A stretch of 64,000 bases of DNA from Siphonodentalium dalli (taxonomy: Eukaryota > Mollusca > Scaphopoda > Gadilida > Siphonodentaliidae): contig CP136067.1 of the NCBI GenBank assembly GCA_032622095.1, forward strand, positions 97,392,707 through 97,456,706, given 5' to 3'. The stretch's first letter is position 1; each line of letters opens with the position of its first letter. Shown piece after piece: positions 1-64,000 of this stretch. The position numbers and the translations under genes are program-made. The notes beneath the pieces are model-generated. The model had not been told where the DNA came from. It searched no databases and worked only from the letters and a program-made list of their open reading frames with translations.

Positions 1-405
1 GCTGTAACTTGGTTATGAACCCATAACCCAATTTTTTCATTCATCAAAGTCAGGAACATGAGCATTCTCAAATATAGAACATTATTTATGGGTAGTTTCC
101 TTTCTACATTATTATTAAATTTCGCAAAACTAGAAGTCTCCTATCAAAATCCTTAGATATGATAGCACGGATATATGAACAACACTTTTTACAGAAGTTC
201 TTTATACCTGGAAACAGTGAAATTTTAAATGTTTTTATGCTACAACAGTAAAGTAAATATCGTTATAATATCCAACGGGTTGGTGGTTCTTAAACGACGT
301 GTCACAATTATCGCTTGTACCAAATTTTACAATGGAATTCCTGATATATTTTGGGAAAATAAATTTTGAAATACCAGGAAATTTTGGAAAAACATGCATC
401 TGGCC
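1..405. other. AT-rich intergenic sequence, no gene seen
   Basis: I see no supportable coding region, RNA gene or clear repeat here. Short open stretches exist but have no recognisable protein character. Confidence 0.5.
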
Positions 406-895
406 CTTAAACCTTTCATGACGGGAGCTTCCGGAATTTCTTCGAAACCCCTGTGCCCATACATTCTCTTAAATACGCGAGTCGACCATAGGTCGCTTCG
501 CATATATTGGCCTAACAAATTTTATATTATTTTTTATAATTGTTAAAAAATGTAAGAATAAATAACAATAATTAAACAAGTTGGTAAAGAATGTAAGAAA
601 TCATGATAAAAATGAAAAAATTGTGAAAGAATGTAAGAACAAAAATGATAAAAATTGATAAAGAAAGTAAGAAAACAATTATAAAAATGTGAAAGAATGT
701 AAGAAAAAATGATAAAAATTGATAAATTTTATTAAAGAATGTAAGAAAAATTTATAAAAATTTATAAAAAAATGTTGGGTCAATGCATTCTCTTTTATAT
801 TTTAGGCGATCTATGATCGACTCGCACGTATAAGATAATGCATTGGCCTGGGGTCTTTAATGTTGCGCCAGCGCAGCTCCCTTCGTGAAAGGGTT
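406..895. repeat. Small foldback element with AT-rich tandem core
   Basis: Imperfect inverted arms lie at about 406-497 and 805-895. Both contain a GCGA-CTATG/CATAG-TCGC block, a GAATGCATT-like block, and an AGCTCCC...GAAAGGGTT end. Between them (about 535-777) is a degenerate tandem repeat built on 'GAATGTAAGAAAAAATGATAA' variants. The arms are clearly homologous when one is reverse-complemented, though diverged. Arms around a tandem core are typical of foldback or MITE-like elements. No coding capacity is seen. Confidence 0.6.
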
Positions 896-1140
896 AACTG
901 ATGGAACATGATATAAATGCCGTATCCAGAGGAGAATTGCATGGCGTCATATACGTATGTACCTGCGCGGTACTACACAATTAATTTGAAATGCACAATC
1001 AATTTATCTAACATGAAATAGAAATTACGATTACCGGTATATATGTGAACTACACCAGGTGACATAATCCAGTTACCACTGACTGACTAACAGTATTGAT
1101 GTATACCATGAATAAAAGTGGACACCTGAACAATGTGAAA

Positions 1141-1860
1141 CGGCTTGGCCAATTGATTTGAAAGTTTGTGTCTGCATGATACGCAGTCGATGCAACAATA
1201 GGGAATTTAGTCTGACCTTGACCTTTGGAAACAACGTTCTTTATCTGTTTTATTGTTGTTAGCGTATCTCCTCCGAAACGGCTTGAGATATCGGGTTCGG
1301 ACTTTTTTCATTATTTGCGCATGTATGTGTGTTCTAAAATACTGGAACATGACAGGGGTCGCACTTCCGGTTTAAAGTTTGATTTCTTGTATCGTCAAAA
1401 CGGCTCGGCCAATTGATTTGAGGTTTTGTACCTGCATAGCCATTGAGCATACGCAGTCGATGGAGTAATAGGGAATTTCGTCTGACCTTGACCTTAGGAA
1501 ACATCGCCCTTCATCTATTTTATTATTGTTAACGTATCTCCTCCAAAACAGCTTGAGATATCGGGTTCAGACTTTTTTCATTATTTGCGCATGTATATGT
1601 GTTATAAAATACTGTAAAACGATAGGGTTCGCAAATCCGGTTTAAAAGTGCGCTACTGGTCGAAGAATATAATAACGCTCTTTATACGAAATCCAGAACG
1701 GCTTGAGATATTGAGTTGGGACTTTTTGCATTGTGTGCATCAGATTCTGCGCTGTATAATGATGTATATAGGTTACGGATTTGACTTCCGGTTTAGGAGA
1801 AATGGCGTGTTGGTATGCATCTCAAAATGTTTTGATGCTGATTTTGATGGAATTTGGTGA
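1141..1860. repeat. Tandem repeat, ~260-270 bp unit, about 2.5 copies
   Basis: The block beginning CGGCTTGGCCAATTGATTTG at 1141 recurs at 1401. The block GCTTGAGATATCGGGTTC at about 1280 recurs near 1550, and more diverged near 1700. Shared sub-blocks include TACGCAGTCGATG and GTCTGACCTTGACCTT. The third copy is partial and diverged. No coding function is inferred; short open frames here are by-products of the repeat. Confidence 0.75.
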
Positions 1861-2226
1861 ATACAAGCTGTGGTTGCCGAGTATTACTATGATCACATGT
1901 GTCCACTGACAACTTACGCTGCATTTTTTAACAGGGACTTTGCAAGTGCGAAGGGTCCTCTGGCGCTGTAGCCAGTAGTGTAGGGGCAATCTCTGGAATC
2001 TCAGAAATCACGTAAAGGTTTGTATACCGCTACACGGAGATGAATGGGAAAAAATCTGCTGCGGTTTTCTCACGGGGACTGGGTACAATGTTTGGGAATG
2101 TTTGTAAACAATAATTAAAAAATTCATCATAGTATATATATAAATTGTTAACATGTTGTGCCTAAAAAAATATAATGTACGGTAACATGCATGCACTTGT
2201 GACGGTCTTACCAATATCATAGGAGT

Positions 2227-2332
2227 TTGGAACTTAATTAATAACTGCCTTAATTAGCAATGTTTTGGCCCAGCATTATGACCAAAACATTGCTAATTAG
2301 CCTAATTATGGCAGTTATTTATCAAGTTCCAA
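2227..2332. repeat. MITE-like hairpin inside left arm
   Basis: The arms TTGGAACTTAATTAATAACT... and ...TAACTGCCATAATTAGG... are inverted around a short loop (CCCAGCATTATGA). The stretch from TTGGAACTT to AAGTTCCAA folds back almost fully. The same hairpin is at 14616-14721 in the right arm, so it predates the inverted duplication. Confidence 0.75.
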
Positions 2333-3758
2333 GATCTGTGGTCTTTCAAAATCATAATGGCAATGCCTATGCGATGTGAAAATGTAATTAAATTATAAAT
2401 GAAACTAAAACAAAACTGTGTAAGTTGCATTTCGTTATAAAACGTTGCAAATACGACAACATTTATTATGTGTGTACAGCTTGGAAATGTTTAATTCATT
2501 AGGGCATTGTCTTCATTTGGATATTTATTTACTATTCTTTTGTCGGCTTTAATGCCGTTCGTGAAATAAAAGTGTTCGGCAAACGAGTCCGAAGAAAGTA
2601 GCGTCTCTGGTTACTATGCAACGGACTACAAATATCATTGCGCTGGTATTCTTCGGTCGTTTTGACTGCACTGATAAAATCTCGACCTAATGTAATTATG
2701 CGACATAATTACATTAGCTTTCATAAACTCAACGGGAATTTACTATAGAGAATGAAGTGGATGTAATTATTGTTTAGTAACAGATCACTGGAACAATGAG
2801 TTATGCCATTCCGATTCACAAACAGGCCGATTTTACAGAACGCAGTATCAAATTTTACCAAATATCGCCATTGGGATTTCAGTCATAGTTCAATACTGGG
2901 CGATGTAAGTTATGCATGCCATTGCCTATGAACGTTTCACCTCATTATAAGCAAACTGTTAACTTTGGCTCAAAATGGCCATCAACATTTTAAAAGATAG
3001 ATATTGCTCCCAATAATGGTGAATAATATTGGCTAATCTGCGATGTATACATGCTTCGAATCGTAACATACACATACATTATGAATATTATTAATTATCT
3101 CTCACTAAACTTGACAATACAATCGGCTAAAATTCACTGTTAGCGAGCTTGGACCATGTTTTTAAGTAAATGTAACTACGTACTACGCTTAGTATCAGGG
3201 GTGTTTGTTGTTTCGGAACTGTCTTAATGGTGGTTTTCAGATATGCAATAACAATTTATAGAAAAAAGTAAATTTTTCACATATGTAGAACACTATATTA
3301 TTTGATGTTTCTTAAAGGTCGCAAACTGTGACTTATTTTGTTAATAGGCATGCTATTTAGTATCGTGACAACTATATATACTATTATGGTGGTCCCAGTA
3401 CCTTACTGAGGATAACAAATTCATTTTAAAGGAAGCAGTATGGAATTTGGCTGAAAACGTTTTTTTGGATTATGGCAACGTTTTAAAGGGAACGATCAGA
3501 ACTTTGCAAATGAAGTGAGAGAGACCATAATATATAGATACAATGATCATTTTTCATCATATTCATCCACTTAATACAGGTTGGATGACAAGATGACTGT
3601 TATACATGTATACCAAAATTCAACAGATTTTTTGCTAAATCTACCCTGATATCATTTGCAAGGTGTGGTATATTAGTTTGTTTTGACTAATACGTTACTA
3701 TTATGAGACAAATTAAATGAAGACGGCTTTGGATAATATAATAATTACTCGCACCATC

Positions 3759-3850
3759 AGAGAATGGGGTTTTCAGTTTTGATTTCGGTGTAAATGCACA
3801 TGTTAGTCTATTGAATATAGTAATCACTATACACGGCCTATTCTCTTTAT
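3759..3850. repeat. ~92-bp segment present only in left arm
   Basis: Aligning the arms shows an extra segment here; the right arm at about 7199-7207 goes straight across. The segment begins AGAGAAT and ends ATTCTCT-TTATC, giving short inverted ends. It could be a tiny insertion in the left arm or a deletion from the right arm. Confidence 0.6.
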
Positions 3851-3860
3851 CGCCTGTATA

Positions 3861-4070
3861 TTAGTAACATCTGGGGCGTGACTGCAAATTGGTATGAACA
3901 TCAAGTTGACTCGACGTTAAAATAGTGAGCTTGTTTGTGATACCAGTTACCCGAGTCCGACATAGTGATGGGTCAGCGTGTGGATATTCGAGTATAACAT
4001 TTCCTTCCCTGTGCCAAGATATGTTGCAATTCATTGCGATGGGTGTCTGATTCACAATAGCACAATACAT
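3861..4070 (-). other. Open 69-codon frame in left arm, weak Ig-like look
   Basis: The frame reads through a tryptophan followed by a GNVILEY segment and an NKLTI segment, a spacing that loosely recalls the C to E strands of an immunoglobulin V-type domain. The terminal D-G-Y-C motif is not clearly present. The right-arm copy at 6997-7191 (+) keeps the same frame with almost identical residues. There is no promoter or splice evidence, and it may be a captured exon fragment or chance. Family assignment is a guess. Confidence 0.25.
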
Positions 4071-4195
4071 GAGTAATATGAAGTCAATTCCTTTTCCAGA
4101 ACATCACATTCCATACTAATATAGCGAAGGAAAGAAATTCCCTTCCAATAATCATTGCAATCATTAGAATACATTTATGTTCCTGGCGTGGCGTA

Positions 4196-4670
4196 TTATT
4201 TGTATATATTTTGGTTCATTTTAGCCTAATTTTCTGTCATTTCTAATCGCAGTTGCTTCACTTGATTTTGATAATCAGTTTCTTCTCTGTTTGGAAGGCA
4301 TGGATTATATATATCGGGGGCTGCATGAACTCCTAACAAATTAATATACTAGAGACACTTACTAACAACAATAATGTTTTGTCAGATTGTAAGATGTTTT
4401 ATTGCTGTCAGCATATGAAACTATACTCATCTTTATGTATCATAGTTATAATTGATTAATACGATAAAAACACATTTTACTGTGCCAGGAACTTTCATTG
4501 TGTATCATACCACACTACCCCAGTTAATGTGGCATAATTATTACTGGCATTGAACTATAGTCTGTTTTCATCTTACGCATAAACGTCATTTGCGTTATGT
4601 GTTAGAATTGGAATCTGCTCTACTGATATTTTGTTTTTTTAGAGACGAAAAGCCATTAAATATCGATAAC
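4196..4670. repeat. 475-bp direct repeat, left copy (LTR-like placement)
   Basis: This block matches 6176-6651 in the same orientation at a constant offset of about 1980 bp, with only a few mismatches and one T insertion. It starts near TGTATATATTTTGG and ends at TATCGATAAC. The pair flanks about 1.5 kb holding a gag-like zinc-knuckle remnant. That layout resembles two LTRs, but no primer-binding site, reverse transcriptase or integrase is visible between them, so a simple duplication is equally possible. Confidence 0.8.
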
Positions 4671-4871
4671 TGGTCTAGTTGTCGAGTTGTTGATTTTCAT
4701 AAGTTAACTCAAAAAATAAAACGTATTGCTCGTAAGAATGGTGACACACCAAGTTGCAACGATGCTGTGGTATTCCCTCAGTACTTGGTTCTTGGCTTCG
4801 ACCCAAATGTGAAACGACCTTCTATCTTTCTCATTGATAAAACGCTACAAAGCATCTGTTTAACCAATTAG
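4640..4871 (+). pseudogene. Possible N-terminal fragment of gag-like ORF1
   Basis: An open frame runs from a TTTTTTTTAG splice-acceptor-like tract at about 4632-4641 to a stop at 4869-4871. It includes a basic segment (QKIKRIARKNG) and a PQYLVLGFDP segment resembling the stretch just upstream of zinc knuckles in I/Jockey-type ORF1 proteins. The zinc-knuckle part lies about 300 bp downstream in another frame, so the gene is broken. Its first bases lie within the direct repeat. Assignment as part of the same gag gene is an inference. Confidence 0.4.
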
Positions 4872-5175
4872 GACTGGGCCAATAAGTGGCTTTCTCTTGA
4901 TTGAATGCTGAATAAAGTTCAATATGATGCTCTGTTGCAATTAACAACTATTGCACACACACCAGTGTTGGTTACTCATGAGAAGACATTGAATAGTAGC
5001 AGAGCTGTGTTGAGGGCCCGCGATATAGCTGATTCATCTGAATCAGAATTAATGGCGTAGTTGGCACCAAAATGGAGGGACAGAAGTCCGGTAATTTACA
5101 AAAACTGTCGATTATATTCGAGTTACTCTGAATAGTTGTCTTCTGACAGTCAATCGGTGCCAACATCCACCGACA

Positions 5176-5508
5176 TTGAAGGTTGGGTATATGAAGGTAG
5201 ATATAAGTACCTATGTTCCAAATCCATTACGATGTTTTAAATGCCAGGGCTATAGCCATGGCCAGGAACATTGTAGAAATAAAGAAACCATTTGTGCACG
5301 ATGTTCTGTTTCTGGTCATGAGTATAAGGATTGTACAAATCCTAAAAAAAATTCGAATTGTCAAGATTCACATGCTGCAATGGATCGTTCATGTACCATA
5401 TGGGACTATGAATTCAAGATACACAGATGTAAGTCTGAGAAACGATTATCGTACACGAATGCTAATAAATTAGTTGGTGCCAGGCCATCAATTTCTCAAG
5501 TAACATAA
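5176..5508 (+). pseudogene. Gag-like zinc-knuckle ORF1 fragment of a non-LTR element
   Basis: The 110-residue frame contains the hallmark PNPLRCFKCQ start and two intact CCHC knuckles: C20-x2-C23-x4-H28-x4-C33 and C40-x2-C43-x4-H48-x4-C53. A third knuckle has lost its first cysteine. It then ends in a basic SYTNANKLV-type segment. This order is typical of the nucleic-acid-binding ORF1 protein of I/Jockey-like non-LTR retrotransposons. Flanking coding pieces (4640-4871 and 5513-5905) lie in other frames, and no endonuclease or reverse transcriptase follows. It is therefore a decayed, truncated remnant inside the spacer of the inverted repeat. Confidence 0.75.
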
Positions 5509-5512
5509 TCGG

Positions 5513-5905
5513 TTGCCGTTTCTAAGAAAAAAGTATGTTGATGCCAACACTCAACCAGAGAGTCAATCAAAACTCGCCAGTACATCATTAGCAACACAAG
5601 TTAAAGAGAACGATATTGTTCCTGTTCCAGAACCTGTCTCACCGGCAATGGATACAGCTACTGCAGTTTTTACGTTTGCTCCGAAACCAACTAAGGAAGT
5701 TGATGCCATTGTTCCACAACAAAAATCTCCAAGGTCTGTCAAGTCTTTTGACTCTCAGCAGAGGTTAAGCATTGAGTTTTTAAAGTTTGATAATATGCTT
5801 CGAGATAAAGGGCATATTTTGTATGAACGGGGTAAAGGTGTGGAGGGATGCTGGCTTTTGGGCGAGGCATCACCTACTGAGTCAACCACCCGATTGTCAA
5901 CTTGA
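5513..5905 (+). pseudogene. Pro/Ser/Thr-rich C-terminal part of the gag-like ORF1
   Basis: The 130-codon frame directly follows the zinc-knuckle fragment but in a shifted frame. It is low-complexity and rich in Pro, Ser, Thr and Val (for example VPVPEPVSPAMDTATA), as in the linker downstream of the knuckles in such ORF1 proteins. It ends in an acidic/basic segment without recognisable domain. The frame change at about 5505-5520 indicates a disabling indel. Confidence 0.5.
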
Positions 5906-6175
5906 TGAATTGATAAAAACCCACGGCAGATTCAACATATATTATAAATATCTTACCAATTATCCAGAAAACGACGTCAGCTATTCTAAATAGTTCGATA
6001 TGCAGATGTCTTAATAAATTATTTATATTTGATGAAATGTTTATGTAGGTTTTATTTTTTCTGTTTTCAAAGCAGTATTGCTATCTGTTTTGATATTCTG
6101 TTTTATATGTGTTTGCACAATGGTCAGTTTCTTAATTGTTCTGGCCCCAATCGAGCACTCACGCTTTGGGTGTTT

Positions 6176-6651
6176 TTATTTGTATATATTTTGGTTCATT
6201 TTAGCCTAATTTTCTGTCATTTCTAATCGCAGTTGCTTCACTTGATTTTGATAATCAGTTTCTTTTCTGTTTGGAAGGCATGGATTATATATATCGGGGG
6301 CTGCATGAACTCCTAACAAATTAATATACTAGAGACACTTACTAACAACAATAATGTTTTGTCAGATTGTAAGATGTTTTATTGCTGTCAGCATATGAAA
6401 CTATACTCATCTGTATGTATCATAGTTATAATTGATTAATACGATAAAAACACATTTTACTGTGCCAGGAACTTTCATTGTGTATCATCCCACACTACCC
6501 CAGTTAATGTGGCATAATTATTACTGGCATTGAGCTATAGTCGGTTTTCATCTTATGCATAAACGTCATTTGCGTTATGTATTAGAATTGGAATCTGCTC
6601 TACTGATATTTTGTTTTTTTTAGAGACGAAAAGCCATTAAATATCGATAAC
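6176..6651. repeat. 475-bp direct repeat, right copy
   Basis: Same-orientation partner of 4196-4670, differing by only a few substitutions and one extra T in the T-tract. Identity ends at ATATCGATAAC. The following 6652-6860 is unique in this window and leads into the right inverted arm. Confidence 0.8.
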
Positions 6652-6860
6652 ACCAGTTATTGGAAGTCTGAATACAACACAGAGAAGATGCGTGTCCATG
6701 CATGCATATCGCAATCACGAATACAAATGGCTGACATGTATACCACTTAAATCGCTCGATTAACGGTATCAAATGTGCAAGTAATAGAACCTCACCTATT
6801 AATGGACTTAGTGACAGCAACAATAAATATTCGCCACAAAATTTCGGGCTACCAATACGA

Positions 6861-7294
6861 CCACGCCAGGAACATAAATGTATTCTAATGATTGCAATGA
6901 TTATTGGAAGGGAATTTCTTTCCTTCGCTATATTAGTATGGAATGTGATGTTCTGGAAAAGGAATTGACTTCATATTACTCATTTATTGTGCTATTGTGA
7001 ATCAGACACCCACCACAATGAATTGCAACATATCTTGGCACAGGGAAGGAAATGTTATACTCGAATATCCACACGCTGACCCATCACTATGTCGGACTCG
7101 GGTAACTGGTATCACAAACAAGCTCACTATTTTAACGTCGAGTCAACTTGATGTTCATACCAATTTGCAGTCACGCCCCAGATGTTACTAATAGACAGGC
7201 GATGGTGCGAGTAATTATTATATTATCCAAAGCCGTCTTCATTTAATTTGTCTCATAATAGTAACGTATTAGTCAAAACCAACTAATATACCAC
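6861..7294. repeat. Right inverted-repeat arm, proximal part
   Basis: Reverse complement of about 3663-4191, lacking the 92-bp segment at 3759-3850. It contains the second copy of the Ig-like-looking frame (6997-7191, +). It ends at the LINE insertion; the last 14 bases are the target-site duplication. Confidence 0.85.
7281..7294 (+). repeat. LINE target-site duplication, 5' copy
   Basis: AACTAATATACCAC here is repeated at 13253-13266 right after the A-rich tail. The left arm shows the uninterrupted target at about 3663-3680 in reverse complement. Confidence 0.9.
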
Positions 7295-7297
7295 GGC

Positions 7298-7314
7298 TTC
7301 CGGTAATGACGTCA
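7298..7314 (+). promoter_or_regulatory. ETS-like and CRE palindrome in LINE 5' end
   Basis: The first 20 bases of the element contain CTTCCGG (ETS-type) and the full CRE palindrome TGACGTCA at 7307-7314. LINEs carry internal promoters at their 5' end, so these sites are plausible promoter elements. Function is inferred from position and motif only. Confidence 0.45.
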
Positions 7315-7517
7315 TCGTGAACACGCGGTGACCGGCGAGCTCCGTAAAAAAATGTCAATTAAAACAGCTTTAGCCCGTGTCATTAAGTAATTACAGAACA
7401 AACTGGAGGAGCAACGTCCTATAAATTGAAAGGCGATAAAAAAACAGCGCATAATTTGTAACAAAAGTAAGGAAAAAGCAGTCGTGTCGTATTGGCTCGA
7501 AAATAGGTGAAATAAAA

Positions 7518-8366
7518 ATGATAAAAACAACAACAAAAACGATGGAAACCAGATCCAAAAAAGATGATAAACCGGAACCGACTTATGAATGTAAGAACTT
7601 CGAGGATATTTCAAAATGTTTCAAAATGTTACATGATTCCTTAGGAGGTAAAATTGACAGTGTGGAACAAAAAGTGGAAGATCTTGCACTGAAAGTTGAG
7701 GCGGTGGAACAATCGGCGAAAGAGGTCAAAATAAAAGTAACAGAAATAGAAGTGAAAACTGTACCTCAACTTGAAAACAGAATAACAGATCTGGAAGAAA
7801 GATTGGCCGAATTAGATGTAATGTTCACTGAAAAAGAAAAAGATACCGAGGAAAGACTTGAAGAAGTAGGATTCAGAACAGGAATATTGGAAGAAAAAAC
7901 TCATTCGTTGGAAGATGCACAGACCAAGATCGATCTCTGGGGCAGAAAGTGGAACCTTATAGTTAAAGGAATAAAAGGCAGCGATAAGGAGAATTCTGGA
8001 CTGACTCTTCAAAAAACATTAAAATCATTTGAAAATAATCTCGGCATAGAAGAAGCAAGAATAGCAAAAATGGGTCTGGCAGCATGTCACCGACTACCAA
8101 CTGGAAGAGAAGGAACACCAGATATTATTATTAGACTGTTAAATCTGGAAGACAGAGATTACATACTCGAGGAAGCTAAGAAACTAAAACCGGGATCAGG
8201 ATATGGAATAGCAGTGGACTTGCCTTCAATCCTTTCAAAGTTAAGAGGCAGATTACTTAAAGAAAGAGCGGAAATGTCACCTGAGCTAAAAAAGCGAACA
8301 AAACTCGTGTACCTCAAAAGGGAACCTTTCTTGAAGCTTCAGACAAAGCAAATCTTTAAGAGATAA
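7518..8366 (+). CDS. LINE ORF1 protein (coiled coil plus L1 ORF1p-like RRM)
   Basis: A 282-residue RNA-binding protein expected to coat LINE RNA as a multimer. Residues about 35-135 are Glu/Lys-rich with heptad-like spacing (VEQKVEDLALKVEAVEQ), indicating a long coiled coil. From about 138 the GRKWNLIVKGI segment begins an L1 ORF1p-type RRM. From about 220 a basic C-terminal domain includes KLRGRLLKERAEM. This order matches the Transposase_22/L1 ORF1p family and the length fits. The first ATG (7518) is followed by another at 7542; either could start translation. There is no stop or frameshift. ORF2 follows after a 730-bp spacer, so separate initiation is needed. Confidence 0.85.
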   Translation: MIKTTTKTMETRSKKDDKPEPTYECKNFEDISKCFKMLHDSLGGKIDSVEQKVEDLALKVEAVEQSAKEVKIKVTEIEVKTVPQLENRITDLEERLAELDVMFTEKEKDTEERLEEVGFRTGILEEKTHSLEDAQTKIDLWGRKWNLIVKGIKGSDKENSGLTLQKTLKSFENNLGIEEARIAKMGLAACHRLPTGREGTPDIIIRLLNLEDRDYILEEAKKLKPGSGYGIAVDLPSILSKLRGRLLKERAEMSPELKKRTKLVYLKREPFLKLQTKQIFKR

Positions 8367-8554
8367 ACAGTCGGGGAGAGTGATCATTCTGTTGTACAAT
8401 TCAGATGAACTAGTAGTATAAACTGTGATGAAAACAATTAACCCAAATTTTTGTTTGTTTTTTCAGGTTATTGTTGTTAAATTATTACTTATAATTCAGG
8501 TAACTTATTGTCCTCCTAGATAATTGCATAGAACATACTATAGATACATATATT

Positions 8555-8693
8555 CCAAAATGGAGTTAGGGATAATTTAATTTCACCGGGTGTAAATTGA
8601 AAAAAATATATATAGACATATATTTTTCATAACAGCTCCAAGATGGAGTTTGGGGATAATTTAATTTCACCTTTTGTAAATTGAAAAAAATAT
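8555..8693 (+). repeat. 83-bp tandem duplication in LINE inter-ORF spacer
   Basis: The block from CCAAAATGGAGTTAGGGATA to TGAAAAAAATAT at 8555 recurs at 8638 as CCAAGATGGAGTTTGGGGATA... with the same end. It lies directly before the hairpin described next. Confidence 0.75.
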
Positions 8694-8804
8694 CTCGAGT
8701 CTGGACGGGTCAAATTGGGTAATGTGTCTCTTGGACTCATAAGGTGCATAGGCTTGGTGGGTCTAAGAGACACATTCCCTGGTTTTACCTGTCCGGACTC
8801 GAAA
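8693..8804 (+). promoter_or_regulatory. Long stem-loop in LINE inter-ORF spacer
   Basis: The arms 8693-8735 (TCTCGAGTCTGGACGGG... to ...GTGTCTCTTGGAC) and 8761-8804 (GTCTAAGAGACACATTCCC... to ...GTCCGGACTCGAAA) are inverted complements over about 43 bp with scattered mismatches and a ~25-nt loop. In the RNA this would form a stable hairpin about 300 nt upstream of ORF2. It could be an internal translation or RNP signal, or a small inserted repeat. Function is not shown. Confidence 0.6.
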
Positions 8805-9096
8805 ACAAGTGTTTGGAATATAAGTCCCAATTTAGTACTTAAGAAAATAATATTTAAAATCTTATATATCTATTTTATATATGCTACCTTAACTGATTTA
8901 AATATGTAACAGGGAAAAATGAAGATATATAGAGGAGCTCGCAAGTCTAGATGCAAAATAGATATTAAGTGCGGGAAGCACACAATGTTATTAATTTATG
9001 TTCATTTTCAAGGGGTGGGTGGGAGGGGGGTAAAAAAAAACAAAAAAACAAGCTGTCTTTTTAATCACATGGTACATTTGAATAACAACACATTTA

Positions 9097-12000
9097 ATGT
9101 CAATTAAGATAGGAGCAGTGAACTGCAGGGGACTTGGGTCAGACAATACTAAAAGAAGAGATATATTCAATATTTTTAGACAAAAGTATGATATTAGCAT
9201 CTTCATTGATACCCATGCCACAAAAAAATGTGAGCGTATCTGGAGAAATGAATGGGGAAACGAAATGAAATTTGCATCCTTCAGTAGTAATAGCAGAGGC
9301 ATTGCGATTGGGTTCAAAAGCTCCTTTGAATATAAAATTCATAATTGCATCTCGGAGGAAAATGGAAATTATCTTATAATAGATATAACAATTAAAAATC
9401 AAAGACTTTCACTAGTAGCAATATATGGTCCGAATAAAGATAATATAATTTTTTTTGAGAAAGTGAAAGAAAAGGTTATAGAACTCGGCAACTTATCTAC
9501 TATCTGGGTGGGGGATTGGAATGTTGTGCAAAATTTTGAAAAAGATACATATAAATATAAGAAATTTAACAACCCAAAAAATCATGAAGAAGTGGGAAAA
9601 ATAATTAAAGAACTAGATTTAATAGACATATGGAGGAAACATAATCCGGATAAAAAAAGATATACATGGTATGGTCCAAATAAAAAATGTAGCAGACTTG
9701 ACTATTTCCTTATATCAAATGATTTAGAACCTTTGGTCACATCCGTCAATATTGAAACAAAATATAGATCTGATCACGCATCAATAAATATTGAACTTGC
9801 ATTTGAAAAACAAACGAGAGGAAATGGAACGTGGAAATTTAACAATTCTCTTCTAAGAGAGGCACATTATGTGCAACAGGTAAAAGAAATAATAATAAAG
9901 ACAGTAGATCAATACACAGTAACAGGATACAAAATAAAGGAATCAAAATACAACATAGATGATCAAATGCTGTGGGAAATGATAAAGTTAAATATAAGAG
10001 GGAAAACAATAGCATATTGTTCAAATAGAAAGAAAAATATTATCCAAAAGCAAAGAGAACTAGAACAAAAGATAGAACAAAATCAAAAACTATTTGATGA
10101 AACAAAAATGGAAAAGTACCAAAAAGAGGGAGAAGTGTTAGAAAATGAGTTATATACCTTAAGACAAACTCATGTAAAGGGACTGATGATTAGGGCTAAA
10201 GCACAATGGTATGCAGAAGGGGAAAAGAATACAAAATACTTTGCATATTTAGAAAAAAGAAACTACACGGAAAAACTTATCCCAAAAATAATACGCGAAG
10301 ATGGTACTTCTACATCCGACATAGAAGAAATTTTGGAAGCACAAAGAAATTTTTATAGTGCTTTATACAGTGAAAATGAAGAAAAAAATATAAAGTGTAA
10401 TGAAACAAGCTATAACCAATTTATGGATTCTAAAAACCCTTTTCTGGGTAACAAATCCTGTGATGAGACAAAAGCATGTGAAGGACTTATAACAAACATA
10501 GAATTAGTAAACGCCTTGAAAATGTCAAAATACAACAAATCACCTGGGATAGATGGTTTTACAGCCGAGTTCTATAAATTTTTCTGGAACGATATCTCAA
10601 GTTATCTGTTGAACTCTATAAATGATGCATTTAAAAAAGGACATATGTCAATATCGCAATGCCAAGGAGTGATAACCTGCTTACCTAAGCCAGGAAAAGA
10701 CAAATCATATATTAAAAATCTTAGGCCTATCACTCTTTTGAATGTAGACTATAAACTGGCTTCAGCAGTAATTGCTAATAGAATAAAAACACAAATTAAA
10801 ACAATGATAAGTGATACACAAAAAGGGTTCCTGAAAGGAAGATATATAGGGGAATGTACACGCTTAACCTATGATTTGATAATAGACTGCCAAGAACAAA
10901 ATATCCCTGGTTTAATTCTACTATTAGATTATGAAAAAGCTTTTGATTCAATAAAATGGAAATTCATTCAGAAAACCTTAGAATTTTTCGGTTTTGGGAA
11001 AAATATATGCAAATGGGTGACAACATTATACAATAAAACAAACAGTCTTGTTATCAATAACGGACATTTGTCACAGCAATTTAACCTCCAAAAGGGAGTT
11101 AGACAGGGAGATCCTTTGTCTCCCTATCTATTTATTCTTTGTATTGAATTATTTTCGGCAGCTTTAAAATATGATAATAATATAAAAGGGATAACAATTA
11201 ACGATAAAGAAGTTAAAATAAGTCAGTATGCTGACGATTCAGTAATATGGCTAGATGGTAGTGAATCATCACTCAAAGGGGCAATTGATCTCATTAACGC
11301 GTTTGAAAAAATATCAGGCTTAAGGGCAAACTTTGAAAAAACTGAAGCTATATGGTTTGGATCCAAAAGAGGATGCACACAAACCTTAAAGAATAACACT
11401 AAAATAAAGTGGAACTACCAGGGAAAGTTTAAAACACTGGGGATTTTGTTTGACTTAGAAGATCCTCTTCTTGTATCTGAAAATTGGAATGAAAAGAAAA
11501 ATAAAATGGAAAACATTTTAAAACATTGGGCATTGAGGACACTGTCTCACATTGGAAAAACTACTGTGATAAAAATGCTAATTTTACCAATTATTATACA
11601 AATCTTGACTGTTTTACCAGAACCACCTGCACACATATTGAAGGAAATGCAGGGCTTGCTGTTTCAGTTTTTTTGGAATGGAAAAAGAGATAAAATTAAG
11701 AGAGACACACTAGTCCAAAATATTGAAAATGGTGGACTAAAAATTCCAGATATTAAAAGCTTTTCAAAATCCTTAAAAATAACATGGCTTAGAAAATTCC
11801 TAGATCCCTTTAACTATTCAGATTGGAAAATCATTTTAATAGATAAATTGCATATATATGGAGGCTCAGCTCTTCTAAATTTAAATAAAGCCAGTCTGAT
11901 GAGAATTGCTAAGCGATTCAATCCATTCTGGAGAGATGTCTTAATAGCTTATGCAACATTATCCACAGACCCAAATACAGAAGTAGAATATAAGAAACAG

Positions 12001-12915
12001 CCACTCTTCCATAACTTACACATTCAGAGAGAAAAAAAACCTTTAATTTATAAAAACTGGATAGAAAAACAAATATTGCATATTAATGATATTTTGCGGG
12101 AAGATGGTTCTTTTATGGACACTGGAGAAATTCTATCAAAATATGACCTTAAAGTTAACTACTTAACTTTACAAGGAGTAATATCCTCTATTCCTTTAAA
12201 TTGGAAAAAAGAAATAAAGGCCTCACAAAACAAATTGACTAAAAGCTCTAGAATTGATTTAGTTGAAAATATAATTCATGAAAAGAATTTGAACAACCAT
12301 CTGTACTGGAAAATTGTAACTCTTGTCATTCCAAATAAACCAAGCGCTCAGGTAGGATGGGAGCATAAACTAAAACTAGAAACAAACGAAATTCACTGGG
12401 ATTCAATATATAAGCAAACATTTAAAACAACGAAAAACACGAAACTGCAAGCCTTTCAATTCCAAATAAATCACAACACTTTAGTTACAAATGTCTTCCT
12501 TGAAAAATGTAAGATTATAGCATCAAAATTGTGCACACTCTGTGGAAAAGAAAATGAAACTATAGAACATTTGTTGGTTACCTGTCATCAGAGCAAAACT
12601 CTTTGGGAAGAAATTTCAAAAACAATGTATACCAAATGTAACATCAAAATGCCAACAAAGATTGAAGAATTACTTTTTGGAATAGATTCAGACTTTGTCA
12701 TGAGCACACTTGAAATTAACAATATTCTACTATTAATAAAACGATATATTTATGTGACAAGGTGCAATAAGACAAATCTATGCCAAAAAAAAGCAATACA
12801 ATTTGTTATACAAGAATACAATCTAGAAAAGCAGGCACTAAAATGGACTGATTCAACAAATAAAGCCTTTGATAATAAGTGGAACAGTGTCCTCAATTTA
12901 ATAAATGACCCTTGA
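9097..12915 (+). CDS. LINE ORF2: endonuclease / reverse transcriptase
   Basis: The 1272-residue enzyme nicks target DNA and reverse-transcribes LINE RNA in place. The N-terminal endonuclease has N9, an acidic D38 in the FIDTH motif where Glu is more usual, GDWN at D140/N142, SRLDYFLIS, and SDH at D226/H227. The RT domain has LPKPGKDKS and RPITLLN, the first catalytic Asp in DYEKAFDS (D611), RQGDPLSP (669-676) and YADD (711-714), all intact. The C-terminus has a CCHC-type motif, C1146-x2-C1149...H1158-x4-C1163. The order and the NGTWKFNNSLL segment after the endonuclease are typical of Tx1/L1-clade elements. No stop or frameshift interrupts it, so it may be active. Confidence 0.93.
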   Translation: MSIKIGAVNCRGLGSDNTKRRDIFNIFRQKYDISIFIDTHATKKCERIWRNEWGNEMKFASFSSNSRGIAIGFKSSFEYKIHNCISEENGNYLIIDITIKNQRLSLVAIYGPNKDNIIFFEKVKEKVIELGNLSTIWVGDWNVVQNFEKDTYKYKKFNNPKNHEEVGKIIKELDLIDIWRKHNPDKKRYTWYGPNKKCSRLDYFLISNDLEPLVTSVNIETKYRSDHASINIELAFEKQTRGNGTWKFNNSLLREAHYVQQVKEIIIKTVDQYTVTGYKIKESKYNIDDQMLWEMIKLNIRGKTIAYCSNRKKNIIQKQRELEQKIEQNQKLFDETKMEKYQKEGEVLENELYTLRQTHVKGLMIRAKAQWYAEGEKNTKYFAYLEKRNYTEKLIPKIIREDGTSTSDIEEILEAQRNFYSALYSENEEKNIKCNETSYNQFMDSKNPFLGNKSCDETKACEGLITNIELVNALKMSKYNKSPGIDGFTAEFYKFFWNDISSYLLNSINDAFKKGHMSISQCQGVITCLPKPGKDKSYIKNLRPITLLNVDYKLASAVIANRIKTQIKTMISDTQKGFLKGRYIGECTRLTYDLIIDCQEQNIPGLILLLDYEKAFDSIKWKFIQKTLEFFGFGKNICKWVTTLYNKTNSLVINNGHLSQQFNLQKGVRQGDPLSPYLFILCIELFSAALKYDNNIKGITINDKEVKISQYADDSVIWLDGSESSLKGAIDLINAFEKISGLRANFEKTEAIWFGSKRGCTQTLKNNTKIKWNYQGKFKTLGILFDLEDPLLVSENWNEKKNKMENILKHWALRTLSHIGKTTVIKMLILPIIIQILTVLPEPPAHILKEMQGLLFQFFWNGKRDKIKRDTLVQNIENGGLKIPDIKSFSKSLKITWLRKFLDPFNYSDWKIILIDKLHIYGGSALLNLNKASLMRIAKRFNPFWRDVLIAYATLSTDPNTEVEYKKQPLFHNLHIQREKKPLIYKNWIEKQILHINDILREDGSFMDTGEILSKYDLKVNYLTLQGVISSIPLNWKKEIKASQNKLTKSSRIDLVENIIHEKNLNNHLYWKIVTLVIPNKPSAQVGWEHKLKLETNEIHWDSIYKQTFKTTKNTKLQAFQFQINHNTLVTNVFLEKCKIIASKLCTLCGKENETIEHLLVTCHQSKTLWEEISKTMYTKCNIKMPTKIEELLFGIDSDFVMSTLEINNILLLIKRYIYVTRCNKTNLCQKKAIQFVIQEYNLEKQALKWTDSTNKAFDNKWNSVLNLINDP

Positions 12916-13252
12916 CCGGAAATTACTCTGGTAAAAAAATTAAATTTATAGATAAAAAAAATAAATTATTTTCAATTTTTAGACCGACCCTGCAGTATCA
13001 CGAAAACTGAATTAAAAAAAGAATAACTGTCAAAATGACACATTAGCAAGAAAAATGCTATAGATAATTTTATAAGACAGAACAAGAAAAAGGATAAGTT
13101 TCAAAAACAGAGATTATTCAAGTGTGCATGTGATAAAAAATATATTGTTATAAGAATTTATTTTTTCATGTTTAATGTATATTTATTATGTACAACTTTA
13201 ATATGTAATTGAGACAGACTATGAAAAATAAAAATAAATTATAAAAAAAAAA
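12916..13252 (+). other. LINE 3' UTR and A-rich tail
   Basis: About 340 bp of A-rich sequence follows the ORF2 stop. It contains AATAAA-like motifs near 13227-13240 and ends in a run of A's that merges with the target-site duplication. No conserved 3' stem was recognised by eye. Confidence 0.75.
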
Positions 13253-13266
13253 AACTAATATACCAC
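13253..13266 (+). repeat. LINE target-site duplication, 3' copy
   Basis: AACTAATATACCAC, identical to 7281-7294. Its leading A's are ambiguous with the poly-A tail, so the duplication could be a base or two shorter. Confidence 0.9.
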
Positions 13267-15030
13267 ACCTTGCAAATGATATCAGGGTAGATTTAGCAAA
13301 ATCTGTTGAATTTTGGTATACATGTATAACAGTCATCTTGTCATCCAACCTGTATTAAGTGGATGAATATGATGAAAAATGATCATTGTATCTATATATT
13401 ATGGTCTCTCTCACTTCATTTGCAAAGTTCTGATCGTTCCCTTTAAAACGTTGCCATAATCCAAAAAAACGTTTGCAGCCAAATTCCATACTGCTTCCTT
13501 TAAAATGAATTTGTTATCCTCAGTAAGGTACTGGGACCACCATAATAGTATATATATTTGTCACGATACTAAATAGTATGCCTATTAACAAAATAAGTCA
13601 CAGTTTGCGACCTTTAAGAAACATCAAATAATATAGTGTTCTACATATGTGAAAAATTTACTTTTTTCTATAAATTTTTATTGCATATCTGAAAACCACC
13701 ATTAAGACAGTTCCGAAACAACAAACACCCCTGATACTAACCGTAGTACGTAGTTACATTTACTTAAAAACATGGTCCAAGCTCGCTAACAGTGAATTTT
13801 AGCCGATTGTATTGTCAAGTTTAGTGAGAGATAATTAATAATATTCATAATGTATGTGTATGTTACGATTCGAAGCATGTATACATCGCAGATAAGCCAA
13901 TATTATTCACCATTATTGGGAGCAATATCTATCTTTTAAAATGTTGATGGCCATTTTGAGCCAAAGTTAACAGTTTGCTTATAATGAGATGAAACGTTCA
14001 TAGGCAATGGCATGCATAACTTACATCGCCCAGTATTGAACTATGACTGAAATCCCAATGGCGATATTTGGTAAAATTTGATACTGCGTTCTGTAAAATC
14101 GGCCTGTTTGTGAATCGGAAATGGGTGTGACCCACATAATGACATAACTCATTGTTCCAGTGATCTGTTACTAAACAATAATTACATCCACTTCATTCTC
14201 TATAGTAAATTCCCGTTGAGTTTATGAAAGCTAATGTAATTATGTCGCATAATTACATTAGGTCGAGATTTTATCAGTGCAGCCAAAACGACCGAAGAAT
14301 ACCAGCGCAATGATATTTGTAGTCCGTTGCATAGTAACCAGAGACGCTACTTTCTTTGCACTCGTTTGCCGAACACTTTTATTTCACGAACGGCATTAAA
14401 GCCGACAAAAGAATAGTAAATAAATATCCAAATGAAGACAATGCCCTAATGAATTAAACATTTCCAAGCTGTACACAAATAATAAATGTTGTCGTATTTG
14501 CAACGTTTTATAACGAAATGCAACTTACACAGTTTTGTTTTCGTTTCATTTATAATTTAATTACATTTTCACATCGCATAGGCATTGCCATTATGATTTT
14601 GAAAGACCACAGATCTTGGAACTTGATAAATAACTGCCATAATTAGGCTAATTAGCAATGTTTTGGTCATAATGCTGGGCCAAAACATTGCTAATTAAGG
14701 CAGTTATTAATTAAGTTCCAAACTCCTATGATATTGGTAAGACCGTCACAAGTGCATGCATGTTACCATACATTATAATTTTTTAGGCACAACATGTTAA
14801 CAATTTATATATATACTATGATGAAATTTTTAATTATTGTTTACAAACATTCCCAAACATTGTACCCAGTCCCCGTGAGAAAACCGCAGCAGATTTTTTC
14901 CCATTCATCTCCGTGTAGCGGTATACAAACCTTTACGTGATTTCTGAGATTCCAGAGACTGCCCCTACACTACTGGCTACAGCGCCAGAGGACCCTTCGC
15001 ACTTGCAAAGTCCCTGTTAAAAAATGCAGC
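13267..15030. repeat. Right inverted-repeat arm, distal part
   Basis: Reverse complement of about 1918-3662. It includes the second copy of the hairpin (14616-14721) and of the palindrome CTAATGTAATTATG/CATAATTACATTAG. A ~19-bp indel distinguishes the arms near 14125. Identity with the left arm stops at 15030 in the middle of a tandem-repeat unit. Confidence 0.85.
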
Positions 15031-15620
15031 ATGTTTCTTCACCTCGTTTCAGTGTAATGATATGTTACGTAGTGTTACTGGTACATTTTACAAATGATAT
15101 GAAGTCCCCATGAGAAAACAGCAGCATACTTTTAAAACTCATCTCAATGCAACGATATGTTACGAATGATTTCTGAGATCCACAGAGACCGCTCGTACGA
15201 GTCGTAGACAGTTGTTACAAATGATATAAAGTCCGTGTGAGGAAACCGCAGTTTATTTTTTCAACTCGTCTGAGTGTAGCGATAAGTTATGTTACAAAGT
15301 GTTACGAAGCGTTACGTTATATGATTTCTGATATCGACATAGACCGCTCATTGATGGGTGTATACAAATGATGTAAAGTCCCTGTGAGAAAACCGAGGCT
15401 ATTTCTTCAACTCGTCTCAGTGTAGTTACGAAGGTTTACGTGATTTATGAGATTCCACAGATCGATGTACCGCTTGTAGACGGTTGTTCAAATTATTGTT
15501 CAATACAAATGCTACAAATCCCCGTGAGATCACAGCAGAATTTTCTTCACCCCATCGCAGTGTAGCAATATGTTATTGTTAGAATGTGCACGAACAAATG
15601 AATGACAAATTGCGGAACAT
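14868..15620. repeat. Degenerate tandem array, ~95-148 bp units, 6 copies
   Basis: Units contain a GTCCCCGTGAGAAAACCGCAG-like block followed by TTTTTCAACTCGTCTCAGTGTAGCGATATG and often GATTTCTGAGATTCCACAGA. Starts lie near 14868, 15008, 15103, 15228, 15376 and 15511. The first one and a half copies belong to the inverted arm; the rest are only here. No coding content. Confidence 0.75.
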
Positions 15621-18259
15621 TCTGATTTTGTGATTTCTGAGATTCCTCAGAAACTGGTCATATTCATGTATGGACACAAGTGTTTTTAATAATCACTTTA
15701 AATTTTACCAACTATATTAGTGTTTGATTAAATAAATCATCTTAAAATTTCTAAAATACCATGATAGTTTATTCTACTGAAAACTTGTTTGTTTCCTAAC
15801 TGTGGAGCGAAAAATCGAAATAGAAAAATATTTGGCTCAATGCCGACATATAGGATAATTCCTGTAAGAAAATGTTCACTAAACTTATTAATTATCGCCT
15901 ATACATATGCTGAATAACAAACTCTTATAAATCGCTTCGCGATTCATAGGTTTGTGATTCGCCAGGAGCCTTTAGACTGTGTAATTACATTAGGAAACCG
16001 AGATTATTCCTTAATTAAACATACAAAATAGAGCCAGAATTCTCCACTAGTTACAAACAGCAGAAACTGATATGAAAATATCAGTGAAAAATAAAATTGT
16101 CCTGTTCCGGTATAATAATTCGGATCAAACTGACTTAGTGCCTCGTCTGAAAAAAAACGGCGGCCAAAGTTGGCGCCATCTTGTTTGGTGTCAACGCGCC
16201 CACTTGTTATGTTAAAATTTGTTAAAAGTTGAGGGACATAACAATGAAGAAACTAAGTTAGGTGAAGTGAAGTCATGGCGTACATGGGTACACTAGGATA
16301 TCACCTCCCGGACAAAATTTAATAGCGAATTTCTTAAGTTTTAGGGGAGGGGTCAAACTACCCCTTTTTGTCTGAAAATGCTGCTGAAATCCGCTTCTGA
16401 AGTTGGTTTCTATGTTTAGTATATATCAAAGAATTTCAATTTCAAGGACTTACGCGAAAGTTCGAATAAAAGTGATTTTTTACGTTTTGTGGGTTTCTGT
16501 CAAAATACCCCTTCTTATCTGAAAATACTGCCATAGGTTATGTTTTTATGACCAGTGTAGTACCTAGGTATAATTATAGCAGATTTTGTGCTGGTACTCG
16601 AAAGTTCGTTTAAATGTGATTTTTTGTGGGCCACTGCCCCCTTTATGCTGTAATTGCGGAACTTAAGAATTGGGCTTGTGGCGTTAACCCGGTCCTCCCG
16701 ATAATTCAGGCACATCAAACCTTTCGTACTCAGTAGTTCAAATAAAACTGTCTGGGCTCCTCGACTAGAACTTAGTGTATGGCGAAACATTGAAACACTT
16801 CAAGAAGAGGCCGGACATACATTGGGCAGGTCAAGTAGACTAAATTTCCAAACTGAATTGCAGACCAACTTAACGAATGCTCAAACAGATAGCAAATCCC
16901 AAAACATATAAATCAATATTACTGGAATTGATGTTATATTGCGGCAACAAAAGAAGGCAGCGTGGACTGAAAGCTTCTTTAACCATAATTAAGAGTTGGG
17001 GCATCTCCCGATGTTCCTTACTTGAAAGCGTTAGCGATTGATTTTTTAATGTATACTTGTAGTTAATGGAACGCCCATGGCAAATCGTTAGAAACCGCAG
17101 CGTGAAGTTGCACGACAAAGTCACTCCATACGCCTATATACTGTACACGATAGACCATATTGTCATCGTAGGACTCAAACGCTGGCCAAAGTTTGGATGG
17201 AATTACATGTAGGTTAACTGAAAGGTATAATAGCATACCGTGGCACTGTGAGTTCACAATTATGTAGGACCTTTCATAGGTAAGGTAAGATATGTAGTAT
17301 CCTTTTTTCCAACATCCGTATTACGTTAGATAACGTATGTACCGACGACAATGATATGTACCTGTTCAAACAGCGGGGAGGTCGCGAAACAATGTCAGGA
17401 CACAAGGTGTGTGGGTAGGTCTGAGCGACGATCGCAGAATTTTGCAATGCCATGTAAAGTTTGTTTTCCAAATCCATTTTTAAAGAAATATTACGACTAC
17501 TCAAATTATTTTATATGTTCAGGCTTATAAACTGGACCAAAATGGAGCATTAATCAAGGGAAGACTCCTAGTTTCCATACTTAGCCAAAATTTGTTCTCT
17601 TATAACACGATATAATGGGGTGGGTCCTGCTTTTTACGAGGAAAAAATTGCACTGGAAAAAAAAACAATTCCATCAGTTCCCACAGGTTTCCTTTGTTCT
17701 TTTTTACCTTCAAGGAACCACACGATGCCAATATCAGTTCATTTAATTCGTCTGGTGCTTTAAATTGTATGAATATTCGAAGATATACAGATTTACTGTA
17801 TCCATTGTATGACGTTCATCATTTGGAAGATTGGACCTCGGATCTCTGGGACCTACCAATATAGTGAAAAGCTGAGTGATTTAACATAACATTCTAATTA
17901 TTAAAAAAACAAGTATTCATCTTTGCGATGTTAACATTTTATTTCGGAATTACCGTTTCTGCCACAGGGGATTGTAATGCGTTCCACTGCCCCTTCCCGC
18001 CCAAATATGCACTTCCTTGCGTCGTCCTTGTAAACATAACTGCTTTGCATCATGGGTAGTATACATGCATCTCATATTATATATACTAGTAGTTATGGCA
18101 GTGCAAGTTGCACGTTACAAGCCACTGTGTTCTACCATGTTCATCGAATACATGTATTTTGTCTGTGTTTTCTTCAATTACATGATATTGGTTAATGGAA
18201 CAGACTGCATATAGAAAATTAGATAAGTAAAACAGAAACTGGCCTACAATTTGGTCATC
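15621..18259. other. Intergenic, no gene recognised
   Basis: AT-rich sequence with scattered short open frames of 60-90 codons and no domain character. I found no strong repeat or RNA gene by eye. The segment 16150-16210 is locally GC-rich (GGCGGCCAAAGTTGGCGCC) and looks like a repeat fragment. Confidence 0.5.
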
Positions 18260-18450
18260 TTGTCGATGCTTGTCACCCTCAAGATCATATTATTTGGCAT
18301 ATATAAAATATATTTGAGGTTTAATGTAGTGATTGTGAAAAATTTCTATATAGGTAACGGCTATATGGTTGATTATATGTAATATGTTTTGTATAATGTG
18401 CGCTTGGTGAGAAAGGATGTGAAACATTTTGAAATCAGACGTGCTAATTA
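18260..18450 (+). repeat. Dispersed ~190-bp repeat, copy 1
   Basis: This segment (CCCTCAAGAT..., GTGATTGTGAAAA..., TATATAGGTAA..., GGTGAGAAAGGATGTGAAA) is matched by 21305-21490 in the same orientation at roughly 75% by eye. Each copy is followed within about 150 bp by a different tandem array. Confidence 0.65.
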
Positions 18451-18484
18451 GTAATTAATACACTATGGGGTTTTGTTTGCGAGA

Positions 18485-18780
18485 ATTGACGTCATACCCC
18501 CATATAGTTAGTCAAGTAACAGGAAACCGCGCCCCCATACTATAGCTCCAGAATTAGACATGTATACATCATACCCCGTAGAAAGTCACGTAATAGGAAA
18601 CCGCGTCCTCCATAGTATACCTACCCCCAGAGTTAAAATGTATACGTCAAACCACCAGAGTTATGGCCGTGTTAACCGCGTCCCCCATAGTATATATATG
18701 ATGTGTATGTTTTTAAATACTTTTGTGTATACGTCATACCCCATAGTTATAGCCATGTAAACCGCGTACCACTGGTACGC
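18485..18780. repeat. Tandem repeat, ~60-80 bp unit, 4 copies
   Basis: Units carry a TATACGTCATACCCCATAG block and an AACCGCGTCCCCCATAGTAT block, at about 18488, 18565, 18640 and 18730. Copies are diverged and partly truncated. Confidence 0.7.
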
Positions 18781-18819
18781 ATATAATTGTTAGCGATATG
18801 TCTGGAATTTCCTTATAGG

Positions 18820-19215
18820 GACTAAATGCACTCGCGGCGTGTGAATGTTAAAGAGACAAAATGCACTCGCGATGTGTGCATGTTAAAGGACACACGACAC
18901 TCTCAGTGTGAATGCACTCGTGGTGTGAATGTTAAAGAGACACATTGCTCTCACGGTGAGTGAGTGTTAAAGAGACGCAATGCAGACACGGTGAGTGAAT
19001 GTTAAAAAACACACGACATTCTCGGTGTACAAATGTTAAAGGGTGGCAAGGCACTCACGGTGGGTGAATGTTAAAAGGAAAGCATGACACTTTTGGTTTG
19101 CGAATGTTAAAGGGACGCACGTCACTCACTGTGTGTGAAAGTTAAAAGGACAATAGACACTCGCTGTGGGTAAATGCTAAAGGGACACAATGCACTCGCC
19201 ATGGGTGAAAGACGA
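18820..19215. repeat. Minisatellite, ~38-bp unit, about 10 copies
   Basis: The consensus is roughly GTTAAAGGGACACAATGCAC followed by TCGCGGTGTGTGAAT. Units run head to tail with small indels and no unique spacers between them. This is a simple minisatellite rather than a CRISPR-type array. Confidence 0.8.
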
Positions 19216-20122
19216 AACAAAATCTTAAACTTAACAGTTAAAAAAAAAAAATGCTTTTTCAAAAATAATAATAATAAAAACAAATTAAAGAAATATTTAA
19301 AATTTAAAAAAATGAACTGCTAAGTTTATTACAAAATGACTGGAAAATACAGACTCAAAGCTACTTATTGGTGACATCTCGCTAAATGACAATATAAATA
19401 GAAAGTTATTCAATTTTGTTCGAACTTACATAGCTTCAACTTGCCGCTTTGCCATCAGTGAATAGGCTGCATTACTGTTAAAGTAACACAGACTGCAACA
19501 GACACCCCAGACGCACAGTGATGGAACCAACACAATCATGAATATACATCTGTTATATCATAATTACATATAAATTGTATACTACGTTTTATACATGTGG
19601 ATCGTACCTTACATTATACTTATGTAAATAACATGTCCTTTATGTTATTGTCCGCAGCGAGACCAAGATAAGTTTTGTAACCTGTGCCTCAATCCCCTGT
19701 ATTTAATTCTGGATGCAAATAAAATATGCCAACGTTAAAAAATTCAACCATTATAGTATCGATTACCATCAACAATTGCTTGACCATACATTCAACCGCG
19801 CCGAAATATAAATGATCAATATTCCGTTTGAAATTGAAATAAGTTTATCGTCTAACTGCGAAATCGCTTGAGTGACAATGTTTGAATTATGGTGCTCGCT
19901 GTTATATCATGGGTCGAGAAATTGAGGGCTACTACTTAATCTTAAGCATGATAAATGCCTGCATAATATATGGGGTATATCATCGATGACGTTGCAGCTA
20001 AGATTAATAACACATATACATGGATAAGATATCCTTAGGTTATGATTATCATATATAATGGACACAATGCAATAACAAAAAGTGGTTGATAATTCGTTCT
20101 TATGTAACGACAAGACATCGAT
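19216..20122. other. Intergenic, no gene recognised
   Basis: AT-rich sequence with an A-rich stretch and short AAT microsatellite near 19230-19320. No convincing coding or RNA gene. Confidence 0.5.
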
Positions 20123-20281
20123 ATAATTAATCGATTCCTTAACAACAGCAGAATTATGGGTAACTTTTCAGGATTTAGTCGGAACCTAGAGCTTTCCGAT
20201 GAATGGCAACAGGCCATATTTCCGACTAAATCCTGAAAAGTTACCCATAATTCTGCTGTGGTTAAGGAGTCGATTAATTAT
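20123..20281. repeat. Long hairpin / MITE-like inverted repeat, 62-bp arms
   Basis: The arms 20123-20184 and 20220-20281 are reverse complements with only two mismatches over 62 bp. They start ATAATTAATCGATTCCTTAA and enclose a ~35-bp loop. Such near-perfect arms suggest a young or gene-converted foldback element. No coding content. Confidence 0.85.
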
Positions 20282-21304
20282 ATCTGTCGCGTTTTGGGGA
20301 GATCGGTCGTCCGTATCAGTTGATAACACAATCGTCGTCTAAAAGGCGCACACGCCGTGACCATGTGATTAGGATGCAAGGTCGTATTCATTGACTGTAT
20401 ATATATAAGGTATATGTGACTATAACATATCAAAACCCTTAAAGCAAATGTGCAATATACCCCCAACAAAAAGCGTCTATTTTCGCAATTATCATGAAAT
20501 GTGATCCGGGACATAGTGGCAAGGGGTGGTTTGGGGGGGGGGGTGTCTCACCCCTAACTTTGGTCAATATGTTATAGTTGGAAATTTCATACCTAACATG
20601 ACCTTGTTGTAAATAGGTTTAGTTTGTTCTCGTGGTTCGATTTTCAAATATTTTTAATTTTCCTAATTCTTGGAATGAGATGGCCATTAGTTGGAATTGT
20701 TCATACCTTAGGGGGGTGCCAGAATAGACAATTTATAACACGCGGAAAGCTTGAGACCGGTCTAGATGCTATGATTTTGCAATTTTCGTCTTAACATTTA
20801 AAACTGTTCTCACACCCGACCGAAGCATGGTCGGCCCGGTATCCTGTTGTATCCACCTTGTCCAGTCAAAAAACGCTAATCTATTTAAACAATTTAAATC
20901 GGGTGGGAATTTGCCTATTGGTTAGACCACTAGATGTTAGGATTTTGACACCTGGAGGTTGAGATCTCGAAATTTACTCACACTGGGCTGAACTATGGTG
21001 GTCGGTCAAAGAAAACTGATCAATTCAAAATAGCCTACCACACAGGCATGTGAGGAACCAGTTGGAAATAATGAAATTCAAAATCAAACGGGTGTGCAAA
21101 TGGATTTCAGAAATCTTATGAGTTTGTTCTGGTTAAAATATTGGGGTGGAGTGCAGTTGGAAATTTCAGTGCAGACATTGTTAGAATGTCCATGAATGTG
21201 ACCAAACAGCTACATCCACTCAGTAATACAACTCAATGCCAATCTAATAAAACCCGAGGTTGGAACATGATGATCATATCCAAGAATCACACCGAACAGC
21301 AGGA
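20282..21304. other. Intergenic, no gene recognised
   Basis: Contains a run of G's at 20533-20542 and otherwise unremarkable sequence. No domain-bearing open frame. Confidence 0.5.
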
Positions 21305-21490
21305 TAATAATGTTAACGCCCTCAAGATATATTATTAGAAATATATACAATATATTGGAGTTTTAATGTTGTGATAGTGAAAATTGTTTATATAGGTAAG
21401 GTTATGTAGTTGATATGTGATATTTTATGTTTATTCTGTGCAATTGGTGAGAAAGGATGTGAAAGCATTAAAAAATTGGACGTGCCAGCT
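21305..21490 (+). repeat. Dispersed ~190-bp repeat, copy 2
   Basis: Diverged direct copy of 18260-18450, sharing CCCTCAAGATAT, TTGTGATAGTGAAAA, TATATAGGTAAGG and GGTGAGAAAGGATGTGAAA in order. Confidence 0.65.
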
Positions 21491-21639
21491 CGCGGCAAAT
21501 ACACCAAACTCTTGGTTTCTTGGTTCTCTTATACGACATTTGAATTGTTTTCGACTGGCATGCATTTTTTTCTTTGTTATTTGTTCTAATTTATATTGAA
21601 ATAGAGGTCTAGTTCATGAAATAGTACACCGAATAATTG

Positions 21640-21965
21640 TACCATGGTTGTTAATTAAAATATGGTCCCATTACTGATCAGGGTTAATTAGAATATTGTC
21701 TCATATGGGTTAATACAAATATGAACCCATGGGTTTAATTGAAATATGGTCCTATCAAGGTCAAATAAAATATGGTAACAAGAGGGTTAATTATATTTTA
21801 AATATGGTCCCATTACTGGGATTAATTAAAATTCAGATATGGCGTAATCAGTGTTGATTAAACTGCTGTCCCATGGGGTTAAATAAAATATAGTCCCATG
21901 ATGGTCAATTAAAATATGGTCTAGTCAGGACTAACTAAAATACCAACATGAAGATCAGTTAAAAC
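21640..21965. repeat. Tandem repeat, ~25-35 bp unit, about 10 copies
   Basis: Variants of GGGTTAATTAAAATATGGTCCCAT repeat head to tail with indels and substitutions. Simple minisatellite. Confidence 0.75.
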
Positions 21966-22859
21966 AAGGGGTTAATTTCTGCGTATTAAATGGTGCGTAT
22001 ACAGAAATAAAATTTATGTTTGGAATAAGGCCACATGGTATGTTAAACAACCAATGTGAAGGGTTAGTCTTGAACTGTTCTTAATAACATCTCTAGTCAT
22101 AGCTCAAATATATTCCAGAAACAAAGAAATACAAAAAATGGTTTAATAGACCAAGAATAAAGTCCACTAGACAAATAGCACGAAGGAGTAACGCGGGAAT
22201 TGGTTAATAATTACCATCCCTATTCATTCCGAATATAACATGCCGATATTTGCCCCGTATAAATAAAAGAAAACGTTCACTAAAACAAACAGCTCGAATG
22301 GTTCATGTTCAAGGGAAATGTGCAGGTGCTCCTCTGTTCATTGTGCTATACGGGCTAATTAGTCCCAGTGTAAAAGAAATATTGTTACACATCAGCTACA
22401 CTTGTCGACACAGAGCGAGATTTTAAGTTGTTTATGTTAGGCTATGAGTCTGTTATAAAATATGAAATAAGTCCTCGTTAAAATGACATTTTATCCCTGT
22501 GATACACCAGTATTGGAGGATCCTGAAAAATCATGTGATACCGACTGTGTTTTCTTTTATCTCAGAAGAAATGATATATGACTACACACTGTGACCAATA
22601 TTTTTGAACAGGCCTTCTATAACATTACATCTTTCTTGACAAATTGTATTTTCTTGTGGAAAATATCTTGAATGGGACAAACTCAATACATGAGCCATTC
22701 TAACATGTCATGTATCTCTTAAATAGAAATGATGGGTGTACTTGTATTGCATCCTTATATGTAACTGTTTTGTAGCTCATTATATGAATGCCCTGTCCCT
22801 ATATCAATATGAGAGTTGAGAAGATATAATTGTTCAAGTGACTTCGGTCACCATTTGTC
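21966..22859. other. Intergenic, no gene recognised
   Basis: Unremarkable AT-rich sequence. No supportable gene or repeat within the window. Confidence 0.5.
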
Positions 22860-23950
22860 TAGGTTGTGAAACTTGAACGCCAAAAACTCCTTAGAACGAA
22901 TTATGGAGATGACTACATATAATTGTGGTGGAAATCGGTGACTAAAACATTCTTACAAACGTTAGTGTCCCTCCTCTGTAACCACTGACCCAAAACGGCA
23001 CCAAAAGTGCGTTTTTAACCAACATTATTTGTTTCCTCGTATCATTGGAGAAGAACGTGTATGGATTTGGTGGAAATTAATGCTAACATAACTGTATCAG
23101 CTATATATAGTGCCCATCTTCTCCCCATTGATGACTCGAAATGCGCTACCTTTTACATAGTTAAATCACGTTCATTACACTCCTGATATCAAGGAGATGA
23201 TTATGTATAAGTTTGTTGGTAATCGGCGAATAAACAAATTCCTCAATGTTATTGCCCCTCTGCGTACCCCTGACTCGAACGGCGCCAAACATGGACATAA
23301 CTATGTATAATTTTGGTGGAAATCGGCGACAAAAATATATGCTCCCCTTTGCTGCCGCCTACAGCATCACTTTGATTTTAGATAAATTTCACCCGCTCCA
23401 TTATCGTTGTCCTAGAGTTACCCCTGCTAGACCCCATTGGTGCCATCTACTGTTGGTGATCCCCCGTGAACATGGATAGACAGACATACATTCGCAAATA
23501 TAGGCACCAAATGTGGCATCTTTAACGCACACGATTTGATGGATTTTGGTGACCTATCCATATCCCTGTAAAATATGTGGAAATCGGCGACTAAACAAAC
23601 GGCACAAATTTTGCGTATTTCAACTACACAATTAGATTCCAATTATCATGGAGAAGAATATGTTTTATCAATGTTGATGTCCCTCTCCCCTCCGTGCACC
23701 CCTGACGCGACCGCCCCAATTTTAACATCTTTAAATCACACCATTAGACTCATGATGTCATGGAGATGGTTATGTACAAGTTCGGTGGTAATATTCGACT
23801 GACCAAATTATTATCAAATGTAGTGCCCCCATATCTCACCAAAGGCACCAATTCGGCGTCTGTAAATCACACATGGAGAAGAATGTGTATCAATTTGGTG
23901 AAAATCGGCGCCCCTCTCCCCTTCAGTGCACCCCTGACTCGAATGCCACC
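22860..23950. repeat. Degenerate tandem array, ~100-145 bp unit, about 8 copies
   Basis: Units contain GGAGATGATTATGTATAAGTT, GGTGGAAATCGGCGACTAAA, and CCCCTCTGCGTACCCCTGACTCGAACGGCGCCAA. Starts lie near 22905, 23045, 23190, 23290, 23560, 23650, 23760 and 23875. A lone related unit is seen near 52930-53040. Short open frames here (60-97 codons) are repeat by-products. Confidence 0.75.
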
Positions 23951-23960
23951 CGTTTTTACG

Positions 23961-25213
23961 TTACATCGATGCTCTCAGAACAATCACCATTTTTGTCCCG
24001 GCTGTGGTGTAAGGCACACCCGAGCGCGGGGAATATATAGATTATATGGATGACAATGGATGAAAACATTATCCAAAAACAGTCATGCCTGTTGATGATT
24101 GTGGGGTCCAGTCCTATCAGCGAATGGAAACCAAATTAATACGTCATTGTGGAGGCAGGTGTATCATACATCTTGATTATTCCAAACCAGAAGTGATTTC
24201 TGAGATTAATGATATTCGGAGATAACCAATGTAGGTTACACTGCTGTAAATGTTTTCCATAGGCCTCAGTGCTAACGTTTTAGCGTGTACTGTTGACAAT
24301 AATAATTGTGGGTCCAATATTTTCTTTAAATCTGAAAAATAGACATTTGGGGAAACTTTTTACGCAAAAAGATCATGTCTGTCTTGCAGGGAATTGACGT
24401 TTAAATCGTGTTTTCGTAACTAGTGTCAGAACCGCATAAAAAAATACTGTCATATTTTAGACCACACCAAAATATTCAAACATCACTACAAAGGGTTAAT
24501 TCCTGTGCCAATGGCTATTTTACCTATGGGAAATCATAGGGAAGAGGTGTGATGATTTTTTTTATGCAAAAAGCACACAAGGCTATTGACCAATCAGGGC
24601 CAGTGTCTATTTTATTATATCCTATATATTCCTCCCGCATCAGCTAGATGTCACTCCGAACCCTTTTTAACAAGTGTAACATGTACGCGATATTTATGAT
24701 TGGTATAAGAACAATATATGTATATTATATAATATTCCTTCTGTTTATGGCTATTAACAGCTATACCCATGCGAAGGCCGCCCGTATGTTTAAGGAACAT
24801 ACCGACTCAACCGTAGTCGGAATATGAGTGTCCAATTTGAGTTGACGGTTAACTGACATACCTGAGTCCTGGGCCTTCGTATACCCTGATAATAATGTTC
24901 CCCTGACCATAATCATATCTTGAAAATACATATACCTGTCCATACCCATACCCTGAACATACATATTCCTAACCAAGAATATTCAATAATGCATATTATA
25001 CCTGAATTATGCATGTACCATCATCATGTTTTGAACAACGTTCCAGCAACATATCGAGGAGAACTGGGTTATGGCGAGTTCGAGCTGATTCCAGAATTCA
25101 TCGCTGCATATTACATCGAAATTTATTATATATGGGTCATTGCCGGCATTGGAGTATCAGCAAATATCCTCTCGATTCTAATTATATGTCAAATGGGACC
25201 AATGAGTTATTAC
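23961..25213 (+). pseudogene. GPCR tandem copy A: 5' flank plus N-terminal/TM1 fragment
   Basis: 23961-24233 and 24740-25030 match the 5' flank of the complete receptor (27659-28220). 25036-25213 matches its coding region from about residue 23 (PATYRGELGYGE) through TM1 to MKPMG, ending at residue ~77. Relative to the intact copy it lacks the splice acceptor and first ~20 codons, and it loses homology abruptly at 25213. The 5' flank is split by a MITE-like insertion (24235-24680). The frame stays open past the homology break for another ~90 codons, but that extension has no receptor character. It is a broken duplicate, not a functional receptor. Confidence 0.8.
24235..24680 (+). mobile_element. 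MITE-like ~446-bp element, copy in GPCR 5' flank
   Basis: It interrupts the duplicated GPCR flank. Its ends are inverted (GTTACACT ... AGTGTAAC), and ATGTA-like sequence on both sides is a possible 5-bp target duplication. A reverse-complement relative lies at 44349-44792, sharing the GCTAACGTTTTAGC, CACAAGGCTATTGACCAAT and CATCAGCTAGATGTCAC-type blocks. It has no coding capacity. Confidence 0.7.
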
Positions 25214-26259
25214 GGCCTTCTGGTAACATGGGATGGTCAGAACATGGCCCGATCGCACATGAATGTGGTACGGGCATATTTTTCGGTTCCCCGGGTAACA
25301 CGAGCTTGGTACGGACTCCATCCGACATCACGTTATGATGTCATATCCGCACGGGTAAAACTGTTTCTCGAGAGCTGCTTGGCAAATCACACCGGTCCTG
25401 GTTCCCTAATGTCGCGGTTTGACGTTAATATCCGCACGGACATCGCGGTTCTCAGAAACTTCGGATCTCACTGGCACGTGGTGTGATGATATATTTCCGT
25501 CCTTCGGGTAACATGGGTTGGGTCTGAACTCTGCCCGACATCACTTTTATAGTAGACCATATCAGAACAAAATACCGTAACTGTAAATGATCGTTAATAT
25601 ATTCCCGTATAAAGCATGAACATCTGCTAGCAGTTAATAACTTTTGAACAACTTAACATTCAAATAATATGCACAGACATTTACCGTATATTCCACACCA
25701 ATGTGCCACAGGGTTGTATATTGATTTATGTCAAAGGAAAGTTTGAAATTCACATAGGCCATTATGCCCAAATCTAGCTACATGTACATGGTCCTTGGGC
25801 ATGTCTATCTCAAATTGCTCTTATATCTGCATAGTTTTCTTACTGTGCCTAGGTATTTATATTTATAACTGCAACTGATCCCATGAATTCGGTGAAGACT
25901 ATACCATGCTGGGATTCAATACAAGTTCCTCAAAGAAAATATATTTTACAGCCGGTGGAGGCCGGTCTTAGATCAGGATTGTATGATTTATGCGGCTTTC
26001 GATAGCCCGGCCATTTCGTGATAAACTTGAATTGATTACTCCGCTTGAAATTGAAATGATCGTCAGCTATTCAAGACGAAATCCGCTCATATATCATGTA
26101 ATCTTGAACTAGACATTCATATAATGTTAAATACATGGTTACCGAACAGATACTAGCTAGTTAAGACATTTATAAAATATGTTATTTTTTTCGATGTCAT
26201 ATCTGCAAACAGTTCCCAGGTTTTGAACTGATGATCATCCCCGTTTGATACATATGGCT
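25214..26259. other. Non-coding sequence with GC-richer internal repeats
   Basis: 25214-25550 contains about three diverged copies of a block with GGTAACATGGG...TGGTCAGAAC/GGACTC...CCCGACATCAC. The rest is unremarkable. The long open frame beginning in GPCR copy A continues into this repeat without recognisable domain. Confidence 0.5.
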
Positions 26260-27250
26260 TCTACTTAGATTCTTCTGATTATTTTAGCATGCGAATACCT
26301 ACGTGGAACTCTGAAACATCTAATGAGACGGTCCCAAAATGATTACACTACGTCAGTGCTAAACGTTTGCACCTTATATTATGTTTCAAATCAAATTTAT
26401 GCATTTTGTTAAACTCCAGAATCATGCCACATCAAGGTTGTTCTAAATTGAGGATAATTTTATGCCATGGTACATGGAATTTAGACACAATTTATTCAAA
26501 ATGTATTTACATTGATACAATGTATACATTTGGATGGTCAGTATAAATGTAGATAGATTTCGAAATTTATTCAGATAAATTTTTTTATTTTTCCAAATAA
26601 ATTTCGAAATTTATCCCCATTTTCTTAATTTATTCATGGTATGGATGTACATGTAAATTAATTTCGAAATTTATCAAATTATATTTCTAAGTGTATCCCC
26701 ATTTTGTTAATTTATATAAAAAAGAGAGTTTAGATCGCGAATACTCAGAACTCGGAAACATTTTCTAAATATATTCCTGGTATAAATGTAGATGAAATTT
26801 ATTTACATTTATATCAGCTAAATTTGGATGGTCAGTATAAATGTAGATAAATTTTGAAATTTATCCAGATAAATTTTGAAATCTATCCAAATATATTTCG
26901 AAATGTATCCCCATTTCTTAATTTATATTATAAAGAACGTTTAGATCGCGAATATGCAGAACTCTGAAACATAAGTATGACGGTCCTAAAGTTATGACAA
27001 TGCATAAGGGCGTAAACATTTCAACATTTATGTCAAATGTATACAATGCATACATTTGTTTTAAACTCCAGAATTTATCCATTTTGTTCTAAATTTGAGA
27101 TTTCAAATTTATGCCAAATTTATTCGCATTTGTGAGAAGAAATAAATGTGAAATTTATGCATTCACCTAAATTCCAAGTTTAGGATAAATTTATGCCGTT
27201 GTAAATTGTATACATGGAATTTAGGAACAATTTGTTCTTTTGTAAATTCC
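26260..27250. repeat. AT-rich repeat region with ~300-bp duplicated modules
   Basis: A module containing GGATGGTCAGTATAAATGTAGAT, many AAATTTATCC/GGATAAATTT half-palindromes, CCCCATTTTCTTAATTTAT and TTTAGATCGCGAATA occurs at about 26530-26765 and again at 26825-26990. Related tails (CTCTGAAACAT...GACGGTCC) lie at 26305 and 26965. The repeated self-complementary AAATTT units give local foldback potential. Confidence 0.65.
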
Positions 27251-27656
27251 ATTTTTCAAGCAGTGTAATTTGACCACGACAAAGAAACCTTAGAGATAAA
27301 GCATCAGGGTGCCCAATTAAGAAGAGAGTGTTGGCATGTTTTACGAAACAGAACATATACTACCGGTCTTGCCAAGCTCTGGCTCTATCAAACTAATTGG
27401 ATAACAGATACAGACACCATAAAAACATCCGTTGACGTCGCAAATGATTTCTTAAAAAACAAAATGTATATAAACAAACGGAAATATCGGTTATTCGAAA
27501 TCAAGAGGAATTTGATCAAAACCAGGATGATTACATCAAAACCCATTGGTATTGAACAAAACCTGAATAATTTATCAAACCAATGGGTTTTGATAAAAAC
27601 GCAACGGCTATTGATCAATAGCAGTTAATTATCAATACTTGTATGAGTGTAACATG

Positions 27657-28246
27657 GCGTTACATCGATGCTCTCAGAACAATCATCATTGATGTTCCCG
27701 GTGTGGTGTATATATGGCACAACCGCACGCGGGATCTATAGCGTATATGGAATCCATGGATGAAAATGGATGAAAATAATTTCCAAAAAAGATCAACCCT
27801 GTTGTGGATGGTTGCGGGGTCCAGTCCTATCAGCGAAAGGCAACCAAATTAATACGTCAAAACATGTTGTGGAGACAGGCGATCCGGAATTAGGGACGCA
27901 GATTAATAATAAATTTTGATTATTCAAACCCAGAAGTGGTTTCTGGGATTATTGGTATTCGGAGACAACCAGTGTGAGAGCGTATACACATTCATGAATG
28001 TTAAATGCCAACTGGTGCTAACATGAACATTTTCAACTTTTAAAGAAGATACCGATTCAATCGTATATGGAAATATGACTGACATACCTTATTCCTGAAC
28101 CTTCGAATACTCCGATAATACTGATACCCTGACCATACGCATATCCTGAAAATACATTATCATGCATATTATACCTGGATAATGCATGTACGGTGATAAT
28201 ATTATGAACATGTAAACTAAATGATAATCGTTTCTTGTTATTGCAG
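27657..28246 (+). promoter_or_regulatory. Duplicated 5' flank / intron of GPCR, ending in splice acceptor
   Basis: This segment is homologous to the flank of copy A (23961-24233, 24740-25030). It ends in a pyrimidine-rich tract and AG (TTTCTTGTTATTGCAG, AG at 28245-28246), 26 bases before the receptor start codon. That implies a spliced 5' UTR exon further upstream, which I could not locate. No core promoter motif was convincing. Confidence 0.5.
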
Positions 28247-28272
28247 CTGTCATTCAGGTCTCCGAAATCGAG

Positions 28273-29457
28273 ATGAGTTCACCAGTCAACCACACTATAG
28301 ACTGGAATGGAACAAGAAACGACACATACAACACAACGGTTCCAGCAACATATCGAGGAGAACTGGGTTATGGCGAGTTAGAACTGATTCCAGAATTCAT
28401 GGCTGCATATTACATCACAATTTATTATAAGTGGGTAATTGCCGGCATTGGAATCCCGGGAAATATCCTCTCAATTTTAATTACAAGTCAGATGAAACCA
28501 ATGGGTTCTTCTTCTCTGCACATATGTGCTCTCGCTGTTGCGGACAACCTCGCTATATCTGCAAAGATTATGTACTTACAGTTGACAATCAACGATGTAA
28601 AAATCGGATCGTTCGGGTGTAAGTTCCTGATTTTCTCGACACAACTTTGGTCGATGTTCGCTAATTGGATCATTGTAGCCATGACGACAGAGAGATACAT
28701 CGCGGTTTGTTTCCCGTTAAAATCCAAACGGTTCTGTACGAAGACGATCGCAATCTTAAAGCTCGCGGTGATCTTGTTATTTCTGATTGGGCTCAATTCA
28801 CACTTTTTCGAGATAATAACAGATACTTATCACCCGGTTCACAGAGAACATTGTGACTATCATACCGATCCAACAACACAGTTTTGGGCTAACAAGGTAT
28901 GGTTTTGGATTGATGGAGCTTTCTTCGCCATAATTCCTTGTGTGATTATCATAGTGTTAAATGTGATGATCATTGTAGCGTTAACTAAATCTCAAAAACT
29001 GAAGAAGCAGATCGCCTCACAGAACGAGAACCAAATCCAGTCCAACGTGGAGCAGCAACGACATATCATGAAGATGCTTCTTGTGGTATCCATTACATTT
29101 GTAATGCTGAATGCACCAAACGCAATTTTCTTTGTAGCGACAACATTCATCGACTATGAAGCCACTCTTCAGAGTTATTCTAACTACATACTAGGGGGAA
29201 CTATTATCATACTTTTGTCAGATTTCAATAACGCGGTTAACTTTGTTCTATACTTCTGGGTTGGGAAGCGGTTCCGTGCAAAATGTATGGAACTCGTGTG
29301 CCGGCGAAGGTGTGGCTCACCTACATCGGATCATGCTTACCCGTGCGTTGGTCGGGTATCAACAGTGAGCGGCGTATCCGAAAATGGTAATACCGAAATT
29401 TCAACGGTCGCTGCTGGAGGAATCTTGGTAATGAAAATAGAAGATAGCCGAATCTAG
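28273..29457 (+). CDS. Class A (rhodopsin-like) GPCR, orphan, peptide-receptor-like
   Basis: A 394-residue seven-helix plasma-membrane receptor with no coding introns. The N-terminus has four N-glycosylation sequons (N6, N12, N16, N20). Landmarks are N64 in TM1, the LAVAD motif with D91 in TM2, C116 at the start of TM3, ERY (140-142) in place of DRY, ECL2 cysteine C194, P222 in TM5, P282 in TM6 within LNAPN (the usual aromatic CWxP is missing), and NFVLY (323-327) in place of NPxxY. TM4 lacks the usual Trp. The layout resembles FMRFamide-receptor-like expansions of lophotrochozoans; the ligand is unknown. It is the only complete member of a tandem cluster, flanked by copy A upstream and copies C and D downstream. 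Confidence 0.85.
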   Translation: MSSPVNHTIDWNGTRNDTYNTTVPATYRGELGYGELELIPEFMAAYYITIYYKWVIAGIGIPGNILSILITSQMKPMGSSSLHICALAVADNLAISAKIMYLQLTINDVKIGSFGCKFLIFSTQLWSMFANWIIVAMTTERYIAVCFPLKSKRFCTKTIAILKLAVILLFLIGLNSHFFEIITDTYHPVHREHCDYHTDPTTQFWANKVWFWIDGAFFAIIPCVIIIVLNVMIIVALTKSQKLKKQIASQNENQIQSNVEQQRHIMKMLLVVSITFVMLNAPNAIFFVATTFIDYEATLQSYSNYILGGTIIILLSDFNNAVNFVLYFWVGKRFRAKCMELVCRRRCGSPTSDHAYPCVGRVSTVSGVSENGNTEISTVAAGGILVMKIEDSRI

Positions 29458-29459
29458 GT

Positions 29460-29617
29460 TATGGGACATGGAGGAAACAAGGAATCATATACACAGCAGC
29501 ATAACACCGTATTGAGGTGATCACATAAGTATGCGGATTGGATGAATTTACATTAGTTACTACGACTCGGATCTCAGATCTCGGATTACGAAGATAACCG
29601 TCTTTAATTTATTAAAG
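29460..29617 (+). repeat. GPCR 3' flank, repeat copy 1
   Basis: This flank (from TATGGGACATGGAGGAAAC to GATAACCGTCTTTAATTTATT) is repeated at 30372-30525 after copy C. It shows that the duplication unit includes the 3' flank. Confidence 0.8.
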
Positions 29618-29620
29618 AAG

Positions 29621-30370
29621 ATCGCAATCTTCAAGCTCGCGGTGATCTTGTTATTTCTGATTGGGCTCAATTCACACTTTTTCGAGATAATAACAGATAC
29701 CTATCACCCGGTTCACAGAGAACATTGTGACTCTCATACAGATCCAACAACACAGTTTTGGGCTAACAAGGTATGGTTTTGGATTGATGGAGCTTTCTTT
29801 GCCATAATTCCCTGTATTGTGATCATAGTGTTAAATGTGATGATCATTGTAGGGTTAAATAAATCTCAAACACTGAAGAAGCAGGTCGCCTCACAGAACG
29901 AGAACCAAATTCAGTCCAACGTGGAGCAGCAACGACACATCACGAATATGCTTGTTGTGGTGTCCATTACATATGTAATGCTGAATGCACCAAACGCAAT
30001 TTTCTTTGTAGCGGGAACATTCATCGACTATGAAGCCACTCTTCAGAGTTATTCTAACTGCATACTAGGGGCAACTATTATCATACCTTTGTCAGATTTC
30101 AATAACGCGGTTAACTTTGTTTTATACTTCTGGGTTGGAAAGCAGTTCCGTGCAAAATGTATGGTACTCATGCGCCGGCGAAGGTGTGGATCACCTACAT
30201 CGCAGCATGCATGCCCGCGCGTTGGTCGAGTACCCACATCGATAAATTCACACACATCGGTGTCTGCATGCCCACCAGTGAGCGGCGTATCCGAAAATGG
30301 TGATACCGAAATTTCAACAGTCTCTGGTGGAGGTATCCTGATAATGAAAACATCACATAGCCGAATCTAG
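29621..30370 (+). pseudogene. GPCR tandem copy C, truncated at TM4
   Basis: Homology to the intact receptor starts abruptly at 29621, equivalent to about 28742 (start of TM4), directly after the 3' flank of the intact gene. From there 242 codons are open through TM4-TM7 and the C-tail, with C, P and NFVLY landmarks kept. The tail has an extra insert (TSINSHTSVSACPP) compared with the intact copy. TM1-TM3 are absent, so it cannot form a normal seven-helix receptor. The frame remains open, implying a recent duplication or possible use as a 3' exon, which is less likely. Confidence 0.8.
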
Positions 30371-30371
30371 G

Positions 30372-30525
30372 TTATGGGGAAATGGAGGAAACGAACACTA
30401 TAAACTATAGCTTGACACCATATTGAGCTAATCACATTAGTATGCGGATTAGATGATGTTATATTAGTTACTACGACTCGGATCTCAGATCTCGGATTAC
30501 GAAGATAACCGACTTTAGTTTATTG
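30372..30525 (+). repeat. GPCR 3' flank, repeat copy 2
   Basis: Diverged repeat of 29460-29617, sharing ACTACGACTCGGATCTCAGA and GGATTACGAAGATAACCG. Confidence 0.8.
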
Positions 30526-30625
30526 GACAGGGTGGAGACAACGAACAATATAAACAATTATCATGGATCCATAGGACGGCGGAGTATGTAGTTATGCGCG
30601 TGGGCCACGTACCCGAAACGGGGAA

Positions 30626-30782
30626 TTCGCGTGCATCGGGGTATGCTTTCCGGCGCGTTAGCCGGTACATGAAACGCGGAATACAGACACATATCGATGT
30701 GGACATGCCACCGAGTGAGCGGCGTATCCAAATTGGATTAACAGAAATGTCAACGCTCTCTGGTAGATGGTCTCAGCTCTAA
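30626..30782 (+). pseudogene. GPCR tandem copy D, C-terminal tail remnant
   Basis: The segment around GACATGCCACCGAGTGAGCG, CGTATCC and ACAGAAATGTCAACGCTCTC aligns with the coding end of copy C (30195-30330). The reading frame is not preserved and everything upstream of the tail is missing. Confidence 0.65.
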
Positions 30783-32040
30783 GAGGACAACTGACATTAT
30801 TTTTATTCTGACGGAATAGGCAGTTATCTACAAATATTTCTTCCTGCAACCGTTGACGAACTGATCATCTAATTTGACAAACTGAAACTACATGTATAGT
30901 TCTACCATTGCGATTAATGTCTTAGTCCTACATATATCTATAGTGCCTAAAATTAAAACCGACACGATACAAAAATCAGCAAACCGTCGGACCATATGAT
31001 GGGTCGGTGTTTGCGGAACAGTTGGATACCATCGGCCCCGATGTGCCCGTTAGAAGTTTTAAGCCACATAGAAAGGATGGGAATGAAATTTCGCGCACCA
31101 GGGAGTCTGGTTGAGACTGTTTAGATAGTATAATTGCCCACCAATAGCTAGTGTTTAATACAAGTGGTACAAAATGCATTTCCTCATAAAATGGAGTTTT
31201 TGTATTCAATGTGGGCTTACAATGACGTGTAAATAGCTGCGCCCTACCCAAGGGACATGACTACGAAATCATATAACTGACGTGCGTGATTACTTGTCGT
31301 GCGTTATTGTTTTAATCGTCTTGTTTATTGTTTTTCCAGTTTGTTCCAACTCGTTTAAACCATTTAATATATAGGAGGAACCTACTAAATTATACAACAA
31401 ACTGTCAATTTGAGTTGGTTTACATAAATGTCTCATTGAGGAATCGCAGTAAAGGTATGCAATTATTCCAATAGTAGTCGTCTTTTCCGTTTAAATTGAC
31501 TTCAGAGTACATGTATACGTATATTATACTTTTCATTAACTCACTCAGTTCCAGTTTTCCTGGGGAAACCGATAGATGTGTGCCAGGTTTCATGTGCGAA
31601 AGGCCATCATTTACATTAACTAGATAATTAGTTTGACTATTCAATATTGGAAAGAACCGACAGCAGGCATCGCTATTATATGCCTTACCCCTTACTACAT
31701 GGTCATCATGGTTTCAAAATTCCATGTTGCTATGGCAACGAGGACTTCATATGGCCATCTAACTAATTTATTCAGTACAGTTTTAGACACTGATTTTGCT
31801 GGTGGAATAACATAATATGACAAGGATCCGGGTGGGGTTATATGTGAAACATGTTGCACGTTTACCATCCAACATATCCTCGCGTAAATACGCACACAAT
31901 CGGCCGATAAAGTGAAATAGGTACATAATATGATTATTTGATTCTAAAATAAGCAGATAATATACTCATCTAAGTCCAGAAGCAAAGGGCCAATTTTTAA
32001 GGGTAATTAAAAATTCTCTGTTTAAGTTTTTTCTCTCAGC
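30783..32040. other. Intergenic, no gene recognised
   Basis: Several 60-100 codon open frames occur on both strands, but none has domain or transmembrane character convincing enough to call. Confidence 0.5.
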
Positions 32041-35000
32041 GGATTGTGATTCTGGATGGCATGTGCTTCAATTTCTGGGTGAGTGTGGAGTTCACACCCT
32101 TGAACATTTTCTAGAATCCAAGATGGCTTCAAACATGGCCGACGTGTTACAAAATATGAACTATGTAAATTTAATCCATTTTGTTGGAGACAATATCTTG
32201 TATAATGTATACAATATTGGGATGTTATTACATTGTAATACATTTTAAAGGAAAGGTTGGTTCTCCAATAGCAAGATGGCTGCCAAAATGGTGACCTGAA
32301 TTGGGAAATAGACACATTTGCACTCATATCTTCTATATCCGTTTCTACTGTTTGGAACTGACAATAAAGTGTTGTTTGTGTTCCTATTAATCATGTCCTA
32401 CGATTATTTGGGCAGTGAAATTTGTTGTTAATTTGTGTCCAGCTCTACTTCAAATCCTTAAATACAAATTTAAAGAACGTAGTATGATATTTCATCGAAA
32501 ACTCGCTTTCGGTTTCTAGTATATATTTTAATATGAAATAAACAGATCTGAAGGAGTTAAGCCAGGGGAAGTATTACCGACAAATTGCAATCTCATTAGG
32601 GTCTGAAATGGTAACTATGATTTATGATGGCAGTCAAATTGGCGGCAAATTTATAAAAACAATTCTATGTTTCGTCCTTATTCGTTTAAATGCTGTGGTT
32701 GATGCGTGAAGTTGATGAATCTGCATTGGAGTAATTAGACTTGTTATTTCTTCGGTTTCAGTCCATTCCAATCCCTAAGCAAATTTATCTTGGTATAACT
32801 TCATGTTTCTAGCCATATTGCAATGCGAAACGAACCCGAAATGAGGGAGTTAACCACAGGCTATTATTGCCTATTGGTGCTTGAAAATTTGAGATGGTCA
32901 ATATAATAAATCATCACAGTAAAAATGGTGGCAATTGTATCAAAAGTGTTAGCTTGGTGACACACACTTGAACAAATTATAATAGCTAAAGTATCGTTCA
33001 AAATGGCTGCCAAAATCAGTATTTAGTCTTATACGACTAAGACATCATTTAGCAGTGAGACATTTCACCATAGAAACAGTGCAGTTCGCGCCTCTGATCA
33101 GGAATTAAATCATCATCAAATAGCTCAAATACATGTAGCACGGAAATAAAAAAAAACAACTATGGCCAAAGTTCAAGATAATCTGATTGCGGGAATGATG
33201 TTGTATTAGTCGTGATTTCGTCTATCGACTGAAACAACCAAACATATAATCAAAAGTCTATTAACTTTTTCTTGTAACATTCTTGATTATGCTAAATATT
33301 TCACAGAAAGCTGTACTTACTACCGAGCAATGCTAGATTGATGATTATTGCTCACAAGATAGCACCAAATATGATCACCCCATCATATATAAGTAGCTAT
33401 CACTAACCTTTGAAGTACAACCGACCGAACTCATGCATCGCTTGAAGGACGTACAATTTGAGTTTTTGTCTTGAATCTGCGCTCTAGTCTGCTTGGGTCT
33501 GGTACGTCCCACTAAATGCATAAATTTGTTGAGTTCTTGGAAGAGTTATTTGCATATCTACGCAGTACGCATGCGGCTACACCAAGTGTGGAGTACTGGA
33601 TCGGAAATATAATTTAGCATAACCATGGTATATACATAGTGGAGAATGAGTCCAGCTGTAATGATGCTTGTTTCGACATGCCAAATAGCATTATATACAA
33701 TGGCATTCAAAGCCATTACATGTATATTCATGTTGAATCTTCAAAGTTTCCAGCTTTCGCCTGGTAAATATGTCCGTTATATCTACCGCCATATCTGATA
33801 ACCGGACGTGCAATACAATTAAATATCATCATTTAGTCAGGAACATGTATATTGCACATAGATCACGGACATAGGTTCAGATATGAAAACAACAAAAGCT
33901 GTTATAGGTATTATACACTTAGAATAAAAGAAAATAAGTCATATAAGTGCATTCGCTCCTAAACCCACAGTCTCATTTCGGAAATGTTTTCCATCACCAC
34001 TTATCGTTGAGTAATGAAATATACTACCAGAGCGGGGAGCTTGTCATTTTGTACCAGTGTCATAATTACTATGCCCTGTAATGTGACCACAATTGATTTA
34101 GCTCACCTCAATTTGGGATGTGCCATGGACGAACAACTGATTCAGAGAAACTGATATCCTAGCCTAGCCTTTTGTATCTTCAAGTTTATTCCACCGTTAT
34201 TGCTTACAAACAAGAATTGTTTTGGGCATACTTTGAAATTTCTCAACCCCTAGCGATCGGGAGTAATCACCATATTGTCATTTCAATTTCATTGAATAGT
34301 CCAAATTTGCACACTTCTATACTAGAGCTAGCCTATTTCCAACCAACTGTGTGCTACGCTTCAACCAGCATGTTGGGAATTAACCAGTTGCCAGTTGGCC
34401 ATCCTCACTTTGGGATCGGGTCATTAAATGTGTTATATTCATTGGGAAATGTTCGTCTTCCAAATGTCGCTGAAATACTATTGTACCATTGTATCCTATG
34501 CCAGTTCACAAGGTATATAGATTGGTACATGTACAACTAGGATTCGTGGCATCCCCTCTAATCATATTGCACACGGGAATTATTTTGTTCTTCATGCATG
34601 AAGATGCTGTTGAATAAATGTTAGTTCGGGGTCATATGATCAACGATACCCGGTATACGCTGATATCTAAATGAATAAATGAAATATAGCGCGGGGGCCT
34701 CTGGTCTTCTATCTTCTATCTCATATATTAAGTGCATGTGATTCCCCATGTGCATGTTGTCTGATATTGTGTCCTATTAAAAGTGTTTCGTTTCAATGGA
34801 TCTGACGCAGATTAGCCAACTCCATGCATCTATCAGTCACGACAAGCAAGCGCATAAGGACAAAATATATACTGTTCTCTATATTTTCTGCCATTTTGAC
34901 GGCCATCATAATCCGTAGTAACCCTTTCAGGCCCTAATGAGATTGCATTTTATAGGCAATACGCGCACTCACATATTAATTCCTTCAAATATTTTCATGG

Positions 35001-35490
35001 CCAGGAACCAATATTGAGTTTTCGGGAAAATTTCATACCGCGTTATGTAAGATCAAATTTGTTAGGGATTGGAAGTGGCTGAGACGAAAGGAACAATATG
35101 TAGTATTGGGTAAATGATCATTCGATTTGAATATTAAGAAAAAAGGCACAATTTGCAATCAGTACAAAGCAATAGGAACGGATATATGAGATATGAGTGA
35201 AAAATAAACATATTTTTCACATTCCGGTCGACAATTTGGCAGCCATCGTTCTAATGGAGTGCCAATTTTTCCTACAAACAGTAGTATGATGTAATAGCAT
35301 CCAAATAATATATCAATTTGAGTACATTTCATGAGATATAGTTTCCAACAAAACAGATTAAACTGACCTAGTTCATATTCGATACTACGGCGGCCATGTT
35401 GGACATCTTGGATTATAGGAAATGCTCAAGGGTGAGAACTCCACACCCACCTAGAAATTGATGTAAACACCACCCAGAATCACAGTCCAT
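32041..35490. mobile_element. Foldback-type element with ~0.7-kb diverged inverted arms
   Basis: The left arm (32041 to about 32790) begins near TGTGATTCTGG and contains GTGTGGAGTT.ACACCCTTGA and CAAGATGGC. It matches the reverse complement of the right arm (about 34770-35490) at roughly 70% over shared landmarks, including GCAATCTCATTAGGG.CTGAAA. The interior (32790-34770) has no recognisable gene. A 122-codon open frame at 34172-34540 lacks any domain. The arms carry AAGATGGC-type blocks also seen at 40.0-41.9 kb, so these belong to one repeat superfamily. Confidence 0.65.
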
Positions 35491-35565
35491 GGCCACAGAG
35501 GAAACACACGTTAAAGGGCGTAAGCCTGAACAGTCGTGAGTTGGATTTTGTGTATCAATGTCCCA

Positions 35566-35671
35566 CATAATCTGCTTAGAATCGCCTCATTAAAAGTCGA
35601 TAATGTGACTAAAATGTTCTCATTTTCAGCACATTATCGACTCAAAATGAGACGATTCTAAGCACATTATC
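35566..35671. repeat. Hairpin / MITE-like inverted repeat, 42-bp arms
   Basis: The arms 35566-35607 (CATAATCTGCTTAGAATCG...) and 35630-35671 (...CGATTCTAAGCACATTATC) are reverse complements with about five mismatches, around a 22-bp loop. Confidence 0.8.
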
Positions 35672-37461
35672 TAAATAAAACAAGTTCTCTTATGATCAGA
35701 TAATGTGCTGATTTTTGATTCCACCAAGTGCCGAAAAGCGGCGGTTCCTAGTTTAGAGGGATCACTACCGGGCAATTGGAACTCACGATGATATCGGTGG
35801 AGTTTTTTTTTTACTTTTGAACACATATAAACACCCTTATTAAGACTATACAAACAAACATTGTTCTTTTCTGTCCTACTGCAGCATACAGATACACTTT
35901 AAATTTGTAAATTAAACCATCCGGCTATATATGTTATTCGGCCCATTGCATATACTCTAAATTATTTTCAAAAGACTGAACATCAGGTTACGGTCCTGTA
36001 ATTTTCCATGCTGTGATTTAACACCTTATCTTCGCATAATTATGTTAACTGGTGCAAGATGCTTCGTCATACACAAACTAAAATGTAAGCTTTTTTTTCT
36101 TCAAAAATATCATTCCGCGGCCATTCCACTGGCCCTCACTTATCGTGGCATTACCAGCAAACCATGGATGTTATTACAACATGCTATACGGAAGTATAGA
36201 TACGATATAAAATAGAGGGAACGTAAACAATACATATTTACATCTTATTCCCAGATGATTAGATGACAGGTTAAAAATCGATGAATCATTATAATTGTTA
36301 GCGCCAGTTTTGTTTAATCTTAAATACCATACAAAGTGAGGTGAACTGATCATTCTAAGGATATATTTCAAGAATTTAATTGGTATGACTCGAGTGTTTG
36401 AACATTCTGCTAGCCGCATACCTCACTACCATAATAGTGTATACAAAGGGTCAAAATTGTTTTAGAAATATAGCTATTTTCAATTGCCTTGCCTTCTACG
36501 TGTATATGACTATTTGTCACCTTGTTTGCTTTATCTAGTATATATTTTGCTTTGGAATTGTTAGTTTTATTAAAGACTACCCGAAAACAATCTTATCACA
36601 AGCTGTCAATCCCAGGATTAGTGTAAAACATTTGGCTGCCACACACTTTGACACTAAGGTAATTCGTCGATAACTTAAATGTCTTGATTACGTTCACGCT
36701 AGATAAATGACAGCAGCGTCAAGTGACCACGCCTATGCCTAAACATGTACATGAAAACTATTCGATACTTACTACCGTCCAAGATGTAATTTCGATGTTG
36801 CATCGCAATTCCTTCTTACAGGAATACCATTCCAGTAACCTTGATACTAATCAACCATCAGTACTTCAGTGCATAAGTATCTAGAGAAATCAACAAGACT
36901 CGATCGTGGTAACATTTGCAAAGAAATTAAGTTTCAGAAACTAACAACTCGTGTCACAGCCGAAATAAGTATGACACGCGTGCTCAGCTGCCGCGATTGA
37001 CCATGCAGTGCGTTCACAATATTCACTAGCTAATCAACAGCGACGAATTCAAGTTTATGACGCCACTTGATCAGTCAATAATTTATTGATTGGTTGACCG
37101 TCACCGGTTTCAACTTTAGGTGTATGTCTTTTTCGTCGAAAATCATGTACAAGTTTTACGATAATTTTACTTCAACTTATAATGGTTCTCTTTTGAAATG
37201 AATTCAATTATCAGAAAAAAAACGTCCGGCGTGCTGGCGTTCACCTGTTCAACAATCACACAGAAAACTGTTAAATAACTTAATATATATCACTATGAAC
37301 ATATTATGAACACAACTGAAGTAAGCAATGTGTTCAGATTTACAAACTATATTCTAACTATAGATCTGTTAAAGACAAAGTCCACAATGAAATATTGAAG
37401 ATGAAAATCAAATAATAAAAAAACACACACAGTGAAACAATCCTCAAGTTCGAATCGAAAT
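35672..37461. other. Intergenic, no gene recognised
   Basis: Ordinary AT-rich sequence with no supportable gene, and no strong repeat noticed. Confidence 0.5.
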
Positions 37462-37469
37462 AAAAAAAA
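37462..37469 (-). terminator. Pol III-type T-run after 5S-like gene
   Basis: Eight A's on the plus strand form TTTTTTTT on the minus strand, about 20 nt past the 3' end of the 5S-like sequence. This is a standard RNA polymerase III stop signal. Confidence 0.5.
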
Positions 37470-37489
37470 TATATGTTTACCACACGGGA

Positions 37490-37612
37490 GTCGCATCGAA
37501 AGCACCCGGAATCCCAATCCGGTCACCCATCCAAGGCCAAACCAAGCTTGGCGTTATTTAACTTCAGTGATCAGAGTCATCGGTCATCGGCCTTCTATAT
37601 TTACGCCGCGAC
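37490..37612 (-). rRNA. 5S rRNA-like gene (diverged copy or 5S-derived element)
   Basis: Read on the minus strand, 123 nt align with eukaryotic 5S rRNA. GAAGTTAAATAACG (box A region) lies at +48 to +61. GGATGGGTGACC (box C) lies at +81 to +92, the same position as in vertebrate 5S genes. CCGGGTGCT follows near the 3' end. The 5' portion is strongly diverged, yet the two ends (GTCGC and GCGAC) can still pair as helix I. A T-run terminator follows. Only one copy is in the window. It may be a pseudogene, the head of a 5S-type SINE, or a divergent functional variant. Confidence 0.7.
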
Positions 37613-39690
37613 AGCTACAACGATATTATTCCTTTTCATGAAAACAAGTCTAAGATATTATAAGTTATGTTTAAAAATATTATGCAATAATGCATGAAAT
37701 TGACGATAAGTTGTTCCCAGAGTATGTAATACTTGTGATAGTTACGTTACGCACACAGTGCCCCCCTGCCCCTGGAGTATTGTGATAATCACAAACCATT
37801 TATAAGAAATTACGAAATGATGGAATCGAGACAAAAAGATACATGCAACTTGCAAATATGTGCCTATAAACCAGGCAGAAAATGATGTACATGTAATGTA
37901 ACGAAAAATACATAATAAAGTAATACTTCAGTTTCGACAGTATGTCGTGATATAATATTAATATACGAACATGCGCAAAACTAACTGTCAAGCACAGTGT
38001 CAAAGTCGACATTTTGTGGCTACACAAATCACTAAACGTCCCCCATATGACGCGAAAATTATACTATTGGCTGACCTCATGTTATGTCACAACGAATCTT
38101 GTTATGTTCCAGGTTTTCTGCTGTGATGACTCCATTTCACATGCTCAAGTTGTACCCACTAACCGCGTTATCCCGACCATTTAGGAAGCTCAGGTTAGAC
38201 CGTTAACTTCTGGGTTGTCGAGTTGTCCTGGTTCGTGTAACAACACCCTTTTAGCGAGAAAGCTTATGGTACATAAACCATCACATCTGGGAGACTAGTT
38301 CTGAATGGTATTTTGATTAATCGTCAACACCCAGGTACCGTACAGTTGTATGCAAACCAACACTGTCTTACACTGCCCACATTATTATATAAAGTACTTA
38401 ACTTAATTATTATAAGTAATACTAGTAATGGTTGTCGACAACTGCAAACTTGATACTAGTAATTGTATTAATTATTTTTGCGCATACACATATACGTATT
38501 CAGAAATATTTTACTTCAGTTAATAAAACTCAATATGTATATATATAAGAAGGAGAATTGCACGTGCGATGATATTTTCTGTCAACATACTTTGCCTACG
38601 GTACACCGAAATTTCCCGACGCAGTGTAATAATAATAAAATCGGGAGTGACTGGTGGCTATTCGCTGTCGACATAGGCAACCCGATTCGATATCGGATTT
38701 CGAATCTGCGGTAAAGTGCCGATTCGTAGACCCCTAATTGCAGAGTGGTGGATGTGAGGGAGGCATATTGGTGAATTGACGTATAGCTAAATGCATATAC
38801 CGGTATATACTGTAAGAGATAAACTGACCAGCGATGCCATTTGTGCATGCGACAAGAATGTTTGGGGAGGGAGGGGCGTAACCAGCCTTCTAAATTAGGG
38901 AAAATGTCCCTCGGCAAATTTAATGACGTTGCATGTTAGATTCCACATGTTGACAATAGTGCTGCACGGTATTCCGATTAATCGACAAAACCGCGGTATG
39001 AAAACCAACACGGTCTTAGACGCGTGTAGCGACACCGTCTGACACGCGTGTACCCCCCCCCCCACATTATTTTATTCACATTATTTTGTGCAGTTAAATA
39101 ATATCGTGACAGCTGATATGTAGGTTTAACTGCATGTTCGTTGATAGGCTTTTATCGTACATGTAGTTGCAACGCCGTTTACAGTTACTATTTGAGAAAC
39201 GTCCAGGCGAGCAGTTTGAAAACCGATGATTTCATGGTACAAAGTATGTTTTTGTTAATGTTATATTCTGCTTATACCAGCCTCCATTAGTTGTACACAT
39301 GTATGTTTTACCATGGGCGACAAAGATATATAATCGCAGGTGAATTGGAGAGGAAATTTGTACCAGAGGAAACATGCTGATACATGTACCAACAGGCTTA
39401 AAACGTACACAACCTCAGCACCTTTGTAAGAATATTTATGCAATACAGATACTGCAATTCTATCGCCACTCAGTTTTATATATTGCGATCATCATCGCAA
39501 CGGTAACTAGCAATACGAAATTTCATGCCAGCATGGATTATTTTAGCCGCAACATCCCATCTTCTGACTTAATTACAAAACGTAATCAACAGCGGCTTGT
39601 ATTTTGTCGGTACAATGCAAGCGGACTCAATATTGACTTCAAATGTGTTCGGTAATCAGGACATATTTGGATTAATACCGGCGTTTCAAC
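37613..39690. repeat. Intergenic with a ~130-150 bp direct repeat pair
   Basis: 38290-38420 and 38955-39110 share GGTATT.CGATTAATCG, AAACCAACAC.GTCTTA and CCACATTATT in the same order and orientation. The second copy is interrupted by ACGCGTGT repeats and a C-run at 39050-39062. No gene is recognised elsewhere in this interval. Confidence 0.5.
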
Positions 39691-39699
39691 TCCCATATA

Positions 39700-40270
39700 A
39701 TGGGGATGACATTGAATAGCATGTGGGGGCATTTAATAGCACTTCTCATTGGGTGGGGCATTGAATAACACGTGGGGGAGCGTTCCGTTGAAAGGCACTG
39801 CATACCGGGGGATATTTTCTCCGAGTCGGGCCTTTTTAGCTCAAATTGACAAGGTCGTTTGAGGCTTTGAGCTATTACTGTGGGTTGGCATCTGTCATCC
39901 GTCCGCCCATGACCCGTCCATAAATTCCGTCGGCGCACCATACAGGTCACATCTCTCATCCGATCGTCACCAAACTTTATGTTGATCTTTCGGGTGACCA
40001 CTAGATGGGGTCCATCTAATTTTTCTGAATATCTTTGAAAAACATGGTGGCCAGCAGCCATCTTGGATTTTACTCTTTGTATGACTAAATCCTTTTATCA
40101 TCCAATCATCTCAAAACTTCATATGGGTCTTCCCTCTAGATGGGAGCGATCAATTTTGTCCCGAAATTTGTTGAAAAACATGGCCGCCAGCAGCCATCTT
40201 GGATTTCAATTTGAATCCATCGGCTCTAGGACCCCTCGTGCACCCCCACATGACTTAACATCTTGGGTAA
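39700..40270. repeat. Dispersed repeat with CAGCAGCCATCTTGGATTT duplication
   Basis: 39700-39790 has three short TTGAATAGCACGTGGGGG-type units. Then a block ending AAAAACATGG.GGCCAGCAGCC and ATCTTGGATTT occurs at about 39950-40070 and again at 40090-40210. It is a common style of invertebrate dispersed repeat. No coding content. Confidence 0.55.
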
Positions 40271-40679
40271 ATGCATGTACCCTAACGTGTATTATTCTGG
40301 AAAAATTATGCTAACAGCAAATATTTTTGGTCCTAGTGCAGTAAGTGCACCTACTGGGTCAATGTTTAACCTTACTCGGTTACCATTTTTTTCCGATTAT
40401 GATGGGGTGGGGAAAACGGTATCCCATATAACTGACATCATTATGATTGGATTTTAACTTGTGACGTGTGTTTGTAGCTATTGGAATACTCTATCCATAG
40501 GTAGAAAAAGAATTATGATTTTGTTATTGATGACGTCACCGGATGTCAAAACGTCGCGTGACGCCTATGAAAAAGCAAATAGAAAACTCTGGATGCTTAC
40601 AGGGTACCCCTACACCCCACACGGCATGACTTAACTTCACCCCAATCATTTTATTTCTTGTTATGTCCCTCACCTATTA

Positions 40680-43600
40680 GGCAATGATAACAAGAACAAA
40701 ATGTGGCGGCGTAGACAGGAAACAAAATGGCGTCCAATATGGCCACCGTTTTTAAGACGAGCCACTATAAGTAGGTTTCATGCAAATTATAGAGAGCAAT
40801 AATTGACTATTGTATACAAATGAAAATATCGTTGTGAAGATATGACACAATGCTAGCGTTTTAGGGCAAAATTTTAACTTCCCGGCCTATATGGCTACAT
40901 CAAATGGCCGCCGGAAGTGGAAAATGTGACTATTTTTCACTATTATTTTCTAGATTAGATTCTGCTGTTTGGAACTGGTTCGGATTTGCGTTTTTATTTT
41001 GTATTTTTCATTTTAACTGATCATTGGATCAATGAAATGAGGCATTATGTGGACCCAGGCCCTTCGGATCCCTGAAACATTTGATTTCACAGAACCCGGT
41101 ATAAAATCACCATTGGGATTCTAGTCAGATTTAAAATCTAATTGAACATAACAGTGCAATGTAAGTGAGGCATACCCTTATTTTGTACATTCCAACTCAA
41201 TGGAACCAGAATTGGTAATTGACTCAAAAGGACCGCCAAGATTGCGGCCAAATTATGAAAAACGGTAGATATTGCCCGAGCGCTTCTTGCAATCACTTAC
41301 AAGTTATGGTTCATGAATAAAATCGACTGATATATCTTCTATATATTGAATACAAACCTTGATGGTAAACCTTGGTTAATGGTTACTATTGTAGCCACTG
41401 CCATTACCAAAACTATTACATTTTTTCTCACAAACGTGTCATCAAAATCGGCAAAAATAACTTGTAAGGTTTGGACCATTTTTTCAAGTAAAATTTCGTA
41501 TCAAATGTGTTTATTGTTTTGAACTGTCTTAAACGTATCACACTGAATATTTTTTAGACAATAACTCAAGATGGCTTGCAAAATGGCAACCAAATTTGGT
41601 GAAATGCACATATATCCCAAACATTATTCTCTGCTGTTCCGAAAATGTAGCAAATTGTGACTCACTTGGTTATTAACTGACAATTAAACGTTCTATTCTG
41701 ATTGTCCCAGCACATTGTGAGACACGACAGACTCACTTTAAATGATGCAGTATGGAATTTTGGCGAAAACATTATTTTGGTATTCTGGCCATGTTTTTGA
41801 AAGGAAATGGGCAGAACTTTGAAACGGAACCGAGATGGACCTTACTAATGTGGCTACACTGGCCCATAACATCAAAATTGTTCAACTGAATACAGGGTGT
41901 ATGTCAAGATGGCAGCCATACAGTGTCTGTACAGTTATATGTTTATGTATATATTGAGTGGCGGTATGGTCATGGGTGAGATGTAGAAGTGTACCTTGGT
42001 GGTTGTTTTGTCACAGATGGGTGAATATGTATACATGTGTTGGCTGCATGATCATAGGTGGGACTGGTGGGTGTATGAATACATAGGGAGTGGTTGCACG
42101 GTTATGAGTAATATGTATTATGTGTTCATGGAATGACCGTACGGGCATGTGTGTATATAGGGATTGCCCTTGTTGTAATGGTGTGATGTATCTAAATATC
42201 TGTTGTGGATGTATTGCCATTGGTGGATCTGAATACAGAAAGTAGCTGTATGATCATTCATGAGTATGCAGCGAGTGGTTGAAATGTCATGTGTGCGGTG
42301 TATAAACTAGTCTGGAAGGTATGAGTGGCCGTGTGTGGGGTATCGTGTGTAGGGTATCTGTATATCTGGAAGGGCAGTATGGCCATTGGTGAGGTGTATA
42401 TGTATACATGGAGTGACTCTATGGTCATGGTTGGGGTGTATATATATGCATTGAGTGGTTATATGCCCATTAATGTGGTGAATATGTATACTATGGTGAC
42501 TATGGACAATTATGAGGTGAATGCATGTAGGTACACACTTAGTGACTTTATGAAAAACAATTGGTGAATACCTATACAGGGAGTGACTATATGGTCATGG
42601 GTCAGGGGTAGGAATAAACATGGTGTGCCTGCATGATGACTCATTACAGTATGACGTGTGGGGTGTACGGGTATACCAATTTTGGCTGCTTGGTCATGTG
42701 TGATGTGTGTGTATAATTCGAGTGACTATATGGCGATTGGTGAGGTGTATATGTATACCTGGAGTGACTATGGTCATGGTGGGGTGTATATGTATATCTT
42801 GAGTGGCTATATGGCCATTGATGTGGCAAATATGTATACATGGAGTGGCCATATGGACAATGGTGAGGTGATTATGTATATCAGGAGTGACTCTATGATC
42901 ATGATTTTGGAGAATAGGTATACAGGAAGTGACCATATGGTCATGGGCCAGGTGTATGAGTATAAATGTAACCGGTTTGCATGCGTGCTGACTCATGGCT
43001 GTATTGCCATGTTTGGGGTGTACTTGTGTACCCAAGTGTGGCTGAATGGTCATGCGTGATTTGCATGTGTATAAATCATGGTGGTGTATATGTATATCTT
43101 GAGTCGTTATATGGACAAGGTTATGGTGAATATGTATACAGGGAGAGACCATGTGGCCAATAGTGAGGTGAATATGTATACAAGGAGGGACATCATGCAT
43201 ATGATGAATAGATATACAGGGAGTGAATACGTGGCCATGGGTCATGTGTAGGAGTATACCTGGTGTGTCTGCATGTCGGCTGTATGTCATGATTGGGGTG
43301 TATGGGTATACCCAATTGTGACTATGGTCATGGTGAGGCTTTTGTGTATAAAGTGAGTAGCTATATGGTTATTTGTTTGTCTGGTGTTTATGTGTGTATA
43401 TATATACATAGTGACGGTTTGGTCATGGGTGTCTTGTAAAGGTGTACCGTTAGGGCTATCTCTTTCCACAATAAATCAAGGATATGTTAATCGATAGAAA
43501 TGTTTAATTGTCAATTGATTAAGTAGCATGTCTAACCAAGTGAGTCACAATTTCCCACCATTTTAGAGCAGCAAATAATAATGTTCGGGATATATGTGCA

Positions 43601-43700
43601 TTTTACCAAAATTTATCTTGAATAATTCTGCCTAGAAACACCTCAGTGTGACGCATATAAGACAGCTCAAAACAAAAACACCTTTGATACCAAACATATT
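40680..43700. mobile_element. Foldback-related element with minisatellite core
   Basis: 40860-41920 carries modules also found, diverged, in the large inverted repeat (compare 2770-2930 and 3160-3600: GGAACTGTCTTAA, GCAGTATGGAATTT, GGCAGAACTTTG). 43490-43700 is a reverse-complement relative of about 41480-41700 (TCTAACCAAGTGAGTCACAATTT...). A 42-bp minisatellite (41935-43450) sits between these inverted parts. The arrangement resembles the other arms-around-core elements in the window. Exact ends are uncertain. Confidence 0.5.
41935..43450. repeat. Minisatellite, ~42-44 bp unit, about 30 copies
   Basis: Head-to-tail variants of GGTGTATATGTATACATGGAGTGACTATATGGTCAT. The unit is close to 42 bp, so several frames stay open for long distances. 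The minus-strand frame at 42694-43290 yields a His/Thr/Pro/Ile-rich repeat of 198 codons. I regard this as a by-product and not a gene. Confidence 0.85.
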
Positions 43701-44348
43701 TCCATTTTACTTGGGTCATTGTCACAAGGTATCGACCACAAATGCAGACAGCTTTTCACGGGCGATCATATAATTATTATGTAGCTATCTTGACGAAATA
43801 TATGACGCCATCGGGTGAACAGAAAGAACTAGGGCAATTTCATGACATTTCGCGTATAAAATTGATTAACCTATATTGGATTTTTCCTCTATTATAAATG
43901 TAAGTTATTTTTCATTCATCCACTTTAGAATGTGATTAGCTAAACAATTAGACACGTTCATTAGACCCACATGAATATGAAAAGCTGGCTACGAATGCGA
44001 TCGCCCTAGAAAACATGCCTACATTTGTGATCAATTTGAAAACCTGGCTACGAATGTGATCGATGCCTTGTGACAATAACCCCATCAGCCTAATTGACAT
44101 TCAGAAAATGAATAAACCTCAGCGGAAAGCTACCTTGGCGGGGGATACTCTGGGCGGTGCACTTGTTTTCACATTGATTTTGTGACCTGTCTATTTTATA
44201 AAAAAAAAACTATTTTGCAGAGTTTTGCAGAAACAACATTTACAATTACGGTACGTGCGATCATTTACATATATTTATTTTGTTTTGTCCCGTTACTATT
44301 AATCATCAAATCCTTCGAAATATAAAAATTCAATTGATAACCCCATGG
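43701..44348. other. Intergenic, no gene recognised
   Basis: Unremarkable except for a short duplicated block GCTGGCTACGAATG.GATCG at 43983 and 44044. Confidence 0.5.
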
Positions 44349-44792
44349 ACTTGTATGAATAAGGTTCAGAGTGACATCTAGCGGATGCGGGAGGAATATA
44401 TAGGCGAGAATGAAAAAATAGACACTGGGCCCTGATTGGTCAATAGCCTTGTGTGCTTTTTGCATAAACAAATCATTACACCTCTTCCCTATGATTTCCC
44501 ATAGGTAAAATAGCCATTGGCACAGGAATTAACCCTTTGTAGTGAAGTTTGAATTTTTTGGTGTGGTCTAAAAAATTACAATATGTTTTATGCGGGTCTG
44601 ACACTAGTTACGAAAACACAAGATTTAAAGGCGAATTCCCTGCTAGACAGACATGATTTTTGTGTGTAAAGTTTCCCCAAATGTAAATTTATCAGATTAA
44701 AAAAAAATGTGCACCTAATATTTATATAGCCAACAGCATACGCTAAAACGTTAGCACTGAGGCCTATGGAAAACATTTACACCAGTGTAACC
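44349..44792 (-). mobile_element. MITE-like element, inverted relative of 24235-24680
   Basis: The reverse complement aligns along most of its length with 24235-24680. The GGTTACACT end is kept at 44784-44792, while the other end lacks the matching AGTGTAAC. Non-coding. Confidence 0.7.
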
Positions 44793-44836
44793 TAAAGGGA
44801 AAAATGAGCTTTTTGGCATTATTGATTCCTGGGAAT

Positions 44837-44917
44837 TTACAAAACGCGTCCAGTAAATTAGGTCTGGACCGAGTCTTTGGCGATGTCCATACATAATTTA
44901 CAGGACGAGTTTTGTAA
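44837..44917. repeat. Short inverted repeat, 24-bp arms
   Basis: TTACAAAACGCGTCCAGTAAATTA (44837-44860, cited as position only beyond its TTACAAAACGCGTCC core) pairs with 44894-44917 at 22 of 24 positions, around a ~33-bp loop. It lies 45 bp from the MITE-like element and may be another small foldback. Confidence 0.65.
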
Positions 44918-47054
44918 CTTCCGCTATAAACTGGGGGCTCATTGTAGATCCTCTATATATCACACACAGGTGTCGTTAACATAACTTTACAATATGCACC
45001 AACACTCCTGGCCCTCAAGGCCTATATGTCACGTTAACCCTTTCAACATTGCACCGAGTGGGCCCTATACCGTGAGCGCCCATGATGTTTTCAACTATAC
45101 TATAGACATATATGCCTACTGCTAGTAATGTTGTATCTACCTGAAACACAGATGGTCCTGGTAGAGCTTTGATCATTATAAGTTATCTTTCTACCGCCAA
45201 GAGTTCACTGCGTATCAACGGTTTCTAGGCAACTACTAGGTATTCAAAGGAGCAAACACTATTGCTTACGACATTGTTATTATAGCTTCAAAGGCTGCAT
45301 TCCGGTGGCCGGTCTTCACAATCGCGCGCATAATCGGCGTAAAACGCCTTTGTTTACCAAGATTTTGACAAGTCATGATGATCATTAATCATATTATAAT
45401 ACAAACACTATGCGAAACTGGTGGTTAAAGAGACAAATCGGCCAAAAACCGGCGAAACATATGCGCAGAAAAGTGTGGTTTTCATCTCGTGATCACACCC
45501 CATATAAACCTGCTAAATGTGCATCGTAATTGCCAGAATTGACGATTGATGTACGAAACTTGACCACATAATTAATTGAGTTATAGTAGAAGACGTTCGA
45601 ACTTCGACATCAAGTAAGTCAAAACTTCTAAAGTTACTTTTGATGACGAGACAATATTGCCATTTCCTGAAACATTACTTGCAGTTCGGTGCAACTGTGG
45701 TGCACGTTTGTGATTGATTGGCTGATTTGGGTTAAGAGGAACAATACGTTGGACAGGGATCATTATTTTTCTGAATTAAGTCACTGGGATCGGGATGGGA
45801 TATAAAGTAACATTTTATCGTCAATTAACTTTTGGCTTGATAAATCTATGATTCACTGTTGCAATAGAACTAACTATACGTAAAGTTTAGCATATAGACA
45901 TTCAATTCTGGGGACAAGAAATGAAGCAGCCATTAAAAGTGATTATGGGTAACACTATTGTGGGTAATTAAATATTAAACAGTGTGACGTTACACATGAA
46001 AGAGAAATTGCATGCTGATCCATAACACAGGAAAACACTGATATGCTGTCAGTATCAATACCGATCATGGTTAGGTGGTCCTGCCATATTTGGTACGATA
46101 TACGTGGGCAACGAGATGCATTGTCGCGGTCGTTGAAGTCTTGGTCTGATAAGAGTGTATATGAATGAATTATGAATAATGTATTATAGAGACATGAATA
46201 TCCATCATACAGCAAAAAGGTCACATACATGTGACCACAACATAACACTATCATATTCGTCGATACCCCGACCATCAAGGCCTATATGTAAATTTAAACA
46301 TAATACATTTTATATAAACTTAAGTGCAGATCGGTTAATATTGATTTACAGTTATTTTAAGGAGAGTTTATCTATGTTGGTGAGAGATATACAAATACTT
46401 TGCTACCTGGATCGGATACTGATTCATAACCATCTCAGTTAGACTTCACCATCATCGTGTATTTAGAGACATATTGTTGATGCCACTAGACACAGACTCA
46501 GAATACAAAGCTAGATCTGGAACAATTGAATCGCGAAAGCCATCAGGTACCAGAATACATCAAAGGTGACAGTGTAACTCAAATTATGTGTAATTATGAC
46601 AAGTGTCAATGTTATATTGTTTGTACACGGTTCTTCCACTCTCGGTAAAATATATCCTAACACCATATGAGGACTCCATCCTCCTGATAAAAACGCCCAC
46701 ATAGGTTCTTGATGTTTTCTTTGGGCGTTTTCTTCTCATCCCTGATCATCCACATATGTCGGGTAAGTCATTAGTATCACGGAACGGCTCAATATGTCAG
46801 CATTAAGACATCGGTGTCATTTCTGATAAATGGTTGAGAAACCACTTGGTTGACATTTTGATCCATGTGACACGACGAATTGGAATAATATTTTTATATA
46901 TGATCTATTGATCGTGAAATAGACAATGAAACGGAGGCAGTTAAAGAACATACATGGTGTTGGTTCTGGGAATATTTAAAATTCGGTTTGTTGTGTGGTT
47001 TGTTGTTTAAAGTTGTCGGCGCCAGCACCAGTTTTTTTTTAAATCGGCAACAGT
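44918..47054. other. Intergenic, no gene recognised
   Basis: Several 60-107 codon open frames on both strands lack recognisable features. No repeat of note was seen by eye. Confidence 0.5.
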
Positions 47055-47073
47055 TGGTGAAACAACTCTTTCA

Positions 47074-47142
47074 AATTACAAGATGAAGCAACACCACCGC
47101 CAAAGGAGTGGTTCATGGTAGAAATCGAAGGCAACAAGGTAA
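47074..47142 (+). CDS. Possible short internal exon (very tentative)
   Basis: An open stretch encodes about KLQDEATPPPKEWFMVEIEGNK and is followed by a good splice donor (AAG|GTAAGA at 47140-47146). A long T-tract and AG lie upstream (47031-47055). Residue composition looks protein-like. No neighbouring exons were recognised, so this could be chance. Confidence 0.2.
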
Positions 47143-48750
47143 GACGTTAGTTATTTATTCATGTTAGTATAAGGTATTTCAGACTAATCACTTGGTTATA
47201 TATTAATCATTCAATGTGTTCCTTCATATTTGGTATAAGATTACTGAGAGTTTCCTAATAGTATAGTGGTTTTGAAGAGTGAACCTAGAAAAAATTGTTA
47301 TAAAGCCAGTTTTTGTATCATTTTGACCGGGAATATTTCGACAACAATATATCCAAAATCCGCTAAAATCCGCTTTGGGGAAATTATTTTACCGACATTT
47401 GAATACATGCAGGGATTTTCGTCATTATGACACAAAATTGCCGATTGCAGATAAGATACATGCAGACAGTTTACTTGTGTGAGTTCTCAAACCACGTATC
47501 AGTGGCCAATTTGCGTGGATAATTGTCATATGAGTATACGATACTTTACGATAGTACGACCCACAACAGTATAGGCCACCTGTGCCTTCCACTAATAAAG
47601 AGCGTTAAAGTAGAACTCCAATGCAAGCGTGCGTGCCACAATAAAGAGCGCGTTCTACGAGCTTTGGAGGACAACGCCATTATACACGTAAGCCATGTGT
47701 GCGCTCAAGTAAAAAAGTGCATGCGTTATCATAGAACGTCATAACGCATGTCACTTCAGTTGTGTAAGCAATAGTTCACATTGTTCGCAGTTGTTTCTCA
47801 TTTATAATTTCGATTTTATAACTCTAATTGTGAAAGTAGTGAAAGTTGTTTTTAGGAGTCGGTCACAGGTTTTCCGTTGAAACCTAACGGTGACAACATA
47901 CGCAGATTCGTTATTACGTGGGAGAATCCAGATGATTGATCATGGATTACACGCCATAGTTCCGCAAATGAACAGACCAGATTACACTCTGTGCAATACA
48001 GTTATGCATGTAAACGAACAGATCCTAATCGCTATTTCGTGGATTTTTGTGGATTTTCATGGATTATTGCAGAATATATACGATCCATATCAAATAATAT
48101 AAAATATGTAGCTGAATCTGTGCTGTCGAGTGTATTGATAGTAACGCGAGGGACCACTTCGATTGGTGGCGAATTTGAAGCTTGTCAATTTCAACATGTT
48201 CATTTCATAATTATATTCATAAAATGTAGCCCACACACATGTTGATTTCAACTAAACTCGGCGATTAACGTCATCATTTACCGAATTTGAGTGATCGAAC
48301 CTAAATGTATCTTCTGCTGTGTTCGTAATTATATGTTCCTTCTTACTCAAGATATAGTATGATTATATGATATCTATGTATTAACAACTAAGTGTATGTA
48401 CTTTATATCTAGTATTTAAACAAAAAATCCATATTTAAACTGTTTTGTTTCGTTAAATGCAGTCATCTCGCAGTCTCTGTAGTGCCTAAACACAGGCATT
48501 TGTTTGGTCAAAATACTTTGAAGATAAAGCTTACTCAAGATTTTAATTCGGTCCTATGTCAAGAAGAATAGCATCGACCATGCCATTGTGCAGGGCGCGT
48601 GTCCACGTTTGGTTATAACACCATCACTGTTCGGACTCGGCATAGAAATGAACCATGTGTTTGTTTCCAAGTGACTAGTGAACGAGTAATCTCGGTTGGG
48701 ATTCTCTGTTACCAACTTTGATGGCAGGGGATGATTGCAATTTCAATGAT
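47143..48750. other. Intergenic, no gene recognised
   Basis: Scattered short open frames only. Confidence 0.5.
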
Positions 48751-49361
48751 ATGTGATCATGAGACAAAAGCGATTGAGGGTTGATGAGCTCGTGATTGAT
48801 AAAGGAGTGTCCATCCCTAAATATGTTGATGTTATTGACAAAGGAATTTCCAATATCAAACTGAAAACTCTTCTTCGTTTGGCCACATCTTACACCCTCC
48901 CATCTGATCACAGCACGGAACGCATGTGGCCATCATCATGTTTTTTCAGTAAGAGTTGAGACCTAGCTCGAGCTGGTCAGGATTCATGCAAAGTGCTTGC
49001 TCGCTGGACGACACTGACCGCTGAGAAATCAGATGTTCTGTTCCGCCCCATCAGTTACGCTACACTCATGTATGTTGACATAATATACAACATAATATTT
49101 GTCAAATGTATTATGCATTAATATGTGTATATTTAAATAATATATCCTATCCTTGAGGAACATGTACGTAGATTGAACACACAAACCCTGTGTATCCCTT
49201 TCGGCCATATTTTGTGGTTCAAGGCGGTAAACACAATAACCTCTAAGTCAATGAACATATAGTGAGTTGGCTCGGATGATTTCATACTGTAGTGAGCTTC
49301 ATGGAGTATCGCCTCGATGATGAAGGGGTTGGTACAGTGACCCATGATATATTGAAATGCA

Positions 49362-50760
49362 GTGTCGAGGGTCTTGCTTGATCTGTACCTAGTTGATTGT
49401 GGGCTTTTCAATAAGTTGATAGCTGAAGTTGTCCCAGTCGAGAAGGACATCAGTTCTGCGGACAATGAATCGATAAAGGAACAAGATGGCACAGTAGCAT
49501 CACAAGTAAAACAGGCTGATGTCCACTTTAATGTTGGCGAAAACACGAATTGGCAAAGGCTCTGACTGATTTCGTTCTAGAAGGCGAATATTCACAGAAG
49601 GGAATTGACGCCATTCTTGGTGGCGAAGCTGTTCTCCATACAGCGAAGTGGATCAAAAACTCAACATACAATGAAGTAGCCATATGCGTTATCGGAAGTA
49701 AGTCCAAACAAAGAGTATGGCTCGAGTTCCATCGTGTTCGATGGTTCGGTCATAGCTCGTCTATTAAAGATCACGAGCACATCCGGCAATCGGCAAAACG
49801 TGCCGACGTTCGGGTCACTGACAAAACAGTGATCCACAATAACCAGCAAATTTTCCTCCCAAATGAGAGAAACAAAAGTCAGTTCATCAAATTGAGGGGC
49901 GCCTCTGATCGGATGATGGGCACGCAGTTCACTGCAGTGGTGACGCTGGTACTTTTAGAGTTTCTCGTGCCCCATCGTTTGAATCCCATGGAAGAAATAT
50001 CATGGCTATCGCGGACGATACAGATCTGATTCTTCTTTTGAATCGTCACTGGAAATCGACCATGGCCGACAATATGATGCTCGGAAACTAGCAAAGGTGG
50101 TGCGGCCATATAGCGATTCGGCGACACAGTGCGCAAGGCTGGACATTTTACAACTTCTCATATCCTGTTTGCACATGTATGTGGATGCTGTGATACCACC
50201 TCTGCATTATTCGGACATGCGAACATGAGTCTGTTGAAGTTCGCAAAAATATTACTCACGCAGGAGTCTATTGCAAATCAGAAACAATCGGCGAGGCCGA
50301 CATGCGGCTTTACCTTGTGTGTGGTGGTAAGAAAGAAGACTAACTAAATACACTTCGCCATGCGAAGTGTATGGACATGGTATCTTCTAGCAAGACTGAC
50401 TGCGTTAGAGCCCAAAAACTACCAAACGAAAGAGCGGCAAACTATCACAGTCTCAGAGTTCATCTGCCGGTCTTGAATCGGAGAATACTGAATAACGACG
50501 TATTGAATCATGAGATATGGGGTTGGGGACTTCGTGTCGCGGAACATGCCCAGTTATGAATGACCAGTATGAAGCCCAATGCGTATTGCTCAAGTCGGTA
50601 TAGTGCAAGTGTAAGATGACACAAACAAAACATGTGATATGTGTGCATCTGTCTCACATGTGTTATCGCTTGTAGAGAGGGCTGCATTCATTTAAAAGAA
50701 ATACTGGTAGGAGATGAAAAGGATGAGGTTTGAGTATATTGATATATCTGATACACAAGT
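49362..50760 (+). pseudogene. Decayed gene 2 of an expanded PIN/FEN-like + Cys-rich family
   Basis: Successive frames carry conserved blocks of a large uncharacterised animal family. These are IKDHEHIRQSAKRADV and FLPNERNKSQF (frame starting 49550), then HCSGDAGT and ADDTDLILLL at 50011-50040 in another frame. A stop follows at 50089-50091. Next come TSHILFAHVCGCCDTTSA (about 50150-50206) in a third frame, and NERAANYHSLRVHLP to NNDVLNHEIWGWGL (50371-50559). A cysteine-bearing tail may run to about 50760. At least three frame changes and several stops show it is dead. The first catalytic-like Asp (usual FDGY) reads as EFHRV and one GDADT Asp is Gly. The N-terminal half upstream of 49362 is not recognised. 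The minus-strand paralogue lies at 53918-58549. Confidence 0.75.
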
Positions 50761-51315
50761 CCGAAATTATGACTCATTTCCATATGCTGGTCATCACTGG
50801 CCGATCTCTATCAACAAAATAAAAAATACATAATTGTCATTTTGGTGGTCATCTTTGTGGCCATCCTTCTGGCTCCCTGTGACCGATATTTGGTCAAAAT
50901 TAGAATCAGATGGTGTTCGCATTTTTTATCTGAAAGAAATAATATACAAACCTTTGTGATCGGGTGTGATGTGGTACGATTGCCATGTCAGCCTCCAGAT
51001 CGGTAATATCCACGCGCGGCTACATGTACACGTAAGCTGAGTTATACCTTCGTCCATGTTGCACAAGTTTAGCCCTTTGTAAAAAAAAACCCAATACCAA
51101 TAAAATTTATTTTGTGTAGTCGTAAAACAACATGTTTGATATAGAACGGTTTACAAAGTGAATTTTGGTTCAACACGTGCGTTAAATATGTATAGTTATA
51201 CAATTAACTGCAACGTTCCTAATTCGAATGGAATGTTCCATTATAAACAGGGCTACAAGTCCCAATACAAACTTACCATTATAATGTGCAGTTGTAGTCA
51301 TATGCTTGGGGCCAG
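50761..51315. other. Intergenic, no gene recognised
   Basis: Contains AATGGTGGTCATCTTTGTGG-style dispersed repeat fragments near 50840-50880. No gene. Confidence 0.45.
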
Positions 51316-51319
51316 ATAC

Positions 51320-51490
51320 ATAACAAGTGCAATGTAGTTACACACAAATGTAGTTAAAGGTTATGGTGGTTAGCTGGACGATTAGTTAACTACAAAAGTA
51401 GTTAAAGGGTATCATTGTCCGCTGAACGAGTAGTTACACACATGTAGTTAAAGTTGTTCGTTTGTGTCCACTGAATGAGTAGTTACAAAA
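51320..51490. repeat. Tandem repeat, ~55-bp unit, 3 copies
   Basis: Units carry TAGTTACACACA.ATGTAGTTAA, AGGTTAT and a GCTGAACGAG spacer. Starts lie near 51334, 51385 and 51430. Confidence 0.7.
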
Positions 51491-53202
51491 GTGTCCATTC
51501 AAGAGTAAAATTATTGTTCAGACTATCAACAGTAACGGTTACAATGCGACATTTGGAAGTTTTTAAATATATATGGTTACCTTTATGTTAGTTAGTTTGA
51601 TTGCTGCCGATACTTCCAACAAAAAGGTAAAACTAAAAGGCATAAGAATAATTCAAACCTATTATTGAATCCAAAACCAAACATGAATTCAAGATTAACA
51701 GTTACAATGTTACATTTGGATGTCGTTTAAACTGGTCCCGGAAGGATTCGCTAATTACACATGGTTACCATTGTGTTACTTGGCTAAGTTATTAGACCAT
51801 TTATCAAAGGACGTATAACCTATTGAAATTTTCTGGAAAAGGGTATATTGTATGTTATACTTATCGTAGAGAGTTCTGTAATGGTTTATGGCGGTGAAAA
51901 CATATAAAGAGCGTACATCTTGATATCAATTTAAGATCATAGAGATCGTATTCAGATTCAAATAATGCCGATATGTGTTTATTTATGTTTTTGAAATAAG
52001 GTCAATATGAGCTTTTTTTCATAACAGGCATACTGATACTTCAATATTGATTTTCTCAAAATTCGGCTGGAATTTCTTTGTTAAAGATTTATACATATCA
52101 TAGATCAGTAAAACCTAAATAAGATAAGCCCACTTTGTATGCCTTTATGACACGAAGAGTAAGTAAAATATCACATTAGACAAAATGATATATCTGAAGA
52201 TCATGAGCAGGAACTCAATGTTCTTGATTCAAGAAATGTCATGCTTACGTTTATTTAGAAAGATTGGGAATGTTCATGCCATTGCTGCTGAAAAAAATGG
52301 CTGAAGTGAACTCTAAATAGTAAGTCTATAATGTGGTCGACAATAATGTGGGACGAGACTGTACACAAACATATTTGTTCATTGGCTGATATAGTTGTGA
52401 CGGCCTTGCTCCTTGTTGCATTATATCGAGTATGTACTTATATCATGTGATGTATAATTTAATTCAACACTATGGCACACAAGAAGCTCCCACTCAAAGA
52501 ACCAAGACAGTAATTTATTCAGTGATTTGCAATCTGTGTATTTTAAGTGACAAATCAAAATAATCTTACAAAACAGCGGATTATGCACCCAATTAAATTC
52601 CATTCTATCATCAATAAACGTCAATGAACGTCACTATCTCATCTTGATATCACTTCAAATGAAACAACTTTGGTTTTGGCACATTTCACACCGGCACACG
52701 ACAACATTCTGCACACCATGTTAATCTTGAAGTTTCTGTCGATCAGCATGTTCTTATGACACCAGGATACGACTCTCCAGAAGCTCAAACATATGTTAAG
52801 GCCTCTCATAGTGTATGTTTATAATTGTTTTGTGATATGTTTAATTGAATATTATGAATCGAATATGAAATTTTGTTTCCAAAAAAGCTAACGGCGTAAC
52901 AACAAAAAATGTATGCAATCGACAGTTTTATCAAATTTAGTGCCCTCCTCCCGTCAACTTTCTCAAAGCTGAACCACTTTATTAGATTCCTGTTATCATG
53001 GTGTTAGGTAGATATTGGCGACGAAATTATATGCATCACTTAAGTGTACTCGCACACCCCGCATCGGATCCCGACCCCTAACTCTGACGACATCACTCGG
53101 GCAACAGTAAACAACCCTATTATATTCCTCGTATCGCTGAAATATAGTTGTATATACACAATGGGCAATATAATAGGAATCCAAAGAAATCCGGATGATG
53201 CC
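51491..53202. other. Intergenic, no gene recognised
   Basis: AT-rich. 52930-53040 resembles one unit of the 22.86-23.95 kb array (TTAGTGCCCTCCTCCCGTC..., GGCGACGAAATT). No gene. Confidence 0.45.
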
Positions 53203-53330
53203 TAGTAGTATAGCGGCTAAGACCAAAAATGTGAGGCAATCGTGCACTTTTGAGTAGAAGCATAGAACTTTGTATACACCTTCAGGGACATCTAAGAAAC
53301 AAAATTTGATATGGACCTAATTGAAATAAC
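53203..53330 (-). repeat. Dispersed repeat, inverted partner of 61535-61650
   Basis: In reverse complement this reads TTCTACTCAAAAGTGCA, then TTTTTGGTCTTAGCCGCTAT and ACTA. These match 61604-61650, and AGGTCCATATCA matches near 61545. The function is unknown. Confidence 0.6.
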
Positions 53331-54040
53331 CACTTTGGTGGTCACCACAACCACTTTTGGAAAACACCCAATTTTTTGGACAAAATTTAACAACAAAAAA
53401 AAATTCCATTTTTTTACTTCATAAGATGATCACGATGTTTAGCAAAAGTGTAGTTAGAATGTTATTTGGCAGTTTTTAGTATTATTACTATTTATATATG
53501 CGTTCAGTGTTCCAGACCTCCAATTACAACAACAACATTTCACATGAAAGCATAATCATATCACATTAGGCCTACTCATTGCTAGGTACAACCAACATGC
53601 AGTATTGTTGAAATCGCAAATAAAGAAAGTTATTTCAATGCCAAATCAAACTTCTTTCTTAGTGACCCTCCATATTATTGAAAAGAAGCAAATCAATGCA
53701 TATTATACTATAGATGTTCTATTAATCTCTCAAAATGAAACTGTTCTGCTCAAACATTGTTTTATATACTATATATATAGACCATAGAGCAAAAGCGAGA
53801 TATGTTTTGTGATGTTTGTCTGAATCTTGAATGTTCTAGAACAATCTTATATATCGAGTAGAACTATAGACTGGTATATCAATAGTATTATAAGCACTGT
53901 TTATCCAGTAATATCCCTTAGTCTTGGTAGCAACTGCCATCACATTTGCACAATGCAGTACATTTTAGGTTGGCTTTAGAACTGCATCTGTTTGCACATG
54001 CTTTCTTACAGCCACAGCAGATAAGTTCGTAACATGTATC

Positions 54041-54278
54041 TTTGACCTGTGGTAGTCCATACAGGCACCCATTTACTTTCCGAGTCACGCTCCCATCCCC
54101 ACGAAGATGGACTGGGTAAGTCTGGATCAGGTATCATTGACTGTCCCCAGATATGCCCTTTGACCTTTGAGTAGTCCATACAGGCACCCATTTACTTTCC
54201 GAGTCACGCTCCCATCCCCACGAAGATGGACTGGGTAAGTCTGGATCAGGTATCATTGACTGTCCCCAGATATGCCCT
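54041..54278. repeat. 119-bp tandem duplication in gene 1 C-terminal region
   Basis: The block around GTAGTCCATACAGGCACCC to CCCCAGATATGCCCT occurs at 54041-54159 and 54160-54278, nearly identical. As 119 is not a multiple of three it adds a frameshift before the Cys-rich tail. High identity implies a recent event, after the gene had already decayed or as part of the decay. Confidence 0.9.
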
Positions 54279-54562
54279 GCCTGGTAGCTAGACCGCGTAG
54301 TATGTTGCTTAAGAGCATCACGTGTTGGTGGTATATTCTCCAAATTATACGACCTCTTTGCGAATAACTGCCTTCTTATATGGTCTACAGATTTTGACCC
54401 ACTGTTCCTATCATACATGTTTACTGTATATGCTTCTATTGATTGGAAGTCATCGTCTGAAATGTTCACTGGAGCGGATGCTAATTTTACAAAGGCGTCT
54501 GTAACATTCGGGCATGAATTCCAGGTATCCCAAGCTGTCTTTTTACCTCTGCGAGCAAAAAA

Positions 54563-55393
54563 TTATACAACATCACATCCCGAGAAGGCGTGAAACATCA
54601 GCATTCCGAGTGACTTTTGTGGACCGAGTTGGTTGGCCATTTCATGAGCAGGTAGGTATCTCAAGTGCTTCCCTACACCAAATGCTATCCATACATGTGC
54701 CTGCTTCTGCATGTGGGAAACAACAATCACAACAACATCGGTGTCAGCAGTTCTTACCATCACAGATTCAATTCCACAGTTAACCGCATCAGCAACATGA
54801 AGCATCACGCGGGTATCTGCTTCCTCGTGCATGCATGGCGAAATGGAAGATTTGTTAGCTCTGTCGTGAGATGAAAGAACCAATTGTTGTAATGTAGCAT
54901 ATACCTCCTTGTTCTTGACATCAATTAGTACCACTTGTTCTGTCAAAAGTTTGAATAATTCAGTCTTGTTTTCGTTGACGCGCAGGAAACTTTGCCAATT
55001 CCTTGGAACTTGTGATGTTGCGACAACCTTTCGTCGAGCGCCAGATCCCCTTTTTTGACGTGTGGCACATTTCAGGCTATCATCTCGATATATATCCCAT
55101 ACAACATCCACACGGTTGGCTGATCTTAGCTGCATTTCAATGTACTTTATAGAAACATTGTCAGCATAATCTTGGAAAGTTTTAGAAGTTCCCGGTGGTA
55201 GCATCTGTACAATGAAAGCGCCATCAAGAATAACAGCATTCACGTTTGGTGCACGGTCTTGTGATTCGGCAATTGATTCCAAACATGGTAGTAGAGCCAG
55301 AACGCGGTTCATTGTGTTTGGAGAGAGCTGGTGGCCACGGTTGGTTCTCATGCCTGGCAAGCTATATGCAATCGACAAACAAGGCACAGTCAC
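54563..55393 (-). pseudogene. Gene 1, PIN/FEN-like domain fragment
   Basis: A 276-codon frame whose family-like part starts at about residue 34 (LLPCLESIAES). Evenly spaced acidic residues (D58 in VILDGAF, D100 in VDVVWD, E191/D193 in EEADTR, D217/D219 in TADTDVVV, D274 in SGCD) resemble the metal-binding acids of PIN/FEN nucleases. This fold assignment is my inference. The frame ends at an in-frame stop where the family normally has residues linking GCD to the GRGKKTAWDTW block, which continues intact in the same frame below 54562. Confidence 0.8.
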
Positions 55394-55535
55394 TTTTCAG
55401 CTCTGTAATTTGTCCCTTCCGAAGTACAGGTTTGTTTTTCTTTGAAAACAAAGGCAATTTATTTTTCCTGATCGGTTCAGTTATTGGCTTTGCTACTGTA
55501 TTCGTGAACCTCTCCAATACAAATTGTTCATACTG

Positions 55536-57638
55536 TTATTTGTCTAGTTTGCCAATATTTTTCACTGCTTGGACAACTGAGTCAGTCATAACTTCTTTGG
55601 TATCTAATGTGTACAAGTCACCGCTATCTTCATCGAATGGATTTCCCATCTCCTCAAATGCAGCAACTATGGCTAATGTATCTTTTTGGAAGGTTAACTG
55701 CAATTTGTGAGTCTGCTCGTGGTGCTTTGTAGCAAAGTTGTCTTCAGTGCTCGCTTCGTATCGACTCACCATTCTGGATATCTCTGGCCCCGCAAGCATC
55801 CATCGTTTCAGTGCAGCCGGATTCTCAGTGAGACCTACCGCACCACCTTCCCCTTTCACCATAGCATTAACTTTCTCATGAGCCTGATCTAGGGCCATAC
55901 CGGAAAACTTCCTTTGGGTTTTGTGAGCGACGAATTTCCCAGATGAAAATTCTTTAAATAAGGTCGGGTGTTGGGTTTTCAGAGCGCACATATCCCTCAA
56001 ATGAACAGATAACCATCTGGAGTAATTGATGTGGTCTAAGGCAAATGCCCATGGTAGTAGCTCAGCTAACGATTGCATATATAGCTGGAAATCTGCTTCC
56101 CGTAACGATCGTATAAATGAAAGTAATATCAGCTCAAATTTCAGAACAAGATTCCAGTATAAAAATTGTGGTTGCGACTGCATCATAGAGTCGCACCAGT
56201 TCTCAAAAGACAATATAGATCTGTCATCTTCACCATAGAGGTTGCTGTAGTTCACGTAAGCACGCTGTTGCAAAGTATAGAGAGCTGCAGCAGTCAGCTG
56301 ATGGGCACGCCGAGTTCTTGTTACCATAGAAGCTTTTACAAAGGAACCGGCAACACCACTGTTGGCAACACCAGCATTACATAACGTATTCGACCACCCA
56401 CTACCATCCAAGAAATCACCTAATGTCTTTAGCGCTGTCATCTCAATGTGGAGCCCACCAAGCATAATCAGGATCTTATCCTCACCGTGTGTTGTCGGAG
56501 AATTCCACTGAATGGATTTTGCTATTGCGAACAACGGTTGGTCCATAACAAGAACTGGGATTTGAACTGGATTGAGAAATTTGATAGCATTGTGCACAAT
56601 GTCCATAGAATGCTTAATCATTGGAACTGACTGTGCGTGGTCAACAAATAAAGGCAGAAGCGCGATTTCCGTACAAGGGTCTGTGAACGGTTGCTGGAAC
56701 GAAGCACGGAAAGCTGCCCAACACAGGTAATCCCCACCGGTGAGCTCACTTTTCTGTGCTTGGGTATAGACATGTGCAAGCCATTGATATTCTTGAGAAA
56801 CGATGGGTTGAGCTGGTGTTTCTACAATAACAGGACCGGCCAATTTCGGTACAACCGGGTCTGAGTTTGACAGTTTTGCAGGCGGAACATCACTGTACGT
56901 GTTGGGCAGATTACTAATAGAATGCTTCTTCGTGACACTTCCATCTATTATAGGACGATCACGAGAGATTCCTTTGCATGTCGATGTCGGATGCTGCATT
57001 AGTGAAATTGCTGTTCCATGGAATGAATCTGAAGCATATGTAGAGCTGGGATTTTGGTCTATGTTGTCCACGGCTGCTGTTGTGAAAATGTTTTTCAATA
57101 GTTTTGGCGGGCAAACCACACCATCAGCTTCATACTGCGAACACACACCATTGGCAACATCGGTTGAAATTGTTAGTAAGCGATCATATGAGATGCATAA
57201 ACCAAAATTGTGCAATGTGTCAACGAGTCCACGTTTTCTGGTTTCAGAATGTATCTTCATAGCCAAATAAATGGATGCTGGGGTCTCACGTTCTCTACTG
57301 TGACGTTGCTTGTTTGGTGCTGAATTTTTATTGCTCCTATCTTTCACAACATTGAATGAAATTAGTTGAGACAGCGTGACAGCTGCTGGAATTGGATCAT
57401 TATAAGAAGCTTGTTGCTCTTTAATGCCAGGTCCATTTAATATCATGCTTACTAAAGCGACCAGTGAAGATGGAACAGACTTTTGCTGACAATCGGACGG
57501 AAAGTCGCCATTGAAGTGTTGGTTAGTTTTTAATATATCTCTGCGTATAAGTTTTGCAGCTTTGGAGAAACACAGAGCTTCTGAATCAAAATCCTGTTCA
57601 CATGAATGTTTAATTGCATCGCCATCACCAAACGCCAA
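55536..57638 (-). pseudogene. Gene 1, central core fragment
   Basis: About 680 of 700 codons are genuine, beginning near FDSEALCFSKAAKLIRRD; the first codons from the apparent Met are out of frame. It includes SVPSSLVALVSMIL, the conserved NYSRWLSVHLRDM, and SGKFVAHKTQRKFSGMALDQ followed by GGAVGLTENPAALKRW, all typical of the family. The region is mainly alpha-helical in composition with no known catalytic motif. After its stop at 55536-55538 the same frame still carries family-like sequence (ERFTNTVAKPI, RKNKLPLFSK) to a second stop at 55362-55364. Confidence 0.85.
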
Positions 57639-58549
57639 TAAAACATCTCTACCCTGGCTGTGGGGGTGAGCTCTGGAATCGCGGATAATATACGGTTCTT
57701 TAACCTTGTAGCATGCACATTGGTTGGAAACACACTTAAGTCTTGTAGTCTAGTTCCGTATAGTTTGCACAAATCCGATAGATTGAATACGGGGGAACAA
57801 TCACTACTCTCACGCATACATGTTATATGCTCCACAAGCTCTGCGAATACTAATCCCTCTATGCTGGCATCAGCTGATCGTACAGATGGCTCTTTGTGTA
57901 AGTTTCCAACGCGGCGGTAGAAATTACTCAAACATGAAATGTGATATACAGCATCAATTGCTACCATGTCTCCAACAGCCAATTTTGCTAACAGTTTGGT
58001 ATCATTCAGCTCGGTTGCTCCTTCAAGCACCTTAGTATCTAACTCCAGTGTTGACGCCTTATGGAGATGACCAGAACTGTCATCATTGTCGCAGAATATG
58101 CATATCATTTCGTCTTGAGTCGCGTTACATGTTTTCCTAGTCTTGATGGGGTTTGTGGAGGTGCTTGCAGCTTCATCGTAAATAAGTCTTTTCTTTGGCA
58201 CCGGCGTTGTGCGCGATTTACATAGTTTGTTGCGACAGCACTTGTGCCAAACAGCACTATGCAGCATCAATGTTTCATCGAAACCCAATCCCTCATCAAG
58301 TAATTTTACATCAACACCAATTTGGATATTTGTATTTGTCCGTTCTTGTTGCAGAGTATCGGCGACATATTTGTACCCAGCACCAACATCTTTTCGTTTG
58401 GACCGCATTGGGCACTGGAGAGCTTCTGGCTTGTCAGTCTGACACAATGCACATTTTGTCCAGTCAATTGGTTTAGATGGCGTTTGATCAACTGTGCTGG
58501 ATCCCGGAGAACAGAAGTCATGGTTTATCAGCTTGAACTTTTTGGACAT
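57530..58549 (-). pseudogene. Gene 1, N-terminal fragment with two zinc modules
   Basis: This 339-codon frame starts at the natural Met (MSKKFKLINHDFC). It contains two related modules: C33-x2-C36 ... AVWHKCC (H102, C105) and C150-x2-C153 ... DAVYHISC (H203, C206). The repeated A-V-aromatic-H-x-x-C ending supports an internal duplication of a C-C-H-C zinc fold. The frame runs past the true junction: after NIHVN the family continues in the frame of the next fragment, so the last ~20 codons are out of frame. Confidence 0.8.
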
Positions 58550-58662
58550 GGCTATACTGGTTGAATGATCCCAGACAAATCAGATATTCGATGTGGCATT
58601 CCTGTGCAAATGTAGTTTGACTTTGCGTCCCGAGATTCCTGTATCCATACGTCGATTTGGTC

Positions 58663-60023
58663 TCTGAAAATAACATCAGAATATTAGCATCACAAGCTAT
58701 ACATCTATATCTTGTTGATAAGACTGATAAATAGAATAAAACATTAAAAGTTAACTATTTAAAATATCACAGAACGGGAACAAAAATAAAAATAACTGCT
58801 AAAGATGTAATCGAAATTCCATGCATGCTCATTTTTTTTAACGAAATCAGTTTGCTTTTTTATTGATATTCCGATATAAGTGCTAAGACGTTTGGACGAG
58901 ATGTTATCTGAAATACACTAGTAATCTTGTGCATAATCCCGATTATTTAGCAGAACAGAGAAAAAAAAGAAGAGAATTGCCTTAATTTCAATACCATGTG
59001 AGTGTTTCAGATGGGTTTAGTATTGATTTTGTCCCTGGAACGAATCCAAAAGTGCTATCGAATTAGATTGTGGATGTTCTGGTTGGAGGTATTGTAACCG
59101 TGATTACATCTTTAAATATTCATAACGCTAAACTGGTTTAAATCACAAATTAAGTAAATCAAAACTATATAACGAACCCAACATGATGAATCTTCTGTCT
59201 CTTCTTGTTCAAACAGCAGACTGCAGGCAGTTTGAATTGGAGTCGTGTCAGCAAAATTTGAAAATGCGCTCGAAAGAAGGCAAAACAACAATATCAACAT
59301 GAAAAAATAACAGAACAAATACAAACAATTGCATTGAAATGAATCTATCAACATTGAAACTTGATTAACCCGCAGATAAAAATTTACACAAATATTATTT
59401 ATATATACTTTCCATCCCACTAAATACATGTATGGGTGTATTCCAAAAAGGAAGCGTGCTCAATTAAATTTTATCGCACACTGGTTGGAATCTGTTACCT
59501 TTGTTATTCAACATAATCATATAAATTTAACTTACAACTATAACTAATTTCCTGGTTAAGAAACCACCCAACCCCACCACACACTATATTAGACAGCGTC
59601 GTGGTTGTTCAGGGGAAATATCTTGAAATTTCCAACTGCATGGGGCCCCTTGAACCAGACCAATCTCCAAGGTTTTCAAGATTGAACTTGCACCCTTGAG
59701 TTGAAACTTTCCAACCGGTGTCAAAAGCATTCCAATCTGACAACGCCCCCCCCCCCACATTGCCAGTAATTTGCCACCAAACAAAACTGCCCATATCGGC
59801 CTGTGTGCCATGTTTAAAAAACTTTACTGGAAATTGTAGGAATACAAGCTCGGATAAAGAAGATACTATAATTTGACGAGATACATTGACAGGTTTATCT
59901 ATTAAGGGCAGGTTATCCTTAACGGTGTGTGATTATTTTTATGTTTCTATATATTGAGAATATAAAAACTTCCTCCTTAACCCGTTCTATGCTGGAACAT
60001 CATTTATGACCAGTTATCCCATA
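58663..60023. other. Intergenic, no gene recognised
   Basis: Low-complexity A/T stretches and a C-run at 59746-59757. Short open frames without character. Confidence 0.5.
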
Positions 60024-60095
60024 GGAAATGTTCATATAATAAGTTCAACAAACGACCAAATGGTCGTTTGTTGAACTTATTATCTGAACATTTCC
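60024..60095. repeat. Near-perfect palindrome, 35-bp arms, 2-bp centre
   Basis: GGAAATGTTCA.ATAATAAG... and its reverse complement meet at AACGACCA-AA-TGGTCGTT. There is about one mismatch in 35 and almost no loop. In single strand it would form a cruciform or hairpin. Confidence 0.9.
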
Positions 60096-60118
60096 CTCAA
60101 TACATTTGACTCAATCTT

Positions 60119-60910
60119 GGACATAATTCTGTTTCCTAGGCCCCAGGAAATAATGGACAGCATTTAGTTTCTAAACCCTTGCCAGGATATCTTGCCCCAT
60201 TCGTTCCCAAACAAAATCACCTCACCCCCCCCCCCCCAGAAAAGTTGGACAAAATACTGTATCCTAGGACTCTAGGCACTTGCCAGGATTTCTTGCCCCA
60301 CCCGTTCCCAAACAAAATCACCCCCCCCAAACAAATTGGACAGAATTCTGTTTCCTAAGCCCTTGCCAGGATATCTTGCCCAACCCGTTCCTAAACAAAA
60401 TCACCCCCCCCCCCCCACCCCCAGAAAAAATTGGACAGAATTCTGTTTCCTAGGCGCTTGCCAGGATTTCTTGCCCCACCCATTCCCAAACAAAAATCAC
60501 CCCCACCCCCCCCCCCCCCCCAAAATTGGACAGAATTCTGTTTCCTAGGCGCTTGCCAGGATTTCTTGCCCCACCCATTCCCAAACAAAAATCACCCCAC
60601 CCCCCCCCCCCCGAAAAAAATTGGACAGAATTCTGTTTCTTAGGCGCTTGCCAGGATTTCTTGCCCCACCCATTCCCAAACAAAAATCACACCCACCCCC
60701 CCCCCCGAAAAAAATTGGACAGAATTCTGTTTCATAGGCGCTTGCCAGGATATCTTTCCCAACCAGTTCCTAAACAAAATCACCCCCCCTAGGCCCCAGA
60801 AAAAAAAATCAACTCCACCCCCCCCAAATAAATCTGTATACTAGGCCCCTGAAAACAAAATGGACAGCATTTTGTTTCCTAGGTGCTTGCCATGATTCTT
60901 GACCACCCGT
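60119..60910. repeat. C-rich minisatellite, ~94-bp unit, about 9 copies
   Basis: Each unit has GGACAGAATTCTGTTTCCTA, GGCGCTTGCCAGGATTTCTT, GCCCCACCCATTCCCAAACA and AAAATCACCCC plus a variable C-run. Units start near 60119, 60152, 60247, 60339, 60433, 60528, 60623, 60718 and 60860. The central four are nearly identical, the outer ones diverged, as expected for unequal-exchange homogenisation. Overlapping open frames on both strands are repeat by-products. Confidence 0.9.
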
Positions 60911-63900
60911 TTCCCAAACAAAATATCGTGTCATGGGCGAACTCGCGCGAACACTGCACAATGTGTGAAAATCATAACGAAACGGCTTTCCGTAGAATGG
61001 GTTTCCGTAGGTGATGGCGGAGGTCAACAGTACTATTAGTTTTGTTGATCGTAATTTTCAACAGCTGTATGGCTATATCCATGGACCATGTTCATACGTA
61101 ATACACATTTAGCTTTACATATATGGACTTAGGGTGGTATTGCGACTATGATTTGTTTGAAATACGGTGAATATAGTTTCAAATCAAACGTAGCACGAAG
61201 GGAAAAAAGCACGGTCAATTGGCATTCTCCACACATTCTAATATTTCGTCAACCGTTGCCAAATTGCGTAAGTTTACGGCAAATGTGATTAATAATAGGG
61301 AGTTTGGTGCTGTTGTTTTTGTTTTTACCTTTGATATTTATTTTGTATTGGATAATTGGTCGTAATTAGCAATGTAGCAGACGCAGCAATTGAAAACGTA
61401 TCGTATTTTTTTTCAAGTAAACAAAATCTCGCGCGCTGTTTATTAAAAATGTGGAATGACATTGAACAATGAAGCGGATCGATTTCGACCCAAACTTGTT
61501 ATATTTTGAGGTGCCCTTGTGTGAATATGAGAGAACTTTGAGAAGAGGTCCATATCAGAAATTAATCACCTTGGTCCATAGTATCAATATGTAAAGTATG
61601 GGACTTCTACTCAAAAGTGCATGATTTTTGGTCTTAGCCGCTATACTATAGCAAGGATGGTGCGATTACAGGCCTAATTGTTTAACAATACTTGTTCAGT
61701 TCAACAACTTTATTACAAATACAATCTATATCTATACTTGCGAATGTATGTCTGTCTGTCTGTGTTCTATAAAAATGAACACGGGACCACTCAGATGGCA
61801 TCAAAGGGGTCTACCACAGCATTTTTACTAGGAAGATAATGGTCCAGGCTAAATATTTCTAAAGTGAGTCTTTCAGTGTCAGGGGCAGAACAGAGGAGGC
61901 ACAACAAAATCGTATGTGCAGGACGTTTCGGCACCTAGTGTTCAGAATGTTTCGGAATCGAGGTTTTTAGGCAATTGATTTTTTTGGCCCAAGCACTTGG
62001 ACGTTTCTGCACTTCATCGAAGACATTTCGGCACATGCCTTATTAACAAGTTTGACATAACTAGTACACAGTTGAACATTTGTAGATGTAGAAATTTATA
62101 TCATATTTCGTTTGAATAATGACTGCATTCGCAATGTTATCTCGTTGTGTATTATGAAAAGTGCAGCTAACTTCTCTAAACTTGGCGTCTTATATAAATA
62201 CGGCTCAATGCATTTTCTTAGTTCTCTGATTGTTGACACCAAAGATATAACGATTCTCAATTTCGATGAGTTATGCTGTATAATAAACACACTATGCGTT
62301 GTGTAGCTTTGGGAACTCGGTGTTTGAAACCTCTGGCGCTGATATAACTGTTAATGTTAGGGAATAATCGGTTTCTATTTCATATGTCGGATTTGTCATC
62401 TCCTGTTTAAACATACATTGGCGGTCCAGCCAAACCGGGTCTAAGGGGGCGTTTTTGTCGCTAAGTTACCAACTAATTGACACCTCGATTTGGTGATATG
62501 AGCATACATTCAAACTACCCTCTTACCTATCGGACCAAAAGACAAGCCGATATCATGATTATTGACATGTCATAAATCATTGAGAAATGATTATCGCTCA
62601 TGGACCATTAATCCGATCTATTTGTGGGTTTAAATCAATCTGACAAAGGGCATGTCTCTCAACACGAGATTCACGTGCTGTTTATCACTTTGTTTGTGAT
62701 TGATTTTCTGCAAAATGCTTTACCCGCAGAGACACAATTTGGTGTATTTACATGTATATATGTATATACTAAAGGGTATATGAGCTGTATATATGTATGT
62801 CCGTTTGCATGTTCGCAACTGTTCTAAAACTGATTTAAAAATAAGTAAAATATAATTTTAAAAAAATGAAAAAATTGTGTTGTTAAATTGAGTAAGGAGT
62901 TGTATCTAACAAGAAACAATATTTAAAATTTATATTAATATTTGTTTGTTTTAAATATATATTTTTTTTATATTAAAATGTCCAAATGATTAAAACGTGC
63001 GCAAATTGGACACAGGCTCCTGTCGCACGAAGGGGCCAAAGGACCCTCTGACGCTGAATAAAGGCTCCAAAATCGAGTCAATCCTGGACCAAGAGGTCAG
63101 TCAAGTAAAAGCAATTTGCTTATGAGTACACAGCAGAAGCGGCATTTGAACTGTTTGAAGTGGGCAACTATACAGAGGCACAGCTTTTAATAAAGAAATA
63201 TATTACATGCATTGTTTTTTTTTCAATGTAATAAATTTTCCGTCGTACAGAAAATCAAAAAGTTCCCAGGTTTTGAACTGGTGGAATATTATGGGAATTT
63301 ATGGGCGGATCAATAGTAGAGCTTTGTGCATGATCTACATCAAAATAAGTTATCAAATTTGACTCATATGGTAATATAAGTTTAGGATTGCAAACCACGT
63401 GTATAGCATAGCTGTTCATGAAGTAGCATCGTTTTGGTATAAAAATTAATACGTTGAACCATTCAAATGAATTCTTAGAAAAAACCAGTATTTGTGATTG
63501 CAACAAGCCAAAAAAAAAACCCCCACAAGATAGTTGTAAAAATCATACTGAATGAACATGTCCATATCTGAGCAAAGTTCGCGTGCGAATGAATCACCTG
63601 TGACATGATAACACCAGTCGACAGCCGCCACTTAGACAGGCCCTCACTCTAGATAATTTACAGTGCCCCCCTTTGATTGATTGTTAGACAATTCTAAACC
63701 GCGATGAAGAAAAGACGGATTCGTCATCTCAAGTTTAGCCTCGGTAATGCTGGTTTAGCTGGACCGCCGAATTAGATGGTTTAGTTGCCGGTTTAAGCTT
63801 ATAAAGTGCAAACAATATATCGAAATTGACAAAAACTTATCCCCACACCCTTTATAGGTGTGATAACTTCTCGCTTATAAATTTCCAATTAAAATATTGT

Positions 63901-64000
63901 CGCTGTTGTATTTATTGATTTTCGCAATCAATAAAACGAGGCTGTCAGCATTAGGAAAGTACGATTAATTATCTCGACGATACAGAGACACTACTTCTAA
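60911..64000. other. Intergenic, no gene recognised
   Basis: Contains the dispersed repeat at 61535-61650 (partner of 53203-53330) and AT-rich low complexity near 62830-62980. 63015-63065 resembles the CGAAGGGTCCTCTGGCGCTG block of the inverted-repeat outer end. No supportable gene. Confidence 0.5.

Follow-up and report, generated by a model that had tools for sequence, protein, structure and literature searches.

Academ proteins carry an XPG-type nuclease, and the AcademH and AcademX lineages of this superfamily were reportedly defined by Kojima in 2020. In the literature searched, the whole words Academ and XPG never occurred together. In the passages of the published sources that bear on these elements, Academ is listed as one Repbase superfamily with a DDD/E transposase (PMC9587614), and its two lineages differ in both gene content and target site duplication (TSD): AcademX is nuclease-encoding, with a TSD of 3 or 4 bp, and AcademH is helicase-encoding, with a TSD of 9 or 10 bp (PMC10045372). 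The curated bivalve Academ elements have a mean length of 5,565 bp, which places them with the longest DDE/D elements curated for bivalves (PMC10294476). A nuclease is also carried by the DDE transposons KolobokD, KolobokE, and KolobokP; the types given are DEDDh, PD-D/ExK, and His-Me finger (PMC9587614), none of them FEN-like.

The window, the whole stretch of 64,000 nucleotides of Siphonodentalium dalli DNA that was analysed, contains a minus-strand gene at 53918-58549, which is enclosed by a pair of terminal inverted repeats (TIRs). The boundaries of the element, and a repeat inside it, are as follows.

53203-53205, no strand: TAG in the printed sequence, left copy of a putative 3-bp target site duplication
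53206-53318, plus strand: left TIR; its outer 25 nt are identical to the other arm, and the looser similarity stops near 53318
60141-60924, no strand: C-rich minisatellite (unit length about 95 bp) that the element contains upstream of the gene
61546-61648, minus strand: right TIR, which pairs with the left TIR
61649-61651, no strand: TAG in the printed sequence, the right-hand counterpart of this putative duplication

All 25 bases pair between 53206-53230 and 61624-61648, an inverted match at 96% is seen for 53238-53260 and 61604-61626, and a looser alignment reaches 69% over 115 columns (113 nt of the left arm and 103 nt of the right arm), after which the similarity ends. The blastn score of the TIR pair was 55.4 bits, compared to a maximum of 31.9 among 100 shuffled pairs. 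In addition, a 17-nt TIR core, with 3 mismatches allowed, was found at 2 sites in the window, which are exactly the two TIRs, where 0.03 were expected. The TAG lies immediately outside each TIR, and the element measures 8,443 bp from end to end, a length (8.4 kb) above the 5.6-kb mean of the bivalve Academ elements. The flanks match for 3 bp only, in this one copy, an agreement with a chance of 1 in 64 at a fixed border, and they could also be parsed as a duplication of 2 bp (TA) next to a shorter TIR. The inverted repeats around the 53918-58549 gene are new relative to the preliminary description, which had proposed a mobile origin; for this gene, the TIR score and the TAG on both sides support that proposal.

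Upstream of the gene, a stretch of 3 kb has no open reading frame of at least 120 aa. A near-perfect hairpin also lies inside the element at 60024-60095 (35 nt, 97% complementary, 2-nt loop).

We consider that the segment 53206-61648 is probably an autonomous DNA transposon, now dead, that belongs to the AcademX lineage of the Academ superfamily. AcademX is the best reading because the putative nuclease and the candidate TSD of 3 bp fit its published description and because Academ elements are long and occur in animals. We infer the Academ identity of the protein, and the AcademX lineage was assigned from the published description. The locus resembles AcademX as a DNA transposon with TIRs, a short candidate TSD, and a putative nuclease gene, whereas its flanks can be read as TAG or as TA and the copy is dead. 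With AcademH it would share the superfamily, if the Academ assignment holds, but the AcademH TSD is 9 or 10 bp, whereas the flanks here match for 3 bp only. Pfam detected no helicase domain in the gene pieces searched, a set to which the 57-codon stretch described below and the 3 kb upstream do not belong. Counting against the AcademX reading, a 2013 paper gives the extra protein of Academ as a RecQ helicase and does not name a nuclease (PMC3627910); the length of 8.4 kb and the lack of an upstream reading frame count against it as well. The family had at first been called undescribed and perhaps of a type absent from the standard catalogues, a view that is not supported under the Academ assignment, as Academ is among the Repbase superfamilies (PMC9587614) and AcademX is given as nuclease-encoding (PMC10045372).

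The gene at 53918-58549 forms a single coding track of 4,632 bases on the minus strand. It changes frame twice, carries two in-frame TAA codons, and is further interrupted by a tandem duplication of 119 bp. Its parts, from the 5' end of the gene, are as follows.

57530-58549, minus strand: N-terminal stretch of 339 aa, proposed to bind zinc, with C-x2-C and H-x2-C pairs
57533-58549, minus strand: open stretch of 339 codons, in the first frame
55539-57749, minus strand: long middle open stretch of 737 codons, in the other frame, with a 217-nt overlap with the 57533-58549 stretch; proposed transposase core, no library match
55365-55535, minus strand: open stretch of 57 codons that follows the TAA at 55536, in the same frame as the 737-codon stretch, and prolongs the middle region
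54137-55396, minus strand: acidic nuclease-like region, called P0001, with ILDGA, VWD, HEEADTR, ADTDV, and GCD
54566-55396, minus strand: open stretch of 277 codons, in the first frame again
54137-54562, minus strand: open stretch of 142 codons, after the TAA at 54563
54040-54278, minus strand: 119-bp tandem duplication inside the gene (TRF, 98% matches), with a length that is not a multiple of 3
53918-54136, minus strand: C-terminal portion, which carries the Cys-rich tail and ends in the final TAA (53918-53920)
53921-54133, minus strand: open stretch of 71 codons

The TGA at 54134 falls within the tandem duplication. The gene is dead, and the whole protein cannot come from the copy as it stands. 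A minus-strand gene at this position, as first described, is confirmed by the open stretches, and its description as dead by the frame changes, the in-frame stops, and the duplication; HEEADTR, ADTDV, GCD, and the Cys-rich tail are all present in it.

In the N-terminal stretch, the Cys/His pairs include C-x2-C at residues 33 and 150 and H-x2-C at residues 102 and 203. Searches of Pfam, NCBIfam, and PHROGs with the protein gave no meaningful match, the best being SgrA_ig-like for the N-terminal part (E 0.066) and PRK02492 for P0001 (E 0.061). The middle stretch at 55539-57749 had no match in these three libraries or, by sequence, in the PDB. The acidic residues in its VMDQPL, ALDHINY, and DQAHE motifs are our candidates for a putative DDE core.

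For searches with the acidic region, P0001 was taken as the 420 codons of 54137-55396, one TAA among them being translated as Ser. Its motifs lie at positions 56 (ILDGA), 99 (VWD), about 190 (HEEADTR), 217 (ADTDV), and 273 (GCD). A FEN-order pattern of seven acidic positions in hydrophobic context, which was drawn with P0001 in view, matched P0001 and 19 of the 23 archaeal FEN1 frames, but none of 1170 other open frames of at least 250 aa and none of 20000 shuffles. The FEN1 alignment was built from 23 of the 25 fetched loci, two (L165 and L182) being left out as having no frame. Conversely, hhalign of P0001, as a single-sequence query, against archaeal FEN1 gave a score of 15.0, which is at the noise level (mean 16.2 and maximum 30.5 for 100 shuffles), and no FEN/XPG family profile in Pfam matched the nuclease-like region at E 10. 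AlphaFold, run without relatives, returned no usable model for the whole or the trimmed region (pLDDT 32.9 and 31.7, respectively), and a sequence search of the PDB with the nuclease-like stretch gave a single match, at E 1.6. P0001 resembles FEN1/XPG (Pfam XPG_I, PF00867) in the order and rough spacing of its seven acidic positions, but differs in having no Pfam match or significant profile match. Because hhalign, Pfam, and AlphaFold did not support the FEN-order motif match, we infer a nuclease by reasoning from the motifs, and the region is termed nuclease-like in that sense. With the PIN/FEN-like Asp spacing noted in the preliminary description, the motif order is consistent, in a test drawn with P0001 in view, whereas the hhalign profile comparison and Pfam do not support it.

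That the protein is named by no library would also suit another or unnamed DNA transposon superfamily, in which a transposase and a FEN-like nuclease were joined independently. We regard this as unlikely, since the candidate TSD length and the putative nuclease content match the published description of AcademX (PMC10045372) and Academ elements are given as long and present in animals (PMC10294476). Quite unlikely, too, is a group of DNA transposons separate from Academ that would combine a transposase with a FEN/XPG-type flap nuclease and be represented in a single host by two ancient, divergent members.

The ends of the element were also considered as possible insertions in their own right. 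The outermost TIR bases, 53206-53216 and 61638-61648 (TAGTATAGCGG), resemble a Pol III A box, and only a single TIR pair is found in the window. Both points would suit a reading in which the inverted repeats were two separate SINE or MITE-end insertions, in opposite orientation, that flank the dead gene by chance. However, a B box is absent in the first 295 nt (left) and 299 nt (right) from the TIR ends; tRNA and Rfam searches gave no match in the window, nor did a loose-threshold search around the left arm, the one arm so searched; the arm similarity ends after about 110 nt; and the TAG flanks fit a single insertion. Two separate insertions are therefore decidedly improbable, and we rejected the idea that the TIR ends derive from a tRNA or a SINE, as neither a B box nor a tRNA/Rfam match was found in the stretches searched. 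It is very improbable that the gene belongs to a domesticated nuclease family of the host and has decayed there to a pseudogene, rather than being a transposon gene, since it is enclosed by TIRs and TAG flanks and, as a weak argument, another probable relic is found about 2.4 kb beyond the element.

For this second relic, which lies on the plus strand, the feature is as follows.

49362-50760, plus strand: older, strongly decayed relic outside the element, probably from the same family of proteins, with the nuclease-like region and tail only

Read in three frames, it shows ADDTD, GCCDTTS, and a Cys-rich end. The EAD that is seen is EADM, which is placed after GCCDTTS, so that the order of the acidic motifs differs from that in the first gene. 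Of the motifs first reported for this relic, ADDTD and the Cys-rich end were thus recovered, whereas GCCDTTS stands in place of GCDTTS and EAD is out of order. A 37-column match to the first gene, at 35% identity, falls in the expected place (E 6.7). A frameshift-aware local alignment of the relic with the first gene gave no significant score (42, a value reached by 52 of 200 shuffles), and the best of 92 window segments scored 56.

In a colinear-chain test with free gap extension, the observed score of the relic against the first gene was reached or exceeded by 2, 1, 0, and 0 of 300 shuffles in the four settings, and among 161 segments the top score went each time to 49701-51099, a segment overlapping the relic. 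In a wider colinear scan, the segment 49001-51000 was the first of 220, with a score of 168 (mean 125.5, sd 12.1), and a GPCR segment scored 163. When the same scan was run with the N-terminal and middle parts, to look for more of the relic or for a third copy, the best segments were the minisatellite region inside the element, with a score of 156 (mean 112.3, sd 11.6), and a LINE, with a score of 192 (mean 150.3, sd 13.2), which are taken as composition effects. Because these parts are equally extreme at the minisatellite and the LINE, the colinear test overstates significance and lends the relic weak support. When affine gaps were used, the 7 best segments listed did not include the relic.

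Around the relic, a comparison of 43000-49500 with 50600-53900 detected no inverted repeats above chance (lowest E 0.76), and within 47000-53900 the best inverted repeat, among the matches listed, was 28 nt at 71%. We lean toward reading the relic as probably a divergent family member, left by an earlier insertion that was independent of the first. A high copy number had been suggested, but a pair of relics within 10 kb, of which one is uncertain, is no measure of it.

Relatives were also sought in viral, phage, and genome-contig collections, where absence says little because no animal genomes are among them. In the viral contigs, three protein queries gave 2 pattern matches each, none of which was confirmed. 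A degenerate EADT...DxD pattern returned 37 stretches in the viral contigs and at least 120 in the genome contigs, and tblastn on 157 such stretches gave, among the matches listed, a best E of 0.43, the level of chance. A second pattern, taken from the match between the two window genes, returned 22 viral-contig stretches, with no tblastn match at E 0.5 or below; its 2 matches in the window arise by construction and are not evidence. The phage records gave 4 matches at E 0.4-0.5, which were taken as chance.

If the AcademX reading is followed, the N-terminal Cys/His motifs would help the protein to bind DNA, probably at the TIRs. The middle region would act as the DDE transposase, by which the element would be excised and inserted with a 3-nt stagger, what is seen of this being the TAG flanks. 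The FEN/XPG-like domain may trim flaps or 5' ends at the excision or integration junctions, and the Cys-rich tail may be a zinc- or DNA-binding appendage.

Proteins with HEEADTR, ADTDV, GCDTTS, WGW, and a Cys tail are, we assume, common in invertebrate genomes; those of the HEEADTR, ADTDV, and Cys-tail type are presumably abundant there, usually labelled "uncharacterized", and inflate gene counts. Annotation benefits when 53918-58549 is labelled as the gene of a transposon and the ends of the element are recorded.

Several other features were seen in the window, the content of which points to eukaryotic DNA, with a LINE that has endonuclease and reverse transcriptase domains and with GPCR genes of the rhodopsin type. 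A 1.77-kb inverted repeat pair at 1918-3684 and 13247-15030, 97.8% identical over 1786 columns, encloses the LINE, which has an open EN-RT frame of 1272 aa at 9097-12915 and an upstream frame of 282 aa at 7518-8366. No target duplication was obvious by eye at the outer ends of this pair; inside it lie two further repeats at 98%, one inverted (3849-4197 and 6854-7203) and one direct (4196-4670 and 6176-6651). Rhodopsin-type GPCR genes form tandem duplicates at 28273-29454 and 29642-30367, the DNA of which is 87% identical, and an upstream GPCR fragment at 24920-25483 has a short match to the first of the two. An inverted repeat pair at 24232-24675 and 44349-44794, 88% identical and about 20 kb apart, may represent copies of one unnamed repeat.
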